Positions 1 to 64,000 of a stretch of DNA of 64,000 bases are shown here, in pieces; the first letter of the stretch is position 1; the number at the start of each line of letters is the position of its first letter. The position numbers and the translations under genes are program-made. The notes beneath the pieces are model-generated. The model saw only the letters and a program-made list of their open reading frames with translations, was not told where the DNA came from and ran no database searches. The DNA is from Sulfuricurvum sp. (GTDB taxonomy: Bacteria; Campylobacterota; Campylobacteria; Campylobacterales; Sulfurimonadaceae), in the NCBI GenBank assembly GCA_028718525.1, contig JAQULP010000008.1:1-64000 (forward strand), written 5' to 3'.

Positions 1-129
1 GATCAAGTGGTCAATACCGTTGTTGAATCCGCCCGAACCGGTAAAATCGGTGACGGCAAAATCTTTGTGAGCGATATCAGCAAAATTGTCCGTATCCGTA
101 CCGGTGAAACCGATATCGAAGCCATCTAA
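1..129 (+). CDS. glnK: P-II nitrogen regulatory protein, C-terminal end (partial)
   Basis: The window opens inside a gene. The first 42 codons in frame 1 encode the C-terminal part of a P-II signalling protein: the run with [10 protein letters not shown] and the ending [12 protein letters not shown] are the conserved P-II C-terminal signature and the last beta strand and loop. P-II proteins sense 2-oxoglutarate and ATP/ADP and bind the ammonium channel AmtB. The amtB gene follows about 135 bp downstream on the same strand, the classical glnK-amtB arrangement, so glnK is preferred to glnB. The uridylylated T-loop lies upstream of the window and cannot be inspected. Confidence 0.9.
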
Positions 130-147
130 CGTTTACTGCTTCGGTAA

Positions 148-205
148 GGGACCCAAAAAAAGGGTCCTATTTCTTAACATGATTAAAAAATAATCAGTTT
201 TTTTT
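148..205 (+). terminator. Tandem hairpins between glnK and amtB
   Basis: A GC-rich stem (148-154 with 162-168, A-rich loop, one G-T pair) is followed by an AT-rich stem TGATTA/TAATCA (180-185 with 191-196) that runs straight into eight T residues (198-205). The second has the form of a weak intrinsic terminator. Together they may end glnK transcripts or attenuate read-through into amtB. Confidence 0.45.
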
Positions 206-227
206 CTTTAATCCATCGAATTGGATA

Positions 228-233
228 TATAAT
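228..233 (+). promoter_or_regulatory. Putative -10 box of amtB
   Basis: TATAAT lies 31 bp upstream of the amtB ATG in an AT-rich stretch, with a Shine-Dalgarno AAAGGTG between. No convincing -35 box is seen, as is usual for housekeeping promoters of Campylobacterota. Confidence 0.5.
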
Positions 234-264
234 GCACACCTTTATCTTGAATTAAAGGTGATGC

Positions 265-1443
265 ATGGATACTTCCTATGTCATTGATACTCTCTTTACC
301 CTCTTCTCGATTACGTTAATTATTCTGATGGTTCCCGGTTTTGCCATGCTCGAAGCAGGCCTTGTCCGGACAAAAAATGTTTCGAGTGTCTTGACCGTCA
401 ACGTTATGATTTATGCCGTGGCTTCAATGGCGTTTATTCTGGTGGGATTTCATCTCGCTTTTGGTGATACGCAAACCCAGACAATGAGTCATTGGGCTTT
501 TATCATGTTTCAAATGGCTTTTGTCGGTAAAGCCATTAATATTATGAGCGGCGGTGTGGGTGAACGGGCAAAAATTTTGCCGTTGACTATTTTTACGGTG
601 ATTATGGGTGCTTTGCTTTATCCCGCTGTTGTTAATATCAGCTGGGGAAACGATTGGCTTGCCGGTACAATGTTTGATATCAACATGGTGGATTTAGCCG
701 GTTCGACGGTTATCCATTCTACCGGAGGCTGGGCACTTCTTGCGGCAATTTTGGTGATCGGCCCCCGAAAAGGGCGTTATGTTCAGGGGCAAATCCGTGT
801 TATCCCCGCTTCCAATATTCCGCTTGTCGTATTGGGTGCTATGTTGCTTTGGATCGGATGGTTCGGTTTCAACGGCGGATCGGTCGGTTCTATTTCGACG
901 AAAGAGGCGGCAGACTCGGTAGCAATGACCATTTTTAATACCAATACGGCGGGACTTGCTGGGGCACTTTCGGCCGGAATTTTCATCTATCTGCGCTATA
1001 AACTGTTCGATATTACCATGATTTTGAACGGTGCTTTGGGGGGCTTGGTGGCGATTACGGCAGGGCCCCATCTGTATAGCGTATACGATTCGATTATGAT
1101 TGGAGTGATCGGCGGTATTCTGGTCGTATTGGCCGTTCCTCTATTTGACCGATTTCGTCTCGATGACCCTGTCGGTGCTCTATCGGTCCATTTGGTCAAC
1201 GGAATCTGGGGAACTTTAGCGGTAGGTATTTTTGCCGGAAATGCCGAAAAAGGGATTACCTTGGTGAATCAACTCAAAGGGGTTGCCGAAATCGGAGTGT
1301 TTGTTTTCACTATCTCCTTTGTAATCATCTATCTGCTTAATAAAGCGGTTGCTTTCCGTGCATCGGATGAAGATCAAGTTCAAGGATTGGATGTGAGCGA
1401 ATGCGGACTTGAAGCCTATCCTGAATTCAAACGGGCAATATAA
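265..1443 (+). CDS. amtB: Ammonium transporter Amt
   Basis: A 392-residue polytopic inner-membrane protein of the Amt/MEP/Rh family, which conducts ammonium or ammonia into the cell. About eleven hydrophobic segments are visible, starting at residue 8. The pore twin-histidine pair is recognisable as H151 (in VIHSTGGWALL) and H309 (in GALSVHLVNGIWG). There is no clear signal peptide before helix 1. The ATG at 265 is chosen because it follows AAAGGTG at a good distance; another ATG four bases upstream is out of frame. It pairs functionally with the P-II gene just upstream, which would block the channel under nitrogen sufficiency. Confidence 0.95.
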   Translation: MDTSYVIDTLFTLFSITLIILMVPGFAMLEAGLVRTKNVSSVLTVNVMIYAVASMAFILVGFHLAFGDTQTQTMSHWAFIMFQMAFVGKAINIMSGGVGERAKILPLTIFTVIMGALLYPAVVNISWGNDWLAGTMFDINMVDLAGSTVIHSTGGWALLAAILVIGPRKGRYVQGQIRVIPASNIPLVVLGAMLLWIGWFGFNGGSVGSISTKEAADSVAMTIFNTNTAGLAGALSAGIFIYLRYKLFDITMILNGALGGLVAITAGPHLYSVYDSIMIGVIGGILVVLAVPLFDRFRLDDPVGALSVHLVNGIWGTLAVGIFAGNAEKGITLVNQLKGVAEIGVFVFTISFVIIYLLNKAVAFRASDEDQVQGLDVSECGLEAYPEFKRAI

Positions 1444-1559
1444 GTATACGCCATCCGATTGGATCCCGTTTTTCGGGGGGTATTTCCTCGCCAAGGGGTT
1501 CAAATTTTCCCAACGAGGTTTTCTCGCGTCGGCTCTCGTATCGAGGCTTCATTTTAGCC

Positions 1560-1596
1560 GCGCGGAGATACGATTTCCGACGTAAAATCTCCGCGC
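1560..1596. repeat. 10-bp inverted repeat in the amtB-phosphohexomutase gap
   Basis: GCGCGGAGAT (1560-1569) and its exact complement ATCTCCGCGC (1587-1596) flank a 17-base loop. The gap at 1444-1725 holds no supported gene. The hairpin has no T-tract, so it is not a standard terminator. It resembles in style the GC-rich hairpins found in other gaps of this window. Confidence 0.5.
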
Positions 1597-1692
1597 AGAA
1601 ACCGCACTGGATTAACACTTTTGTAACACTTCCTCGCTACTCTTTTCCCCTGGGTTTTGCCCGTCTAAAAGACTCTTTTACTAACTGCATTG

Positions 1693-1698
1693 TATAAT
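1693..1698 (+). promoter_or_regulatory. Putative -10 box of the phosphohexomutase operon
   Basis: TATAAT lies 27 bp upstream of the ATG at 1726, with AAGGA as ribosome-binding site between. It probably drives 1726 onwards, since the next genes overlap or nearly touch. Confidence 0.5.
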
Positions 1699-1725
1699 TG
1701 GTTACTGTTAATTATAAGGAACTAA

Positions 1726-3102
1726 ATGAGTATTTATCGTGAATATGATATCCGTGGCATTTATGAAAAAGAGCTGAATGAAGAGACCATTACCCGGTTG
1801 GGATACGCGTTGGCCGAAGAGATGAAAACATACGGAGATTACGTTGCGGTCGGTTACGATGCACGTTCCCATTCTCCGGTATTATTCGAATATCTGAGTG
1901 CCGGACTGAACGCCGGAGGGATGAAAGTCCTGGGTATGGGGCTGGTTCCGACGCCGGTCAACTATTTTTGCAATTACCAGAGTTTTGAGGGAATAACGCC
2001 GTGTGCCTCCGTTATGATTACCGGATCTCATAATCCGAGTGAATACAACGGGTTTAAAATTACGATCAACAAAGCCCCGTTTTTCGGAGAATCCATCTAC
2101 GCCATCGGGCGTAAAATCGATGCAATGGATTTCCCCGTCAAAGTAGACCGACAGGTTATAGAGATTGATGCGCTTAGCCGCTATAAGAATTTTATGGTCG
2201 AATCATTTGCCCATCTGCGCGGAATGAAAGAGAAGATCGTCTACGATTGCGGTAATGGGGTTGCGGGTGTTATATTGCCGGAGATTTTTGCCGAATTGGG
2301 ACTCGACGCAAAAGGGATTTACATCGAACCCGACGGGACGTTTCCGAATCACCATCCCGATCCGAGTGAAGAGCATAATCTCGAAGATATTAAAAAACTG
2401 TTGGCATCGGACGGCGATATTGCGTTTGCGTATGACGGTGATGCCGATCGGATTGCCGTATTAACCCATAAAAACAATATCAAAGGGGATATGATGGCCC
2501 TTTTGTACGCTATGAAAATGGAAAACCCTACCGTGATCGGCGAGGTGAAATGTTCGCAGGTGATGTACGATACGCTGCATGAACGGGGTGCAACGGCCGT
2601 GATGTACAAAACAGGCCATTCCAATTTAAAAGTTAAAATGAAAGAACTTCATGCCGATTTGGCCTGTGAAGTGAGCGGGCATGTCTTTTTTGCCGATCGC
2701 TATTTCGGATACGACGATGCGCTGTACGCAACGTTGCGTATGTTGGAACTGGTGCATGAGGGGATCGATCTGGATGAAGAAATTGCCAAATTGCCTCAAG
2801 TATTTTCAACGGAAGAGATCAAGGTAAAAACGACGGAACAGGAAAAGTTTCGGTTAATGGAAAAACTGAAACTATTATTGAAAACCCCTCCCGAGTGGTT
2901 TCCGGAAATTCGGGATATTATTGAGGTTGACGGTGTTCGCGTTATTTTCGATAAGGGGTGGGGGCTTGTCCGTGCCAGCAATACGACCCCAATCCTCGTT
3001 ACCCGTTTTGAATCGACGGAGCAGGCTGAGGCCGTTCGCTATGAAGAAGCGCTGAATGCCCTCATAGTAGAAGCAAAAAATCAATTAAAGGGTGAAGGAT
3101 GA
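1726..3102 (+). CDS. Phosphomannomutase/phosphoglucomutase
   Basis: A 458-residue alpha-D-phosphohexomutase that interconverts hexose 6- and 1-phosphates for sugar-nucleotide and surface polysaccharide synthesis; cytoplasmic. The four signature loops are present: catalytic phosphoserine S101 in TGSHNP, metal-binding DGDADR at 237-242, the sugar-specificity loop EVSGH at 315-319, and the phosphate-binding RASNTTP at 416-422. The EVSGH loop is typical of the PMM/PGM (AlgC/ManB) subgroup, so both mannose and glucose phosphates are plausible substrates. The stop codon overlaps the start of pyrC (ATGA), indicating translational coupling. Confidence 0.92.
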   Translation: MSIYREYDIRGIYEKELNEETITRLGYALAEEMKTYGDYVAVGYDARSHSPVLFEYLSAGLNAGGMKVLGMGLVPTPVNYFCNYQSFEGITPCASVMITGSHNPSEYNGFKITINKAPFFGESIYAIGRKIDAMDFPVKVDRQVIEIDALSRYKNFMVESFAHLRGMKEKIVYDCGNGVAGVILPEIFAELGLDAKGIYIEPDGTFPNHHPDPSEEHNLEDIKKLLASDGDIAFAYDGDADRIAVLTHKNNIKGDMMALLYAMKMENPTVIGEVKCSQVMYDTLHERGATAVMYKTGHSNLKVKMKELHADLACEVSGHVFFADRYFGYDDALYATLRMLELVHEGIDLDEEIAKLPQVFSTEEIKVKTTEQEKFRLMEKLKLLLKTPPEWFPEIRDIIEVDGVRVIFDKGWGLVRASNTTPILVTRFESTEQAEAVRYEEALNALIVEAKNQLKGEG

Positions 3103-4106
3103 AAACGATTACATTAACTATGCCGCTGGATATGCATGTCCATCTTCGTGACGGCGAGATGCTTGAGACGGTTGCACCCCTTACGTCATACAGTTTTAGC
3201 GGTGCACTGGTGATGCCGAATCTGGTCCCTCCCGTTACGACGCTCGAAGCGGTCAAAAGTTATCGGAGCCGGATCAAAAAAGCGATGGAATCGGATGATT
3301 TCGAACCCTACATGACCCTTTTTTACCAAAACTACAGCCGTACTTTTTTAGAAAGCGTTCAGGACGATATTACCGCTATCAAACTCTATCCCAGCGGTGT
3401 AACGACCAATTCGGAGGGGGGTGTATCGAGTTTTGATATCGAATCGATGCGGGAGACCCTTGAAGCCATGTCTGATTTGGGGATCGTCCTTTCGGTACAC
3501 GGTGAGACAAACGGATTTGTGATGGACCGGGAAGCGGAATTTATGAGCGTGTACGAGATGCTGGCCAGCAATTTTCCGAAACTCAAAATTGTTATGGAAC
3601 ATATTACGACGGCAGAAGCGGTAGAGATGCTGGACCGTTACGATAACCTGTATGCGACGATTACGGTACACCATCTGATGATTACCCTTGACGATGTGGC
3701 GGGCGGGATGCTCCGACCCCATCTGTTTTGCAAACCGATAGCCAAACGTCCTCACGACCGCGCCGCACTCTTGAATGTGGCTCTTGCGGCCCATCCGAAA
3801 GTGATGTTCGGTTCCGATTCTGCACCTCACCCTAAACACACAAAGGAGTCCTGCGGATGCGGAGCCGGCGTGTTTACCGCACCGATTGCTTTGCAGCTGC
3901 TGTGTGAGATTTTTGAAGCACACGATAAACTGGATAATCTTCAAGCGTTTGTGAGCGATAACGCTCAACGTATTTATGGGATTTGTGCCGAATACAAAGA
4001 AGTCGTTTTGGAAAAACGTGATTTTCATGTCCCTGAATTGTACGGCAGTGTCGTGCCGATGCGGGCGGGAGAAATTTTAACATGGTCCATTGAGCGTGTC
4101 GACTAA
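3099..4106 (+). CDS. pyrC: Dihydroorotase
   Basis: A 335-residue amidohydrolase that closes N-carbamoyl-aspartate to dihydroorotate in pyrimidine synthesis; cytoplasmic. The N-terminal zinc motif HVHLRDG (H13, H15) and the carboxylated lysine K95 in AIKLYPSG are present, along with later metal histidines in VHGE and MEHITT. The aspartate of the FGSDSAPH motif is intact. Length and motifs match the type II (E. coli-like) PyrC. It starts in the stop codon of the phosphohexomutase gene, and its 3' end overlaps the following response regulator by some 11-17 bases. Confidence 0.95.
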   Translation: MKTITLTMPLDMHVHLRDGEMLETVAPLTSYSFSGALVMPNLVPPVTTLEAVKSYRSRIKKAMESDDFEPYMTLFYQNYSRTFLESVQDDITAIKLYPSGVTTNSEGGVSSFDIESMRETLEAMSDLGIVLSVHGETNGFVMDREAEFMSVYEMLASNFPKLKIVMEHITTAEAVEMLDRYDNLYATITVHHLMITLDDVAGGMLRPHLFCKPIAKRPHDRAALLNVALAAHPKVMFGSDSAPHPKHTKESCGCGAGVFTAPIALQLLCEIFEAHDKLDNLQAFVSDNAQRIYGICAEYKEVVLEKRDFHVPELYGSVVPMRAGEILTWSIERVD

Positions 4107-4752
4107 AATCTTGCTTCTGGAAGACGATTTGCTGTTCGGCGAATCGATTATGGACGTATTGGAAGAGGAGGGATTTGACGTAGTGCTGTGCCGGAACGGA
4201 CAGTCGGCGTTGGATGAGACCTTTAAAAACCATTTCGACCTCTATCTTCTCGATATCAATGTCCCCCTGATTGACGGACTCTCGCTCTTAAAAGAGCTCC
4301 GTCGTGCCGACGATACGACTCCAACCATTTATCTCACCTCTCATCAAGAGATTGAAACCCTCTCCAAAGCATTTGAAATCGGTGCAGACGATTATCTCAA
4401 AAAACCGTTTGATACGAATGAACTGCTTATCCGAATTCAGGCGCTATTGCGACGCAGTAAAGGGAAAAATCGCTGTTGTGTAGGAGAACTTTGTCTTGAT
4501 GAACGGCATAAATGTATTTTACTGGGGGGAAAAGAGATCCCTTTTTCCCTCAAAGAGTATCAGCTTATGGCCCTTTTTATCCGTAATGCCGGAGAGATTG
4601 TTACCAAGGAGATGATTATGGATACGTTATGGAACCCTTCGGAGATGATTAGCGACGGGGCGATTCGTGTTTACATTAATCGTCTTAAACAGGAGATCGG
4701 ATCGGATCTGATCGTTAACATTCGCGGTGTAGGATATCGCCTTGTTTCGTAG
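4090..4752 (+). CDS. OmpR/PhoB-family response regulator
   Basis: A two-domain response regulator of about 220 residues. The receiver domain (about 5-115) has the acidic pair E11-D12, phosphoacceptor D55 in LLDINVPLIDG and the conserved lysine in LKKPF. The C-terminal half (about 125-220) is a winged-helix DNA-binding domain ending in GVGYRLVS. It precedes and overlaps a histidine kinase gene by 11 bases, so the two form a cognate pair. The start is uncertain: TTG at 4090 or GTG at 4096, both inside pyrC, and neither has a strong ribosome-binding site. Confidence 0.9.
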   Translation: MSVSTKILLLEDDLLFGESIMDVLEEEGFDVVLCRNGQSALDETFKNHFDLYLLDINVPLIDGLSLLKELRRADDTTPTIYLTSHQEIETLSKAFEIGADDYLKKPFDTNELLIRIQALLRRSKGKNRCCVGELCLDERHKCILLGGKEIPFSLKEYQLMALFIRNAGEIVTKEMIMDTLWNPSEMISDGAIRVYINRLKQEIGSDLIVNIRGVGYRLVS

Positions 4753-5587
4753 TGTTACCATTGCCCTGGCCTCACTTTATGTGACGACAACGGCTATTTT
4801 GATTTTCGGAATCTATTACGTCCATGACGTATTAGGGGTAAATCAGTGGGGGGTTATCGCATTTGTCTCGTTGATTCTTACGCTGGTTGCGGGGAGCGTG
4901 TTGGCTAACATTGCGATTGCCCCGCTAAAAGAGCATTTTGAACATTTGGAGCGGTTTTCAAAAGAGACGCTCCATGAATTGAATCTACCGATCAATACGA
5001 TTAGCGCCAATGTACAAATGCTTCGGAAAACGCATACCGATGAGAAAAGCCTTCGGCGGCTGGAGAGGATTGAGACGGCTTCGGAGATGCTTCAAGAACG
5101 GTATAATGAGCTCGATTATTTAATCAAAAAGCAGACGGAGCGCGAAAAAATCGACTCTTTTGATGTGGGGGAGTTGATTGATGAGCGGTTACGTTTCCTC
5201 CGTTCGCTTTATCCGTCGGTAACGTGGGAACTATCTTTGGAGCCGTGCACGGTAAAACTGGATCGGATCGGATTGGGAAAAGTGATTGACAACCTCATAG
5301 AAAACGGTGTGAAGTACTCTGCCAATTCCCCTGTGATCACCGTCCGAACGGGTGAGCACTATTTGAGTATTTGTGATCAGGGGATTGGAATGGACGAGAT
5401 CACTTTGATGCGTATCTATGAACGGTATTATCAAAGCGATTCGACCATGGCGGGGTACGGTATCGGGCTGAGTCTTGTAAAACGTTACTGCGACCGTCAC
5501 CATATACATTTGCACGTTGCTTCGCAAGTCGGGGCAGGGACGTGTATCAAACTTGAATTTAAAAAAGGAGAAATAGATGGAAAATAG
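4742..5587 (+). CDS. Sensor histidine kinase
   Basis: A 281-residue membrane histidine kinase, partner of the overlapping response regulator. Two transmembrane helices (about 5-27 and 37-60) enclose only about ten residues, so there is almost no periplasmic sensor domain. The stimulus may be sensed in the membrane or through a partner. The H-box histidine is H78 in SKETLHELNLPI, where the usual HELRTP motif has become HELNLPI. The ATPase domain shows the N-box (LIENGVKYS), the G1 box (DQGIGM) and the G2 box (GYGIGLSLV). The start is a TTG within the preceding gene. exbB starts 11 bases before the kinase stop codon. Confidence 0.9.
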   Translation: MFRSVTIALASLYVTTTAILIFGIYYVHDVLGVNQWGVIAFVSLILTLVAGSVLANIAIAPLKEHFEHLERFSKETLHELNLPINTISANVQMLRKTHTDEKSLRRLERIETASEMLQERYNELDYLIKKQTEREKIDSFDVGELIDERLRFLRSLYPSVTWELSLEPCTVKLDRIGLGKVIDNLIENGVKYSANSPVITVRTGEHYLSICDQGIGMDEITLMRIYERYYQSDSTMAGYGIGLSLVKRYCDRHHIHLHVASQVGAGTCIKLEFKKGEIDGK

Positions 5588-6026
5588 TTGGCTTGGTTGG
5601 GCACATGATGCGGTGGATTACGGAATCATCGGAATCTTGGTACTTATGAGTGTCGTGTCTTTATGGCTGTTTATCGAACGCCTAATGGCGTATGGGGCAA
5701 TACGTATTAGCGATTATGAGTCCAAAGAGGAACTTGAACTGGATTTGGGGAATAACGTTTCAACCATCGCTACAATCGGTTCAAATGCGCCGTACGTAGG
5801 ACTTTTGGGGACGGTTTTAGGGATTATGATCACGTTTTATACACTCGGTGATGTGGGTGCCGTCGATCCGAAAAAAATTATGACGGGGTTGGCTTTGGCC
5901 CTGAAAGCAACCGCCATGGGACTGGTTGTGGCTATCCCGGCGATTGTTTTTTATAATATCCTTCTCCGTAAAATGGAGCGTATTTTGGCAATGTGGGAGA
6001 TTAACGCTCACAAAAACCGAGGATAA
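5577..6026 (+). CDS. exbB: ExbB/TolQ-family proton channel subunit
   Basis: A 149-residue inner-membrane protein of the MotA/TolQ/ExbB family, which with ExbD turns proton-motive force into work on TonB. Three hydrophobic segments are seen (about 13-33, 68-92 and 105-127). The conserved second and third segments contain GLLGTVLGI and LALKATAMGLVVAIPA. It is the short ExbB type found in Campylobacterota. exbD follows after a 172-bp gap containing a hairpin. This motor may energise the TonB-dependent receptor at 29881-31920, though a TonB gene is not visible here. Confidence 0.9.
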   Translation: MENSWLGWAHDAVDYGIIGILVLMSVVSLWLFIERLMAYGAIRISDYESKEELELDLGNNVSTIATIGSNAPYVGLLGTVLGIMITFYTLGDVGAVDPKKIMTGLALALKATAMGLVVAIPAIVFYNILLRKMERILAMWEINAHKNRG

Positions 6027-6160
6027 TCATCAGAGATACCGGTATAGATACGCTCTCGAAGCGAACTCAGCGGGAGCAGAAGAGGCGTCGTTGAGTGAAA
6101 ATAGCTTCGTTTGCAGAGGTTTGGAATCCCAGGCGAAGGGGATGTCCCGCCGAACGATAG

Positions 6161-6178
6161 ATCGGAAATCATTCCGAT
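6161..6178. repeat. Hairpin in the exbB-exbD gap
   Basis: ATCGGAA (6161-6167) and TTCCGAT (6172-6178) form a perfect 7-bp stem with loop ATCA, ending about 20 bases before the exbD start. The right arm plus its flank (ATTCCGATAGC) recurs exactly in a hairpin just before hypA at 49985-49995. The whole 172-bp gap (6027-6198) lacks a supported gene and is unusually long for two genes that must be expressed together. Confidence 0.5.
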
Positions 6179-6198
6179 AGCATTTAAAAGGAGAAATT

Positions 6199-6582
6199 AT
6201 GAGATTGAAGCGGATTGATACGATCAACGTTATCCCTTTTATCGATATTATGCTGGTTTTGCTGGTGATGGTGCTGACGACGGCAACGTTCATCAAAACG
6301 GGACTTATCCCGGTTGATTTGCCGGAGGCCAAAGGGGCAGCGGCTGAACATAAACCCAGCGAATTGAAGCTGACCATCAAAAAAGACGGTACCCTATGGA
6401 TTGACGAGAAGAACGCCGTAACACTCGATCAGTTCGAACAACGGGTCACCGAAGGGGGAAAAGAGATGACGGTCGTATTGTACAGCGACAAAGAGGCGGC
6501 TTTTCAAAATTTTGTCGGGGTAATGGACGTTCTTAAGCGTCTCGGACACGAACAACTCTATATCGTCACGGACAAAAAGTAG
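6199..6582 (+). CDS. exbD: ExbD/TolR-family protein
   Basis: A 127-residue protein with one N-terminal transmembrane helix (about 12-34) and a periplasmic domain, the usual ExbD layout. The proton-carrying aspartate is expected in the helix, here in the IPFIDIMLVLLVM segment (D16). It works with ExbB (5577-6026) to power TonB-dependent outer-membrane transport. A strong AAAAGGAG ribosome-binding site precedes the ATG. The next gene starts five bases after its stop codon. Confidence 0.9.
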   Translation: MRLKRIDTINVIPFIDIMLVLLVMVLTTATFIKTGLIPVDLPEAKGAAAEHKPSELKLTIKKDGTLWIDEKNAVTLDQFEQRVTEGGKEMTVVLYSDKEAAFQNFVGVMDVLKRLGHEQLYIVTDKK

Positions 6583-6587
6583 CACGT

Positions 6588-7283
6588 ATGCACCAACTAA
6601 GCAACTATGTTTACGCACGCGATGAGCTTTTGGGGTGGGATATTCCGACCAAAAGGTTTCCGAACCCCTATCACGATTTTCCGTACATGGTGATCGAAGG
6701 GGTGCTTAGCCCTTCGGAATGCCGTGCGATAACGGATGCGGCTTTGGAAGATCATGAAGCGGTCAAAGCCAAGCTTCGGGGAAAAGCACTTGATACTGCC
6801 ATCCGAAAAACGGATATCCATACCCTCAGCCCTGAACATCTCGCCCTTTATCAACACCGTTTTGATGCGATTCGGGGTGAAATCGAAGCTTTTTTTGCCC
6901 TTTCGCTCAGCCGTGCGACGGACGTTCAGGTACTTGGGTATGAGAGCGGATCGTTTTATCTGAAACACAGTGACGATTCGAGTGAGCTTCGCAACCGAGA
7001 GGGAGAGACGGTAGGTTTTACCCCGGTAGCTCCGGAGCGAAAAGTGACGACGGTGTTATTTACCACCTCGTATACGCCTCATCCCACCGATAGAGATCAT
7101 TTTAGCGGGGGAGAGCTCCTTTTTAACTACCTTTGCGATCACTTGGGAAATACGATTACCCTCCGTCCTGAGGCCGGGGATATGGTGGTATTTTTGAGCA
7201 ACCCCTATTTTTCGCATGAAGTACTTCCCGTTAAAGAGGGGTTTAGACTTTCGCTGGTTCAATGGCATGATGCCCTTGGTTAA
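6588..7283 (+). CDS. 2-oxoglutarate/Fe(II)-dependent oxygenase (prolyl 4-hydroxylase-like)
   Basis: A 231-residue cytoplasmic enzyme of the 2OG-Fe(II) dioxygenase superfamily. The iron triad is H127 and D129 (in YLKHSDDS) with the distal H210 (in YFSHEVLPV), and R220 in GFRLSLVQW is placed to bind 2-oxoglutarate. The GGELLFN segment at about 174-180 is typical of prolyl-hydroxylase-like and PKHD-type families. The substrate cannot be told from the sequence. It sits directly behind exbBD; PKHD-type oxygenases often accompany iron-uptake genes, which is an analogy rather than proof. Confidence 0.82.
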   Translation: MHQLSNYVYARDELLGWDIPTKRFPNPYHDFPYMVIEGVLSPSECRAITDAALEDHEAVKAKLRGKALDTAIRKTDIHTLSPEHLALYQHRFDAIRGEIEAFFALSLSRATDVQVLGYESGSFYLKHSDDSSELRNREGETVGFTPVAPERKVTTVLFTTSYTPHPTDRDHFSGGELLFNYLCDHLGNTITLRPEAGDMVVFLSNPYFSHEVLPVKEGFRLSLVQWHDALG

Positions 7284-7339
7284 CGTCCGATCGACTCTGT
7301 AGCCGTTTGGGTTAATCCCTGATCGGGAAGAGATTGGGT

Positions 7340-7345
7340 TATAAT
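7340..7345 (+). promoter_or_regulatory. Putative -10 box of the DUF475 gene
   Basis: TATAAT lies 26 bp before the ATG at 7372, giving a short leader with TTAAGGAA as ribosome-binding site. The gene is therefore probably transcribed on its own. Confidence 0.45.
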
Positions 7346-7371
7346 TTCGGATCACTTTATTAAGGAATCCG

Positions 7372-8352
7372 ATGCGCTACTTTTACAGCTCGTTCGTGAT
7401 CATGGCATTGGGCCTGATTGCCTCTTACTATCTTGGCGGACTTGCCGCTATTTACATTACCCTCTTGTTGATCATTTTGGAAATTTCATTGTCGTTTGAT
7501 AATGCGGTGGTGAATGCCAAAGTGTTGGACACGTTAGAGCCCGTTTGGCAAAAACGGTTTATTTTCTTCGGTCTTCCGATTGCCGTTTTTGGGATGCGTT
7601 TGGTATTTCCCCTTGCGATTGTCGCCCTTGTTACGGGGATGGGGATGCTTGAGACATTGCAGGTAGCCATGGATGAACCAGAGCGGTACGAGAAGATCCT
7701 CAAATCCACGGAGTCTACGATTTTCGCCTTCGGAGGCGCTTTTTTGCTGATGGTTTTTTTGGATTTCTTTTTTCAGGAACATGATGTAAAATGGGTGACG
7801 TTTGTCGAAGGTTCCAAAATCGTCGAACGTTTTTCGGGAGTTGCCAACATTGAGTTGATTACCGCTATTATGGTCGGTATTATGCTGGGGCATTTGACAC
7901 AGGATTTCGGGGTCGTTCTCGCATTTATGTACGGGGTCTTGCTGCATTCGCTTTTGGGGATGCTGGACCATTTCCTCTCGTCAGATACCGTTAAAAGCGG
8001 TCTGGCCGGTTTTATTTATCTGGAAGTTTTGGATGCGAGTTTCAGCTTCGACGGTGTGATCGGGGCGTTTGCACTCACCAGCAATATTTTTATCATTATG
8101 ATCGGTTTGGGGGTAGGTGCGATGTTCGTCCGGAGCCTTACACTCTATTTCGTCGAACACAAAACACTCTCGGAATTTCGTTATCTTGAACACGGTGCCC
8201 ATTATGCGATCGGTATTTTGGCTTTGATTATGCTGATGAAAATTACGGTACACGTTAGTGAAATGGTTACGGGAACTATCGGTATCGGATTGATCACGAT
8301 AGCCTTTTTGCACTCGATTTGGGAAAACAGACGTCTTAGCCGTCTCCCGTAA
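7372..8352 (+). CDS. DUF475 / TerC-like integral membrane protein
   Basis: A 326-residue protein with about eight to nine hydrophobic helices, matching the DUF475 family of the TerC/LysE-like transporter superfamily. The acidic membrane motif EISLSFDNAVVNA (about 38-50) and its counterpart EVLDASFSFDGVIGA (about 219-233) are the typical paired EXXLSXDN-like repeats. Members of the wider TerC group are linked to metal (manganese, tellurite) handling, but no substrate is proven for DUF475. It stands alone between a short promoter region and a 165-bp gap. Confidence 0.85.
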   Translation: MRYFYSSFVIMALGLIASYYLGGLAAIYITLLLIILEISLSFDNAVVNAKVLDTLEPVWQKRFIFFGLPIAVFGMRLVFPLAIVALVTGMGMLETLQVAMDEPERYEKILKSTESTIFAFGGAFLLMVFLDFFFQEHDVKWVTFVEGSKIVERFSGVANIELITAIMVGIMLGHLTQDFGVVLAFMYGVLLHSLLGMLDHFLSSDTVKSGLAGFIYLEVLDASFSFDGVIGAFALTSNIFIIMIGLGVGAMFVRSLTLYFVEHKTLSEFRYLEHGAHYAIGILALIMLMKITVHVSEMVTGTIGIGLITIAFLHSIWENRRLSRLP

Positions 8353-8454
8353 CGGAATACTTATTTGGGAAAAAATTACACAATTACTGTTTAAATTCAA
8401 TTGATAGGGTGACAATTAGCGTATATCGACGCTAAACGATATAGAATAGACAAA

Positions 8455-8460
8455 TATAAT
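8455..8460 (+). promoter_or_regulatory. Putative -10 box of the diguanylate cyclase gene
   Basis: TATAAT occurs 58 bp before the ATG at 8518 in a strongly AT-rich stretch. GGGAGAAGG just before the ATG acts as ribosome-binding site. Confidence 0.4.
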
Positions 8461-8517
8461 AAAATTTTGATAATTTCGTTATTCTTATGAAGGTGAAATG
8501 GGAGAAGGATTTTAACA

Positions 8518-10029
8518 ATGGAAATTATTCAAACATCAAAACGGATAGTTTCTTTTTTATTAATTCTGATCAGTTTCATTACCGCTATCTTTTTGTACAT
8601 GGGACATCTGCAATACACTTGGGTATTGGAGACGATCGTCAAAGAAGAGCGGGAGATCGCGGGAAAAATTTATACCAACACCTTCAAATTGGTTACGGAA
8701 CACTATGAGTCCGTTGCCAACAGCCTTTTGCTCAACGATGAAGTGGTCGACGCTTTTGAAAAAAGAGATCGTGAAAAGCTCTTCTCCATTGTAGGGCCGA
8801 TTTATAAAAATCTTTCCAAACAAAATCCTTACCTTAAAATCATGCATTTTCATACCCCTGAGAGCATCAGTTTTCTCAGAGTCCATCAACCCGATAAATT
8901 CGGCGATGATTTGAGCGGTTTTCGACATATCATTAACAACGTCAATGCCCAAAAAATCAAACAGATCGGGCTGGAAGTAGGGCGATACGGGATCAACTAC
9001 CGAGTCGCACTGCCGGTTTCGAATGCTAATGGAGAGCATATCGGCTCTTTTGAATTCGGGATCGATCTTGATTATATTTTCAATCTATTGCATGATGATT
9101 ACGGTTTGGAGAGTATCCTCTTTTTAAATAAAGAGGTGTTCAAAATCATCCACAAAAATAACAATAAGATGAAATATAAATCCTTCTCGGACAGATATTA
9201 CGTATTGGAACCTGAAGACAACTCTATCAGCAATATTTTGACTCCGGAAGATTTGTCCAAGAACTATACGTTTATCAATTATAACGGTTCTGAAAACCTT
9301 GTATTTGCCGTTACGGATATGAAAAGTATTACCGGTGAAGAGATCGGAAAAATCGTTTTCGTTAAAAATATGGAGGTCTATGCTTCCAAAATTGCTATTT
9401 TACGTAACGTATCGATTGCATTGGGGATCATTCTCATAGCGTTTTCTTTTTATTTTTTACGGAAAATATTTTATCGTTACGCGCATGCGCTTGGCAATTA
9501 TCAAAGCCAATTGGAAATTAAAAACCGAACCCTCTCCAAATTAAGCAATCTGGATCACCTCACCAAAATATACAACCGACGCTGTACCGAAAGGGCGCTA
9601 AGCAAGGAACTAAGCCGTGCCAAACGGTACGAAAAACCGCTTTCTATTCTGATACTGGATGTGGATAATTTTAAAAATATTAATGATACCTACGGCCATA
9701 ATGCCGGTGACAAGGTGTTGAAAAATATCGCCAAAATTATTTCCGAAATGGTACGCGAATCGGATCACTTCGGCCGCTGGGGCGGTGAAGAATTCTGTCT
9801 GATTACCCCTGAAACACCGATTGAGAACGCGGCAATTTTGGCGGAGCAAATTCGAAAAGAGCTTGAAACTTTCGATTTTCACGAACCGCATAAGGTGACC
9901 TGCAGTATCGGAGTGGCCCAATGCGATCCGCAAGAAAAGAGCGAACGGTTGGTGGCCCGTGCCGATCAGGCATTGTATCGTGCGAAAACGAGCGGGAAAA
10001 ATTGCGTCGTTTTGTATGAAGAGGAATAG
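8518..10029 (+). CDS. Membrane diguanylate cyclase with periplasmic sensor
   Basis: A 503-residue protein predicted to make c-di-GMP. A first transmembrane helix (about 12-31), a large periplasmic domain of the double-Cache/LuxQ kind (about 32-290) and a second helix (about 295-315) precede a cytoplasmic GGDEF domain (about 340-503). The active-site motif is GGEEF at 422-426. The product-inhibition I-site RxxD is intact at 413-416, exactly five residues upstream, so the enzyme should be active and feedback-inhibited. The ligand of the periplasmic domain is unknown. It is probably monocistronic. Confidence 0.9.
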   Translation: MEIIQTSKRIVSFLLILISFITAIFLYMGHLQYTWVLETIVKEEREIAGKIYTNTFKLVTEHYESVANSLLLNDEVVDAFEKRDREKLFSIVGPIYKNLSKQNPYLKIMHFHTPESISFLRVHQPDKFGDDLSGFRHIINNVNAQKIKQIGLEVGRYGINYRVALPVSNANGEHIGSFEFGIDLDYIFNLLHDDYGLESILFLNKEVFKIIHKNNNKMKYKSFSDRYYVLEPEDNSISNILTPEDLSKNYTFINYNGSENLVFAVTDMKSITGEEIGKIVFVKNMEVYASKIAILRNVSIALGIILIAFSFYFLRKIFYRYAHALGNYQSQLEIKNRTLSKLSNLDHLTKIYNRRCTERALSKELSRAKRYEKPLSILILDVDNFKNINDTYGHNAGDKVLKNIAKIISEMVRESDHFGRWGGEEFCLITPETPIENAAILAEQIRKELETFDFHEPHKVTCSIGVAQCDPQEKSERLVARADQALYRAKTSGKNCVVLYEEE

Positions 10030-10163
10030 AGGGTTCTTCACCGTAAAACGGGATGTATGATGCGTTTGATAGGAGGGAGTACGCTGAATTCTCTGTAGAT
10101 GGTATTGAGTACGGATTGCAGGCGAAATGCGTATGGAGGGTAAACGATTTTTTCTGGGGATTC

Positions 10164-10183
10164 GGCTTCGATATAACGAAGCC
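10164..10183. repeat. Hairpin between diguanylate cyclase and groEL
   Basis: GGCTTCG (10164-10170) pairs with CGAAGCC (10177-10183) around the loop ATATAA. It lies between convergent genes and may terminate the plus-strand transcript, though only a poor T-tract follows. Confidence 0.4.
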
Positions 10184-10195
10184 TCGGTTGAAGAC

Positions 10196-10219
10196 CTAAA
10201 AATGCCCTAAAAGGGCATT
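10196..10219 (-). terminator. Intrinsic terminator of groESL
   Basis: On the minus strand AATGCCCT pairs with AGGGCATT (arms 10201-10208 and 10212-10219, 3-base loop) and is followed directly by a run of five T. It lies 13 bases past the groEL stop codon, the expected place for the operon terminator. Confidence 0.8.
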
Positions 10220-10232
10220 GGTTAGGGACTTT

Positions 10233-11867
<1,635 letters not shown>

Positions 11868-11890
11868 CTATTCCTTTAATAAAATCTAGA

Positions 11891-12151
11891 TTATTTAATA
11901 ATTCCGAGCAAATCGTCGGTCTCGATGACCAAATACGCTTTACCATCAAGAGTGAGTTCATTTCCGGCATATTTGCCGAATACGACGGTATCTCCTGCTG
12001 AAACGTTTTCTACCTCGTTACTTACGGCAACGACAGTACCTTGAGAAGGTTTTTCTTTTGCGTTGTCGGGGATGATGATTCCCGAAGCCGTTTTGGTTGC
12101 CTCTTCGAGACGTTGAACCAATACTCTTTTTCCAAGCGGTTGAAAGTTCAT
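11891..12151 (-). CDS. groES: Co-chaperonin GroES
   Basis: An 86-residue GroES, which caps the GroEL chamber as a heptamer. The start is set at 12151 ([13 protein letters not shown]), which follows an AAAGGTAA ribosome-binding site. Longer in-frame extension upstream would run through the promoter. The mobile-loop segment (about 16-31) and the conserved [11 protein letters not shown] are present. It is the first gene of groES-groEL and has a near-consensus promoter. Confidence 0.97.
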
Positions 12152-12188
12152 AGCATTACCTTTTATGTTGAGATTTTTTGTGTGGGGG

Positions 12189-12217
12189 ATTGTACATGAG
12201 TTTGGGTAAAAAGTCAA
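12189..12217 (-). promoter_or_regulatory. Sigma-70 promoter of groESL
   Basis: On the minus strand, -35 TTGACT (12212-12217) and -10 TACAAT (12189-12194) are separated by exactly 17 bp. Transcription would start near 12182, giving a leader of about 30 bases. It is unusually complete for this genome, in which most promoters show only a -10 box. Confidence 0.75.
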
Positions 12218-12229
12218 TACTCTTAGTCT

Positions 12230-12256
12230 ATTTGACTCAACAACAATGAGTTTAAT
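12230..12256. promoter_or_regulatory. Degenerate CIRCE-like element upstream of groES
   Basis: The sequence has CTC-N9-GAG geometry (arms 12230-12238 and 12248-12256), as in the HrcA operator CIRCE (TTAGCACTC-N9-GAGTGCTAA). Only about five of nine positions match in each arm. It lies just upstream of the -35 box. This is a candidate only: binding by HrcA or another heat-shock repressor is an inference. Confidence 0.3.
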
Positions 12257-12332
12257 CGAAGCTATAAAAGTGAGCCTAATTTTTTTCTTTATTTTTCTCC
12301 ATCATTAAAGCTTCTAATAAGCTTTTTGCCAT

Positions 12333-12338
12333 TATAAT
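12333..12338 (+). promoter_or_regulatory. Putative -10 box of tRNA-Met
   Basis: TATAAT lies 18 bp upstream of the mature tRNA 5' end, giving a short precursor leader. No other gene is nearby on this strand. Confidence 0.5.
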
Positions 12339-12356
12339 TCCGGTCTTCCCAAAGAT

Positions 12357-12433
12357 GGCTGGGTAGCTCAGCTGGTTAGAGCGCTGGTCTCATAAGCCGG
12401 AGGTCGGGGGTTCGAGTCCCCCCCCCGCCACCA
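12357..12433 (+). tRNA. tRNA-Met (CAT), elongator type
   Basis: A full cloverleaf can be drawn: acceptor GGCTGGG, D-arm GCTC/GAGC, anticodon arm with loop CTCATAA (anticodon CAT), T-arm GGGGG-TTCGAGT-CCCCC, discriminator A and an encoded CCA. The anticodon stem lacks the three G-C pairs of the initiator, so this is the elongator form. Acceptor position 4 (T) faces position 69 (C), an unpaired mismatch. The 3' end is the attachment site of the island to its right and is partly duplicated at 17180-17204. Confidence 0.9.
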
Positions 12434-12441
12434 TCTTACAA
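12415..12441 (+). repeat. Left attachment repeat (attL) in the tRNA-Met 3' end
   Basis: The tRNA 3' end plus eight bases beyond CCA (AGT, nine C, GCCACCATCTTACAA) recurs at 17180-17204 with seven C instead of nine. A direct repeat of a tRNA 3' end is the footprint of tyrosine-recombinase integration. Confidence 0.8.
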
Positions 12442-12564
12442 ATCACCCATAATTACTTTTTCATTCCAAAAACTTTTCTAACTCATGAAATGCTTGCAGT
12501 ATTTTACTTTAGCCGAATTATCAAAACTGATCACTAAATATCTAAATCCTAACCCTCTTCCTAA

Positions 12565-13035
12565 TATTCCATCGACTTTCTAACCGATAAAGCCGCGACC
12601 GGCAACGCCGAAGCGATCAAAGCTCTGCGCCGCAAAGTGGACAACGATCCGAACGTCAACGCATTGATCCTCAAAGAGGGAGAACGCGAAAGCGAATATT
12701 CCCGACTTCTTCCCGGACAAAAACCGCACGTCTCCAAAAACGGATCGATCTTCTACAAAGTAGACGGCGGCAAGATTATCGATGCCGGACGATCGTTGAA
12801 ACTCGTCTATGAGAAAAGCGAAACGGCACTAAGAGAGTTTATGGACTTGGCCAAGATTAAATTTGGCACCATGAGCGCACTCGTCGTTCAGGGAAGTGAG
12901 GAATTCAAGAACCGGGTGTGTGAGCTGAACCGGTCAATGAAGTTGGGGTTGAAAATTGATAACAAAGGTCTAGTAAATGACAAGAATCGAGCGATTGAGC
13001 GGAACCAGTCAGAGAAAGGTGGGATGAACTTGTAA
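12565..13035 (+). pseudogene. Remnant of a conjugative relaxase C-terminal region (LPD7-like)
   Basis: An open frame without a proper start runs from just after a stop codon at 12562 to 13035. The segment with DKAATGNAEAIKALRR and then GSIFYKVDGGKIIDAGRSL, FMDLAKIKFG and VVQGSEEFKNRV resembles the LPD7-type C-terminal domain found in MobA/TraI relaxase proteins. The catalytic N-terminal part is missing. The first ATG in frame is at 12637, but the homology-like region starts before it, so this is best read as a decayed 3' gene end adjacent to the attachment site. Assignment is by pattern only. Confidence 0.6.
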
Positions 13036-13055
13036 TGAAAAATACGTAATTGGCC

Positions 13056-14306
13056 TCATTGCTCTATAATTGAATATGAAAAAGTTGGATTGATACTTTT
13101 GATATACGATAAACGTTTTTTAGTGATGTCGGCAATATAATTAAATCCCATTTTTTTTGCCAAATGTTCATTTGAAATTTTTTCATTTTGTTCAATCAAG
13201 ATAGTTTTTCTGTGCCCATTGTCGAGTTGATTTAGATTGTTTGTGGCGTGAGCAGTTGTCCCCGTACCAGCAAAAAAGTCTATTATAAGCGAGTCTTTTT
13301 CAGAAAGAGAGTAGATTAAGTCTTCTAAAAGGCCAAGGGGTTTCGGAGTTTCAAAAATTTTTTCTCCAAAAATAGTTTTGATTTCTTTGGTGGCACGTTC
13401 AGTTAGATAACGGTTATCATCCCATAAACTTCGAATTTTGATTTTTTTATTGTGTGAATAATAGTTCTTGACATAAATAGTGCCATTCTCACTTGCAAAG
13501 AGTTTCCAAGAGTCCTTTGAAGCTTTATCCTTGCCCCATAACCATCTTCGATCTATGCCATGGCTGTCTACAGGTAAGGCTATTTTGCAATGATGGTTTT
13601 GCTGTTCTGTATAGACAGCTCCGTTTTGATCATAATACAAAGGATAATACATATTTGGGCGATCTTCTTTTTTGCTGGCGTCTCCTTTTTTTCTGAACAA
13701 GCCATCAATTTTATAGATACCATGTTGGTCTTCTTTAGTGTATGTGCTTGTATCATCTAAATGGCCTGAAATATTGGCTGAATTTGTTTTACCGTATAAA
13801 ATGACGTATTCGTGATTAACAGCTATATTTTTTTTACCACCTTTTCCATTTTTACTTCGTGACACTACAAGATTTCCTATAAAGTTTTCTTCACCAAAAA
13901 TATTGTCAAGTAAAATTCTTAGATAAGGTTGTTCATAATCATCAATACTCACAGCAATAATGCCTATATCTTTTAGTAGTTGCTTTGCAAGTATTAATCT
14001 TGGAAGCATGAACTCCATCCATGAAGAGTGTGTCCCAAAACAGCTTGTTTTTTTAGATGTTCGCGAATCGTTGTAGATAAATTTATTTTTAGTATTATAT
14101 GGTGGATCAATGTAGCATAGATCAATCTTGGACTCATAAGTATCTAATAATTGATACAACAAGATTAAATTATCTCCACAATAAAGTTGACAATCATCGT
14201 TTTTGATTGGTTTGCTTGCAGTCTTTGATTTTTCAGTTGGAAAAACACCCTGAATATTGAGTAAGGTCGCAAGTTGACGAATTTCGTTAAGAATATAATT
14301 AGGCAT
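13056..14306 (-). CDS. Site-specific DNA methyltransferase (type III Mod-like, beta class)
   Basis: A 416-residue amino-methyltransferase acting on adenine N6 or cytosine N4. The catalytic motif IV is DPPYNT (D67-Y70) and the S-adenosylmethionine motif I (FFAGTGTT) is near residue 345, after motif IV, which is the beta-class order. It resembles type III Mod proteins but is shorter than most (about 600 residues) and has no Res helicase partner. It lies 16 bases downstream of the gene at 14323-15870, and together they form a two-gene restriction-modification operon. Codons are AT-rich relative to the flanking genome, in keeping with horizontal transfer. Confidence 0.88.
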   Translation of the reverse strand: MPNYILNEIRQLATLLNIQGVFPTEKSKTASKPIKNDDCQLYCGDNLILLYQLLDTYESKIDLCYIDPPYNTKNKFIYNDSRTSKKTSCFGTHSSWMEFMLPRLILAKQLLKDIGIIAVSIDDYEQPYLRILLDNIFGEENFIGNLVVSRSKNGKGGKKNIAVNHEYVILYGKTNSANISGHLDDTSTYTKEDQHGIYKIDGLFRKKGDASKKEDRPNMYYPLYYDQNGAVYTEQQNHHCKIALPVDSHGIDRRWLWGKDKASKDSWKLFASENGTIYVKNYYSHNKKIKIRSLWDDNRYLTERATKEIKTIFGEKIFETPKPLGLLEDLIYSLSEKDSLIIDFFAGTGTTAHATNNLNQLDNGHRKTILIEQNEKISNEHLAKKMGFNYIADITKKRLSYIKSINPTFSYSIIEQ

Positions 14307-14322
14307 AGTGAATATTATAAAA

Positions 14323-15870
14323 TCATCCTATTGTCCAGTAGCCTTTGTCTAATAGCCACTGAATATCATCTAATACTTGAGAACTGCGATCCCATTCCTC
14401 TTGTAGTGAAACTGTATCTGCACAAAGTTGCTTTATTAAAATATTTTGCTTAATGCCATAATTATTGCCATATCCGGGAATTAGTATGTTCCCTCTTACT
14501 TGATCCATTTCTAATGGGCTGCCATAAACAGCAACGCCGTCAAGAAGTAGATATCGTCTTGCAATTTCACGCCGTTCACCCGCGATAATGAGATATTCAT
14601 TGTCTCTCTCGAGCATCCGGTGTTCTAGTGCAAGGTCTATTGCCGTACTTATTTCACTATGTGCATAATCTCGCGAAAGATGCTCATATACACCATCAAG
14701 ATGATTACCCTTTAATAGGATGGCGTGTTCAATTTCAAGTAAAGTTAAAAATTGAATCTCTTGCAATTCTCGTCTTAATTTAATAGGAGCGGTTCGCAAT
14801 TGAAAAAATCCCTTGGTAGTTGGAAAGTTTAGTAGATGCTTTAAATCTCCGTTCAATGATGAAAAATAACCTGCACCATCAACAAACTCTAAGAAATGGG
14901 CATTAGGATATTTACGTAAAGTTACATTTCGTGCTGATTCTGTTTGATCGATATTTTTGTGTGACACACTGCCAGCATCTCCAGCATAAAATTGGCATTG
15001 TATTAATAAGCGATCCGCATTATTTCTTCCTCGACTTTTGTATGGTAAAACAAAATCATAAGCTCGAGTTTTTGTAATTTTTACTTCTTCTGATGAGAGA
15101 CCTTCTTCGTCAATTAAATCTTTAATCAAAATATCTTTTGAATTAAAATCAGCATCAATTTTCATTCCCCATTCTTCCATCATGTTTCTCAACATGTTTT
15201 CAGGAATATGACCTCCTGAAGAAGTTACGGAGCCTTTGATTTTAAAAGTTACAAGAGCATTAATTAGATTGTGCCCATGATTTTCTCTTTGTAATTCATA
15301 ATAACTTCTACCAGTATAAAATAGTTGTTCAATATAAGACTGCTTGGACAAAATTATTGAAAGATAGGCAGTTAATATTTCTTGTTGTCTTTCGCTAAAA
15401 TCTTTTAAATTTGCAATTTTCTTGGCGATTGTATCGGACTTTAATACTCGTGGGATTTCTTCTTTGACTAGCGTTTGTCTTTCACCCGCATTTTTGTTTT
15501 TATACCAATGTGCCCATTTGAGTTGATTCCGAAGATATACAGGAAATTGACATTTGATATTATTGTCTGATTTTCCAGTAGTCAAAAATAAGAGTGAAAA
15601 AATATCTTCAAAAAAAGTTTGGATTTCATCAGTTGACATAGTTTCATTACATAAATTGATTAAACCATGTGCTAAATTTGAAGGTCTGCAATTATTCAGG
15701 TCGGCAAAATTGTTTGTTGCTGATTCAATGGTTCTTAATGCACGTTCAATTTTGATAACTTCTTCCCTAAAAGTATTCGTATCATCAATGTCTTGCATCG
15801 AAGGAGTAATCCAAAAGTCAAATTCATCAAGTCTTGCTTGGGAAGAATAAGTATATCCGGGTAGCTTCAT
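14323..15870 (-). CDS. Probable restriction endonuclease, partner of the downstream methyltransferase
   Basis: A 515-residue soluble protein I cannot place in a named family. A nuclease-like core is plausible around residues 268-300: an aspartate (D272 in RAYDFVLP) followed by the strand LLIQCQFYAG with Q291-x-Q293, a variant PD-(D/E)xK arrangement. An SSGGHIPE segment at 217-224 is also conspicuous. The C-terminal region (about 370-450) looks like a winged-helix or leucine-rich helical part. The position directly before a methyltransferase in the same operon, inside a tRNA island, supports the restriction role. The chemistry is inferred, not shown. Confidence 0.65.
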   Translation of the reverse strand: MKLPGYTYSSQARLDEFDFWITPSMQDIDDTNTFREEVIKIERALRTIESATNNFADLNNCRPSNLAHGLINLCNETMSTDEIQTFFEDIFSLLFLTTGKSDNNIKCQFPVYLRNQLKWAHWYKNKNAGERQTLVKEEIPRVLKSDTIAKKIANLKDFSERQQEILTAYLSIILSKQSYIEQLFYTGRSYYELQRENHGHNLINALVTFKIKGSVTSSGGHIPENMLRNMMEEWGMKIDADFNSKDILIKDLIDEEGLSSEEVKITKTRAYDFVLPYKSRGRNNADRLLIQCQFYAGDAGSVSHKNIDQTESARNVTLRKYPNAHFLEFVDGAGYFSSLNGDLKHLLNFPTTKGFFQLRTAPIKLRRELQEIQFLTLLEIEHAILLKGNHLDGVYEHLSRDYAHSEISTAIDLALEHRMLERDNEYLIIAGERREIARRYLLLDGVAVYGSPLEMDQVRGNILIPGYGNNYGIKQNILIKQLCADTVSLQEEWDRSSQVLDDIQWLLDKGYWTIG

Positions 15871-16096
15871 ACAATATTACTCCTGCCGAAATATGTTGAT
15901 TGTTAATAGAAAAAATAATTTTATAATGGCAATCTTTATTTGTATGATTATACAAGAACAAAGCTAATTAGGTGCATGGAAAGGAGTTGGACACTTTTAA
16001 TATGAATTTTTTTTGCAAACAAAAAAAGGGGACAGGCTACTTATTGACTCAAAGGCAACCGTTTCTATCTATGTGTGATATATTTAGAAATAAAAC

Positions 16097-16114
16097 AGTA
16101 TCAAAAATGATACT
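16097..16114. promoter_or_regulatory. Palindromic operator candidate before the HTH gene
   Basis: AGTATCA-AAAA-TGATACT is a perfect 7-4-7 inverted repeat 14 bp upstream of the ATG at 16128. Such a site next to an XRE-family regulator gene is typically its own operator. A TTGACT box at 16044-16049 lies about 50 bp upstream. Confidence 0.5.
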
Positions 16115-16127
16115 AGAAGAAACCATC

Positions 16128-16463
16128 ATGTTTAAATCATTGATCCTTTCCGAACTCAAAAAACAAAAAGAGGCTCTATCGATTCCGTATGAGGCTATCG
16201 CTTCACGCGCAGGATTGGGGATTGCTACGGTGAAACGGGCATTTTCTGGGCATGATATATCTCTCGATACTCTGGATAAAATAGCCGTTGCTTTGGGATG
16301 TGAAATCGCTATCAAGCCGAAACAATCGCCAAAAGCACTCTATCAGGCTCAAATCGAGAAAAAAGCGCAGGAGATCGTCAATCGTGTAATCCATACTTCC
16401 GCACTGGAAAATCAAGTACCAAGTGATGAAGCGATGAAGAAGATGCTTGCTCAAGCAAAATAA
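16128..16463 (+). CDS. XRE-family HTH regulator (orphan antitoxin-like)
   Basis: A 111-residue protein with an N-terminal helix-turn-helix (about 14-65; IPYEAIASRAGLGIATVKRAF then ISLDTLDKIAVALG). The basic/alpha-helical C-terminal region (70-111) contains IHTSALENQVPSDEAMKKML, a pattern seen in antitoxin-type regulators. The frame is open for 52 codons further upstream, but ATG 16128 is preferred because it follows an AGAAGA ribosome-binding site and places the palindrome at 16097-16114 in the promoter. No toxin follows directly, since the next two genes form their own pair. Confidence 0.75.
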   Translation: MFKSLILSELKKQKEALSIPYEAIASRAGLGIATVKRAFSGHDISLDTLDKIAVALGCEIAIKPKQSPKALYQAQIEKKAQEIVNRVIHTSALENQVPSDEAMKKMLAQAK

Positions 16464-16548
16464 ATGATTTCACAAATGCCGAAATCACAAGTCTGGGCAT
16501 GATTATATTCGAGGTCATCGGAAGTAGGCCGCACAATCTAAAAAGTGC

Positions 16549-16554
16549 TATAAT
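16549..16554 (+). promoter_or_regulatory. Putative -10 box of the toxin-antitoxin pair
   Basis: TATAAT lies 34 bp upstream of the antitoxin ATG, followed by AAAGGGG as ribosome-binding site. Confidence 0.45.
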
Positions 16555-16587
16555 TTTCATAGTGAAATATTTAAAAAAGGGGTAACA

Positions 16588-16815
16588 ATGACAATGACCA
16601 TTACAGTCAAAGATAGCTTTGCCGATCAAGTCATGGCGTTTTTGAAAACGCTACCCAAAGATGCCGTAGAAGTTGAGTCATCACGTCCATGGTATGCTAA
16701 TGAAGTTAAACACCGTGTAGAAGAGTATAAAAGCGGGAAGATGGAAACGTATCCAGTCGATCAAGATTTTTGGGACAGAATGGATAAGCGGATCGATGGG
16801 ACGGATAGCCATTGA
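16588..16815 (+). CDS. Antitoxin of a ParDE/RelBE-type system
   Basis: A 75-residue acidic protein whose N-terminal third (TMTITVKDSFADQVMAFLKTL) fits a ribbon-helix-helix or similar dimerisation segment, with a C-terminal tail suited to wrap a toxin (SRPWYANEVKHRVEEYKSG). It directly precedes and overlaps a RelE/ParE-like toxin by four bases. The family was assigned from size, position and partner. Confidence 0.75.
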   Translation: MTMTITVKDSFADQVMAFLKTLPKDAVEVESSRPWYANEVKHRVEEYKSGKMETYPVDQDFWDRMDKRIDGTDSH

Positions 16816-17081
16816 GGATTAGACGGAGCGGCCGTTTTGAACATGAGTTAGGTGAGATCGTCGATTATATCGCCAAAGATAAAAAAAGTGCTGCCAAAGC
16901 ATTTAATCGCAGTTTACAATTTGCTATTGAATCATTAGCCGATCATCCGAATAAAGGGCGGCCAAATGATGATGGCTATCGCGAGTTAGTCCATAAAGGT
17001 TACACAATTCCTTATTTGGTGGATGATGAAAATATTGTTATTTTGGGTATTTTCAATCAGAACGAGTGGAAGCATAAATAA
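16812..17081 (+). CDS. RelE/ParE-family toxin
   Basis: An 89-residue basic protein with the RelE/ParE fold signature: RRSGRFEHELGEIVDYIAKD at the N-terminus, a central helix with KAFNRSLQFAIESLADHPNKGRP, then YRELVHKGYTIPYLVDDENIVILGIFNQ. The target is either DNA gyrase (ParE) or ribosomal mRNA (RelE). The ILGIF-Q ending and pattern favour ParE weakly. The start is a TTG that overlaps the antitoxin stop codon (TTGA). It is the last gene of the island. Confidence 0.85.
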   Translation: MRIRRSGRFEHELGEIVDYIAKDKKSAAKAFNRSLQFAIESLADHPNKGRPNDDGYRELVHKGYTIPYLVDDENIVILGIFNQNEWKHK

Positions 17082-17108
17082 GCGATAAAATACCCTATAA
17101 ACAATAGT

Positions 17109-17131
17109 TTTTAGGGGTACTTTTAGGGGTA
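17109..17131. repeat. Two 11-bp direct repeats near attR
   Basis: TTTTAGGGGTA occurs at 17109-17119 and again at 17121-17131, one base apart, about 50 bp inside the right end of the island. Closely spaced direct repeats beside an attachment core are typical of integrase arm-type binding sites. That role is an inference. Confidence 0.5.
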
Positions 17132-17179
17132 TTGTTTTTTATAAATTCGAATAAATTCCTAAAATAAGTTAATATTGCT

Positions 17180-17204
17180 AGTCCCCCCCGCCACCATCTT
17201 ACAA
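17180..17204 (+). repeat. Right attachment repeat (attR)
   Basis: A copy of the tRNA-Met 3' end (AGT, seven C, GCCACCATCTTACAA), matching 12415-12441 apart from two fewer C residues. It marks the right boundary of the island. Confidence 0.8.
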
Positions 17205-17452
17205 TAATCCCTTTTTTCATCAATTAAATTTGTCTTATCCGCTTTCATGTGACCACATCATAATTCCCATGTATTATGGTGTATTTCAACTCTATTTGCC
17301 GATCCGATATCCAATTTTTACCCTTACCGTTAGGTTTTAGTAAACCCTGCTGAGAAGGGCAAATTAGAAAGTCCGGTCCCATACTCTTTTTAATAATTGT
17401 GTGCTACACTGAAAGACGTTAAAAAACAATCGGTAAGATATTCGGACACGGT

Positions 17453-18553
17453 ATGATAACAACCTCCATTTCTGAGCGACTCAAACTCCTTATCTCCCTT
17501 TCACTGCTCGTCACTGTCGTGTTTGCGATTGTCATCGGATATTATCTTTTTGGTCAGCTCCATCAGGCTGAAAAGCTGCAACGGCAGAGTCTTGCCATAC
17601 AAAAAACAGCCGCTATTATTCATAACCTCCAAAAAGAGCGTGGACTGAGCAGCGGTTTTGTGGGGAGCCGCGGAGCCGTTTTTGGGAGCGAAGTCCTCAA
17701 TCAACGGGTTAATACCAGCCATGCCCTATCACATGCCGGGGTTGTGGAACACTCGTATAATTCCTATAACAAAACGTTTCATACCAAGCTTACCGCTCTG
17801 CGTCACAAAGTAGATGCCCTCTCAACCCCCGCTATCGATGCCTTTGATACCTATACCGATCTTATCAGCGGTATGCGTTCGGATTATCTGGGGCAGGTGA
17901 TTACGGTTTCTCATTTTCAGATGCGCAACCAATTACAGGCGTATACGAATCTGATGGCGATGAAAGAGGCGATGGGGCAGATGCGCGGGGCGATGGCGGC
18001 CGTGACGTCCAGACATGCCATCGATCATCAGCTCTATTTGCGTATCGCCCATGCAAAAGCCGAATTTGATATTGCCGAGGGGCGTTTTTTGGTAATGGCC
18101 AATCCCAAAGAGCAAGAGCATTACGCCATGATCAAAACGTATGCCGAATTTGCTTTGATGTTTCAGACCATCGACGCCTTTCTTGCCCATCCCAATCCGC
18201 AAGAGCTGAGTGAACCGCATGCCTGGTTTGTTATGGCAACCGAGGCGATTGATAATGTCTACGGGATTGAAAACGGGTATTTTATTAGGTTTAACACCAT
18301 CGTTGAGGAGGAGCTTTCAACGGCGCGGATGGGGTTGATATACGGTATCGTGATATTTGCCTTGATGATTGCGTCCATTTTGCTGCTGGGGGAAAAATTG
18401 CGGGGAGTATCGAAAAAAATATCACACTTTTGGATGAATACAAAAATGCCGTCGACCGAAGCAGCATTGTCTCCAAAACGACGCTCAACGGTATCATCAC
18501 CTACGTCAACGAACCGTTTTGCGACATTTCAGGATACACGACGGAGGAGTTGA
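17453..18553 (+). CDS. NIT-domain sensor, N-terminal part of a frameshifted NIT-PAS-HD-GYP gene
   Basis: This frame encodes a first transmembrane helix (about 10-32), a periplasmic nitrate/nitrite-sensing (NIT) domain (about 45-290, with HNLQKERGLSSGFVGS and RGAMAAVTSRHAID), and a second helix (about 297-318). After about residue 325 the reading turns to nonsense, because an A7 run at 18413-18419 shifts the frame. The expected continuation (KNITLLDEYKNAVD, a common linker before PAS domains) lies in the -1 frame and belongs to the next entry. The pair is probably one gene of about 656 residues that is broken, phase-variable, or read by slippage. Confidence 0.8.
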   Translation: MITTSISERLKLLISLSLLVTVVFAIVIGYYLFGQLHQAEKLQRQSLAIQKTAAIIHNLQKERGLSSGFVGSRGAVFGSEVLNQRVNTSHALSHAGVVEHSYNSYNKTFHTKLTALRHKVDALSTPAIDAFDTYTDLISGMRSDYLGQVITVSHFQMRNQLQAYTNLMAMKEAMGQMRGAMAAVTSRHAIDHQLYLRIAHAKAEFDIAEGRFLVMANPKEQEHYAMIKTYAEFALMFQTIDAFLAHPNPQELSEPHAWFVMATEAIDNVYGIENGYFIRFNTIVEEELSTARMGLIYGIVIFALMIASILLLGEKLRGVSKKISHFWMNTKMPSTEAALSPKRRSTVSSPTSTNRFATFQDTRRRS

Positions 18554-19425
18554 TCGGAAAATCGCACAGTATTGTCCGTCATCCCGATATGTCTTCGGAG
18601 GTGTTTCGGGAGATGTGGAAGACGATCCTCAACAAGCTTCCGTGGACCGGGATTGTCAAAAACCGTAAAAAAGACGGTTCGCCCTATTGGGTCAAGGTGA
18701 CGATCAACCCGATTTTGGATCATAACGACGAGATTGAAGAGTTTATCGCTATCCGTAACGACATTACCGAAACGATTCTTTTGCATGAGGAACTGGGGAA
18801 AACCCAGCAGGATATGATTATTCGAATCGGGGAGGTCGGTGAAACCCGAAGCCGGGAAACGGGTCACCATGTACGGCGCGTAGCGGAGTATTCCCGAATT
18901 TTGGCAACCCGGTATGGGCTAAGCGAAGAGGAGATCCGCAATCTGACCAATGCCAGTCCGATGCACGATATCGGAAAAATCGGCATCCCGGATTCGATTT
19001 TGCAAAAAGTGGGACCTCTGGACGATGCCGAATGGGAAGTCATGCGTACCCACAGCGAAACGGGTTACCGGTTTTTTAAAGATTCCGATTCCCCGTTGTT
19101 GAAAGCCGCCGCCATCATCACGTATGAACACCATGAAAAATGGGATGGGTCGGGATATCCGCGCGGGCTGAAAGGGGAGGCTATCCATATTTTCGGCCGT
19201 ATTACGGCATTAGCCGATGTTTTCGATGCGCTGGGAAGCGACCGATGCTATAAGAAAGCGTGGGAGAATGAACGGATATTTGAGCTGTTCCGCCAAGAAC
19301 GGGGAAAACATTTCGACCCGATTTTGGTCGATCTGTTTTTCAAACACCTCGACGAATTTCTCGCTATTCAGTCCTATTATACGGAAACCGGGAATGAAAG
19401 AGGTCCGACCTCTGCTGATGCGTAA
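18430..19425 (+). CDS. PAS-HD-GYP c-di-GMP phosphodiesterase, C-terminal part of the frameshifted gene
   Basis: A PAS domain (about 10-115; GIITYVNEPFCDISGYTTEELIG) is followed by an HD-GYP domain (about 130-315). The metal-binding HD is in HDIGKIGIPDS, and the GYP loop is HHEKWDGSGYPRGLKG, both intact, so c-di-GMP hydrolysis is expected if the protein is made. The TTG at 18430 is simply the first possible start; the reading frame continues upstream in phase with the NIT-domain gene once one base is added to the A7 tract at 18413-18419. Overlap with the upstream frame is 124 bases. Confidence 0.85.
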   Translation: MDEYKNAVDRSSIVSKTTLNGIITYVNEPFCDISGYTTEELIGKSHSIVRHPDMSSEVFREMWKTILNKLPWTGIVKNRKKDGSPYWVKVTINPILDHNDEIEEFIAIRNDITETILLHEELGKTQQDMIIRIGEVGETRSRETGHHVRRVAEYSRILATRYGLSEEEIRNLTNASPMHDIGKIGIPDSILQKVGPLDDAEWEVMRTHSETGYRFFKDSDSPLLKAAAIITYEHHEKWDGSGYPRGLKGEAIHIFGRITALADVFDALGSDRCYKKAWENERIFELFRQERGKHFDPILVDLFFKHLDEFLAIQSYYTETGNERGPTSADA

Positions 19426-19440
19426 GGTTTCCTCTATCGC

Positions 19441-20241
19441 TTAAGCGATAGCCCCCCCTTTTAAAATAAACTCTACCGCCTGCCGGGTAGAACGGAAGGT
19501 TTTGACTTCACCGATCGAAAGGTCCAGATGGGTCATCGCTTTGGCGATATTTTTGCTGATTCCGGTCAGATAGGCTTGTGATCCCATCATCGAAATGGCA
19601 CTGTAGAGTTTTCGAAGCTGGTTGGCCACTTCGGTATTGACATCAAAGATGGCGTTAATATCGATAATGACGTGTTCCGATTCAAGCCGCTCCAGAGTTC
19701 CGAGGATTTTGTCAATGACTTGGATGACCCGATTGGAATCGAGCGTTCCGACGATCGAGACCAGCAATATCCCTTTCCAGATTTCGCTTATCGGAGCTTC
19801 CCGCTCAGAGAGTTCTGCCGCCGAAGCTTGCTGGATACGGTTGTTTTCCTGCAAAACGTTAAAGATCAGACGGGAGGTCAGGGATTCGAAAAAGGCGGTC
19901 ATTTTGGCGGCGATATCAAAATGGAACACCCCTTTGGTATCCAATGCTTTAAACAACGGGAATTTGAGGTAGCAGGTATATACCGAATTCCGAAAGTTAT
20001 AGAAGCGCTCATCTCCCCGTATTTCGGCCACTTTTTTCAGGAAATTGGTCAGTGCCACCGCTTCATCGCTCATGGGATCGAGATCGCTTTGCAAACACTC
20101 CTCGAAAAAACTCAGAAAATCGGCATAATAACGCATTTCGCTTTCGCGCTCTTCGGGTGAAAAATATTCAATCCACCCCTGAATAAGGGTATTTCGTTCT
20201 TGTCGAACAATGTCTACTAACGGATTTAAGAGTTCATTCAT
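19441..20241 (-). CDS. STAS-domain stressosome-like protein (RsbR type)
   Basis: A 266-residue soluble protein with an N-terminal four-helix region (about 1-150, RsbRD-like) and a C-terminal STAS domain (about 155-265; LLVSIVGTLDSNRVIQVIDKIL and VIIDINAIFDVNTEVANQL). This is the RsbR co-antagonist layout of stressosomes. The usual phosphorylatable position after VIID is followed by T in DVNTEVA. It is the last gene of an overlapping trio: its ATG lies in the stop codon of the RsbT/RsbX fusion (4-base overlap). It would act in partner switching, sequestering or releasing the kinase domain next door. Confidence 0.82.
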   Translation of the reverse strand: MNELLNPLVDIVRQERNTLIQGWIEYFSPEERESEMRYYADFLSFFEECLQSDLDPMSDEAVALTNFLKKVAEIRGDERFYNFRNSVYTCYLKFPLFKALDTKGVFHFDIAAKMTAFFESLTSRLIFNVLQENNRIQQASAAELSEREAPISEIWKGILLVSIVGTLDSNRVIQVIDKILGTLERLESEHVIIDINAIFDVNTEVANQLRKLYSAISMMGSQAYLTGISKNIAKAMTHLDLSIGEVKTFRSTRQAVEFILKGGAIA

Positions 20242-21227
20242 GCCATTTCCTTGTTTTTGATGTAAATAATCGACGCATCATCGGAGAGTGATCCGCAAAA
20301 GTAAAGCGCGGCGCACATTGCCGCATTGGTCTGACTTTCAAATATTGTAGCACTTACGTTTTCAAAACATCCTTTAAGAACACCGTCGCTGGTGATCACC
20401 AAGGGGATTGGCGAAGAGAGTTGAAAACGGGTGTGGGTCGTTTTGCCGTAATGGGCCCCGAGACTCCCTGAACGGAGGGAATGCGGATGGAAATGTTCAT
20501 CACAGGGTTCCCAGATAGTCAGGTTTCCGACCCCGGCGAGAATCAGTTCCGAAGTTTCGAGCGCCCCAACGACTAAATCACAGCTTCGGGCGTTTTGTTC
20601 CAGCAGATAACGGTGGAGCGATTTGTAGAAATCATCGATGGTCAGGATGGAGTGGCAGTGGCGTTTGAAATAATCACTGATGAGATTCGCCGCCGCCGCC
20701 GCTTTCATTCCGTGACCCGACGCATCTCCGAAAGCGAAGAGTCTCCCCTTCTGAAGGGCGAAATCACCGTTATAGTTGTCATCAAACGGAATAGAGAGCC
20801 AGTCGATTTGTTCGTATTGAGTGATTTTGCCAAAAAAAACCACGGTTCCGCGAAAGGGATTTTTTTCGGTAGAGACAATTTCCAGGCAATAGCCGTCTAT
20901 CGAATTCAGAGAACTCAGACCGATCCCTAATGAGGACTCCTCAAAAGTCGAATACCCCTTTTGCAGAGCAAGTTCGGTATTCCCGATCCCTTTTCCGCGG
21001 TCGCAGGCCGCTAAAGCCAGAAATCCCCCTTTTTCCAAAAGCCACAGTTCCCCGGTACTTTGAGAGTGTTTGAGAATATTGCTTCCCAGCTCCATGGCGG
21101 CAAAGATGTAGAGTTCCCGTTCATGGGAATCGGAAAAATAGTGGCTGATCTCAATTTTGGCATAGATGATATCGCTTTTGCTGGTAACCAAAAAACGGCG
21201 GAGACGTTTCACAGCAGATATCCCCAT
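20238..21227 (-). CDS. RsbT-like kinase fused to RsbX/SpoIIE-like phosphatase
   Basis: A 329-residue cytoplasmic protein. Residues about 1-135 form a GHKL ATPase/anti-sigma kinase domain (N-box MELGSNILKHS, G1 CDRGKGIGN, G2 SSLGIGLSSL), as in RsbT. Residues about 140-325 form a PP2C/SpoIIE-like phosphatase (FAFGDASGHG, LVITSDGVLKG, SDDASIIYI), as in RsbX. The fusion puts opposing kinase and phosphatase activities on one chain, presumably acting on the STAS protein encoded next. Its start overlaps the end of the HD-GYP gene by 19 bases. Confidence 0.85.
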   Translation of the reverse strand: MGISAVKRLRRFLVTSKSDIIYAKIEISHYFSDSHERELYIFAAMELGSNILKHSQSTGELWLLEKGGFLALAACDRGKGIGNTELALQKGYSTFEESSLGIGLSSLNSIDGYCLEIVSTEKNPFRGTVVFFGKITQYEQIDWLSIPFDDNYNGDFALQKGRLFAFGDASGHGMKAAAAANLISDYFKRHCHSILTIDDFYKSLHRYLLEQNARSCDLVVGALETSELILAGVGNLTIWEPCDEHFHPHSLRSGSLGAHYGKTTHTRFQLSSPIPLVITSDGVLKGCFENVSATIFESQTNAAMCAALYFCGSLSDDASIIYIKNKEMA

Positions 21228-22282
21228 TCAAGGGTATTGGTCTGATCGGCACGGTAATTACTGATAATCATTTCGTGTTTGATCTCTACACCGGTTTCGG
21301 TTTGAATTTTTTTGAGGAGCGTCTCGGTTTTGAATTCGAAGAAATCAATAGCATCTCCAAAATAGAGGAGAAAAAAACGGTCCGCCATGGTTCTGCAGGC
21401 TCGGATATCGCCGTCTTTGACCTCCATCAGTTCGCTTGAGGGGGAAAAATCCTGCAGCAGTGTACCAATCTGAACCAGCAGCTTGTCTCCGTGCGAGAGG
21501 CCGTATCGGCTGTTGATCTCTTTGAACCCTTTGATGTCGAATTTCAGCAAAGAGATGCGCAGCCCTTTGGCACTCGCTTTTTTGATAAAGACCAAAAGGG
21601 CGTTGCGGTTAAAAAGGGAGGTGAGCGGATCTTTGTAAAAAAAAGTGTTTCGGGCTATTTCAAGATTGGGGAGATAGATTCTTTCGGACTCTTCGACTGC
21701 CGTATATAAATGAACATTGGCCAGAAAGGTTTCGGTCAATGCCGGATCCGTATGCCCCTCGCTCGCCATTTTTTTCATCAGCTCCACCGCTTTTTCGGGA
21801 CTCATCCCGTCGCGGTAAACACGATTGCTCGTCAATGCGTCATAAATATCGGCAATGGCTAAAATACGGGCGCCCAAAGGGATCTCTTCACCGGAGAGTC
21901 CATCCGGATATCCTGTGCCGTCGATCCTTTCGTGATGATGCCGGACGAGCGGGATCAAATGGCGCCACGTATCCATCCGATCGATAATAATACCCGAGAG
22001 GGTACTGTGCTGTTGAATCATGGCGTATTCTGCTGAGGTCAAACGTTCGGGTTTGAGCAAAACAGCATCCGGAATACCGATTTTTCCTAAATCGTGAACC
22101 AAACCTCCAAAATAGATATCTCTGACCTCCTGTTCGGAAAGTCCCAGCGTCATGGCAAGTTGGGCGGCCAGGTGGGCAACCCGTTTGGAATGCCCTTTGG
22201 TATAGGCGTCGCGCAGTTCAATGGTAGAAACCAAAGCATCAACGATTTGTGCTTCTTTACTGTCATCTTTAATATCGCCCAT
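21209..22282 (-). CDS. HD-GYP protein with degenerate GGDEF domain
   Basis: A 357-residue cytoplasmic protein with an HD-GYP phosphodiesterase domain first (about 10-190; HDLGKIGIPDAV and HHHERIDGTGYPDGLSG, both intact) and a GGDEF-like domain second (about 215-350; DPLTSLFNRNALLVFIKK). The GGDEF signature itself has become MADRF, so cyclase activity is unlikely and the domain may bind GTP or act as a scaffold. It is the first gene of an overlapping trio with an RsbT/RsbX fusion and a STAS protein, which suggests that the stress switch controls c-di-GMP breakdown, or the reverse. Confidence 0.88.
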   Translation of the reverse strand: MGDIKDDSKEAQIVDALVSTIELRDAYTKGHSKRVAHLAAQLAMTLGLSEQEVRDIYFGGLVHDLGKIGIPDAVLLKPERLTSAEYAMIQQHSTLSGIIIDRMDTWRHLIPLVRHHHERIDGTGYPDGLSGEEIPLGARILAIADIYDALTSNRVYRDGMSPEKAVELMKKMASEGHTDPALTETFLANVHLYTAVEESERIYLPNLEIARNTFFYKDPLTSLFNRNALLVFIKKASAKGLRISLLKFDIKGFKEINSRYGLSHGDKLLVQIGTLLQDFSPSSELMEVKDGDIRACRTMADRFFLLYFGDAIDFFEFKTETLLKKIQTETGVEIKHEMIISNYRADQTNTLEWGYLL

Positions 22283-22456
22283 TGATTATGTATCCATTGT
22301 TGAATTTCAAGTACCGAAACTATTATTGATTATGAAATAAATGTACTCCTAAAACTCTTTGAAAGATATAAAAAGTAAAGAGGCCCATGATGGAATTTCA
22401 TCCGATAAATCCTATGCGTTATAATGGCGGTTACAATTTACCGAAAAAGATAGTTT

Positions 22457-22924
22457 ATGAGCACTCCCGAACCAACTGTAATCCGAGCCCAAACGTTTAC
22501 TCCGATGTACTCCCAAACCGAAGACCGTATCCGACTGGTGATCAATTACGCCGATTACGCCAATCGGGTCGATTTGTGGTTGACACGGGCGTTTTTACTG
22601 AAACTGATCCCCAGTATCGACGATTGTCTCGATGGGTATGAAACAACCGCCCCCAGCTCCGAAGTGCAAAAACAGACCGATAAAACAGCACAGACCCAAA
22701 CCGATGCCCCGACGCTTACGATGACGGAAAAACAGGGATATCTCGTTCATGCCGTCGATATTACCCACCACAAAGAGAGTCAGCAGTTCAGCCTCTTGTT
22801 TAAAACCGAGCAGCCGCAGGTACGTGCCACCCTCACCGCACCGCTGTTGCGGACGGTTTTGAAATCGATCTTTGCGGCAATACCGAAGATTGAGTGGGGA
22901 ATATCTCCGCAATGGATACGCTAA
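22457..22924 (+). CDS. Hypothetical protein
   Basis: A 155-residue soluble protein I do not recognise. It has no signal peptide or membrane segment. Two predicted structured parts (about 1-60, with IRLVINYADYANRVDLWLTR, and about 90-155, with GYLVHAVDITHHKESQQFSLLFK) are joined by a polar T/Q-rich linker (about 68-90). A -10 box TATAAT lies at 22420-22425, 31 bp upstream of the ATG. It stands between the stress-switch operon (divergent) and the fused hydrogenase gene 54 bp downstream. An overlapping frame beginning at 22387 looks non-coding. Confidence 0.6.
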   Translation: MSTPEPTVIRAQTFTPMYSQTEDRIRLVINYADYANRVDLWLTRAFLLKLIPSIDDCLDGYETTAPSSEVQKQTDKTAQTQTDAPTLTMTEKQGYLVHAVDITHHKESQQFSLLFKTEQPQVRATLTAPLLRTVLKSIFAAIPKIEWGISPQWIR

Positions 22925-22940
22925 AGTAGCTTTTTGAGTT

Positions 22941-22946
22941 TATAAT
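22941..22946 (+). promoter_or_regulatory. Putative -10 box of the fused hydrogenase operon
   Basis: TATAAT lies 32 bp upstream of the ATG at 22979, with AAAGGGGAG as ribosome-binding site. The TGAATRRTTRTTCA palindrome found at hydA and the nickel permease is not present here. Confidence 0.5.
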
Positions 22947-22978
22947 AGCCGAATCGATTAGACAACAAAGGGGAGTCA

Positions 22979-25408
22979 ATGCGGATCGTTATTGTCGGAG
23001 GCGGGATTGCCGCTGTGTATATTGCCAATACGCTCATGGCGCAGGATAGCAGATCGGATGTTGTGATTGTTTCGGATGAAGAGCACCCTCCGTATGACCG
23101 GATTCATCTGTGTAAATTAGTAGAAGATTGCAAGTGTGTCGACTCTATTGAACTCGAACTGCATCCTGCCGTTCGGCTGGAACTGAACCAAAAAATCATT
23201 TCGCTTGATCCTGACGCCAAACGGGTATTCAGCGAGCATGCCGCATTTCATTACGACAAACTGATCATTGCTACCGGTTCGGTTCCCAAAACTCTTTTTA
23301 ATATTTCCGAAATTGAAAATGCCGCGACCTTCCGTTCGCAGAAAGATTGCGAAGCGATTGCGCAGGGGATTGTCGGGAAAAACGTCGTTATCGTCGGGGC
23401 AGGACCGATCGCACTGGAACTTCTCGATACGCTGGTACGCAGTAAGGACCCTAAAACCCTAACGCTGTTGGTCCGTAAAAACTACCTTTATTCCGAGGTG
23501 ATCAGCCGTGAAGGGCTGGAATTGATACGGGGAATTTTTGAAACGGATCCCCGCGTACGTATCCGTTTTAACGACCAGATTGTGGATAAAGAGGTTCGCG
23601 GCCATACCCTTACGAAAATTTTGACCAAGCAAGGGGAGATAATCGAGGACCCTTTTATTGTTTTCGGCGTGGGGATCGATCCGAATATCCCTTTTGCCCG
23701 TGAAACGCTCGAATGCGATAAGGGAATTTTGGTCAATGAGCGGATGCAGACCTCCATCGAGGATATTTACTGCGTCGGCGAAGCGGCACAGCTTCGCAAG
23801 GGGGGATTTATCGCCGGGCGGGTCAAAGAGTGTACGCTTCAAGCCGATATCGCAATCGCCAATCTCCTCGGAGACGGAGAGAAAACCTTTCAAGAAGAGG
23901 TCTCTATCGACGGACTCAAAGTGGGCTCTTTTTTATTCGCTGATGTTACGGCGACCGATTTTAACCCAAAAGATGGCGAGAACGAAACGATTCTGATCGC
24001 CCACGGGGATCGGATTGATCAGTACATTGTCAACCATGACCGGCTGAAACGGTTTATCGGGATCAATACCAATATCGATCTTTTGGCGCTGAAACGGCTT
24101 ATGGCAACCGATTCTCCGATCGATGCGGCGTATCTGTATTCCAACCGTCTGATGTCGGAATATGGGCGTTTGGTCTGCAGCTGCGAAGGGGTGCATGAAC
24201 AGGAGCTGGTCGATATCATCAAAGAGAATGCGGTAACGTCATTCGGCGAACTGAAAGAACACTCCAGTGCGGGACGTACCTGCGGACGGTGCAAACAGGA
24301 TATATGCGCCATCATCAGTGCCACCCCTGTCGATCCCGAAGAGGCGGCGCGGCTCAAACAAGAGCGAAAAGCGGCGGCCGAAGCGGCAGAACTGGCCAAA
24401 GTGCGTGCACGTATCGATAAATACAATGCCCTGCACCCTGCCAACCAGCTCAGCGGTGAAAATCTTGATGAAGCGCTCAAATCGTTCGAGATGAGCAAGG
24501 AGTATAACCGTTGGGTCTCGATGATCACCGCATCGATGCATTTGCATCCGAGCTATGAAGAGCCGGTCAAAGAGGCGGTAGTCCAGTTGAACAAGATCCC
24601 GATCATTTGGCTCGAACTCGCCGATTGTACGGGCAACTCGGAAGCCTTTATCAAAACATCCCACCCTAAAGTGGATGATTTGATCCTCAAATACATTTCG
24701 CTCGATTACCATGAACTGTTGATGGCGGGATCGGGAGACCAATCGGAATCGGCGCTGGAGAGTATCCTCCAAAACGATAGCGGAAAATATCTCCTGCTGG
24801 TCGAGGGGGCGGTCCCCCTTGGGCTGGACGGCAAATTTTTGCGGATCGGTCCGAAAGGGGAAACGGGGCTGGAGTTGCTCCGCCGGGTCGCAAAAAATGC
24901 CGCGGCGGTGATGTCGGTCGGTTCCTGTGCGTATGACGGCGGCGTCGTTGCCGCTCACCCCAATCCGACGGGTGCGGTAGGGGTCGCCGAAGCATTGGGG
25001 CGCGATGATATTATCAACCTCCCCGGATGTCCTACCAATCCGATCAATATCGTCGGAACGCTGCTGCACTATATTATGTTTGATGAATTTCCGAAGCTAG
25101 ACAGCCATAACCGTCCCGAATGGGCGTACGGATTTCGGGTGCATGACAACTGTGAACGCCGAGGCCATTACGATGCGGATGAATTTGTGCTCGAATGGGG
25201 AGATGAGGGGGCGAAGAAGGGGTGGTGCCTTTTTCAAATGGGGTGTAAAGGGCCGTATGCCGATCTCAACTGCTCGCTGGTGAAATTCAATGAGGGGACG
25301 AGCTGGCCGGTTCAGGCAGGGCATGGATGTTTTGCCTGCGGACAGGGAAAAATAGCGTTTGACCTGTACGCCAATAACCGTAAATTACCGGAGGAAAATC
25401 ATGAGTAA
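22979..25408 (+). CDS. FAD oxidoreductase - [2Fe-2S] - [NiFe]-hydrogenase small subunit fusion
   Basis: An 809-residue fusion. Residues 1-380 are an FAD/NAD(P)-dependent oxidoreductase like the N-terminal part of NirB (FAD-binding GGGIAAVYIA at 7-16; second nucleotide-binding VIVGAGPIALE at 137-147). Residues 395-445 carry a BFD-like [2Fe-2S] motif (C400-x-C402, C435-x2-C438). Residues 535-790 are a [NiFe]-hydrogenase small subunit with Fe-S ligands C550, C650, C684 (proximal), H722, C725, C750, C756 (distal) and C765, C784, C787 (medial). The fourth proximal ligand is N553 instead of Cys. There is no Tat signal or membrane anchor, so it should be cytoplasmic. Electrons from H2 would run through the clusters to FAD and probably NAD(P). 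The large subunit gene overlaps by 8 bases. Confidence 0.9.
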   Translation: MRIVIVGGGIAAVYIANTLMAQDSRSDVVIVSDEEHPPYDRIHLCKLVEDCKCVDSIELELHPAVRLELNQKIISLDPDAKRVFSEHAAFHYDKLIIATGSVPKTLFNISEIENAATFRSQKDCEAIAQGIVGKNVVIVGAGPIALELLDTLVRSKDPKTLTLLVRKNYLYSEVISREGLELIRGIFETDPRVRIRFNDQIVDKEVRGHTLTKILTKQGEIIEDPFIVFGVGIDPNIPFARETLECDKGILVNERMQTSIEDIYCVGEAAQLRKGGFIAGRVKECTLQADIAIANLLGDGEKTFQEEVSIDGLKVGSFLFADVTATDFNPKDGENETILIAHGDRIDQYIVNHDRLKRFIGINTNIDLLALKRLMATDSPIDAAYLYSNRLMSEYGRLVCSCEGVHEQELVDIIKENAVTSFGELKEHSSAGRTCGRCKQDICAIISATPVDPEEAARLKQERKAAAEAAELAKVRARIDKYNALHPANQLSGENLDEALKSFEMSKEYNRWVSMITASMHLHPSYEEPVKEAVVQLNKIPIIWLELADCTGNSEAFIKTSHPKVDDLILKYISLDYHELLMAGSGDQSESALESILQNDSGKYLLLVEGAVPLGLDGKFLRIGPKGETGLELLRRVAKNAAAVMSVGSCAYDGGVVAAHPNPTGAVGVAEALGRDDIINLPGCPTNPINIVGTLLHYIMFDEFPKLDSHNRPEWAYGFRVHDNCERRGHYDADEFVLEWGDEGAKKGWCLFQMGCKGPYADLNCSLVKFNEGTSWPVQAGHGCFACGQGKIAFDLYANNRKLPEENHE

Positions 25409-27098
25409 TACCCAAAAAATTGTTATTGACCCGATTACCCGCATCGAGGGGCATTTACGGATTGAGGTTGAGATCGATGAAAACAATGTCGTGACCGAAG
25501 CATGGGCATCAGGGCAGCTTTTTCGGGGGATTGAGACGATTTTAAAAGGGCGTGATCCCCGGGACTCGGGGCTGATCGCTCAGCGCATCTGCGGAGTGTG
25601 TACGAATGTCCATTATCGCGCGTCGATCAGTGCCGTTGAGGATGCGTACGGAATAAAAATTCCTTCCAATGCTGAAATCGTCCGAAATCTGGTCACCCTC
25701 GCCTTATTCGTTCAAGACCATATCGTCCACTATTATCATCTTCATTCGCTTGATTTTGTCGATATTACGGCCGCCCTCGGGGCTGATTGCAAGAGAGCTT
25801 CCTTCGAGGCGGAGAAGTGGACAGATCACCCTTATCGCAATTCGGTGGGACATCTGGAGAGCATTCAGGAGAAAATCGGCGGATTCGTCAAAGCGGGGCG
25901 TCTTGGGCTGTTCGCAAACGGCTATTGGGGTCATACGGCCTATCGGCTCTCACCGGAAGAGAATCTGGTGCATATGAACCATTATCTCGAAGCGCTGCGG
26001 ATACAGCGGGAAATTTCCAAAGCGATCGCTATTTTCGCGGGCAAAACCCCCCATCCCCAAAATCTCGTTGTCGGGGGGATAACGAGTGTTGCCGACATGC
26101 TCAATCCTCAGCGGCTGAACGATTTTATGTTTATCATCAAAGAGGTGCGCGATTTTGTCGAGAGGGCTTATATCCCCGATCTTAAAATGATTGTCTCTGC
26201 CTATCGTGATTCGATTCGAGCAGGCGAGGGGAGAGCGAGCGGGAATTTCATGTGCTGCGGCGGTTACCGTTTCGGCAAAAACGGAACGCTCTTCAGCCCA
26301 GGGGTTATCCGCGGGCATGATTTTACCCGTATCGAACCGTTTGATCCCTCCAACATTACCGAGGAGGCTTCCCGTTCATGGTATGAAAATGACGGGCCGC
26401 TCTCTCCGTATGAGGGGGAAACGGTTCCATTTTATACCGATTTGAATGAGGACGGAACCCTGAAATCGGAGGGGAAATACAGTTGGGTCAAAGCGCCTCG
26501 ATATGAGGGCGATGTGATGGAAGTGGGCCCTTTGGCCCGGATGATCATGGGGTACAGCTCGAACTCTTCGGTGATCCGTCCCTATATGGAACGGTTTATG
26601 GAGCAGACGGGGATGGAGTTGATCGATTTCTCTTCCACGATCGGGCGTAATGCGGCACGGGCCATCGAAGCGCAGATTTGCGGAGATTATCTGTTTGACA
26701 TGATGAGCGATCTGATCGAGAACATTAAGTATTACGATGAAGAGACGTGGACGAAGTATGTTTTCGAATCTTTGCCGAGCGAGGCCAGGGGTGCCGGAAT
26801 ATTTGAAGTCCCGCGCGGTGTTTTAGGCCATTTCGTCCGGATTGAAAATGCAAAAATCGCGAATTATCAGGCGGTAGTCCCGACAACGTGGAATGCCTCG
26901 CCCAAGGGGATCAAAGAGGGGCGCGGAGCCTACGAAGAGTCTCTGATCGGGATACGCCTTGCCGATCCGGCCGCCCCGTTGGAAGTATTGCGTGCGGTTC
27001 ACTCGTTTGATCCGTGCCTGGCATGTGCCGTCCATGTGATCGATGCGACAGGCTGCGAACTCTCGCACTATAAGATTTCCCCGACGTGTGCGCTATAA
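25401..27098 (+). CDS. [NiFe]-hydrogenase large subunit, partner of the fused small subunit
   Basis: A 565-residue catalytic subunit. The nickel ligands are C64 and C67 in RICGVC, and C539 and C542 in the C-terminal DPCLACAVH. A 20-residue tail after H545 would be removed by a maturation protease after nickel insertion. The start at 25401 follows GGAGG and lies inside the small-subunit 3' end (ATGAGTAA overlap). Frames that extend upstream would lack a ribosome-binding site. Sequence is close to HydB at 33376-35151 over its whole length, so the two enzymes share ancestry. It is expected to sit in the cytoplasm because its partner has no export signal. Confidence 0.95.
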   Translation: MSNTQKIVIDPITRIEGHLRIEVEIDENNVVTEAWASGQLFRGIETILKGRDPRDSGLIAQRICGVCTNVHYRASISAVEDAYGIKIPSNAEIVRNLVTLALFVQDHIVHYYHLHSLDFVDITAALGADCKRASFEAEKWTDHPYRNSVGHLESIQEKIGGFVKAGRLGLFANGYWGHTAYRLSPEENLVHMNHYLEALRIQREISKAIAIFAGKTPHPQNLVVGGITSVADMLNPQRLNDFMFIIKEVRDFVERAYIPDLKMIVSAYRDSIRAGEGRASGNFMCCGGYRFGKNGTLFSPGVIRGHDFTRIEPFDPSNITEEASRSWYENDGPLSPYEGETVPFYTDLNEDGTLKSEGKYSWVKAPRYEGDVMEVGPLARMIMGYSSNSSVIRPYMERFMEQTGMELIDFSSTIGRNAARAIEAQICGDYLFDMMSDLIENIKYYDEETWTKYVFESLPSEARGAGIFEVPRGVLGHFVRIENAKIANYQAVVPTTWNASPKGIKEGRGAYEESLIGIRLADPAAPLEVLRAVHSFDPCLACAVHVIDATGCELSHYKISPTCAL

Positions 27099-27099
27099 T
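27094..27099 (+). promoter_or_regulatory. Putative internal -10 box before the TetR gene
   Basis: TATAAT overlaps the stop codon of the large-subunit gene, 32 bp before the TTG start of the TetR gene. It could allow the regulator and sensor genes to be expressed without the upstream enzyme. Confidence 0.4.
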
Positions 27100-27131
27100 T
27101 ATGAAAACAAAGCGGTAAAGAGGAAGAGTAT

Positions 27132-27725
27132 TTGGCACGGTTGAGCAAGGAAGAGCGTAAAATTTCTATTATGACCAAGGCGTTGGAACTGTTTTCGACC
27201 GAAGGTTTTTATCAGACGACGATGCCTTCCATTGCCGAAAAAATAGGGATGAGCGTCGGAAACCTCTATAACTATTTTACCTCGAAAGAGATGCTGGCAA
27301 AAGATCTGATCCTTTACATCGCCAATATTTTGGGAGAGGAAATTCGTAAAATAAACGAAAGCCCCCTCTCGACCAAAGAGAAAATCGATGCGATCGTCCA
27401 TATGTATTTCAAGATTGCACAAGAGCGTCCCGAAACCATAGAGTATTTTTTACGGGTCTATCTTTCGAATCGAGAAGTCTTCCAAAACTGTTGCGAAGGG
27501 ATGATCTGCGTATCGGCATTCGTCACCGAGCTGATGATTTTTTTCGAAGAGGGGGTTCGATGCGGAGATCTTCGGGATCAGGATTTTTTCAGCGCATTCG
27601 GCCTTTTCATGGGATATTTGGGGGGAATGGTTTTTTTAAACGGAGAAAAAATCCTCCCCAAATCGCTGGAGAGTTACGAACTCTCGATCAGCGATAACAT
27701 CTATCATGCCCTCAAATCCCGCTAA
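27132..27725 (+). CDS. TetR-family transcriptional regulator
   Basis: A 197-residue repressor-type regulator. The N-terminal DNA-binding domain (about 8-55) shows the TetR pattern with TTMPSIAEKIGMSVGNLYNYFTSKEMLAKDLI. The rest is an alpha-helical ligand or partner domain. It starts at TTG after GAGGAAGAG. Its 3' end overlaps the hydrogenase-like small subunit gene by 20 bases, so it is translated together with the putative H2 sensor. It probably regulates one or more of the hydrogenase operons; direct coupling to the sensor is a hypothesis. Confidence 0.9.
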   Translation: MARLSKEERKISIMTKALELFSTEGFYQTTMPSIAEKIGMSVGNLYNYFTSKEMLAKDLILYIANILGEEIRKINESPLSTKEKIDAIVHMYFKIAQERPETIEYFLRVYLSNREVFQNCCEGMICVSAFVTELMIFFEEGVRCGDLRDQDFFSAFGLFMGYLGGMVFLNGEKILPKSLESYELSISDNIYHALKSR

Positions 27726-28602
27726 ACTCAAAATTATCTGGCTGCAGGGGATCACCTGCAACGGCAATACCCACTCTTTTTTAAACGATCCCTCTTTGGG
27801 AAGGCTTTTGGAGTCGGTAGAATTTATCCACCATCCCCTATTGGCGTGTACCCTTAATCTCAGCGAGCTTGTCGAACACCTTCCCGCATCGGATATTCTG
27901 ATTATCGAAGGTTCCTACAAAGCCGATTTTGAACGTGCTTACCGGCGGATGGACAGCGTACTCCCGGCGCTTGCGGCCAAGGCGGAACATATCGTTTCCT
28001 TGGGAAGCTGTGCCAGTTTCGGGGGGATATTCAAAGAGGCTGATCCCGAACGTATCAGCGGCATCGTTTTCGATCGGGAAAAAGCTCTCGGCCCGTTGGC
28101 GGAGATGATGCCGAAAGTCATAACCCTCAGCGGATGTCCGGTACACCCCAAATGGCTAACGTTTGTGATCGACATGATCCGAGCCGGAAAAGCGATAAGC
28201 GTCGATGAATTCCGCCGCCCCAAAGAGCTGTATGCCTATCTCGTCCACAACGGGTGTCTGCGCAACGAGTATTTTGAATGGAAAGTCGATAGCGACCGTT
28301 TCGGCACCAAAGAGGGGTGTTTGTTCTATGCACAGGGGTGTCAGGCCCCCTTTACCCACGGAAGCTGTAACAAAATCCTCTGGAATGAGGTGAGTTCAAA
28401 AACCCGTTCGGGAACCCCATGTTTCGGATGTACCGAACCCTCTTTTCCCAAGAGGGAACTTTTCTCGACGAAAACGTACATGTCGATTCCGGCCGAAGTT
28501 CCGCTGGGTGTCCCGAAACGGAGTTATCTCGCCTTGACGGGTGCGGCGAAATCGTTTCATATCAAGCGGCTTGAAGAGAGGTTGATCGATGATAACGCAT
28601 GA
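27706..28602 (+). CDS. [NiFe]-hydrogenase small subunit, sensor (HupU-like) type
   Basis: A 298-residue small subunit without Tat signal or C-terminal anchor, so cytoplasmic. The proximal motif is C18-N-G-N21, again with Asn in place of the second Cys, followed by GSCASFGG and SGCPVHP. The distal H-x2-C (HNGC), the EGCLFYAQGC segment and the medial ligands GSCNK and CFGC are all present, so three clusters can still be formed. Its lack of targeting and its compact partner, which has no processing tail, fit the group 2 regulatory and uptake types (HupU/HoxB-like). It overlaps both the TetR gene and the large-subunit gene. Confidence 0.85.
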   Translation: MPSNPAKLKIIWLQGITCNGNTHSFLNDPSLGRLLESVEFIHHPLLACTLNLSELVEHLPASDILIIEGSYKADFERAYRRMDSVLPALAAKAEHIVSLGSCASFGGIFKEADPERISGIVFDREKALGPLAEMMPKVITLSGCPVHPKWLTFVIDMIRAGKAISVDEFRRPKELYAYLVHNGCLRNEYFEWKVDSDRFGTKEGCLFYAQGCQAPFTHGSCNKILWNEVSSKTRSGTPCFGCTEPSFPKRELFSTKTYMSIPAEVPLGVPKRSYLALTGAAKSFHIKRLEERLIDDNA

Positions 28603-29884
28603 ACTGATCGAGAGGATCGAAGGGGAGGCGGTACTCGATTTTCGCACCGATAGAGAGGGGAGAGTCGAAGAGGCGAATATCCGTTTTTTGCATTTTCGGG
28701 GGATGGAAGCGATTTTAGAGGGGAGAAATGCTCTGGACGCCCTCGTGATCGCTCCCCGCGTTTGCGGTATCTGCGGACACTCCCATCTGATCGCGGCGGC
28801 GCGGATGTTGGAAAACCTCTATCAAAACGGAGGTGAAGCCCTCCCCATTACGTCTAAGGCCTATGCAATACGTGAAATAACCCGTTTGTGCGAAGTGATG
28901 CAAAATCATATCAAATGGCTTTATCTGGTGATGCTGCATGAGAGCGGAAAGCTTTTGAAACTGGAACCTCCATCCGCCCTCAAGGCCCTCTATGTATCTT
29001 CCAAGATCAATCAATTGTGCGCCCTTTTCAGCGGGCAATGGCCCCACAGTTCGTATGCCCTTCCGGGGGGAGTGACGTGCGATCCTACCCATATTGAAGT
29101 GATGCAGGCTCTAAAAATTCTCTCGGAGGTGGAGGGTTTTGTCCGGGAAGATATTTTGGGATGCGATGTCCAGGCGTATGAATATACACTGTCGGATGGT
29201 TCACTCCTTGGGTTGAGTGGAGATTTCGGAACGCTTCTGCGCCGGTTTGAAGAGCTAGAGCTTCTTGAATCGGGGAAAAGCTATGGCCGATATTTGGCTT
29301 TGGGGGATGAAATCGGGGTATGGGAGAAAGGGGAACGTTCTTTGGCCGATCTCAACCTTGTCCGCGAAGACGGATCGAAGAGCTTTGATCAGGGGGGAAA
29401 TATGTATGCGAAAAATGCCCTTTACGGGGGAGAATTTTATGAGACGGGGCCGTTGGCCCGCGCAATGCTCACCAATCGTACGGGGATAGCGAACCTCCAT
29501 AACCGATACGGCGATACGGCACTGACCCGCCTGAGTGCCCGGGTCGACGAGGTCGTCGTGATCCTAGCCCGGGTAGAGGAACTTTTGCGTACGCTTGAGC
29601 TCTCGGAGGCTTCGTTCATCCCCCCCGAGCCGATACAGACCCTCAGTGCAGAAGGGGTAGGGATCGTCGAAGCACCGCGCGGTTCGCTGATCCATCGTGC
29701 CCGTATCGAAAAAGGGAAAATAACGGCGTACTCGATCATCACCCCGACCCAGTGGAATTTGGGAAACGGTACGGCGACGTTGCCCGGAATCGCCCAAAAA
29801 GCGATGATCGGTGCCGATTCCATTGCCAAAGCTTCGTTGATTTTCCGAACGTTTGACGTGTGTTCGGTCTGCACGACCCACTAA
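28589..29884 (+). CDS. [NiFe]-hydrogenase large subunit without processing tail, sensor (HupV-like) type
   Basis: A 431-residue large subunit, clearly shorter than the two enzymatic ones (565 and 591). Nickel ligands are C59 and C62 (RVCGICGHSH) and C425 and C428 in the terminal DVCSVCTTH. The protein ends exactly at the histidine where a maturation protease would cut others, so no cleavage is needed. That is the known hallmark of HupV/HoxC H2-sensing hydrogenases. With the overlapping TetR and small-subunit genes it makes a compact signalling module. The gene converges tail-to-tail with the TonB receptor, overlapping by 4 bases. Confidence 0.88.
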   Translation: MITHELIERIEGEAVLDFRTDREGRVEEANIRFLHFRGMEAILEGRNALDALVIAPRVCGICGHSHLIAAARMLENLYQNGGEALPITSKAYAIREITRLCEVMQNHIKWLYLVMLHESGKLLKLEPPSALKALYVSSKINQLCALFSGQWPHSSYALPGGVTCDPTHIEVMQALKILSEVEGFVREDILGCDVQAYEYTLSDGSLLGLSGDFGTLLRRFEELELLESGKSYGRYLALGDEIGVWEKGERSLADLNLVREDGSKSFDQGGNMYAKNALYGGEFYETGPLARAMLTNRTGIANLHNRYGDTALTRLSARVDEVVVILARVEELLRTLELSEASFIPPEPIQTLSAEGVGIVEAPRGSLIHRARIEKGKITAYSIITPTQWNLGNGTATLPGIAQKAMIGADSIAKASLIFRTFDVCSVCTTH

Positions 29885-31920
29885 TAATGGTAGGTCAGTG
29901 TCACCCTAAGCGAACGTGGCTCCCCCGGATGGATCATGTGGTCGTTTACGGGAGTGTTTTCTCCGGCTAGACGGGAGGGATAATAGTACTCGATATCGTA
30001 GGTATCCTGGTTAAACAGATTATAGATATCGGCGCTGATATCAAGGTTTCGGCTCAGGTGCCGTCCCGCTTTGAGATTGATAAGTGTCGAAGGGCGGGAA
30101 CGTACCGAATTGTCTTCGCTTAACGGGCGGCTTCCGAAATAACGCAAACGCACCCCTCCGAAATATTCCTGATAATCGATGAGGGCGGCCCCGATTGAGA
30201 CGGTTTTCTCAATCGCTTCGGGGACGTATTTCCCCCCTGCCGAAACAGGGTCCAGGTAACGGGCGTGTGAGAGGGCGATATCGGCATCGAGGATAAACCA
30301 TGATGTCGGCGTCCAATAGTTGGCCCACTCTATTCCGCTGCGTCGTGAAGGTTCGCTCGGCTCGGTTCCTCCGGTATCTCCCGCAAAGATGAGTTCCGAA
30401 TCGCTCTGCATCGTCCACAGAGCCAGCGAACTTTCGAGGGAGGTTATCGCGCGGGTTCGCATTCCGATTTCGGCCCCTTTGGTACGGACCAGCGGGGTTG
30501 CGGGATTGATCGATTGATTCACCCCTCGCGCGTCGTTGCTGTGGAATCCGTATCCGGCATTCAGAAAATATTCGGTTTTATGCCACGGTCCGGCGATCAT
30601 ACTCAGTTTCGGGCTTACGATCGCGGAGGTGTGGATATCCGAGTCGGCCGCATTGAGTGCACTGCGGACTCCGAAACGGTAGATGTCTCCCCGCAATCCG
30701 GCAATGAGTCGAAACGTGTCGTTCAGCGTCAGTTCGTTTTGATAATAGAGGGCGGCATTGGTAATGGCAACGCGGTCGGAGGTTACGGTATTGAAACGGC
30801 TGCGGTTTTGGGTATTGTAAAGCGCAACGCCGGAGATCGCATCGTGACGAAGCTGCAATCCGTATGACTGGATCGAATCCGTTCCGTTGATCGATCCGAG
30901 TGATGTACGGGCAATCGTTCCGCCAAGAATAGAGCGTGCGTCTTTTTGCTCGAACTGATCACCCCGTACCGGATCGTTGAGATAGTAGGTAAAATTGGAA
31001 AAAAGATCCAAGCCGTAATGGATGAGGTAGAGTGAGAGCGAGGTGGCCGCATCATTCTCCTGGCGGGTAAACTCACCTGAGAGGCTGTAGCGGTGGGTCG
31101 TACCTCCATCGCTGGGATCGAGGGAGCCGTAAAGCCCGATAATGCCGTTATCGATTGCTCGGAGGGGGACATGATTGGTCGCATCCCATCTCCCTTTGTA
31201 CCCCATTGCGGCGATTTTGGTACGGGTACGTCCCGTTTCCCGGGTATAGCTGACGACACCGTTGAGACGTTGATACCCTTCCGGCTGAACCCATGGCCCG
31301 TCATTATGGAAATATTCCAGTGCGTAAAGGAGTTTGCCTCCGTGCAGGTCAACGGAATTGAGATTCAATGCCCTCTTATAGGCAAAACTCCCCGCGGTGA
31401 CACTGGCAATCCCTTCAGGAAGAGCATCGGCATAGCGGATATGGGCGCTTCCGGTTGAGGCAAAATCCCCCTCCGTTGCAAAATAGGGCCCTTTTTTATA
31501 GAGAATACCGGATATCAGTTCGGGTATCAAAAAATTGAGATCGTTATACCCTTGTCCATGGGCATGGGTCGGGAGATTAGTCGGCATCCCCTCTACCGTC
31601 GTATAAAAATCGGTACCGTGATCGAGACTGAACCCGCGCAGAAAATATTGATTGGCTTTGCCGTCACCGCTATGTTGGGTCACGATTAATCCCGGTACAC
31701 TTTCCAAAACTTCGGCGGGTCGAAGCGCAGGCCGATTGTTAAGCTGGGGAGCCCTCACCGTCCCTTCGGTGGCCGTCTCGGATAACGATTCGTTGAACGT
31801 ATTTTCCTCAACGATAATTTTGGAAAGGGTGATATCTTTAACCGTTTGTTCACCCCCTCCGTAAGAGGTCAGGGAGCAAATGGAGGTGATGATTGCCGCC
31901 TGAATTAACCGAACATGCAC
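29881..31920 (-). CDS. TonB-dependent outer-membrane receptor
   Basis: A 679-residue outer-membrane receptor. An N-terminal signal peptide (about 1-22) is followed by a short possible TonB-box region (KDITLSKIIV), a plug domain (about 55-165; RPAEVLESVPGLIVTQ and FLRGFSLDHGTDF) and a 22-strand-type barrel ending in an aromatic residue (TYHY). A histidine-containing loop (PTHAHGQGYNDLN) lies in the plug. Substrate is unknown. Its place between hydrogenase operons and its promoter palindrome, shared with a nickel permease, suggest nickel or a metal chelate. It needs TonB and the ExbBD motor. Confidence 0.88.
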   Translation of the reverse strand: MHVRLIQAAIITSICSLTSYGGGEQTVKDITLSKIIVEENTFNESLSETATEGTVRAPQLNNRPALRPAEVLESVPGLIVTQHSGDGKANQYFLRGFSLDHGTDFYTTVEGMPTNLPTHAHGQGYNDLNFLIPELISGILYKKGPYFATEGDFASTGSAHIRYADALPEGIASVTAGSFAYKRALNLNSVDLHGGKLLYALEYFHNDGPWVQPEGYQRLNGVVSYTRETGRTRTKIAAMGYKGRWDATNHVPLRAIDNGIIGLYGSLDPSDGGTTHRYSLSGEFTRQENDAATSLSLYLIHYGLDLFSNFTYYLNDPVRGDQFEQKDARSILGGTIARTSLGSINGTDSIQSYGLQLRHDAISGVALYNTQNRSRFNTVTSDRVAITNAALYYQNELTLNDTFRLIAGLRGDIYRFGVRSALNAADSDIHTSAIVSPKLSMIAGPWHKTEYFLNAGYGFHSNDARGVNQSINPATPLVRTKGAEIGMRTRAITSLESSLALWTMQSDSELIFAGDTGGTEPSEPSRRSGIEWANYWTPTSWFILDADIALSHARYLDPVSAGGKYVPEAIEKTVSIGAALIDYQEYFGGVRLRYFGSRPLSEDNSVRSRPSTLINLKAGRHLSRNLDISADIYNLFNQDTYDIEYYYPSRLAGENTPVNDHMIHPGEPRSLRVTLTYHY

Positions 31921-31960
31921 GCTTGTCCTTTGATGGGTAGGGATAAATCGAGGGGTTAGT

Positions 31961-31989
31961 ATTATGACTCTTTGGTAAGAAAAATCTTA
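31961..31989 (-). promoter_or_regulatory. Putative promoter of the TonB receptor gene
   Basis: On the minus strand, -35 TTAAGA (31984-31989) and -10 CATAAT (31961-31966) are 17 bp apart. The shared palindrome at 31993-32006 lies just upstream. Confidence 0.45.
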
Positions 31990-31992
31990 AAT

Positions 31993-32006
31993 TGAATGAT
32001 TATTCA
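31993..32006. promoter_or_regulatory. Palindromic operator copy 1 (TonB receptor promoter)
   Basis: TGAATGATTATTCA, arms TGAAT/ATTCA around four bases. It matches the sites at 32108-32121 and 45992-46005 at 12 of 14 positions each. It lies 73 bp upstream of the receptor start and abuts the proposed -35 box. Confidence 0.6.
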
Positions 32007-32035
32007 CTTTTTTTCTCACTTCAAGTCCTGAAATT

Positions 32036-32051
32036 AGATAACTAATTATCT
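32036..32051. repeat. AT-rich inverted repeat upstream of hydA
   Basis: AGATAA-CTAA-TTATCT is a perfect 6-4-6 inverted repeat in the divergent gap between the TonB receptor and hydA, followed by five T. It may be a second operator or an AT-rich hairpin. Confidence 0.35.
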
Positions 32052-32099
32052 TTTTAAATAAAAATTATGTTTTAAATATTCGTTTAAGTTATCCAGTCG

Positions 32100-32105
32100 T
32101 ACAAT
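32100..32105 (+). promoter_or_regulatory. Putative -10 box of hydABC
   Basis: TACAAT lies 39 bp before the hydA ATG. The predicted transcription start (about 32112) falls inside the palindrome at 32108-32121, so a protein bound there should block initiation. Confidence 0.55.
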
Positions 32106-32107
32106 AC

Positions 32108-32121
32108 TGAATGGTTGTTCA
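32108..32121. promoter_or_regulatory. Palindromic operator copy 2 (hydABC promoter)
   Basis: TGAATGGTTGTTCA. Together with the following ATAAA it matches the nickel-permease site and flank at 17 of 19 positions (32108-32126 against 45992-46010). Both sites sit just downstream of a -10 box. Confidence 0.65.
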
Positions 32122-32144
32122 TAAAATTTGCTGAGGAGGGGATT

Positions 32145-33383
32145 ATGTCCGATAGAGTAGAAGCGGTTAAAAAACTGTTCACATCGAAAAGTTCGCGCAT
32201 CGAAACGAACAAGGGTGAAACGTATTACCAAGAGTTGTTTGCGAAATGCGAGGCGCGTTTGAATGAGATGCGTTCGATGCAACCGGCGAACAAGCTCGAT
32301 TTTACCGATATTTTGGAAGATAACGGGATAGATCGACGGGAGTTTATGAAGTGGGCGAGTGCAACGACGGCAATGCTGATGCTCCCTCCGATGTTCACAC
32401 CGCTCGTTGCCGATGCGGCAATGATGATGAACCGTGCACCGGTTATCTGGTTGGAACTTCAAGACTGTGCAGGTAATTCCGAGGCTCTCTTGCGTGCTGA
32501 CGGGCCGAAAATCGATGAGATCGTTTTGGACATCATCTCCTTGGAATTTCACGAAACCCTCCAAGCCGCATCTGGCCATCAGGCGGAAAAGCAACTTGAT
32601 GAAGCAATGGAACATTTCAAAGGAAAGTATCTCCTCTTTGTTGAAGGATCTATTCCGATGGGGATGAACGGTCAATACGGAACAATCGGTGCCAAAGCCG
32701 AGACGTTCCACGACCACCTTCTCCGTTGTGCCGAAAATGCGGCAGCGGTTATTGCCGTCGGAAGCTGTGCCACCTTCGGCGGTATTCCTGCCGCTTCACC
32801 GAACCCTACCGGGGCAGTCGGGGTGATGGATGTCGTTAAAAACAAACCGCTTATCAATATTCCGGCATGTCCGGCCAATCCGGCCAATATGGTCGGTGTG
32901 ATTTTACACTACGTGTTAACGGGACAGGTTCCGGAACTCGATTCGCTGTTGCGTCCTAAATTTGCTTTCGGTTACCGTATCCATGACAACTGCGAACGCC
33001 GTGCCCATTTCGATGCGGGTGAATACGTCGAAGAGTGGGGTGATACCGGTGCGCAAAACAACTTCTGTTTGTACAAAATGGGGTGTAAAGGGCCGATGAC
33101 GTTTAACAACTGCTCCATTGTCCGTTATAACGAAGCGGTAAACTGGCCGATTGGGGTCGGACGGGGATGTATCGGATGTTCCGAACCCGATTTTTGGGAC
33201 AAATATGCGTATGAGCGTCCGATGGCCGATGCTAAGATCAAAGCACCGACGGGCGGGGTAGAAAAAACCGTCGATGAATTCGGGTTGGGGCTGTTGACCG
33301 CCGCCGGAATCGGAATCGGAATCCATGCCGCAGCCAGTGCCGTAGCCGGCAAACGAGAAAATTCAGGAGAGAGCCATGAGTAA
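32145..33383 (+). CDS. hydA: Membrane-bound [NiFe]-hydrogenase small subunit
   Basis: A 412-residue uptake hydrogenase small subunit. About 60 residues precede the Tat motif D63-R-R-E-F-M-K (R64-R65) and hydrophobic signal, an arrangement known from epsilon-type HydA. A C-terminal transmembrane anchor (about 383-402; GLLTAAGIGIGIHAAA) fixes it to HydC. Fe-S ligands are visible: C108 with N111 at the usual second-Cys position, GSCATFGG and ACPANPAN (proximal), IHDNC and YKMGC (distal), NNC and CIGC (medial). It oxidises H2 in the periplasm and passes electrons to the quinone pool. ATG 32145 follows GAGGAGGG. Confidence 0.95.
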   Translation: MSDRVEAVKKLFTSKSSRIETNKGETYYQELFAKCEARLNEMRSMQPANKLDFTDILEDNGIDRREFMKWASATTAMLMLPPMFTPLVADAAMMMNRAPVIWLELQDCAGNSEALLRADGPKIDEIVLDIISLEFHETLQAASGHQAEKQLDEAMEHFKGKYLLFVEGSIPMGMNGQYGTIGAKAETFHDHLLRCAENAAAVIAVGSCATFGGIPAASPNPTGAVGVMDVVKNKPLINIPACPANPANMVGVILHYVLTGQVPELDSLLRPKFAFGYRIHDNCERRAHFDAGEYVEEWGDTGAQNNFCLYKMGCKGPMTFNNCSIVRYNEAVNWPIGVGRGCIGCSEPDFWDKYAYERPMADAKIKAPTGGVEKTVDEFGLGLLTAAGIGIGIHAAASAVAGKRENSGESHE

Positions 33384-35151
33384 GCACATTGTAGTTGACC
33401 CGATTACCCGTATCGAAGGGCATTTACGTATCGAAGCGGTCATTGATGAGAATAACACGATTGTCGATGCGTACAGCGCTTCGACCATGTTCCGCGGGAT
33501 TGAGACGATTTTACAAGGACGCGACCCTCGTGACTGCGGATTGTTGGCAATGCGTATCTGCGGTGTTTGTACCGGTACTCACTATCAGCGTTCTATCGAA
33601 GCGGTTGAGGATGCGTTTAACATTACGATTCCGAAAAATGCCCGTATCGTCCGTAACCTGATCCAAGGTGCGCTCTATGTGCATGACCACGTGGTCCATT
33701 TTTACCACCTCCATGCACTCGATTTCGTTGATGTGGTGTCGGCATTGTCGGCTGATCCGGCCAAAACGGCGGCGGAAGCGCGTAAATGGGCTTCGGTTGC
33801 GGGGGAATCTCCGTATATAGACGGTGAGAGTCAATTTAAAGAGATCCAGGACCGTGTGGCTAAATTCGTTAAGCAAGGGCGTTTGGGAATTTTCGGAAAC
33901 GGTTACTGGGGCAATCCCCATTATAAATTGACCCCGGAACAAAACCTGATCGGGGTGGCACACTACTTGATCGCATTAGACGTACAACGTGATTTGGCGA
34001 AAATGCAGGCAATTTTCGGAGGTAAAAACCCGCATCCGCAATCGATTGTTGTCGGCGGGGTCACCTGTGTTCAGGATATCCAAAATCCGGCACGGCTTGC
34101 TCTATTTAAATCGCTCCTTCTGGAAGGGCGCAAATTCGTCAAACAAGCCTATTTGCCGGACGTCTATATGGCAGGTACGATGTATGCCGGCGAAGCGACC
34201 GATTCCAAAGCGACGTTTAGCGAATTGATGGCGGGCAAAGGGGTCGGCGGAACCGGCGGCGGATTGCTCAATTATATGAGTTACGGCGATTTCCGCCTTG
34301 ATGATACCGGTTTTTACAAATCGGCGCTCCTTTTCCCAAAAGGGGTGGTAATGGGGGGAGATATCTCCAAAGTACTTCCGCTGGATGAAGCAAAAATTGC
34401 CGAAGACGTAACCCATGCATGGTACAAAGGTTCTAAACCTCTCCATCCGTACGAAGGGGAAACCATTCCTGAATATACGGGGCTTGACAAACGTGAAGAC
34501 GGCATTGCTTACCTTAAAACCAAAGAGAAATACAGTTGGATTAAATCGCCGATTTACAACGATACCCGTGTGGAAGTGGGGCCGTTGGCCCGTATGGTGA
34601 TCGGTGTCGCGGCAAAAGACAAACGGATTACGAAATACGTAACGGAATTTTTAGAGCGGGGCAACCTCCCGATTGCGGTGTTGTTCAGTACCGTCGGCCG
34701 TACGGCGGCGCGGGCGATTGAAACATCCTTGATGTCGGATGTCATGATCGAATGGATCGATGAATTGGCACATAATGTCCTTTCCGGTGATAAAAGTACA
34801 TGGACGGAGTTTAATTTCGATGAGGTAAGCGTCAGCGCCAAAGGGCGCGGTATGGCGGAAGCCCCGCGCGGAGCACTAGGACACTGGGTACGTGTTGAAA
34901 ACGGAAAAGTGGCCAACTATCAGGCGATCGTCCCATCGACATGGAACGCGGCACCGCGTGATTATAAAAACCGCCTAGGTGCTTACGAAGCGAGTTTGAT
35001 CGGAACGAAAGTGGCCAATCCGGAGCAGCCGCTTGAGATTATCCGTACGATTCACAGTTTTGACCCTTGTATCGCCTGTGCGGTTCACGTCGTCGATACC
35101 AAAGGTAAAGAGCTTGCTGTTTACAAAGTAGATACCTCTTGCAGTATCTAA
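33376..35151 (+). CDS. hydB: Membrane-bound [NiFe]-hydrogenase large subunit
   Basis: A 591-residue catalytic subunit, exported together with HydA by the Tat pathway. Nickel ligands are C62 and C65 (RICGVC) and the pair in the C-terminal DPCIACAVH. The 20 residues after H571 form the tail removed during maturation. The start overlaps the end of hydA by 8 bases (ATGAGTAA-type overlap, the same as in the fused-hydrogenase pair), which supports duplication of a common ancestral operon. Confidence 0.96.
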   Translation: MSKHIVVDPITRIEGHLRIEAVIDENNTIVDAYSASTMFRGIETILQGRDPRDCGLLAMRICGVCTGTHYQRSIEAVEDAFNITIPKNARIVRNLIQGALYVHDHVVHFYHLHALDFVDVVSALSADPAKTAAEARKWASVAGESPYIDGESQFKEIQDRVAKFVKQGRLGIFGNGYWGNPHYKLTPEQNLIGVAHYLIALDVQRDLAKMQAIFGGKNPHPQSIVVGGVTCVQDIQNPARLALFKSLLLEGRKFVKQAYLPDVYMAGTMYAGEATDSKATFSELMAGKGVGGTGGGLLNYMSYGDFRLDDTGFYKSALLFPKGVVMGGDISKVLPLDEAKIAEDVTHAWYKGSKPLHPYEGETIPEYTGLDKREDGIAYLKTKEKYSWIKSPIYNDTRVEVGPLARMVIGVAAKDKRITKYVTEFLERGNLPIAVLFSTVGRTAARAIETSLMSDVMIEWIDELAHNVLSGDKSTWTEFNFDEVSVSAKGRGMAEAPRGALGHWVRVENGKVANYQAIVPSTWNAAPRDYKNRLGAYEASLIGTKVANPEQPLEIIRTIHSFDPCIACAVHVVDTKGKELAVYKVDTSCSI

Positions 35152-35161
35152 GGAGAATATC

Positions 35162-35872
35162 ATGAAACAGGGGTACAGACAAGTCAAACGTATGACGCCC
35201 GCCATGCGGATTATTCACTGGGTGAATGCGATTTGTATGATCGGAGCGGTTGTAACGGGACTGTATATCGGCCATCCGTATTATCAGACGTTCATCGCTG
35301 ATGGTGCCGTCGATAAATACGTAATGGCATGGAACCGTTACGGACATTTTATTATTGCGATTATCTTTGACGTAACGTCGGTGATTATCGCATATCTCTA
35401 TTTTTTCAGCCGTTTTGAAAAGCCGTACAAAAAGCTTATCCCTAACGCTAAAAATGTGAGCGAGTTTAAAGCGGTATTGGTGAACCTGCTCACCCTAAAC
35501 CGTAAAAAAGAGTTTGATTCTTCCCATGCGGACAGTTTCAATACCGTTTATTTCACGATTTTTCATCTGTTGCTCATTTGGATGCTTTTGACCGGGCTTC
35601 AAATGTACGTTCACGGATTGGAATCGGGGATCAGTTCGATCGGATCATGGTGGCCGGTAATGCTCCATGCGACAACCGATTGGACGGTCGCGGTATGCGG
35701 AGGAAGCTTGATGGATGTCCGTATATCTCACCATATGACGATGTGGCTGATCCTGTGCTGGGTCGTATTTCATATCTATTATCAGGTGTGGAGAACTATA
35801 TTCTGGAAAGAGGCGGATATCGCGATTGTTATCGGCGGCTCTAAATTTGTCAAAGACGATACGTTACACTAA
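35162..35872 (+). CDS. hydC: Ni/Fe-hydrogenase cytochrome b subunit
   Basis: A 236-residue inner-membrane di-heme cytochrome b that links HydAB to the menaquinone pool. Four hydrophobic helices are visible (about 15-36, 58-80, 124-145 and 193-213), with candidate heme histidines H19 (RIIHW) and those in FHLLLIWM, MLHATTDW and WVVFHIYYQ. It lies 10 bases after hydB with a good ribosome-binding site (AAGGAG). Two hairpins follow the gene. Confidence 0.94.
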   Translation: MKQGYRQVKRMTPAMRIIHWVNAICMIGAVVTGLYIGHPYYQTFIADGAVDKYVMAWNRYGHFIIAIIFDVTSVIIAYLYFFSRFEKPYKKLIPNAKNVSEFKAVLVNLLTLNRKKEFDSSHADSFNTVYFTIFHLLLIWMLLTGLQMYVHGLESGISSIGSWWPVMLHATTDWTVAVCGGSLMDVRISHHMTMWLILCWVVFHIYYQVWRTIFWKEADIAIVIGGSKFVKDDTLH

Positions 35873-35897
35873 GAGACGTTACGGAATGAAAGCGTTT

Positions 35898-35930
35898 GGC
35901 ATACCGGTAAAGTTCTAAGGGCGGTATACC
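35898..35930. repeat. Imperfect inverted repeat after hydC
   Basis: GGCATACCG (35898-35906) and CGGTATACC (35922-35930) pair at eight of nine positions with a 15-base loop, 26 bases past the hydC stop codon. It may stabilise the hydABC mRNA or reduce read-through. Confidence 0.45.
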
Positions 35931-35949
35931 AATTCGAACAAATGCGGAT

Positions 35950-35986
35950 GCGGGCATTTTTCGCCCGTTTCGCCTCTGTTTTTTTT
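35950..35986 (+). terminator. Possible terminator between hydABC and the HypF-like gene
   Basis: GCGGGC/GCCCGT (35950-35955 with 35963-35968) forms a six-pair stem. A run of eight T (35979-35986) follows after ten bases, a longer gap than in a canonical intrinsic terminator. It could give partial termination before the maturation genes. Confidence 0.45.
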
Positions 35987-36038
35987 AGGTTCCCGTTGGG
36001 GAATAGAGGAAAGACAGCGCAAAAGAGTAAGGATCATT

Positions 36039-37961
36039 ATGGCATTTACGTTGGAGGTGATGACCTCTTTTCCTCAACCCACGATAAAAAATTACCTGAT
36101 TAGCCTGATTCGCATCTTTGGGATCAAAGCGGTCGTCCATCAGCAGAAAACCAAAATCATCTGTGCGTTTGAAAGTTCCCATCCAAAGCTGCAAGAGTGT
36201 TTGGAATCCATTGCGTCAGCCTTGCCGGCATCGTGTTTTATGACCGAAAGCCGCCATTACGATATTGAGGGAGAACCGGAATCGGTTCCCGATTTCGAGG
36301 TGGAGTACCCGGTTGCTTTAGGGGTATGCCCCGGCTGCCAAAAAGAGATGTTTGACCCCTCGTCCAAACGGTATTACTACCCTTTTACCCACTGTACCCA
36401 CTGCGGGGGACAATACGCTTTTTTTGAGCGCTACCCTTTTAATCGGGGAAATACGGCACTCTCTTATGTAAAGCCGTGTCCTGAGTGCGAAGATGAATCG
36501 ACCCGTCTCGGGCGCCGTGAAAAACAGATAACGAACAGCTGCCACGAATGCGGTATTCCCGTCAAACTGATTCATAAAGAGAAAGAGCGCTACGCAAACG
36601 ATGCCGGAAGTTTCCGGACAATGTTCGAAGTAGCCGCGAAAGCGCTTCGTGACGGTAAATCCGTATTGATCAAAACGACGATGGGGTATCGCCGTTTTCA
36701 TCGTACGGAGAAACTGGAACCCGGATTGGTCGTAATGCTGGTAAATGCAATGAAGATTACCGATTACTGCTCTCTCATTCATGATGAATTTCATGCCCTT
36801 CTCAGTATTGAGCGGCCTATTTTGCATGTTGCTCTCAAGGATGAACAGGTGAGAAACTGCTTCGGTTCTACCGCAGACGTCAAATACCCCGATGAAGGAT
36901 TTTCGATCCTTTTGGGGAAAGAACTGACCCTGCTTGGGTTGGATTATATTGTCTACGAAGCCTTGGAAGGGCCGTGTGAAGCCGATTTTGTGATGGATTT
37001 CGATTTAGAGGTTCAGCACCAAAGCGACATGCATCTGTTTATCAACAAAGAGGTCCGTTTTATCGCATCGGGAGAGAGGGTCTCTTTCCCCTCACGGCTT
37101 ATAGTCGGAACCGATACTTTGAGCATTGCTCACGGACTTGTCGGAATCAAAGATGAGAAAGGGATGCTGTTTGATCAAATAGGGCGCTTTGAGAGTGCAT
37201 CAACACTGAAAGTCAATCAGCTCGAATCCGAGCCACCTGCCGTCGAATCGGCCAATTTTCATTCGGTGGCGGAAGACGAAGCCTCCTTTATGTCGGTAAT
37301 CGCCGAACACAACAAATTCGGGACAAAAGTTGTAGGTGCCTATTTTCAGGGGGAGCCGTCATTTTTGTATTATGACGGTAAAAAAGTGATTCGTGTCGTC
37401 CCCCCGAAAGCGTTCAGCGGAACCGGTCTCATCGAGGCCATCGAGGGGTTGCGCGAAGGTTCAGACCGCCTTATCGCCAATGTCCGGATGAACCATACGG
37501 AGCTTTATACTATTTTAATGGAGATCGAACAGAGTGAGGTTGACCTGTTTGAAGCGACGGCGATGATTTTGGGGCTCGAAGAGCGAAGCTATATCGGGGT
37601 CATGAAAGAGGCTTTGAAATTTATCGGCAAGGGCGGTTTGCAAATCGATACGAAGGTGGAAGACAACCGTTTTAATCATGTCGCCTTTTTATCGAGTATC
37701 ATTAGCTACCGCTTAGCGGGTGTCGATTCAGTTTATTTGAGCTATTCTATCTTCGAATCGTTTGGAGACTATTTCAGTGAACTCCTCACCGAAATCAAAG
37801 GGAAAACGAAAGCGTCGGAAATTATCCTCTGCGGCTCTTATTTTGCCGGGCAATCGCTTTTTAGCCGTTTGCAGAGAAATCTCAAATCAACTCCTGTATT
37901 AATGAACAGGGCGTATCCGATCGGAAAGGAAAATTGCGTTGTCGGCGGAGTCTTCTTATAA
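36039..37961 (+). CDS. Degenerate HypF-like protein (HydE-type)
   Basis: A 640-residue protein resembling HypF over most of its length but without its active sites. The N-terminal part lacks the acylphosphatase signature. Residues about 112-200 keep HypF-type zinc-finger cysteines (CPGCQKEMFDPSSKRYYYPFTHC onward, CPEC, CHEC). The YrdC-like region (about 205-390) has lost the lysine-rich KGLGGYH motif. The Kae1-like end lacks HHYAH and stops at GGVFL, where HypF continues. Wolinella and Helicobacter have a hydE gene next to hydABCD whose product is needed for hydrogenase activity, and this may be its homologue. It overlaps hypF by 23 bases. Confidence 0.75.
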   Translation: MAFTLEVMTSFPQPTIKNYLISLIRIFGIKAVVHQQKTKIICAFESSHPKLQECLESIASALPASCFMTESRHYDIEGEPESVPDFEVEYPVALGVCPGCQKEMFDPSSKRYYYPFTHCTHCGGQYAFFERYPFNRGNTALSYVKPCPECEDESTRLGRREKQITNSCHECGIPVKLIHKEKERYANDAGSFRTMFEVAAKALRDGKSVLIKTTMGYRRFHRTEKLEPGLVVMLVNAMKITDYCSLIHDEFHALLSIERPILHVALKDEQVRNCFGSTADVKYPDEGFSILLGKELTLLGLDYIVYEALEGPCEADFVMDFDLEVQHQSDMHLFINKEVRFIASGERVSFPSRLIVGTDTLSIAHGLVGIKDEKGMLFDQIGRFESASTLKVNQLESEPPAVESANFHSVAEDEASFMSVIAEHNKFGTKVVGAYFQGEPSFLYYDGKKVIRVVPPKAFSGTGLIEAIEGLREGSDRLIANVRMNHTELYTILMEIEQSEVDLFEATAMILGLEERSYIGVMKEALKFIGKGGLQIDTKVEDNRFNHVAFLSSIISYRLAGVDSVYLSYSIFESFGDYFSELLTEIKGKTKASEIILCGSYFAGQSLFSRLQRNLKSTPVLMNRAYPIGKENCVVGGVFL

Positions 37962-40215
37962 CATTTTGATCACCGTCAAAGGGGTAGTTCAGGGTGTCGG
38001 ATTCCGTCCGTTCGTGTATCGTGAAGCCCTCGCCTATTCGATTAACGGTTTCGTAATCAATACCCCTGATGGGGTAGTGATCGAGGCTCACGGCGAAAAT
38101 ACCGATCTCTTTGTGCACGCTATCAAAACGGATCTTCCTCCCCGTGCCCGTATCGATTCAATAACGGTTGAACCGTGTGAAGATGCCGAATATGAGGGAT
38201 TTGAAATCCGTGAAAGTACTTTGGGGGGAGCGAGTGCGGCTATTCCTCTCGACAGCGCACTGTGTCCTGCGTGCGAAGCGGAGATGGATGATCCTTCAAA
38301 CCGCCGCTACCGCTACCCCTTTATCAATTGCACCGACTGCGGTCCCCGTTATACGATCATTCAAACGCCTCCCTACGATCGTGTCCGAACCTCGATGAAA
38401 CATTTTACGATGTGTCCCGCCTGCGAAGCCGAGTACACCGATCCTGCCTCTCGCCGCTATCATGCCGAACCGATCAGCTGCCCCGATTGCGGGCCTCAGT
38501 TGCATTTTTGCGATAACAGCGGCAATGCAATGACGGGTGATCCGGTCGACCTTGCCCTCTCTCTGCTGAAAGAGGGAAAAATTATTGCTCTAAAGGGGCT
38601 GGGGGGATATCATCTGATGTGTGATGCGACCTCGGATTCGGCTGTTGAGACATTACGGCTCCGAAAACACCGAAAGGCTAAACCCCTGGCGGTGATGTTC
38701 CGTACGTTGGAACAACTTGAAAGGTATGCACAGATCAGTGAAGAGGAGAAAAAACATATTGTCGGATCGATCAAACCGATCGTCATCGTCCGTGCACGCA
38801 AAGATACCGATCTTTCGTCGTTGATCGCCCCCTCAATCGACCGAATCGGGGTATTTCTCCCTTACACCCCTTTGCATCGGCGACTGTTTGAAAGGATCGA
38901 CTTCCCCCTTGTCGCAACGAGTGCCAACATCAGTGACGAACCGATCCTCATCCGGCGAAGCGAAATTATCAACCGTTTGGGGAGGGTGGTAGACGGTATC
39001 CTCGATCATGACCGCACGATTATCAATGCCCTCGATGATGCCGTGATTCAGCTGGCATACGGGAAAGTCGTCATGCTGCGAATGGGGCGGGGATTCGCCC
39101 CGCATACTCTTGCGCATACCGTTTCGCTTCCCAAAGAGATTTTGGCCCTCGGTGCGCATCAAAAAAGTACCATCGCCCTCGGTGTCAAAGAGAACATGGT
39201 TTTAAGCGGCCATATAGGGGATCTCGGGAGTGTGGAAGCTGATGGCTATTTTGAACGGACGATTCAAACGTTCAAACGTTTTTACGAAAGCGTTCCGGAG
39301 TATTGGGTACATGATCTGCACCCCGCCTATTACTCGACGCGGTATGCCGTAGAGACGAAAAAAGAACATTACGGAGTTCAGCACCATTATGCCCATATTC
39401 TCGCCTGCATGGCGGAATACGGTCTCCATGAAAAGGTTCTCGGCTTCGCCTTTGACGGTACGGGATATGGGGATGACGGAAATCTGTGGGGAGGAGAAAT
39501 TATGATCGCCGACACGCACGGATACACGCGGATCGGGTGTTTAAAACCGTTTGCCCTCCTGGGAGGCGACAAAGCGATCAAAGAGCCACGGCGTATCGCT
39601 TTATCGCTTCTGTTTGAGCGTTATCCCCTGGAGGAGGTCCTCAGTTTGAACTCTCCGGTCATCGACGCTTTTTTGCCGCATGAGATCCGGACGCTTCACC
39701 ATATGTGGAGCAAAAAAATCAACGCACCGCTGAGCAGTTCAATGGGACGCCTTTTTGACGGGGTCGCTTCGTTGGGGGGATTTGTCCAAACGCTTGATTA
39801 TGAGGGGCAGGGGGGGATGATGATGGAGTCGTTTGTCGATGAATCGCTCAGCGAACCCTTTTCTTTTGACGTGTGCGAAGGGGTGATTGATCTCTCGAAG
39901 ATGGTTGGGGAGATTGTGGAATTAACGACACTTCCCGATCCCAAAGGGGTCATCGCTAACCGTTTTATCGCTACCGTTATGGCCATGATGGAGCATTTTT
40001 CGATTCTCCACCCACAATTGCCTCTGGCGGTCGGAGGGGGGGTGTTTCAGAACCGTACCTTGATGGAACGGTTGTACCGGCGCTTCGGTGAAAAGCGGTT
40101 TTACGCCCAACAGCAGACACCGATCAATGACGGATCGATTGCCCTCGGACAGCTATACTATGCTGTGCATAATCTCCCGTCTCCGGAAGATACGGGCGGT
40201 TTCACGAATGGGTAG
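37939..40215 (+). CDS. hypF: Carbamoyltransferase HypF
   Basis: A 758-residue maturation enzyme that makes the cyanide ligands of the [NiFe] site from carbamoyl phosphate, with HypE. Domains in order are acylphosphatase (about 8-95; GVVQGVGFRPFVYREA), two zinc fingers (about 108-195; CPACEAEMDD onward and CPACEAEY), YrdC (about 205-390; LKGLGGYHLMCDA), and the Kae1/HypF carbamoyltransferase (about 395-745; VQHHYAHILA, FDGTGYGDDGNLWGGE, GGGVFQNR). All signature motifs are present. The start is a TTG with AAAGGAA seven bases upstream, inside the HypF-like gene. Confidence 0.95.
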   Translation: MSAESSYNILITVKGVVQGVGFRPFVYREALAYSINGFVINTPDGVVIEAHGENTDLFVHAIKTDLPPRARIDSITVEPCEDAEYEGFEIRESTLGGASAAIPLDSALCPACEAEMDDPSNRRYRYPFINCTDCGPRYTIIQTPPYDRVRTSMKHFTMCPACEAEYTDPASRRYHAEPISCPDCGPQLHFCDNSGNAMTGDPVDLALSLLKEGKIIALKGLGGYHLMCDATSDSAVETLRLRKHRKAKPLAVMFRTLEQLERYAQISEEEKKHIVGSIKPIVIVRARKDTDLSSLIAPSIDRIGVFLPYTPLHRRLFERIDFPLVATSANISDEPILIRRSEIINRLGRVVDGILDHDRTIINALDDAVIQLAYGKVVMLRMGRGFAPHTLAHTVSLPKEILALGAHQKSTIALGVKENMVLSGHIGDLGSVEADGYFERTIQTFKRFYESVPEYWVHDLHPAYYSTRYAVETKKEHYGVQHHYAHILACMAEYGLHEKVLGFAFDGTGYGDDGNLWGGEIMIADTHGYTRIGCLKPFALLGGDKAIKEPRRIALSLLFERYPLEEVLSLNSPVIDAFLPHEIRTLHHMWSKKINAPLSSSMGRLFDGVASLGGFVQTLDYEGQGGMMMESFVDESLSEPFSFDVCEGVIDLSKMVGEIVELTTLPDPKGVIANRFIATVMAMMEHFSILHPQLPLAVGGGVFQNRTLMERLYRRFGEKRFYAQQQTPINDGSIALGQLYYAVHNLPSPEDTGGFTNG

Positions 40216-40232
40216 GGAGATTTGTCCCTACC
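40211..40232 (+). repeat. Hairpin at the end of hypF
   Basis: GGTAGGGA and TCCCTACC (8-bp perfect stem, loop GATTTG) begin within the hypF stop codon region. No T-tract follows, so it is more likely an mRNA-stability or processing hairpin before the protease genes than a terminator. Confidence 0.5.
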
Positions 40233-40286
40233 GGTTTACGGGCTAAAGACTACAAGTATGGAATATCAGATGAGAAAAGGAAAATA

Positions 40287-40844
40287 ATGGAAGCAAAAGT
40301 GGCCCTTATCGGTTCGGGAAATGCATTTTTTATGGATGAGGGGATCGGTTTATACGCAGGAAAATACCTCAAAGAAAATTTTACCTACGAACCGCCGCTG
40401 GATATTGTCGACGGAGGGACATTGGGATTTCGGTTGATGCCGTTGCTCCAGGAGTATGAACATGTCATTATTGCCAATACCGGATCCAGCGATGATAAGC
40501 CGATCGGCACGATTGAAGTTCTCAGCGGTGAAGAGCTGATCGCGAATCAAGGGATTAAAAAAACAGCCAACGAAGTCGAGATAACCGAAATGCTCCAAAT
40601 TTGTTCAATGGCGACCCACTGTGCGCAAACGACGATTATCAGCATCATCCCCGAGGATATCCTCAGTGTCTGCGTCGATGTGACTCCGTCGATGCGTGCC
40701 AAATGGGACGAATACATCGAGAGGATCGTAGCAGAGCTGAACCAATGCGGGATATCGGCCATCCCAAAAGGGACACTTATGGATCTGGATACGATTCTCG
40801 AACAATTTGCCAACCCGAGCATCGAACACGGCAAAGGGTTTTAA
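40287..40844 (+). CDS. Hydrogenase maturation protease paralogue, probably inactive
   Basis: A 185-residue member of the HybD/HydD endopeptidase family, which trims the large-subunit tail after nickel insertion. The glycine-rich start (IGSGNAFFMDEGIG) and E18 match the first nickel ligand. The other two ligands of E. coli HybD (D62 and H93) correspond to N64 (VIIANTG) and N95 (KKTANEVE). With two of three ligands lost, proteolysis is unlikely. The protein may act as a decoy, chaperone or assembly factor. It lies one base ahead of an intact paralogue and 71 bp after hypF. Confidence 0.8.
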   Translation: MEAKVALIGSGNAFFMDEGIGLYAGKYLKENFTYEPPLDIVDGGTLGFRLMPLLQEYEHVIIANTGSSDDKPIGTIEVLSGEELIANQGIKKTANEVEITEMLQICSMATHCAQTTIISIIPEDILSVCVDVTPSMRAKWDEYIERIVAELNQCGISAIPKGTLMDLDTILEQFANPSIEHGKGF

Positions 40845-40845
40845 C

Positions 40846-41394
40846 ATGGCAACGGTGGTACTAGGGGTAGGAAATGTACTCGAAGAGGATGACGGGATCG
40901 GCATTTACGCGTGTGCCTACCTTAATGCCAACTATACGTTTGAACCTGACATAGAGGTCATCAACGGCGGCGTCGAGGGGATCAATCTGCTCAATCTCTT
41001 TTTGGAAAACGAGCGGATAGTTATCCTCGATACGATCAATCTTGACGATACCGCCGGAAGCATTTACAATATCCCCTCGTATGAACTGAGCGGCTACGGG
41101 CTCAACAGCGGCGGTGCACACGAAGTGGGGGTGATGCAGTGTCTGGATATGATTGAACTGATGGGATACCCTTTGCCTGAATCCAATGTGATCGGGATCG
41201 TTCCTCGCAGCATTACGTTTCATATGGGGTTGAGCCGGGAGCTTGAGGAGCGATTTAATGACTATATAAATACAGTTATTAACTACCTTAAAACATGCGG
41301 TGTGACGGCCACCGAAAAAGAGAAAAACAGCACTCTCTTATCGATTATCGAAGCGTTTAAATACCCTTCTCATCAGGGTAGAGGAATCGATTAA
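40846..41394 (+). CDS. Hydrogenase maturation protease
   Basis: A 182-residue HybD/HydD-type endopeptidase that removes the C-terminal extension of hydrogenase large subunits. The ligand set D16 (EDDGIG; usually Glu), D62 (VILDTIN) and H92 (GGAHEVG) is preserved, so it should be active on HydB and perhaps on the large subunit at 25401. ATG 40846 follows AAAGGG, one base past the previous stop. Extension upstream would run into that gene. It corresponds in position to hydD of Wolinella and Helicobacter. Confidence 0.88.
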   Translation: MATVVLGVGNVLEEDDGIGIYACAYLNANYTFEPDIEVINGGVEGINLLNLFLENERIVILDTINLDDTAGSIYNIPSYELSGYGLNSGGAHEVGVMQCLDMIELMGYPLPESNVIGIVPRSITFHMGLSRELEERFNDYINTVINYLKTCGVTATEKEKNSTLLSIIEAFKYPSHQGRGID

Positions 41395-43394
41395 GCGAGG
41401 CGGTTGTGGATATGTGTCTCAATCGGTTCAGGTTTTCCGGTATAAAAACCTTGGGCGTAATCGACGTTCAAATCCCGGATCGTCTCCAGAATATCTTTGG
41501 ATGAGACATATTCAGCGATCGTCTCAACGTGAAGTTTTTTGGCAAGACCGACAATGGTCTCAACCATGATCTTCGAGTTCTGATCCCTGTCAATATTGGA
41601 AATGAGTGAGGAGTCGATTTTAATAAAATCAACCGGCAAATTTAAAATATGGGAAAAATTCGAATACCCCGCCCCAAAATCGTCCAACGCGATTTTAATC
41701 CCGTAAGAACGGACTTTGAGACAGAAATCGTAAACTTTTGCGTACTCTTTGAACTCTTCGGTTTCCAACAGTTCAATGGTCAGAAGCTCTTGGTACTCAA
41801 ATTTAGCGAACCGTTTATAGAGCATTGAGAGGGTATTGTCATCTTCGATGTCTACCATGGATAAATTGAGGGAGCAGGGGATCTGGTAGCGTTCGATCGT
41901 ACTCAGGGTATTATCGACAACTCTTGCCGTTAATTTGTCATAAACACGGTTGGCTTTGGCTACATTGATAAAATTAAACGGAGGGACAATTTTTCCATCC
42001 TCTTTTTGCATTCTGACAAGGGATTCGTATTTGACCGGTTTTGTCGGGTCCTGGATCGGTATGATAGGTTGAAAATAAGAGAGTATTTGATTGTTCTCGA
42101 GGGCGGCCATCAGGCTTTTCTGGCATTCGATATCTTCTTGATGGAGCCTTTCGAGCTCTTTGTTGTCACTGAAAATAGAGAGTTTTTTATTTCTTTTTTT
42201 GGCATCTTTTAAGGCCATATCGGCATAGGCTAGCATTTTTTCTTTGCCGCCAAATGCGAGGCCGGCACTGATATTAAAGGTGAATTTCTTATCATCGTAG
42301 ACGAAGGTTTCATGGGCGAAATCTTTGAGAATCGAATCGATTTTTTTGACGAAATGGGCATCATAAAGTTCGCTGGAGTTTTTCACGACGATAACAAACT
42401 CATCTCCTCCGAGATGATAGAGCAAAATATTCTCATCTTCGAGTTTCTCCTGCAAAAAACGTGCGCACAGTACGAGGGCGACGTTCCCCATCTCTTCTCC
42501 GTAGACGTCGTTGAATTTTTGGAATTTATCGATATTGAGGATGGCTATTTGTTTGAAATCGTACAAATGGGTATCTTCCAAAAGCTGATTCCGGTTTGGT
42601 AGGCCGGTGAGAAAGTGGGTGTAGATTTTTTGGTGAAGTTCCCTGGTTTTATGGGCGATCTGGTCTTCAAGCTCATCATTGTATTTTAACAGCTGCAATT
42701 GGAGTTTTTTCTGCTCCTCTTCGGCATTTTCGGCGCGGATCAAATCCCGTTTGGCCTGATTATGTAAAAACGTCAGTTTATAAACAGAGAAGGTGATCAA
42801 GATGATAGCGAGGAGAAAAGAGTAAATAATATCTTTTTTACTCTCGTCGTTTGAGTTTTTCATTTTGTTGATATGGGTATTTAAATCATGATTGACAAGC
42901 TCAACCAGGGTACCGATGTCATGGGTTAATTGGGCGTTGGTGGCATTAAATCCGATAATCGCGTCGTTGGTATCCTCTTTATCCCCTTTTTTGAGGGCAT
43001 CGATCAGGGAATTTTGTACCAGTTGATAGCCGATGATCCTTTTTTTGATCAGGGTCAATACCTCATTGATGTGATCGATTTCGATTGCATTGTATTTGAC
43101 AAAGGTATCCAGCTCATTGACGGCATTATTGATTTCGTAAAAGGAGTTCAGAACGCTTTGTATCGATTCTTTGTCGTTCAACAATATCGCTTTAAAGATC
43201 TCTGCCTGATTCTTTTCGGCACTATGACTTAATTTAGAGGTGATTCCCAGGAGGACAAGCTGTTTTTTCTCTACGTTCATAATCATTCCGCTGGTAGCGT
43301 GGATGCTTTTGGAACTGATAAAGAGGGAGAAAAACAGGAGAATAAAGCTAATGGCCAGCGTCAGATAGAGTTTGAATTTGTATTCGTGAAGCAT
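41391..43394 (-). CDS. Membrane GGDEF-EAL protein
   Basis: A 667-residue c-di-GMP turnover protein. Two transmembrane helices (about 8-28 and 188-206) flank a helical periplasmic sensor region (about 29-187) of the chemoreceptor four-helix kind. A coiled coil (about 215-260) leads to a GGDEF domain (about 262-420) with an intact GGDEF motif but no obvious RxxD I-site. The EAL domain (about 430-665) has ESL in place of EAL, with DDFGAGYSNF, IKIDSSLI and the glutamate in IAEYVS kept. Both activities are possible. It converges on the protease gene (4-base overlap). Confidence 0.88.
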   Translation of the reverse strand: MLHEYKFKLYLTLAISFILLFFSLFISSKSIHATSGMIMNVEKKQLVLLGITSKLSHSAEKNQAEIFKAILLNDKESIQSVLNSFYEINNAVNELDTFVKYNAIEIDHINEVLTLIKKRIIGYQLVQNSLIDALKKGDKEDTNDAIIGFNATNAQLTHDIGTLVELVNHDLNTHINKMKNSNDESKKDIIYSFLLAIILITFSVYKLTFLHNQAKRDLIRAENAEEEQKKLQLQLLKYNDELEDQIAHKTRELHQKIYTHFLTGLPNRNQLLEDTHLYDFKQIAILNIDKFQKFNDVYGEEMGNVALVLCARFLQEKLEDENILLYHLGGDEFVIVVKNSSELYDAHFVKKIDSILKDFAHETFVYDDKKFTFNISAGLAFGGKEKMLAYADMALKDAKKRNKKLSIFSDNKELERLHQEDIECQKSLMAALENNQILSYFQPIIPIQDPTKPVKYESLVRMQKEDGKIVPPFNFINVAKANRVYDKLTARVVDNTLSTIERYQIPCSLNLSMVDIEDDNTLSMLYKRFAKFEYQELLTIELLETEEFKEYAKVYDFCLKVRSYGIKIALDDFGAGYSNFSHILNLPVDFIKIDSSLISNIDRDQNSKIMVETIVGLAKKLHVETIAEYVSSKDILETIRDLNVDYAQGFYTGKPEPIETHIHNRLA

Positions 43395-43398
43395 CGGT

Positions 43399-44832
43399 TT
43401 AAAATTTTGCTTTTATACTGAGATAGAGGGCACGTTGGGTTCCCTCTTTATGTGCCGGTTCCCCGAAATGCCAGCCGCTTCCGGTATAGTTCTCTTTGGT
43501 ATAGAGATACCCCAGTTTCGTATACAGAAATTTATGAAACTGCCAGATTCCGTATACTTCCGCAACATCCCCTCTGGTTGAGAGCTTATTGTAGATATCT
43601 TCGGCACCTTGTGTTGCGGAAAACCAGTATTTGCTTCCGTGATTGTATTCCGCACCTATATCCAAGGCAGAGGTAATGGCGTATTTCCCCCCAAGATAAA
43701 TAGAATATCCGTTTGCACTGAGCATTTCGCCGCTTGCATAGTCGGCAGTCGTAAATCCGGCTTGTCCCGAAAGTGTCGTTTCCTTGACCGTATCGACAAT
43801 TTTATAGTCATCTTTTTGGCCGTTGCCGTGGGGATTGGAGAGGGCGGTATGGGCGAAAAGGGTTAAGGGCTGATCGGCAACTTCTTCGATATCAATCCCT
43901 AAACCGAAAGTGATCATGTTTCCGAGCACATGGGCATTGGCTTCATCAATATCGGGCCCGAGATAAGGATGGGCTTTGAGGTCCTGGAGAACGTTAATCC
44001 CGGTCGAGAGCATAGCTTTTCCGAAAAAATTCAAACGGGTATCGAAATAGGCTCCGGCGATGGTCGCGTTATCAATATTTTCCCGGTTACATTGGTAAAT
44101 ATACATATTGGGATTAAGGGTAAAAGCTTTGGCGATGACGGCACGCAAAAAAGTAGTATTATTGAGCTTTTGGGTGGCGATCAGCCCATAGCTGTCCATA
44201 TCGAAAACCAAAGAGGGAAACATCGATTTTCGGGTTGAATTTTGGCTGTATTGGGTCGGTGTCCCTCCGCTGGTCGGGAGGATACCGAAGGTCAGAACGG
44301 ATTTTTGATCACCCTCTTCTGAAACGGTATAATCGAAATAGGCCCGATCGACATCCATCCCCGTCAGGGAGGATGAACTTTTGATGTCATGTGAGAGGAT
44401 GCAGAGGCGTTGGTTGGACTGGGAAGAGCGGTTGATGCTCATTCTTCCGTGAAATTTCAGATCGTCATTAATATCGGCGCGCATGTTGAGCTTAAAACGG
44501 ACGGTTCCGGCGGGCTCGAAGCTTTTGCTAAACTCATCTCTGCGCTGAATTCCGCCGGCTACGGTTGTATTTTCATTCTCTATTTCTCCGAGACGGTAAT
44601 CGAGTTGATCGAATCTCAGTTCCAGCTCAGGGGTGAAATCCACTTTGTCCAGAATCGCTTTTCGTTCGACGCGTTCGAGTATGGGGAGGGTATCTTGAAT
44701 CTCTTCGGTATTGTGCTGAACTTGATGTTTCAAGTATGCAATCTCTGCTTCCAGAGTGCGAAGTTTCTCTTCCGTGGTTATTTCGGAAGAAAAGAGGGCA
44801 GTCGATACCGCCCATAAAACAATTTTTTTCAT
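43399..44832 (-). CDS. DUF3373-family outer-membrane (porin-like) protein
   Basis: A 477-residue exported protein with a signal peptide (about 1-16), a short coiled coil (about 20-60; LRTLEAEIAYLKHQVQHNTEEI) and a beta-rich remainder with alternating hydrophobic residues, ending in KAKF with a terminal phenylalanine, as in outer-membrane barrels. The general pattern matches DUF3373 proteins of Campylobacterota, whose function is unknown. The order on the minus strand is a small lipoprotein gene, this gene, then the GGDEF-EAL gene, tightly packed, so they may form one operon. Confidence 0.75.
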   Translation of the reverse strand: MKKIVLWAVSTALFSSEITTEEKLRTLEAEIAYLKHQVQHNTEEIQDTLPILERVERKAILDKVDFTPELELRFDQLDYRLGEIENENTTVAGGIQRRDEFSKSFEPAGTVRFKLNMRADINDDLKFHGRMSINRSSQSNQRLCILSHDIKSSSSLTGMDVDRAYFDYTVSEEGDQKSVLTFGILPTSGGTPTQYSQNSTRKSMFPSLVFDMDSYGLIATQKLNNTTFLRAVIAKAFTLNPNMYIYQCNRENIDNATIAGAYFDTRLNFFGKAMLSTGINVLQDLKAHPYLGPDIDEANAHVLGNMITFGLGIDIEEVADQPLTLFAHTALSNPHGNGQKDDYKIVDTVKETTLSGQAGFTTADYASGEMLSANGYSIYLGGKYAITSALDIGAEYNHGSKYWFSATQGAEDIYNKLSTRGDVAEVYGIWQFHKFLYTKLGYLYTKENYTGSGWHFGEPAHKEGTQRALYLSIKAKF

Positions 44833-45096
44833 TTAGAGTCCTGGCACCGTGGGTTGATCTGAATCGGCTGCATGTTGAATAAGATAAAGTTTCAGTCTGA
44901 TCTTGAGATCGTCGGGAAGGGTATCGATTTTGTACTGTTTCATCTTTTTGTCGCTGCTAAAGATCCTTTCCCACTGTACACTCGCTTTTGTCCCCGCACA
45001 CAGGCCGAGTTTTTGCGTGATAACGGTCATCTCATCCCCATAGCAGGAAGCAATGCCCAACAGTAGAAAAACGGCGATGAAATTTCTCAATAACAT
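44833..45096 (-). CDS. Small predicted lipoprotein
   Basis: An 87-residue protein with an N-terminal hydrophobic signal and a lipobox-like IASC (cysteine at about 18). The mature part is short and mostly polar, with two more cysteines absent from any heme or zinc pattern. I do not recognise a family. Its stop codon abuts the start of the DUF3373 gene, suggesting co-expression in the outer envelope. Confidence 0.6.
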   Translation of the reverse strand: MLLRNFIAVFLLLGIASCYGDEMTVITQKLGLCAGTKASVQWERIFSSDKKMKQYKIDTLPDDLKIRLKLYLIQHAADSDQPTVPGL

Positions 45097-45227
45097 TCCC
45101 TATTATTTATTAGATTCATAATATATCCAAATAAGACTTAAAAAGATTGGAGAAGATGATTTTCCTCTCTTCTCTTATCGGGGTATGCATAGTCTGTACT
45201 CTCTATTTTACACCAAAATAAAGTTCA

Positions 45228-45896
45228 TTATCCTTTAAAATAGAGCGCTTTGAGGACGGTAAAACGGTTGTGCTCCGGAGTGTTGAATTTGAATTCCGCC
45301 TCTTTGAGATAATACGGGAAAAATTCGTCGCTGACCCCTTTATAGGCGGTAATAAAGTTTTCAAAGTAATACCAGAAACGCTCAATGATGTTGTTGCTTT
45401 CGGTAATTTTGATGATTTTAGTAGTGCGCATAAATCTCGAAAATTCTCTGGAATAGACCGTTTCCAAATTATCTTCCAAAAACTGCTGTTTATAGATCCC
45501 CAGCGAAGGCATCAAAAGGGTGTAGACCTGATGCCCGTATCCGAATGTCAAAAAATTATGGGCATCAAAAATCGTCGATTGGCGATGCCGTTTGGATTTT
45601 TCGAGATAGAGGTACTCTTCGTATTGCGATTCGAGCGTGCGGTAGGTATCGTATTGCATTTCACAATGCTCTGCCGCCAGATACCGGAACTTCTGATAAT
45701 GTTTGAGTACGGTGGCGTAGCTTAGATTGAGAGACGACGATGCACTGAGGGCATTTTCATCCGAACAAAACCGCTCGAGCATCCGAAGGATGTTGGTTAC
45801 TTTTTTCGGACTGTACTTTTTTTTGCATGCGCTGCATTTAACCATTCCGTCATTCAGCTGGTATAAGGGGTGATGACAATAGATGCACGTTTCCAT
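45228..45896 (-). CDS. IS1595-like transposase-derived protein, probably not a transposase
   Basis: About 222 residues from ATG 45896 (GTG 45917 is an alternative). An N-terminal zinc ribbon (CIYC-x15-CSAC) and helix-turn-helix resemble the start of IS1595/ISXO2 transposases, and the C-terminal NNIIERFWYYFEN and LKEAEFKFN resemble their end. The first catalytic motif, expected as DE(T/S)Y, reads EEYLYLEK, and the second aspartate region (NLETVYSREF) has none. No terminal inverted repeats were found around the gene. A domesticated DNA-binding protein is therefore likelier than a live insertion sequence. Confidence 0.6.
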   Translation of the reverse strand: METCIYCHHPLYQLNDGMVKCSACKKKYSPKKVTNILRMLERFCSDENALSASSSLNLSYATVLKHYQKFRYLAAEHCEMQYDTYRTLESQYEEYLYLEKSKRHRQSTIFDAHNFLTFGYGHQVYTLLMPSLGIYKQQFLEDNLETVYSREFSRFMRTTKIIKITESNNIIERFWYYFENFITAYKGVSDEFFPYYLKEAEFKFNTPEHNRFTVLKALYFKG

Positions 45897-45903
45897 GTCG
45901 TAT

Positions 45904-45909
45904 ATTGTA
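45904..45909 (-). promoter_or_regulatory. Putative -10 box of the transposase-derived gene
   Basis: On the minus strand TACAAT lies seven bases before ATG 45896, which would make the transcript almost or wholly leaderless if this ATG is used. Confidence 0.35.
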
Positions 45910-45978
45910 GCAAACACTTTTAAGTTCTGAATTTAAATAAGAAAAACAAAATTTTAGGTTCTTTTTACCGTAAACCTC

Positions 45979-45984
45979 TATAAT
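45979..45984 (+). promoter_or_regulatory. Putative -10 box of the nickel permease-hyp operon
   Basis: TATAAT lies 36 bp before the ATG at 46021. The predicted start site is next to the palindrome at 45992-46005. Confidence 0.55.
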
Positions 45985-45991
45985 TGTTTTC

Positions 45992-46005
45992 TGAATAGTT
46001 ATTCA
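45992..46005. promoter_or_regulatory. Palindromic operator copy 3 (nickel permease promoter)
   Basis: TGAATAGTTATTCA lies 7 bp downstream of the -10 box, in the same place as the hydA copy. Arms TGAATA and TATTCA are perfect complements around two central bases. Confidence 0.65.
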
Positions 46006-46020
46006 TAAAAAGGGAAAACG

Positions 46021-46662
46021 ATGGAAATCGGATTACTCATCATTTTTTGGTATGGGATTCTTCACGCTTTCGGTCCCGATCATTTAACCGCTATAGCCGA
46101 TTTCTCAATCGGAAAAGATACAAAAAAGACGTTGATGACGGTCAGCGCCTTTGCGATAGGGCACGGATTGATGCTCTTTTTATTTGCAAAGCTGATTGAG
46201 CATTTTTCCATCCCGGAGAGTGTGACGGCCTATGGGGATATCATCGCCTCAAGCGTCATCCTGTCGATAGGGGTATATCTCCTTTTTATGGTATACAGCA
46301 ACCGGATTCATCTGCACGCCCATATCCATGACAATAAACGTCATATTCATATCTGGTTCGGCAACGAACATGACCATCAATCCGGTGCAAGCGGTGCTTC
46401 GGCATTCGGTGTCGGTGTACTGATGGGGATCGGAGGGGTTCGCGGCATGTTGGTTACCTTGGGGATGTTACAGGGGCAAACGATCGATTTTACGATGATT
46501 CTTGCATTTATTTTAGGGGTAATGGTCGTATTTATTGCTTTTGGGTGGGTAATATTATGGATCAATAAAGATATTTTGACCAATTTGCAAAACGTTCGTC
46601 GTGTATTTGCGACGGTAGGTGCTGTTTCCGTTTTAGTGGGCGGGAATATGTTGTTGGCGTAA
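46021..46662 (+). CDS. Nickel/cobalt permease (UreH/NicO-like)
   Basis: A 213-residue inner-membrane protein with six hydrophobic segments. The metal-binding signature HAFGPDHLTAI in helix 1 (about 15-25) is characteristic of the UreH/RcnA/NicO group of nickel and cobalt transporters. A histidine-rich cytoplasmic loop (HLHAHIHDNKRHIHIWFGNEHDHQ, about 100-123) fits metal handling. It lies 40 bp upstream of hypB and shares a promoter palindrome with hydABC, so nickel import for hydrogenase is the most likely role. Confidence 0.85.
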   Translation: MEIGLLIIFWYGILHAFGPDHLTAIADFSIGKDTKKTLMTVSAFAIGHGLMLFLFAKLIEHFSIPESVTAYGDIIASSVILSIGVYLLFMVYSNRIHLHAHIHDNKRHIHIWFGNEHDHQSGASGASAFGVGVLMGIGGVRGMLVTLGMLQGQTIDFTMILAFILGVMVVFIAFGWVILWINKDILTNLQNVRRVFATVGAVSVLVGGNMLLA

Positions 46663-46702
46663 CCGTACCCAAACGATTATTTAGAAAAAAAGGATATTAA
46701 CC

Positions 46703-47512
46703 ATGTGCAAAGACTGCGGCTGTTCGATTACCGATCATCATGAAGAGCATCATCATGACCATGACGGTCACCACCACCATCATCATCACGGAGATCATGA
46801 TCATTCGCATGCCCATCAGGCGGCACATGAGACACTGCACCATAACCCGCAGCTGAATGATAAGAAGACGATAGACGTCATCAAAAAGATTTTGGATAAA
46901 AACGATCACGAAGCGCATCACAACCGCGAACATTTCAACGAACACGGCGTATTGGCGATCAATCTGATGAGCTCGCCGGGGAGCGGGAAAACGACGCTGC
47001 TGGAAAAAATGGCCGATTTGGCTCCGTTTAAATACGGTGTGATCGAGGGGGATCTGGAGACGTCACGCGATGCGGATCGTCTGATTGCCAAGGGGATACC
47101 TGCCGTGCAGATTCAGACGGGAAGCGCCTGCCATTTGGATGCGTTTATGGTGCATAAAGGGCTGCATGATCTCCCTTTAGCTCCACTCGATGTCTGTTTT
47201 ATCGAAAACGTCGGAAATCTCGTCTGTCCGGCGAGCTACGATGTCGGATCGCATCTGAATATCGTCCTCGTCTCGATCCCTGAGGGGGAAGACAAGATCG
47301 CCAAGTATCCGGTGATGTTCCGAGCGGCTGATCTTATTTTGATTACCAAAACCGATCTATTGCCGTATTTTCAATACGATATTGAGCGGGAGAAAGCGGA
47401 AGCGAGAAAGATCAAACCGAACGTCGATATTATAGAGGTGAACATCAACGATGAAACCTCGATCAAGCGGGTAATCGAGTGGATCGAATTTAAACGAAAG
47501 ATGAGAAACTGA
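46703..47512 (+). CDS. hypB: Hydrogenase nickel incorporation GTPase HypB
   Basis: A 269-residue GTPase that, with HypA, inserts nickel into the hydrogenase large subunit. The N-terminus has the high-affinity metal motif C2-x2-C5-G-C7 followed by a very histidine-rich stretch (about 12-47) suited to nickel storage. The P-loop GSGKTT is at 93-98, and the metal-binding CPASYDVG and the NKTD-equivalent TKTD motifs are present. hypC starts two bases past the stop, so hypBCDEA form one operon behind the permease. Confidence 0.96.
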   Translation: MCKDCGCSITDHHEEHHHDHDGHHHHHHHGDHDHSHAHQAAHETLHHNPQLNDKKTIDVIKKILDKNDHEAHHNREHFNEHGVLAINLMSSPGSGKTTLLEKMADLAPFKYGVIEGDLETSRDADRLIAKGIPAVQIQTGSACHLDAFMVHKGLHDLPLAPLDVCFIENVGNLVCPASYDVGSHLNIVLVSIPEGEDKIAKYPVMFRAADLILITKTDLLPYFQYDIEREKAEARKIKPNVDIIEVNINDETSIKRVIEWIEFKRKMRN

Positions 47513-47514
47513 TT

Positions 47515-47808
47515 ATGTGTTTATCGATCCCCTCAAAAGTGGTTAAAATTGATCCCGAAACGAATACGGCGACCGTCGATACGATGGGGGTACAGCGGAC
47601 GGCGGGCCTTGATCTGATGGAAGAGGGCTCCGTTCAAATCGGCGATTACGTACTGCTGCATATCGGATTCATTATGAACAAAATTGACGAAGAGGATGCC
47701 CTCGAATCACTCCGGGTGTATCAGGAAATTCTGGAGAAGCTTGATGAAGAAGAACGGCGTCAACTCGTTTTAGAGGATGATAATTGTGTTAACCGAGAAG
47801 CTCCATGA
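47515..47808 (+). CDS. hypC: Hydrogenase maturation factor HypC
   Basis: A 97-residue chaperone that carries the Fe(CN)2CO unit with HypD and docks on the large-subunit precursor. The essential N-terminal cysteine C2 (MCLSIPSKVV) and the conserved HIGFIMNKIDEEDA are present. Its stop overlaps the hypD start (ATGA). Only one hypC-type gene is seen, so it presumably serves all three large subunits. Confidence 0.95.
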   Translation: MCLSIPSKVVKIDPETNTATVDTMGVQRTAGLDLMEEGSVQIGDYVLLHIGFIMNKIDEEDALESLRVYQEILEKLDEEERRQLVLEDDNCVNREAP

Positions 47809-48926
47809 GTTCATTGGAGTTAAAAGATCTCTATGACGGGTTTCGTGACCCTGAGGTGATCCGAGGGTACCAAAAGCTGATTGTATCAGACGCGCAAAAG
47901 CTCTCCCGTACGATCAATATCATGGAGGTGTGCGGCGGGCATACCCATACCATCATGAAGTACGGTATTTTGCAACTGTTGCCTGAGACTATCAAATTCG
48001 TCCACGGTCCGGGATGTCCCGTGTGCATCATGCCCAAAGAGCGGATCGATCACGCCTATGTGCTCTCTCAGCAGCCTAACGTCATTCTCGTCACATTGGG
48101 CGATATGATCAAAGTCCCCGGAAGCAACGGGAGTCTGCAGGACGCCAGAGCTAAGGGTGCGGATGTCCGTTTCGTCTACTCGCCGCTCGATTGTTTGAAG
48201 ATCGCCAGAGAGAACCCCGATAAAACGGTGATTTTCTTTGCCATCGGGTTCGAGACGACGACCCCTATGACCGCCGCCCTTTTGGATACGGTGATCAAGG
48301 AGGATATACTCAATATCCTTTTTCATCTCAACCACGTCACGGTTCCCGAACCGATGCGTGCCCTCATCAGCGATGAAGCGTGTATTATCGATGCGTTTTT
48401 GGGACCGTCTCACGTCAGCGTTATCAGCGGCAGCAAAATCTACGAGGAGTTCCCCCGCGACTGGGGCAAACCCGTCGTGGTGAGCGGATTCGAGCCGGTG
48501 GACGTGATGCAGTCGATCAGTATGATCGTCAAACAGTTCATCGAAAACCGATGTGAACTCGAAGTGGAATACCATCGTGCCGTATCGCGCGAGGGGAACC
48601 TCAAAGCGCAGGCGATGGTGGATAAGTATTTTCAAAAAGTGGACTTTCGCTGGCGCGGTCTGGGCGATATCCCTCAAAGCGGGCTGGGGCTGAGAGAGGA
48701 GTATGAGAGGTACAACGCCGAGAAGATTTACGATGCTGTCTTGCCGAAAGAGGAGATCGACGATCACAAACTCTGCATCTGCGGCGATATCCTCAAAGGG
48801 AAGGCCTCCCCTCCGCAATGCACAATATTTGGTACGGCATGTAAACCGACGAGTCCGGTGGGGAGCTGTATGGTCAGCTCCGAGGGGGCATGTGCGGCGT
48901 ATTATAAGTATGGGAATTTGGTATGA
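47805..48926 (+). CDS. hypD: Hydrogenase maturation protein HypD
   Basis: A 373-residue [4Fe-4S] protein that assembles Fe(CN)2CO with HypC and HypE. The conserved cysteine motifs are visible: VCGGHTHTIMKYG, HGPGCPVCIMP, and the C-terminal CICGDILKGKASPPQC with later cysteines that bind the cluster. Its stop overlaps the start of hypE (ATGA). Confidence 0.96.
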   Translation: MSSLELKDLYDGFRDPEVIRGYQKLIVSDAQKLSRTINIMEVCGGHTHTIMKYGILQLLPETIKFVHGPGCPVCIMPKERIDHAYVLSQQPNVILVTLGDMIKVPGSNGSLQDARAKGADVRFVYSPLDCLKIARENPDKTVIFFAIGFETTTPMTAALLDTVIKEDILNILFHLNHVTVPEPMRALISDEACIIDAFLGPSHVSVISGSKIYEEFPRDWGKPVVVSGFEPVDVMQSISMIVKQFIENRCELEVEYHRAVSREGNLKAQAMVDKYFQKVDFRWRGLGDIPQSGLGLREEYERYNAEKIYDAVLPKEEIDDHKLCICGDILKGKASPPQCTIFGTACKPTSPVGSCMVSSEGACAAYYKYGNLV

Positions 48927-49915
48927 CAAAAACGATAACCCTCGCTCAAGGTAACGGTGGCGAAGAGAACAACGACCTTATTAAAAAGGTCTTTTACAAA
49001 GCCTTTAAAAATGAGATTTTAGAGCGGAGCGAAGATGCGGCGGTGATCGGGAATCTGGCGATGAGCACCGACAGCTTTACGGTGAGTCCGTTGTTTTTCG
49101 CGGGGGCGGACATCGGGAAACTCGCGGTGTGCGGTACGTGTAACGACCTTGCCATGATGGGGGCAGCGCCGAAGTATCTGACATGCAGCGTCATCATCGA
49201 AGAGGGGTTTGAGGTCGAGAGCTTGGAGCGGATCGTCGAGAGCATGAGAAGCGAGTTGGCGATCAACGGTGCCGTCGTCGTCAGCGGCGATACGAAGGTC
49301 GTGCCGAAAGGGAGCGTGGATAAGATTTTCATCAACACCACGGGACTGGGGGAGATCATCCAAGCAGGGATCAGCTCGAATAATGTGAGCGAAGAGGATG
49401 TGATCCTTATCAACCGCGACATCGGATGCCACGGGGCGACGATTTTCGCCGCCCGCGAGGGGATCGAGATGAGCAGTACGCTCCGCTCCGACTGTAACTC
49501 GCTCTACCCGCAGGTCAAAGCGCTTTTGGATGCGGGGGTGGAGATCACGGCGATGCGTGACGCGACCCGCGGAGGGGTCGCGGCGGTGCTCAACGAATGG
49601 TCGAGACAGTCGAACGTCTGCATCGAAGTGGACGAAGAAAAACTCCCGATAAGCGATGAGGTCAAAGGGATCTGCGAGATGTTAGGATTCGAGGCGACGG
49701 CATTGGCGAACGAGGGGACGTTTGTGCTGGCGGTCAAAAAAGATTCCGCCGCCAAAGCGCTAGAGATACTAAAAGGCTTTGAGGTGTGTGCCATGGCTTC
49801 GGTTGTGGGTGAAGTGACCCAAAGATATCCGCAAAAAGTGATCTTGAAAAGCCCGTGGGGAACGTCGCGCTTTTTAGAGACTCCAAGCGGCGAGTTATTA
49901 CCAAGAATATGTTAG
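48923..49915 (+). CDS. hypE: Carbamoyl dehydratase HypE
   Basis: A 330-residue enzyme that dehydrates the S-carbamoyl group handed over by HypF to a thiocyanate, the source of the cyanide ligands. The C-terminal PRIC, with the carbamoyl-accepting C330 as last residue, is intact. The PurM-like ATP-binding region (AQGNGGEENNDLI, DSFTVSPLFF, MRDATRGGVAAVL) is also clear. A 96-bp gap with hairpins separates it from hypA, while the other hyp genes overlap or touch. Confidence 0.96.
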   Translation: MTKTITLAQGNGGEENNDLIKKVFYKAFKNEILERSEDAAVIGNLAMSTDSFTVSPLFFAGADIGKLAVCGTCNDLAMMGAAPKYLTCSVIIEEGFEVESLERIVESMRSELAINGAVVVSGDTKVVPKGSVDKIFINTTGLGEIIQAGISSNNVSEEDVILINRDIGCHGATIFAAREGIEMSSTLRSDCNSLYPQVKALLDAGVEITAMRDATRGGVAAVLNEWSRQSNVCIEVDEEKLPISDEVKGICEMLGFEATALANEGTFVLAVKKDSAAKALEILKGFEVCAMASVVGEVTQRYPQKVILKSPWGTSRFLETPSGELLPRIC

Positions 49916-49971
49916 AGGATAATTTTCTGCCTCGCCAGAGGCTAGCTTTAGTAGCCCAAGCGGCAAGCGTA

Positions 49972-49995
49972 GCTATCGGGATGTATTCCGATAGC
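49972..49995. repeat. Hairpin in the hypE-hypA gap
   Basis: GCTATCGGGA (49972-49981) pairs with TTCCGATAGC (49986-49995) around TGTA, with one G-T pair. A smaller hairpin GCCTC-GCCA-GAGGC lies at about 49929-49942. The right arm ATTCCGATAGC is identical to that in the exbB-exbD gap. Confidence 0.55.
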
Positions 49996-50011
49996 GTCGA
50001 AAGGAAGTAAT

Positions 50012-50353
50012 ATGCACGAATATTCTATTGTTCAAGCTTTATTGACTCAGTGTGAGGATATTGCCAAAGAGAATGAAGCGGAGTCGGTGACGAAAATCAT
50101 CGTCAAAATCGGAAAGATGAGCGGTGTTGAACCCCATCTGCTCGAAATCGCGTTTAATACGTTCAAAGAGAAAACGGTGTGTGACGGTGCTGATTTTGTC
50201 CTCAATATTCAGCCTTTGGTAATCGAGTGTAAAGGGTGCGGAGCACAGACGACGTTGGATGAAATCTACTACAAATGTCCCGTGTGTGAAAGCCTGGATG
50301 TCCAAGTGATCGATGGCGAAGAGATGTTTTTGATGTCACTGGAAATGGAGTAA
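50012..50353 (+). CDS. hypA: Hydrogenase/urease nickel metallochaperone HypA
   Basis: A 113-residue nickel metallochaperone that works with HypB. The N-terminal M-H2-E nickel site and the structural zinc site formed by C73, C76, C89 and C92 (CKGCG and CPVC) are intact. The ribosome-binding site is AAGGAAG. It is separated from hypE by an intergenic hairpin element and followed after three bases by a DUF695/RraB gene. Confidence 0.95.
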   Translation: MHEYSIVQALLTQCEDIAKENEAESVTKIIVKIGKMSGVEPHLLEIAFNTFKEKTVCDGADFVLNIQPLVIECKGCGAQTTLDEIYYKCPVCESLDVQVIDGEEMFLMSLEME

Positions 50354-50356
50354 CCG

Positions 50357-51106
50357 ATGCAGGAATACTGGGAATTATACATGAAGCCGATTGACGGCAA
50401 TATTGCTTCGGTGCTCGTGAATGCGGGGATCTCGATGGAATTGCCGAGCGAGGATAAATTTTACGTCGGGTTCATCAAGCTGACGATGAAAACACCGAAT
50501 GACAAGGGGTTGATATCGGCGGATGAAGAGGCTCAGCTTAGCTTTATCGAAGACAAGATTGAGATGGAGTCTTTGCGCTATCGTATCGGAAGCTACGTCG
50601 GCAGGATCGTATCTGATGGGGTTATGACCTTTATCTACTATCTGAAACACGATTTTGAATGGCCGGATGTCGTTCAGGCGGCCATGAAAGAGTTCGGTGA
50701 TTACACTTATGAGTACGGTTCCAGAACAGACGGTGACTGGGAAATTTATCATAAACTCCTCTTTCCAACGGCCATCGAGTGGCAGATTATCCAAAATCAC
50801 AAAGTATGCGACCATTTAAAATCGCAGGGGGATTCTCTCCATCTTCCCCGTGCCATTGAACACAAAGGCTACTTTCCGTCGTCTGAATTGCGTGCTGAAT
50901 TTATGAGCCAAATCGAAGCCGAAGGGTTTAAGATCAAAAACGTGATGGAGGCGGCCGAAAACAACCCGATGCTGGGATTGAGTTTTTATCGGCAGGATAA
51001 ACCGTTTTATTACGATATCGATACGTTAACGCTCCGTCTGATCGATCTTTGTATCCGATATGAAGGCTCGTATGACGGTTGGGAAACCAGTATCGTCAAA
51101 ATGTGA
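50357..51106 (+). CDS. DUF695 - RraB-like two-domain protein
   Basis: A 249-residue soluble protein. The first half (about 1-130; YWELYMKPIDGNIASVLVN and RIGSYVGRIVSDGVMTFIYYLK) matches the DUF695 pattern. The second half (about 140-245; SQGDSLHLPRAIEHKGYFPS and AEFMSQIEAEGFKI) resembles the RNase E inhibitor RraB fold. The combination is known in other bacteria, but its function here is not known, and RNase E is often absent from Campylobacterota. It follows hypA by three bases and is probably co-transcribed. Confidence 0.7.
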   Translation: MQEYWELYMKPIDGNIASVLVNAGISMELPSEDKFYVGFIKLTMKTPNDKGLISADEEAQLSFIEDKIEMESLRYRIGSYVGRIVSDGVMTFIYYLKHDFEWPDVVQAAMKEFGDYTYEYGSRTDGDWEIYHKLLFPTAIEWQIIQNHKVCDHLKSQGDSLHLPRAIEHKGYFPSSELRAEFMSQIEAEGFKIKNVMEAAENNPMLGLSFYRQDKPFYYDIDTLTLRLIDLCIRYEGSYDGWETSIVKM

Positions 51107-51210
51107 TCAAAAATTTCTGAAAACCCATTCACTTTTAAGAAATTTTAACCTTTTCACGGTGATAATGAGGGTTATAACATGTTCCGTCAAGATCAAACAG
51201 GAGTAAATAA

Positions 51211-52641
51211 ATGCGTCCCGAGGAAATTATGAAACAAATTAAAGAGCATGAAGGGCTTTCACGGCGTGATGCTCTGAAAATGATGGCCCTATCGCCGGTA
51301 GCCGCATCGGTGTTGGCCTCTTCCGCACTGCCGGCGACGGCGGAAGCATCCGCATCCGATGCCGTTGGCAAAATCGTCATCGTCGGAGGGGGATCGGGAG
51401 CCTTGATGGTGCTGGCTCGGCTTCGCCGCGCCCTTTCCAAACCGGATATCACGATAATCGCTCCGAATGAAAAACATGTCTATCAACCGGGTCAGATCTT
51501 TGTCGCTGCGGGTGAATACGAACCGGAGGACATTATTTTCGACAATACCGGCTATATCGGTGAAGACGTCACCTGGATCAAAGATGAAGTAGCGACGTTT
51601 GACCCCGATAATAATAAGGTGACGACGAAAAAAGGGACGGTCGTAGCGTACGATTATATGGTCGTGGCGACGGGGGTTCAATACCATTACGAGCAAATTG
51701 AAGGATTAAGCGCGGAGATGCTTGGTAAAAACGGCATAGCCAGCGTTTATCAAAGCGATCTGGCTGAGGGGACGGCAGAGGGGGCAACCATCACACGAGA
51801 TTGGTTCAATGCACTCAAAGAGGCGGCCAAAACCTCGAAACCGCGTGTCATCTGTACGCAGCCGTCAACTCCGCTCAAATGCGGCGGTGCTCCTCAGAAA
51901 ATCCTTTATCTCAGTGACGATTTCCTCAAACGCGACAAATTGACAGCCGATTTTACGTTTGCAACTGCAGGTGAAAAGCTTTTCAGTCTCCCGGAGATTG
52001 AGGCTGCTATCCAAAAAGTACAAAAAGGGTATGGCAATATTACCAACAAATTCGGTCATGAACTGATCCGCATTGATGCTGAGAAAAAAATTGCTACCTT
52101 TCATCATAAATATCAAGTCCAGGGTGAATTTGACAAAGAATACAACGAATATGAGATGATCGATAAAGAAGAAGAGGTGAGCATGGAGTATGACTTCATC
52201 CATATCACCCCTCCTACGGCTGCCGTGGATGCCGTTGCCGACTCTCTTTTGGCGTGGCAGAAAGGGACGGCCAAAGGGTGGCTCGAAGTGGATCGGGAGA
52301 CGTTGCAGCATCGCCGTTACAAAAATGTTTTCGGTATCGGAGACGTATGCGGCATCCCTGTCGGTAAAACCGGAGGCAGTGCCCGTCATCAGGGGCCTAT
52401 CGTCGTCGGTAACCTGATTGCGGTTATGGAGAAAAAAGAGCCGGCATTGAAATTTGACGGGTATACGGTGTGTCCTCTCAAAGTTTCGTACGGAAAAATC
52501 ATTATGGCGGAGTTCAATTATGACGGATTAGCCCCTTCGTTTCCGCTTGATCCGGCAGAGCCTCGATGGGTATGGTGGATGTTTGACCTCTACATGCTTC
52601 AGCCGATGTACCGCTATTTAATGCTAAACGGATTAATGTAA
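51211..52641 (+). CDS. Tat-exported FAD oxidoreductase, sulfide:quinone oxidoreductase-like
   Basis: A 476-residue flavoprotein with a Tat signal (R18-R19 in SRRDALKMMALSP, then a hydrophobic stretch to about residue 46), so it acts in the periplasm. The FAD-binding GGGSGALMVLARL (about 59-71) and the SQR/FCSD-family flavin region GIGDVCGIP are present. Cysteines C215, C224 and one near 380 may serve as redox pair and flavin-linked residue. Sulfide oxidation to quinone fits the lifestyle suggested by the window, but flavocytochrome-c-like partners cannot be ruled out. A terminator follows. Confidence 0.8.
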   Translation: MRPEEIMKQIKEHEGLSRRDALKMMALSPVAASVLASSALPATAEASASDAVGKIVIVGGGSGALMVLARLRRALSKPDITIIAPNEKHVYQPGQIFVAAGEYEPEDIIFDNTGYIGEDVTWIKDEVATFDPDNNKVTTKKGTVVAYDYMVVATGVQYHYEQIEGLSAEMLGKNGIASVYQSDLAEGTAEGATITRDWFNALKEAAKTSKPRVICTQPSTPLKCGGAPQKILYLSDDFLKRDKLTADFTFATAGEKLFSLPEIEAAIQKVQKGYGNITNKFGHELIRIDAEKKIATFHHKYQVQGEFDKEYNEYEMIDKEEEVSMEYDFIHITPPTAAVDAVADSLLAWQKGTAKGWLEVDRETLQHRRYKNVFGIGDVCGIPVGKTGGSARHQGPIVVGNLIAVMEKKEPALKFDGYTVCPLKVSYGKIIMAEFNYDGLAPSFPLDPAEPRWVWWMFDLYMLQPMYRYLMLNGLM

Positions 52642-52649
52642 CTTTTTTT

Positions 52650-52682
52650 ACCCCTCTTTCACAAGAGGCGGTAGTTTTTTTT
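52650..52682 (+). terminator. Intrinsic terminator after the exported flavoprotein
   Basis: A stem with CCTCTT-TCAC-AAGAGG at its top (52653-52668), extended by ACC/GGT with one bulge, is followed by eight T (52675-52682). It ends transcription just ahead of pepN. Confidence 0.75.
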
Positions 52683-52704
52683 CTTGAACATACCGATTTT
52701 TCTG

Positions 52705-52710
52705 TATGAT
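52705..52710 (+). promoter_or_regulatory. Putative -10 box of pepN
   Basis: TATGAT lies 27 bp before ATG 52738. It supports that start over an upstream in-frame start near 52684, which would lie before the promoter. Confidence 0.45.
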
Positions 52711-52737
52711 ATCAAAAAAGAAAATGACGGATACGCT

Positions 52738-55341
52738 ATGCAAGAACACCATACGATTTACTTTAAAGATTATACTCCCAGCCCTTATACGGTACTCACC
52801 TGCACACTCGAATTTATCATTGAAAACAGCTCTACCCGCGTAGAGAATATTATGGAAATTGTACGGCAAGACCCCGAAGCCAAAGAGCTTCGACTTGACG
52901 GCGAGATGTTGGACCTGGAACTTTTATGGGTTGATGATATCCTCTATACCGAAGATATGTACGTTAAGGATGAATCTTCGTTGACCCTTTCGCTTGATCG
53001 CGATCACGCCCGTGTCCGAATTATAAACCGAATCTATCCCGATCAGAACACGGCACTGGAAGGGTTATACCGCTCCGGAGGGATCTGGTGCACCCAAAAC
53101 GAACCCGAAGGGTTTCGCCGTATCACCTATTTCATCGACCGTCCCGATGTCATGACCCGTTTCACGACCAAAATCATCGCTTCCAAGGAGCGATGCCCGG
53201 TATTGCTCAGTAACGGTAATCTGCGCGGCACGGCGACGCTGGATAACGGTAAACATTTGGTATTGTGGGAAGATCCGATCCCCAAGCCTTCCTACCTTTT
53301 TGCCCTGGTGGCGGGAGATTTAGGAAGTATTCACGATACCTTTACGACGATGAGCGGAAAGCGGGTCGATTTGGCGATTTACTGCGATCACGGAAATGAG
53401 AACAAATGTTCCCATGCCATGCGCAGTTTGAAAAAATCGATGGAGTGGGATGAGTACACCTACGGACGCGAATACGATCTGGAGGTCTATAACATCGTTG
53501 CCGTAGACAGTTTTAATATGGGGGCGATGGAGAATAAAGGGTTGAATATTTTCAACTCCCACTACGTACTTGCCGATGAAGAGACGGCGACGGACAACGA
53601 TTTTATGGGGATTGAGAGTGTGATCGCCCATGAATATTTTCATAACTGGACGGGGAACCGGATTACGTGCCGTAACTGGTTTGAGCTTACGTTGAAAGAG
53701 GGGTTGACCGTTTTCAGAGATCAGTGTTTCAGTGCCGATATGAATTCTCCTCTGACGCAAAGACTCGATGACGTAAGGGCACTGCGTGAGCGGCAGTTTG
53801 TCGAGGATGCGGGGCCAACCGCCCATCCGATCAAACCGGATCACTACATAGAGATCAATAATTTTTATACCGCAACCGTTTATGAAAAAGGGGCGGAGGT
53901 GATCCGTATGATGCATACGGTACTGGGGAGTGAAAAATTCCGTTACGCAATGGATTATTATTTTGAGCATTTTGACGGGAAAGCGGTAGGGACCGAAGAA
54001 TTTTTATCGGCGATGGAGTCTCAAAGCCCGGTTGATTTGACGCAGTTCAAACGGTGGTATTCTCAGGAACGTACACCGGTATTGAAAGTATCAAGCGACT
54101 ATCGAGCCGATGCCGGAGAGCTTGAACTCACGATCCTCCAGACAATTCCCAAAAATACCAAAAACGGTGAGCAGCTCCCGTATGCGCTTCCGATGCGAAT
54201 CGCCCTGCTGGCACCTGACGGATCGGAATACCCTCTGAAAACGGATGAGGTAACGGTGTTGCACGAAGATATCCTTTGGCTGGAAAAAGAGGAGCATAAA
54301 ATTATTTTTAAAGGGATCGGAGAACCGCCGCGCCTTTCGCTCAACCGCGGATTCAGCGCACCGGTCATCATCGACTGCCATCAGATCGAGTATCCGTTTT
54401 TGATGATGCATGAGCAAGACGGATTCGTCCGTTATGAAGCGGCACATCAGTTCGGAATAGAGACACTTGAATCCATGATGGCCGGAGATGCAGCCGATGA
54501 ACGCTATCTTGAGAGCTTTGGAGCGATTTTACGCGATTCGACCATCGAGCCGATGTTTAAATCCCAGATACTGGAGCTTCCGACTATCACGACCTTAATG
54601 CAGCGTCAAAAGGTTATTGACGTTCAAGCGATTTTTAAGGCGCATGAGGAACTCAAACAGATACTGGCGAGCCGTTATCGCAATGAACTCAACAGTGCTA
54701 TTGAATACCTGTATGAACCTTCGAATACGTCGATTGACGGAGAGAGTATGGGGAAACGTTCCCTGAAAAATCGTCTTCTGAGTATTCTGATGAGTTTACA
54801 AGAGGAATCGATCAGCTACCTTTGCCTGGATCATTACCGTGAAGCTCACTCCATGACGGAGCGTTTAGCGGCATTGGATTTATTGGAAAATTACGCTCCG
54901 CATCTCGTTTCGGAGGTATTGGAACATTTCTATAACCGATACAAAGAGCAAACGCTTGTCATGAATAAATATTTTACCGTACGTGCTTCATCCCGAAGGG
55001 AAGGGACACTGGAACGGGTTAAAGCGCTTCAGGACGATCCGGCATACGATAAGAAAGTTCCGAATCTTGTCCGTTCGCTTATTGGGGCGTTTGCCCGAAA
55101 TCCGGTTGCCTTTTACCATCCAAGCGGGGAAGGGTTCGTTTTTGTCGCCGATAAAGTCATCGAGATCGATGCATTGAATCCGCAAATTGCTTCCGGACTT
55201 GCCGGAGCGTTTAAGAACTATTCGAAACTTTCAACGGAGCAAAAAACGTTGATGGGGACGGAATTGGAACGGATTAAAAACCATCCGAAACTTTCCAATA
55301 ACGTATTTGAAATTATTTCTAAAATTTTAGAAGTTCGCTAA
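52738..55341 (+). CDS. pepN: Aminopeptidase N
   Basis: An 867-residue M1-family zinc aminopeptidase, almost the length of E. coli PepN (870). The zinc site is HEYFH at 298-302 with E321 nineteen residues later, and the substrate-binding GAMENKG loop is just upstream. It releases N-terminal residues from peptides in the cytoplasm. ATG 52738 is chosen because it fits the promoter and the family N-terminus; an upstream in-frame ATG at 52684 would overlap the terminator and -10 box. It is flanked by two flavoprotein genes but is likely transcribed alone. Confidence 0.95.
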   Translation: MQEHHTIYFKDYTPSPYTVLTCTLEFIIENSSTRVENIMEIVRQDPEAKELRLDGEMLDLELLWVDDILYTEDMYVKDESSLTLSLDRDHARVRIINRIYPDQNTALEGLYRSGGIWCTQNEPEGFRRITYFIDRPDVMTRFTTKIIASKERCPVLLSNGNLRGTATLDNGKHLVLWEDPIPKPSYLFALVAGDLGSIHDTFTTMSGKRVDLAIYCDHGNENKCSHAMRSLKKSMEWDEYTYGREYDLEVYNIVAVDSFNMGAMENKGLNIFNSHYVLADEETATDNDFMGIESVIAHEYFHNWTGNRITCRNWFELTLKEGLTVFRDQCFSADMNSPLTQRLDDVRALRERQFVEDAGPTAHPIKPDHYIEINNFYTATVYEKGAEVIRMMHTVLGSEKFRYAMDYYFEHFDGKAVGTEEFLSAMESQSPVDLTQFKRWYSQERTPVLKVSSDYRADAGELELTILQTIPKNTKNGEQLPYALPMRIALLAPDGSEYPLKTDEVTVLHEDILWLEKEEHKIIFKGIGEPPRLSLNRGFSAPVIIDCHQIEYPFLMMHEQDGFVRYEAAHQFGIETLESMMAGDAADERYLESFGAILRDSTIEPMFKSQILELPTITTLMQRQKVIDVQAIFKAHEELKQILASRYRNELNSAIEYLYEPSNTSIDGESMGKRSLKNRLLSILMSLQEESISYLCLDHYREAHSMTERLAALDLLENYAPHLVSEVLEHFYNRYKEQTLVMNKYFTVRASSRREGTLERVKALQDDPAYDKKVPNLVRSLIGAFARNPVAFYHPSGEGFVFVADKVIEIDALNPQIASGLAGAFKNYSKLSTEQKTLMGTELERIKNHPKLSNNVFEIISKILEVR

Positions 55342-55441
55342 ACTTTGAGAAGAAACGTAACATTGACAGCTTTTGTCTTATATTTAGTCTAAAATAGAAT
55401 GCTTATTTTAAGTTTGTGATACAATTGTGACGTAATGGTAT

Positions 55442-55447
55442 TATAAT
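55442..55447 (+). promoter_or_regulatory. Putative -10 box of the cytoplasmic SQR-like gene
   Basis: TATAAT lies 35 bp before ATG 55483. A second -10-like TACAAT is about 20 bp upstream. GAAGGAG serves as ribosome-binding site. AT-rich sequence precedes both, and no -35 box is clear. Confidence 0.5.
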
Positions 55448-55482
55448 CGTCCTTTATGGAATTATTTAACGAAGGAGAATCA

Positions 55483-56952
55483 ATGGCAAGAGTAGTCGTC
55501 CTCGGTGGCGGTGTCGCCGGACATACTGCAGCAACATTCGCAGCAGATTGGCTCGGAAAAGATCATGAGGTGGTAGTTGTTACCCCTAACTCAAAATGGA
55601 ACTGGATTCCTTCAAATATTTGGGTCGGTGTCGGTCAAATGTCTAAAGAAGAGGTTACTTTTGACCTTGCTCCTGTATATGAAAAAGCGGGAATTACCTA
55701 TAAACAAGCAAAAGCGGTTAGCCTTAATCCTGAGGGAAGCGCAAGCAATACCAAACCGTTTGTAACGATCGAATATACCGGCCAAGGTAAAGCAGGTAAA
55801 AGCGAAGAGGTGACGTATGATTATTTGATCAATGCGACCGGACCTAAGCTTAATTTTGCTGCGACTCCAGGTCTTGGCGATGCAAACGGATTGGGTGAAT
55901 TCACCGTTTCCGTATGTACGGCTGACCACGCGGATCATGCGGCACACGAACTTGCTAAATGTATCGAAAAAATGAAAAAAGGGGAGCGTCAAAAATTCCT
56001 TATCGGGACAGGTCACGGTATGTGTACGTGTCAAGGTGCGGCATTTGAGTACATCTTCAACATCGAGCATGAACTTCGCAAAGCGGGTGTCCGTGAATTA
56101 GCGGATATCCAATGGATCTCTAACGAATCATTCCTCGGTGACTTCGGGATCGGCGGACTTCACATGAAACGCGGCGGATACGCGGCATCTTCACGTCTTT
56201 TTGCTGAGTCTCTCTACTCTGAGCGCGGAGTTAAATGGTTGATCGGCGCACACGTCAACAAAGTTGAAAAAGGGAAAGTATCGTATGAACTTCTTGACGG
56301 TACAATGGGCGAAGAGAGTTTTGATTTCGCAATGTTGATCCCGCCGTTTGCCGGTGTCGGTCTCAAAGCGTATGATAAAGCGGGTGAAGATATTACCGCT
56401 ACCGTGTTTGCACCAAACGGATTCATGAAAGTCGACGCTAACTACAATGCAGGTGCCTATGAAAACTGGAAAGCGTCTGACTGGCCGCGTACGTATCAAA
56501 ACCCGACGTATAAAAATCTTTTCGCAGCCGGTATCGCGTTCGCCCCTCCGCATCCGATCTCTAAACCGATGAGCTCACCAAACGGTACTCAAATTTTCCC
56601 AACCCCTCCACGTACGGGTATGCCGAGCGGAATTATCGGTAAAGCGGTAGCGCATAGCGTATGCGATTTGATCAAAAAAGGGCCGGAGGCTCATTTGCAT
56701 GAAGCATCAATGGCGGAAATGGGTGCGGCATGTGTTGCTTCAGCCGGTAAAGGTCTTTTTGACGGTACGGCTGCGGCATTGACCGTTTACCCTGTTGTAC
56801 CTGACTTTGAAAAATATCCGGGTATCGGACGTGATTTGGATTATACCTTCGGTGAAATCGGTTTGGCCGGACACTGGATTAAACATATCCTTCACCACAT
56901 GTTTATCTATAAAGCCAAGCTCAATCCGGGCTGGACAATGATTCCAGAATAA
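55483..56952 (+). CDS. Sulfide:quinone oxidoreductase-like flavoprotein
   Basis: A 489-residue FAD protein without export signal. The N-terminal VVVLGGGVAGHTAATFAADWL binds FAD. A conserved GTGHGMCTCQGAAFEYIFN segment carries two cysteines in CTC, and hydrophobic/basic C-terminal helices (HWIKHILHHMFIYKAKLNPGW) suit membrane association. This matches the SQR type common in Campylobacterota, which oxidises sulfide to sulfur and reduces quinone at the membrane. The start at 55483 follows GAAGGAG; nine further in-frame codons upstream are unlikely. A small conserved-looking ORF follows 19 bp after. Confidence 0.85.
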   Translation: MARVVVLGGGVAGHTAATFAADWLGKDHEVVVVTPNSKWNWIPSNIWVGVGQMSKEEVTFDLAPVYEKAGITYKQAKAVSLNPEGSASNTKPFVTIEYTGQGKAGKSEEVTYDYLINATGPKLNFAATPGLGDANGLGEFTVSVCTADHADHAAHELAKCIEKMKKGERQKFLIGTGHGMCTCQGAAFEYIFNIEHELRKAGVRELADIQWISNESFLGDFGIGGLHMKRGGYAASSRLFAESLYSERGVKWLIGAHVNKVEKGKVSYELLDGTMGEESFDFAMLIPPFAGVGLKAYDKAGEDITATVFAPNGFMKVDANYNAGAYENWKASDWPRTYQNPTYKNLFAAGIAFAPPHPISKPMSSPNGTQIFPTPPRTGMPSGIIGKAVAHSVCDLIKKGPEAHLHEASMAEMGAACVASAGKGLFDGTAAALTVYPVVPDFEKYPGIGRDLDYTFGEIGLAGHWIKHILHHMFIYKAKLNPGWTMIPE

Positions 56953-56971
56953 AGAAAAAGGAGAAGCAGTT

Positions 56972-57133
56972 ATGAAAGAGATTGAAAAATACGTAAAACC
57001 GTATGATGCAAACTTTACAACAATGGTACCTACAGGTTTTGTTATTTTTATGCGTACGTGCAAAATTTGGCAGTTTATCCGCTTTATCATGATCAATATC
57101 AAAATGTTGATCGTCGTTCGTAAAAGCCACTAA
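56972..57133 (+). CDS. Small 53-residue protein downstream of the SQR-like gene
   Basis: A short ORF with a very strong ribosome-binding site (AAAGGAGAAG) 19 bases past the flavoprotein stop. The product (MKEIEKYVKPYDANF at the start) has a hydrophobic, basic C-terminal half rich in Ile, Phe and Met (about 24-49), consistent with a peripheral or single-pass membrane peptide. I do not recognise a family. The spacing and ribosome-binding site suggest a subunit or stabiliser of the SQR-like enzyme. Confidence 0.65.
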   Translation: MKEIEKYVKPYDANFTTMVPTGFVIFMRTCKIWQFIRFIMINIKMLIVVRKSH

Positions 57134-57138
57134 TACTC

Positions 57139-57156
57139 AGCCCCGTTTTCGGGGCT
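57139..57156. terminator. GC-rich hairpin after the small ORF
   Basis: AGCCCCG-TTTT-CGGGGCT is a perfect 7-bp stem, but no T-run follows. It sits between the small ORF and the next gene (57183) and could be a terminator or an mRNA 3' end stabiliser. Confidence 0.5.
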
Positions 57157-57182
57157 CCACTCCCAATGAAAGACTTTCCCTA

Positions 57183-58001
57183 ATGATTAAAGAATTGATC
57201 ACCTACCCTGATGAACGTATAAAACACGTTTCAGCCGATGTTCGCAAGTTTGATGATGAGTTGTTTGAACTTTTGGAAAATATGCGAGATACGATGGAGC
57301 ATCATAATCTCGATGCAATTGCCGCGATCCAGATTGCCGTTCCCGCCTGTGCCATAATCGTCAAGTCCGAAGAGGGTTTGCTCGAATTGATTAACCCCCG
57401 TATCATCGTGACGGAGGGGACAACTACGGCGGAGGAGAAGAGTGCGTATTATCCCGGATTCAGCGCGACGTTAAAGCGGTATAACCGGATCAAAGTCGTG
57501 TATGAAAATCGGAACGGCGAATTGCAGCATTTGAACGTCGAAGGGGATTTTTCACGCCTGCTGCAGAGAAAAATCGATATGCTCTTTGGGGGGACTCTCT
57601 TAGACAAACTGGATAAAGAGGGGAGAAAACACTCAGAAAAAATCCTTTCCAAACAGGCTCTGGAGGCCGGACTGGAGTTAGGGGCTTCCTGCCCTACCGT
57701 TTTTGTGAGGGATTATTTTAAGCGGGGGGCCAAATATCTCTTAGCCTTGGTCGCCCTAACGCTAACCTTCCCATTTTTCGCATCGGCACACATATGTGCA
57801 ACGGCTGCTTTCGTCGATAAATTCGCCCTCTTGGGTGTAGTGGGATTGACCATTGTCTACTATTTTTATGCACAGCATGAAGCAAAGCTGTATAAACAGT
57901 GTACCAGCTGTCAAATCGGCAACATTATCGGCACCGTGGCAATTTTGCTTTTTCAGCTGATCGTTGTCAGCCTCGGAGTGTTTTTCTGGCTTATTCCTTA
58001 A
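57183..58001 (+). CDS. Peptide deformylase-like protein with lost active site, fused to membrane helices
   Basis: A 272-residue protein. Residues 1-165 align by eye with peptide deformylase, but all catalytic motifs are altered. GxGLAAPQ is replaced by LDAIAAIQ, EGCLS by EEKSAYY with no cysteine ligand, and HExxH by RKIDM with both histidines lost. It should not bind the catalytic metal. Residues about 183-272 contain three transmembrane helices with a CTSC pair before the last. A housekeeping deformylase must be elsewhere. A ligand-binding or membrane scaffold role is possible. Confidence 0.75.
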   Translation: MIKELITYPDERIKHVSADVRKFDDELFELLENMRDTMEHHNLDAIAAIQIAVPACAIIVKSEEGLLELINPRIIVTEGTTTAEEKSAYYPGFSATLKRYNRIKVVYENRNGELQHLNVEGDFSRLLQRKIDMLFGGTLLDKLDKEGRKHSEKILSKQALEAGLELGASCPTVFVRDYFKRGAKYLLALVALTLTFPFFASAHICATAAFVDKFALLGVVGLTIVYYFYAQHEAKLYKQCTSCQIGNIIGTVAILLFQLIVVSLGVFFWLIP

Positions 58002-58034
58002 TTATAAAAAATTATACTATCAGCTTTTTTCCTG

Positions 58035-58040
58035 TATGAT
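58035..58040 (+). promoter_or_regulatory. Putative -10 box of the hybrid kinase gene
   Basis: TATGAT lies 31 bp before ATG 58072. AGAAGG serves as ribosome-binding site. Confidence 0.35.
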
Positions 58041-58071
58041 AATCCGCAAAACTTCTTGAGAAGGTTCCCCT

Positions 58072-60348
58072 ATGAGTTTTCCGGATATATCGAGTTTGTA
58101 TCAAGCCAAATCGATTTTAATCAATGCTAAAGAGTCTATTCTGGAGGAATGGACGGGGGCAGACGTTTGTTCGACCATTTTGATGCGTCATGAAATCGAT
58201 ATCGAGTTTTTTAAAGTTAATTATGCCGGAAGCGTTTTTGACTATTTTATGGGGGTCGTATCGGGGCATATGGCTATCGGAGATTGCCCGGTCATTGCCG
58301 ATCTCATTGATTATTTAAAAAATAAAGAACTGAGAGCCGACGAGCTTTTTTCGCTATGTACCCACTTTAAGCGATCGGTTATTAATGCCACCTATCGGCT
58401 CGGGATCAATGACCAAACGATCTTTGTCTCCATCAGCCATCTGTTTGACCAAAATTTTTCCGGTGTTTTAAAACTGTACACCGACACGATTTATCAAAAA
58501 GAGCAGGAAGCGATTAACGCTTCCAAAGCAAAAGAGTATTTTCTTTCCAATATGTCCCATGAAATTCGGACTCCGCTGAATGCCATTTTGGGATTTGTCG
58601 CACTTTTACGGGATGAGACGACCAACCCGAGATACCACCAGTATTTGAATATTATTTCCAACAGCGGCGAAAACCTTCTCCATATCATCAATGATATTCT
58701 CGATTTTTCCAAACTTCGAAGCGGTGAGTTTACGATTGATCCGCAGCCTTTTAACATTCATGACGAAATATCGCATACCATGGAGTTATTTGTCCCGAGT
58801 GCGAATTCGAAAAGTATCACCTTGACCAGTTTTATCGATCCGTCGATTCCGTATGAATTGGTTGCGGATGCCCTTCGGATAAAACAGATCGTCGGTAACT
58901 TTTTAAGCAATGCGATTAAATTCAGCCATCACGGCGGTGTCATTCATGTCGAAGCCGGTTGCAGCAACGGGATGCTCTCCCTTTCAGTGGGAGATGACGG
59001 AGTCGGTATCGCCCCCGCGGATCAGGAGAGGATTTTTGATGCTTTTTCTCAGGCTCAAGAGTGTATAACCAAAACGAGCGGGGGAACCGGCCTGGGTCTC
59101 TCGATCTGTAAGCAGCTGGCGGTTCATATGGGGGGAACGATAGAATTGGATTCATCCCCATCCAAAGGGAGTTTGTTTACCCTTAAAATTCCGGTTACCG
59201 TAAATACGGAGTGTTCTTTATCGAAATTTGATGTCTCTATGTATGAAAACATCCGGTTCGCACTCTTAAATGTGGGGTCCGAGGATCACTATAAGCTTGA
59301 CTCCCTGTGGAAATATTGGGAACATTTCGGTTTGGAGATCAACCATGTTGATAGCGTTGAGGGTGATTTCGACCTCCTTATTTTTTTAGAGAGCTCGATT
59401 GATGATACGATACGGCAGACGATAATTCAACGGGACATTCCGGCCGTGGTCATTTTGGATTTCTTGGATGACCGGTACGATTCGGTCGCTAAGATTGCAC
59501 CGCTTACCTTTCCGATCTATTGTACAAAACTTCATACGGCGCTGAGCGATGTATTGGGGATGAATCAGCTTGATTCTCCACAATCGGAAGGGACGCCGGG
59601 ACGACACGGGTTTGAAGGGAAAGTTTTGGTTGCCGAAGATAATCTTGCTAATCAGGAGCTCATTAAAATCATTTTGGAGCGCTACGGCCTTGAGTATACG
59701 ATTGCTTCTAACGGAAAAGAGGCGGTTAAATATTATCAGACGGGACATTACGATATGGTTTTGATGGATGAACAAATGCCGTACATGAACGGCAATGAAG
59801 CGACGGCAACCATTTTGGCCTATGAAGAAACAGAAAACCGGCCTCATACTCCGATTGTGGCATTAACGGCGAATGTAATCAAAGGGGCGAGAGAACGCTC
59901 TATCCAAAACGGATACGATGCGTTTTTGGGCAAACCGATCGTGATCAAAGAGATTGAACAAATTTTTGAACGCTATTTAAAAAGTGCTTCGGTCCTGGTA
60001 AGCTATCCTAAAATTGGTGAAGCTTCACGGTGGCCTAACATCGATATGCGTCATCTCGAGAGTGCTTTGATGTTGGAAACCGAACAGGTTGAACATCTTT
60101 TGGGGATTTACCATAAAAAAATGGAGTCGTCATTAGCGGAGTTAAAAGAGGCAATTGAGCGAAAAGATTACGACGATATCGCTTTTGTTTCCCATGCTAT
60201 AAAAGGATCAAGTGCCAATTTCCGTTTTGAAGAGCTGCACCGACTCTCCAGCGTTATCGAAGAATCGGCTCACGATAAAGAGGCGGAATTCGATTTTTCC
60301 GAGGCCTATGACGTCCTTCTTGCCGAATTTACGAAACGGTTCGAATAA
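58072..60348 (+). CDS. Cytoplasmic hybrid histidine kinase
   Basis: A 758-residue hybrid kinase without membrane segments. Residues 1-145 form a helical sensor domain I cannot name (possibly globin- or RsbRD-like). HisKA follows with H163 in SNMSHEIRTPLNA, then the ATPase domain (N-box NFLSNAIKFS, G1 DDGVGI, G2 GGTGLGLSI). A degenerate receiver-like stretch (about 380-500) precedes an intact receiver (DMVLMDEQMPYMNG) and a C-terminal HPt domain (VSHAIKGSSANF). The HPt end suggests a phosphorelay to a separate regulator, perhaps the convergent one at 60355. Confidence 0.9.
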   Translation: MSFPDISSLYQAKSILINAKESILEEWTGADVCSTILMRHEIDIEFFKVNYAGSVFDYFMGVVSGHMAIGDCPVIADLIDYLKNKELRADELFSLCTHFKRSVINATYRLGINDQTIFVSISHLFDQNFSGVLKLYTDTIYQKEQEAINASKAKEYFLSNMSHEIRTPLNAILGFVALLRDETTNPRYHQYLNIISNSGENLLHIINDILDFSKLRSGEFTIDPQPFNIHDEISHTMELFVPSANSKSITLTSFIDPSIPYELVADALRIKQIVGNFLSNAIKFSHHGGVIHVEAGCSNGMLSLSVGDDGVGIAPADQERIFDAFSQAQECITKTSGGTGLGLSICKQLAVHMGGTIELDSSPSKGSLFTLKIPVTVNTECSLSKFDVSMYENIRFALLNVGSEDHYKLDSLWKYWEHFGLEINHVDSVEGDFDLLIFLESSIDDTIRQTIIQRDIPAVVILDFLDDRYDSVAKIAPLTFPIYCTKLHTALSDVLGMNQLDSPQSEGTPGRHGFEGKVLVAEDNLANQELIKIILERYGLEYTIASNGKEAVKYYQTGHYDMVLMDEQMPYMNGNEATATILAYEETENRPHTPIVALTANVIKGARERSIQNGYDAFLGKPIVIKEIEQIFERYLKSASVLVSYPKIGEASRWPNIDMRHLESALMLETEQVEHLLGIYHKKMESSLAELKEAIERKDYDDIAFVSHAIKGSSANFRFEELHRLSSVIEESAHDKEAEFDFSEAYDVLLAEFTKRFE

Positions 60349-60354
60349 CCCAGG

Positions 60355-61098
60355 CTATTCTTCCAGATAATAACCGACACCGGATGCGTTTTTGATCACA
60401 TCCGTCGGTAGTTTGTTGCGAAGCCGCCATACCAGGGTACGGACACTGTTGTCGGTTGCCCCTTTGGTATCCCATACGTAGTTGATCGCCTGTTCAAAAT
60501 CGACAACGCTCCCAAGCTGAGCTACCAGAAGGCGGATGAAGGCGTTCTCTTTTTTGGTGAGTTTGATCTTTTGGTTTTCGTAAAATGTTTCGCCCAACCC
60601 TGTATCGTGTCGGTAACCGTTCCCAAATTCAACAATGGGTTTATCGGATAGCTTTTTGGCATATACCAGTTTTTCAAGTTCTTCGCGATCCGACATCAGT
60701 TCGTTTATATTACTGTTGCGTTTCTTCTCTTCTTTGAAACGGTAGAGGGCCATCTGAATGGTTGTATGAAGATTAACCGGATCAAATGGCTTTACGATGT
60801 AACCGTAGGGTTCTGTTTTTTTGGCTTTGGAGAGCATCTCATTGTCGGAGTGTGCCGTTAAATAGATGAAAGGGAGAGGGTTCTTTTCACGGATAAATTG
60901 AGCGAGTTCGATTCCGTCCATCGTTTTTTGGAGTCCTATATCGATAAGGGCGATATCGGGGTTATAAATTTTAATTTTGTTGCGGGCGGTTACCGCATTG
61001 TCCGCAATGGAAACGACTTCATACCCTTGCTTTTCCAAGGACATTTTTAAATTCATTGCCGTCACTTCATCGTCTTCAACAACCAGAACTTTAATCAT
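60355..61098 (-). CDS. Response regulator with winged-helix output
   Basis: A 247-residue regulator. The receiver domain (about 1-120; VLVVEDDEVTAMNLK, phosphoacceptor in IALIDIG, LTAHSD, VKPFD) resembles the signal-transfer type seen in PdtaR-like proteins. A linker helix is followed by an OmpR-type winged helix (about 170-247; LTKKENAFIRLLV and SGVGYYLEE). The start at 61098 is preferred because it follows GAGGAC. Longer in-frame versions (61119 or 61176) lack a ribosome-binding site. It is convergent with the hybrid kinase (6-bp gap), its likely partner. Confidence 0.85.
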   Translation of the reverse strand: MIKVLVVEDDEVTAMNLKMSLEKQGYEVVSIADNAVTARNKIKIYNPDIALIDIGLQKTMDGIELAQFIREKNPLPFIYLTAHSDNEMLSKAKKTEPYGYIVKPFDPVNLHTTIQMALYRFKEEKKRNSNINELMSDREELEKLVYAKKLSDKPIVEFGNGYRHDTGLGETFYENQKIKLTKKENAFIRLLVAQLGSVVDFEQAINYVWDTKGATDNSVRTLVWRLRNKLPTDVIKNASGVGYYLEE

Positions 61099-61283
61099 TG
61101 GTCTTGTGTCCTCATTCATCATAAACTGTGAGAATTTTATCACATTGTCGATAAAACTCACTAATAAAGCGTTCAAAATTTGTGATATTTTACTTCAATT
61201 ATAGAATAATATTTCTTTTTTATCCGTTATTCAACCCAAAAGGGGCATAATCGCGATATTTACAGGGATCGATAGGGATAATA

Positions 61284-62651
61284 ATGCTTGATTTTGATAA
61301 ATTTACCAAATATTCTAAACCGGGGCCGCGCTATACGAGTTATCCGACGGCATTGGAGTTTAGTGACGCTTTTGATTACGACGGGTATCTCTCAAAGCTT
61401 CATTCGCAAGACCCGTCACGTCCTCTATCACTCTATTTCCATTTGCCGTTTTGCAAGAATGCCTGTTATTTTTGCGGTTGTAATGTCGTATTTACCTCCA
61501 AGGAGGATAAAAAAGAGCGTTACATTGATTATATCACCCGTGAATTGGAGATTTTGAGCCGTCATATCAACGTTGAGCGTTCCGTGATTCAGCTCCATTT
61601 CGGAGGGGGAACGCCGACGTTTTTCGATGCGGATCAACTCAACCGTATTATTACGGCGATCAAGGGCTATTTTAAAAATTTCGCCAAAGATGCCGAGATC
61701 AGCTGTGAAATTGATCCCCGCCATATCAATGAAGCGCAAATGAAAGTGATGAGCGATGCGGGATTCAACCGCGTCAGTTTCGGTATTCAGGATTTTGACG
61801 AAAAGGTGCAGGTTGCCGTTCACCGCGTGCAGCCCTATGATATTACCAAAGCGGCAATGGAGTTGGCCCGAAAATACAACATGGTCAGTGTCAATGTCGA
61901 TCTGATCTACGGATTGCCGTATCAAAGTCTGGAAACGTTCAAGAAAACGCTTGATCTGGCGATATCCCTCAACCCTGACCGTTTTGCTGTTTTCAACTAC
62001 GCGCATGTGCCGTGGTTGAAAAAAACCATGCGGAAAATTGACGAAACGACCCTTCCGCATCCGGCTGAAAAATTGGCAATCATGCGTTACACGATTGATC
62101 ATATGGAAGCGTGCGGATACAAAATGATCGGAATGGATCACTTTGCCAAGCCGGAAGATGAACTCTTCAAAGCAATTGAAAAAGGGGAACTTCACCGAAA
62201 TTTTCAAGGGTATACGACCAAAGGGGGGGCCGATTTGATCGGAATCGGTCTTACTTCCATCGGCGAGGGGAGCGATTACTACGCGCAGAACTTCAAAGAG
62301 ATGGATGCCTATGAAGCGGCAATCGATGCCGGTAAGCTTCCGCATGAACGGGGTGTCGCCCTCAATGAGGATGACCGTATCCGACAATACGTCATTATGG
62401 AACTGATGAGTAACTTCAAACTGGACATCGGCCGGTTTGAGCGGCTTTACGGCGTGAAATTCGATCACTATTTCGCCGATGCACTGGAAACTTTAAAACC
62501 GTACGAAACGGACGGACTGGTATCGATAACCCCTGATTCTATCAGCTGTTCGACGACAGGAACCTTGCTTATCCGAAATATCGCTATGCCGTTTGATGCG
62601 TATATGAAGCGTCATGCCAGTTCGGATAAAGCATTTAGCAAGACGGTGTAA
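61284..62651 (+). CDS. hemN: Oxygen-independent coproporphyrinogen III oxidase
   Basis: A 455-residue radical-SAM enzyme that decarboxylates coproporphyrinogen III to protoporphyrinogen IX in heme synthesis without oxygen. The [4Fe-4S] motif is C57-x3-C61-x2-C64 followed by G-C66, the extended HemN-type signature. PRYTSYPTA at the N-terminus is also typical, and separates it from HemW-like proteins. The next gene starts two bases past the stop. Confidence 0.94.
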   Translation: MLDFDKFTKYSKPGPRYTSYPTALEFSDAFDYDGYLSKLHSQDPSRPLSLYFHLPFCKNACYFCGCNVVFTSKEDKKERYIDYITRELEILSRHINVERSVIQLHFGGGTPTFFDADQLNRIITAIKGYFKNFAKDAEISCEIDPRHINEAQMKVMSDAGFNRVSFGIQDFDEKVQVAVHRVQPYDITKAAMELARKYNMVSVNVDLIYGLPYQSLETFKKTLDLAISLNPDRFAVFNYAHVPWLKKTMRKIDETTLPHPAEKLAIMRYTIDHMEACGYKMIGMDHFAKPEDELFKAIEKGELHRNFQGYTTKGGADLIGIGLTSIGEGSDYYAQNFKEMDAYEAAIDAGKLPHERGVALNEDDRIRQYVIMELMSNFKLDIGRFERLYGVKFDHYFADALETLKPYETDGLVSITPDSISCSTTGTLLIRNIAMPFDAYMKRHASSDKAFSKTV

Positions 62652-62652
62652 T

Positions 62653-63927
62653 ATGGGTCGCGAATTGTTTAATTTTACAGAGACATCGGATGCCTGTATC
62701 AAATGCGGAAAATGTATCCCCGTTTGTACTATCCATAACGTTAATTCCGATGAGGTTACCTCTCCGCGCGGATTCATCGATTTGCTCGGGGCTTATGAGC
62801 GGGGGCAATTGGAGCTTGATGCGAATGCCAAAGCCATTTTTGAAAGCTGCTTTTTGTGTACGAATTGTGTCGATGCCTGTCCCAAAGCGCTCCCTACCGA
62901 TATGGTCATTGAACAGGTGCGGGCGGATATTGCCGATAAATACGGAATTGCCTGGTTTAAGCGAGTCTTTTTTTATTTGCTTCGTCACCGTACGACAATG
63001 GATATTCTCTTTAAACTCGGGTATGTGTTTCAAACTTGCGGGTTCAAGATCAAAGGGGAAATCAATTCGATGGAACCTCGGTTCACCCTCCCTATTATCA
63101 AAAAAGACCGTCTTCTTCCCGCTATGGGAAAAACGTCGTTTTTGAATACTTATCCGGAAAATATCCCTAACGGCGGTAAACGCCGGGTTGCGATTTTTAT
63201 CGGTTGTCTGGCTAATTATAATTATACGGAGATCGGAAAAAGTTTGTTGGAGATTCTTGAAGCGTTGAACGTCGATGCGTTTATTCCGAAAAAACAGCTT
63301 TGCTGCGGGGCTCCGGCTTATTTTACCGGGGATTTTGCTACCGTCGATCACAACGCCAAAAAAAATATTGTCTATTTTGAAAGTTTTATCGATGAGGTGG
63401 AAGCGATTATTATCCCCGAAGCGACGTGCAGTGCGATGATTAAAATCGATTATGAGCATTTTTTCCATGATCAGCCGGAGTGGCTTGAACGTGCGAAGAG
63501 ACTCAAAAATAAAATTTTCATGGCTACCGAATGGCTAGAACAAAAGACGGAGCTAAAAGCCCTCTTGGCCAGCAAAGGCCGCAGTGATCTGACGGTGACC
63601 TATCATGACCCATGTCATGCCCGAAAAATGCAGGGAGTTTATAAAGAGCCTCGGATATTGGTCGGACAAAATTATACGATTACCGAAATGAGCGATCCCA
63701 ACGCATGCTGCGGTTTCGGCGGTGTGACGATGCAGACGGAAAATTTTCATTTTGCCCAGGCTGCCGGGAAACCTAAAGCGGCCATGATCGCTAAAACGGG
63801 TGCTCAGGTCGTTACGGCCGAATGCAGTGCGTGTCGAATGCAGATTAACAACTCTTTGTATGAAGCGGACGTAGACGTCGTCTTTAAAAACCCTATTGAA
63901 TTGATCGCCGAAGCGCTACGACCATGA
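62653..63927 (+). CDS. Fe-S protein of the GlcF/LutA/HdrD (CCG-domain) family
   Basis: A 424-residue cytoplasmic or membrane-peripheral redox protein. Two [4Fe-4S] motifs lie at the N-terminus (C15-x2-C18-x2-C21-x3-C25, and CFLCTNCVDAC at about 75-85). Two CCG domains follow (CCGAPAYF and CCGFGG, each with an upstream GC or HDPCH motif). Related proteins are electron-transfer subunits of glycolate or lactate oxidases or heterodisulfide reductases. No flavin oxidase partner is visible in the window, so the substrate stays open. It follows hemN by one base and overlaps the next gene (ATGA). Confidence 0.85.
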   Translation: MGRELFNFTETSDACIKCGKCIPVCTIHNVNSDEVTSPRGFIDLLGAYERGQLELDANAKAIFESCFLCTNCVDACPKALPTDMVIEQVRADIADKYGIAWFKRVFFYLLRHRTTMDILFKLGYVFQTCGFKIKGEINSMEPRFTLPIIKKDRLLPAMGKTSFLNTYPENIPNGGKRRVAIFIGCLANYNYTEIGKSLLEILEALNVDAFIPKKQLCCGAPAYFTGDFATVDHNAKKNIVYFESFIDEVEAIIIPEATCSAMIKIDYEHFFHDQPEWLERAKRLKNKIFMATEWLEQKTELKALLASKGRSDLTVTYHDPCHARKMQGVYKEPRILVGQNYTITEMSDPNACCGFGGVTMQTENFHFAQAAGKPKAAMIAKTGAQVVTAECSACRMQINNSLYEADVDVVFKNPIELIAEALRP

Positions 63928-64000
63928 CGACGCAAGAGGTAGCCCTTTTTGTAGAGACGTTTCAAACGCTTGTATTGGGTTCATTGACGCCGGATGGGGT
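63924..64000 (+). CDS. Start of a gene, probably HugZ-like heme utilisation/PNPOx-fold protein (partial)
   Basis: An ATG overlapping the preceding stop opens a frame that runs off the window. The 25 visible residues (MTTQEVALFVETFQTLVLGS and then LTPDGV) resemble the N-terminus of pyridoxamine-phosphate-oxidase-fold proteins of the HugZ heme-oxygenase type, where a phrase like TLVLGSL-x-G begins the fold. Position after hemN suits a heme-linked role. Too little is visible for certainty. Confidence 0.45.
   Translation, partial: MTTQEVALFVETFQTLVLGSLTPDG

Follow-up and report, generated by a model that had tools for sequence, protein, structure and literature searches.

The stretch of DNA analysed here (the window) comprises 64,000 nucleotides of a Sulfuricurvum contig and carries, all on the forward strand, a [NiFe]-hydrogenase small subunit gene fused in frame to a flavoprotein, the adjoining large subunit gene, a sensor-type gene pair and a Tat-type hydrogenase with accessory genes. 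The following features are considered:

22979..25408, + strand: fused small subunit gene, 809 aa (frame, Pfam, survey of genus and relatives)
22979..24148, + strand: FAD/NAD(P) domain, NirB/ferredoxin-reductase type, residues 1–390 (Pfam, NCBIfam, Foldseek)
23378..23494, + strand: nucleotide site, residues 134–172, with GxGxx(A/G)xE, and with V165-R166 where NADH-specific relatives have an acidic residue (alignments)
24170..24319, + strand: BFD-like [2Fe-2S] module, residues 398–447, C400, C402, C435 and C438 (Pfam, alignment)
24392..24592, + strand: linker, residues 472–538, derived from the N-terminus of a Tat-exported small subunit whose twin arginine is gone (alignment, profile)
24593..25369, + strand: [NiFe] small-subunit core, residues 539–797, 10 of the 11 canonical Fe-S ligands, one proximal Cys replaced by Asn553
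25401..27098, + strand: large subunit, 565 aa from the ATG at 25401, with a C-terminal extension for protease cleavage; overlaps the fusion stop and is preceded by GGAGG
27132..27725, + strand: TetR-family regulator (same place in 8 of 80 relatives' loci)
27706..28602, + strand: HupU-like (sensor-type) small subunit (profile, alignment)
28589..29884, + strand: HupV-like large subunit without C-terminal extension
32115..33383, + strand: Tat-type group 1b HydA paralogue, RREFMKW motif, Asn at the proximal site too
33376..35151, + strand: HydB, large subunit of the Tat-type enzyme
35162..35872, + strand: cytochrome b gene adjoining the Tat-type enzyme
40287..40844, + strand: hydrogenase maturation protease, HycI family
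40807..41394, + strand: second maturation protease, HycI family

Reading of the frame and Pfam profile searches bore out the first-pass annotation, which had described one uninterrupted frame of 809 codons with three modules. On the product Pfam finds Pyr_redox_2 at residues 1–270 (1.7e-39), Fer2_BFD at 398–447 (5e-10), Oxidored_q6 at 550–697 (2.5e-26) and NiFe_hyd_SSU_C at 717–790 (2e-25). In NCBIfam the NirB family TIGR02374 is collinear with residues 3–450 and the hydrogenase small subunit family (hydA) matches at 507–789; the hydA match lies above the curated cut-off, the NirB match and several others below. Profiles from both collections and the alignment agree on an FAD domain followed by a BFD [2Fe-2S] domain, the order found in NirB, and the siroheme domain of the NirB type is absent from the 809 residues (Pfam). 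The cysteines of the CxC-x32-CxxC motif, also named in the first-pass annotation, are invariant in all 80 aligned fusions, which comprise 74 of the 80 relatives' loci described below (six contig-end loci were left out), the window and five further genomes. A NuoF-like FMN diaphorase was not found by Pfam in the two genes searched, the fusion and its large subunit. The AF2 model reaches a pLDDT of about 90 in the FAD part, has a pTM of 0.55 and is weak in the small-subunit half, where the confidence of blocks varies between 37 and 90 and is mostly 50–85. An 87-aa query gave no match in the PDB.

The fusion was found in full length and in one frame in 17 of the 25 genomes of the genus (that of the window included), as a fragment only in 5 and not at all in 3, and among the best 80 of 121 confirmed loci of relatives every one runs on, without a change of frame, into the small subunit. 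A sequencing or assembly artefact joining two separate genes is therefore ruled out. Judged by their record titles, these best 80 belong to Sulfuricurvum, Sulfurimonas, Sulfurovum, Hydrogenimonas, Arcobacteraceae and unplaced Campylobacterota or bacteria; two Piscirickettsiaceae (Gammaproteobacteria) and two doubtful labels are also among them. In the phylum as a whole (397 genomes), 50 genomes match the FAD–BFD part at 1e-20, 38 of them closely, one with an interruption (G351) and 11 through NirB-like proteins only; these matches were sorted by E-value on the FAD–BFD part, read-through into the small subunit being confirmed, besides the window and others of the genus, for five of the 38. For six pairs dN/dS was 0.029–0.113 in the FAD and small-subunit parts, up to 0.206 in the BFD part and up to 0.235 in the former Tat part, values that are only rough since dS exceeds 1 in many comparisons. 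Judged by these ratios the fused gene is under purifying selection.

The segment between the BFD module and the small-subunit core aligns to the N-termini of Tat-type group 1b small subunits. A profile built from 15 such N-termini recognises all 80 fusion linkers at 16.0–34.7 bits (window 19.9), and the best score among shuffled linkers was 11.2 bits (1594 listed of 1600 shuffles). All 15 Tat-type relatives have RR in the twin-arginine columns and none of the 80 fusions does; in the window these columns hold a gap and a K. The lack of an export signal asserted earlier is thus borne out, and with it the fusion lacks the Tat signal by which group 1b small subunits are recognised. Near these columns several residues are nearly fixed in the fusions (Trp, Met and Leu in 80/80, Asn in 79, Pro in 78), and of these Met and Asn differ from the Tat proteins. 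AF2 places helices at 506–519 and 524–539 with low confidence. We read the linker as a signal peptide that lost its export function and gained a structural one. On this reading a periplasmic group 1b enzyme was brought inside the cell, and an export signal plainly became a connector within the protein.

In a tree of small subunits 41 fusions form one clade (100/100), and 30 fusion-adjacent rows do so in the large-subunit tree (SH-aLRT 100). With E. coli Hyd-1 and Hyd-2 and Cupriavidus HoxK/HoxG as outgroup, the classic Desulfovibrio 1b enzymes being left out, both subunits group with the Campylobacterota Tat-type 1b enzymes against 1c/1d. On these trees the fusion has one origin. We do not claim that the fusions are the sister of the Tat clade carrying the proximal Asn, as the tree shows a three-way fork with two Tat sets. 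Two gammaproteobacterial rows are nested inside the fusion clade (97/80), which suggests that these fusions were acquired from Campylobacterota. The FAD–BFD front of a NirB-like protein would thus have been joined once, in frame, to a Tat-exported group 1b small subunit, whose signal peptide became an internal linker while the enzyme stayed in the cytoplasm.

The small subunit had been called complete. Of its 11 canonical ligands, four for the proximal, three for the medial and four for the distal cluster at the positions known in Desulfovibrio gigas, 79 of the 80 fusions keep 10, the remaining row ending before the last ligand; the second proximal Cys is replaced by Asn (Asn553 in the window), so that the description holds except for this one residue. 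All 80 fusions have this Asn, as do 9 of 15 Tat-type relatives and 3 of 3 HupU-like proteins, whereas E. coli Hyd-1 and Hyd-2, HoxK and HoxB have Cys. The four-Cys proximal cluster expected of group 1b is accordingly lacking both here and in those 9 relatives. Pro777 is kept and the medial cluster looks, from its residues, like a [3Fe-4S] cluster, which is unlike the group 3 NAD(P)-linked enzymes. The large subunit was found beside the fusion by the distance rule in 54 of the 80 loci and with an upstream start in 11; 12 loci end too early, in one the gene is split in two frames (L085) and in two it is absent (L097, L122). Large subunits next to aligned fusions carry RxCxxC (70/70), DPCxxCxxH (69/70) and a C-terminal tail of 14–22 residues. 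A role of the fusion as an H2 sensor is unlikely, as sensor types lack this C-terminal extension.

Downstream of the large subunit gene the window has the TetR-type regulator, the HupUV-like pair and then a TonB receptor on the opposite strand. We do not use the label group 2d (huaSL) for the pair, as that name belongs to another gene pair in papers (PMC12286921, as far as accessible). Besides cytochrome b, the region of the Tat-type HydAB also holds HypF-like and HypF genes and the two HycI-family proteases, one of which may serve the fused enzyme; in relatives a HycI-type gene lies near the fusion in 21 of 80 loci, with a median start 1.7 kb after it.

The relatives' loci contain a further set of genes. 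In 14 of the 68 loci with at least 1 kb of upstream sequence, NuoL-, NuoH-, NuoB-, NuoC-, NuoD- and NuoI-like genes precede the fusion on the same strand; all six were called in 10 of these loci and 3 to 5 in the others, and in 11 loci the last Nuo-like gene ends between 13 nt after and 3 nt before the start of the fusion. A second order, with a NuoL-like gene downstream of the large subunit, occurs in 8 loci (directly in 6, after other genes in 2), all of which end before the whole set is visible. Profiles place the six genes of one locus (L060) in complex-I-like families. Because RVCGLC occurs together with DPCMSC in 13 of the 14 NuoD-like subunits (the remaining one runs into unread bases), we call the set Ech-like group 4, a putative assignment by gene content and motifs. 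Among the 397 genomes of the phylum the Ech NuoD-like subunit (at least 63% identity) occurs in 27, and the fusion is present in 21 of these compared with 17 of the 370 others, raw genome counts made by eye with kin included. Of the 21 genomes with both, 15 have them no more than about 9 kb apart on one strand (Ech upstream in 10, downstream in 5), 2 have them about 20 kb apart and 4 on different contigs. Since 17 of the 38 fusion genomes are without this Ech type, the fusion does not depend on Ech. The set is also absent from the window, and the only NuoD-like match in the assembled genome, which is 83% complete, has 28% identity.

The best Foldseek matches of the modelled FAD part are putidaredoxin reductase (PdR) and BphA4; PdR and its kin hand electrons to [2Fe-2S] ferredoxins (PMC7397466, accessible part). 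The FAD- and NAD(P)-binding residues that the proposed function calls for are present: G7 and G9 of the FAD motif, E268, and G140, G142 and E147 of the nucleotide motif are invariant in 80/80 aligned fusions. In the same source Glu175 of BphA4 is described as conserved in NADH-specific reductases and thought to repel NADP. Aligning the window with PdR, which has an aspartate here, places V165 of the fusion at this position; the 80 fusions have V, S, A, I, L or G there and in no case an acidic residue, and 78 of the 80 continue with Arg (one of the two exceptions, L095, has Ile). We therefore compared the fusions with crystallised BphA4 variants: all four T176R variants outscore the wild type against the window (64.1–65.2 versus 63.0) and against another fusion, L134 (56.2–57.6 versus 53.5). 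As two variants without T176R also beat the wild type, E175Q/Q177K against both fusions and E175C/Q177G against L134 only, these scores are supportive, not decisive. Thus the nucleotide site of the fusion looks like an NADP(H)-type site.

Taken together, we consider it most likely (probability about 0.55) that the fusion and its large subunit form a soluble [NiFe]-hydrogenase of the cytoplasm through which H2 and NADP(H) exchange electrons. The idea of a path from H2 through a flavin to NAD(P), put forward in the first-pass annotation, is supported by the domains, the ligands and the residues of the cofactor site. Electrons would pass from the [NiFe] site over a proximal [4Fe-4S], a medial [3Fe-4S] and a distal [4Fe-4S] cluster to the [2Fe-2S] cluster of the BFD module, and from there via FAD to NADP+, the net direction probably being from H2 to NADPH. 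If NADP+ is indeed reduced with H2, the two subunits would offer a compact way from H2 to NADPH, derived from a respiratory enzyme and not of the HoxFU type; it would be useful for biocatalytic NADPH supply and would help to explain the NADPH of sulfur- and hydrogen-oxidising Campylobacterota without reverse electron transport. Weighing against this reading are the absence of any activity in the papers seen, the inactivity of XCL-2 under the conditions tested, the Asn among the proximal ligands and a medial cluster that differs from that of group 3 NAD(P)-linked enzymes.

NADP as the partner is not settled by the alignments: apart from the two T176R-free variants and the two fusions without Arg, NirB-like proteins of five genomes from another family, identified as NirB by length and alignment, have Arg at the place of R166. 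The same route with NAD(H), the fusion then being a one-polypeptide substitute for the HoxFU diaphorase, is possible, if on the unlikely side. Scott et al. (2006), as reported in the accessible text of Hansen and Perner (2016; PMC4744846), labelled the site as NADH-binding, and 58 of the 80 fusions have Gly at position 145, that is the GxGxxG form proposed for NAD; the window itself, however, has Ala145, the form proposed for NADP (both proposals in PMC7397466, accessible part), and the NAD(H) reading has to accommodate the missing acidic residue and the Arg following it.

The enzyme might also work mainly in reverse as a redox valve that oxidises NAD(P)H and releases H2. The nearest PDB entries to the small subunit are Hyd-2 type enzymes, which are bidirectional, and many relatives also encode an Ech-type enzyme. 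But H2 is the lower-potential couple, and the HupUV sensor-type genes that adjoin the fusion here and in 8 of 80 loci fit the use of H2, so that we regard a reverse function as improbable.

A somewhat smaller chance still is given to an enzyme that is inactive or misassembled, or that uses another acceptor such as quinone or ferredoxin. This reading draws on the accessible text of Hansen and Perner (PMC4744846), where none of the fractions of the fusion carrier XCL-2 was active under the conditions tested, the Fe-S motifs were called not conserved and cluster binding was doubted. Against it stand the conserved small-subunit ligands and large-subunit motifs, the purifying selection, and the fact that the fused small subunit is the only TIGR00391 small subunit in both gammaproteobacterial genomes searched. 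Since the Asn is common to 9 of 15 Tat-type relatives, we reject Asn553 as the special mark of a dead enzyme; this and the 10 ligands kept weaken the published doubt and reopen the question whether the fused enzyme holds its clusters, without showing activity. Flavin-based electron bifurcation, in which the one FAD would let H2 reduce both NADP+ and ferredoxin at once, is very improbable: bifurcating flavoproteins such as NfnB and HdrA do have Pyr_redox-type folds and autotrophs using the reverse TCA cycle do need low-potential ferredoxin, but Pfam detects no second Fe-S branch in the fusion, and among the gene clusters shared by at least 5 loci the sole ferredoxin-like one belongs to the Ech set.

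Compared with known systems, the fusion shares with NirB a collinear FAD–BFD front, the siroheme part being swapped for a hydrogenase small subunit. PdR and BphA4 have a fold like its FAD domain, but their [2Fe-2S] partner is a separate protein and they have the NADH-specific acidic residue. AorC of the tungsten aldehyde oxidoreductase (8c0z_E) is a similar FAD subunit that takes electrons from an Fe-S chain, but it is a separate subunit serving another catalytic centre. HoxFUYH and the group 3 NAD(P)-linked hydrogenases carry out the reaction that we propose, with a large subunit of another group and a separate NuoF-like diaphorase; the domains and large-subunit motifs lead us to reject a HoxFU-type or group 3 enzyme for the fusion and its large subunit. 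The Tat-type group 1b HydAB of the window (32115–35151) has homologous subunits, the small one 47% identical to the fusion, and shares the proximal Asn common in Campylobacterota enzymes of this type; in contrast to the fusion it has a Tat motif and a cytochrome b neighbour and no flavin part.

The layout itself, for which the first-pass annotation knew of no characterised enzyme, is not new. It has been in print since 2016 at the latest, and since 2006 as cited (Scott et al., via PMC4744846): the accessible text of Hansen and Perner (2016; PMC4744846) lists as carriers Hydrogenovibrio XCL-2, Sulfuricurvum kujiense, Sulfurovum AR, Sulfurimonas autotrophica, Arcobacter nitrofigilis and Thioalkalimicrobium microaerophilum. 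In Hydrogenovibrio crunogenus this XCL-2-type hydrogenase is described, in the accessible parts of PMC4744846 and PMC6501319 (Gonnella 2019), by a small subunit of 813 aa with a pyridine nucleotide-disulfide oxidoreductase domain and no Tat signal, and by a large subunit classed as group 1b. The window, itself from a member of Sulfuricurvum like one of these carriers, shows the whole combination (about 810 aa, N-terminal flavoprotein, no Tat, adjoining large subunit), while for the XCL-2 type the accessible text does not mention a Tat-derived linker. Strain SP-41 has the same 813-aa gene, its H2 use being tentatively ascribed to another enzyme of group 1d. The words 2Fe-2S, BFD, NADP and Ech are absent from the main texts of PMC4744846 and PMC6501319. 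Ech is known from some Sulfurimonas and mangrove isolates, and hydrogenase gene clusters are drawn in PMC12403661 (accessible part); related work was seen in part in PMC4149538, PMC2628731, PMC4584964, PMC6265342, PMC11439405, PMC7952632 and PMC11411561. In the literature examined, with subscription journals mostly outside its scope and papers accessible in part, we found no report of activity of the fused enzyme and no mention of the BFD module, of a linker derived from a Tat signal, of a preference for NADP or of a pairing with Ech. New here are the Tat-derived linker, the apparent NADP(H)-type site, the ligand count and the Ech-like set in two gene orders in relatives.

A rather unlikely idea is that in many relatives the fused enzyme and the Ech-like hydrogenase form one functional module with H2 as internal carrier. 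Ech would couple ferredoxin, H2 and an ion gradient, and the fused enzyme would couple H2 and NADP(H); such a module would determine how much ferredoxin and NADPH is available to autotrophs using the reverse TCA cycle. The usefulness to an autotroph of this kind that had been proposed earlier gains from the frequent adjacency of the Ech-like set. It loses from the gammaproteobacterial order of one carrier, presumably Calvin-cycle autotrophs, in which 6 of 62 genomes have close FAD–BFD matches; none of these six has such an Ech. Finally, a GroES-like gene is followed by the Ech set and then by the fusion in two loci (L057, L073), and in a third (L096) it adjoins the fusion without Ech, GroES having been recognised by eye in all three.

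The fusion gene adjoins genes of a putative Ech-like group 4 hydrogenase in a number of relatives, and two distinct gene orders are found. The assignment to group 4 is suggested by gene content and motifs (NuoL-, NuoH-, NuoB-, NuoC-, NuoD- and NuoI-like genes).

Position of the Ech-like genes relative to the fusion gene in the named loci
Upstream: L057-L062, L064, L065, L067, L073, L081, L084, L087, L097
Downstream: L108, L111, L118, L121, L124, L126, L127, L136

Some loci depart from the usual layout. In L097 the Ech set is separated from the fusion by a diguanylate-cyclase-type gene, and in both L097 and L122 the genes 3′ of the fusion are other than the large subunit. The fusion gene is interrupted in L152, a locus of genome G351 (approximately 2840-8010), where its residues 1-212 and 260-449 are encoded in stretches about 2.9 kb apart. 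The fusion is also present in L099 and L130, whose record titles name a Helicobacter pylori PMSS1 MAG and a Flavobacteriaceae MAG; these titles are probably wrong, judging from the likeness of the sequences to those of environmental Campylobacterota.

Two further features flank the fusion and large subunit genes in the window:
22457-22924, open frame of 155 aa directly upstream of the fusion
27132-29884, HupUV-like sensor pair overlapped by a TetR-type regulator gene

For the open frame we found neither a Pfam match nor a relative among the genes called in the 80 named loci (best 80 of 121). In 8 of these 80 loci the TetR-type and HupUV-like genes likewise come after the large subunit, and no kinase gene was seen between the three genes or directly after them in the window. 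The regulator and the HupUV-like genes could possibly form an H2-sensing pair of unusual make-up.

The Tat-type small subunits of Campylobacterota (HydA; L024, L137-L149 and the window paralogue at 32115 were compared) fall into two sets by one proximal-cluster ligand, the second proximal cysteine, which is Asn in nine and Cys in six.
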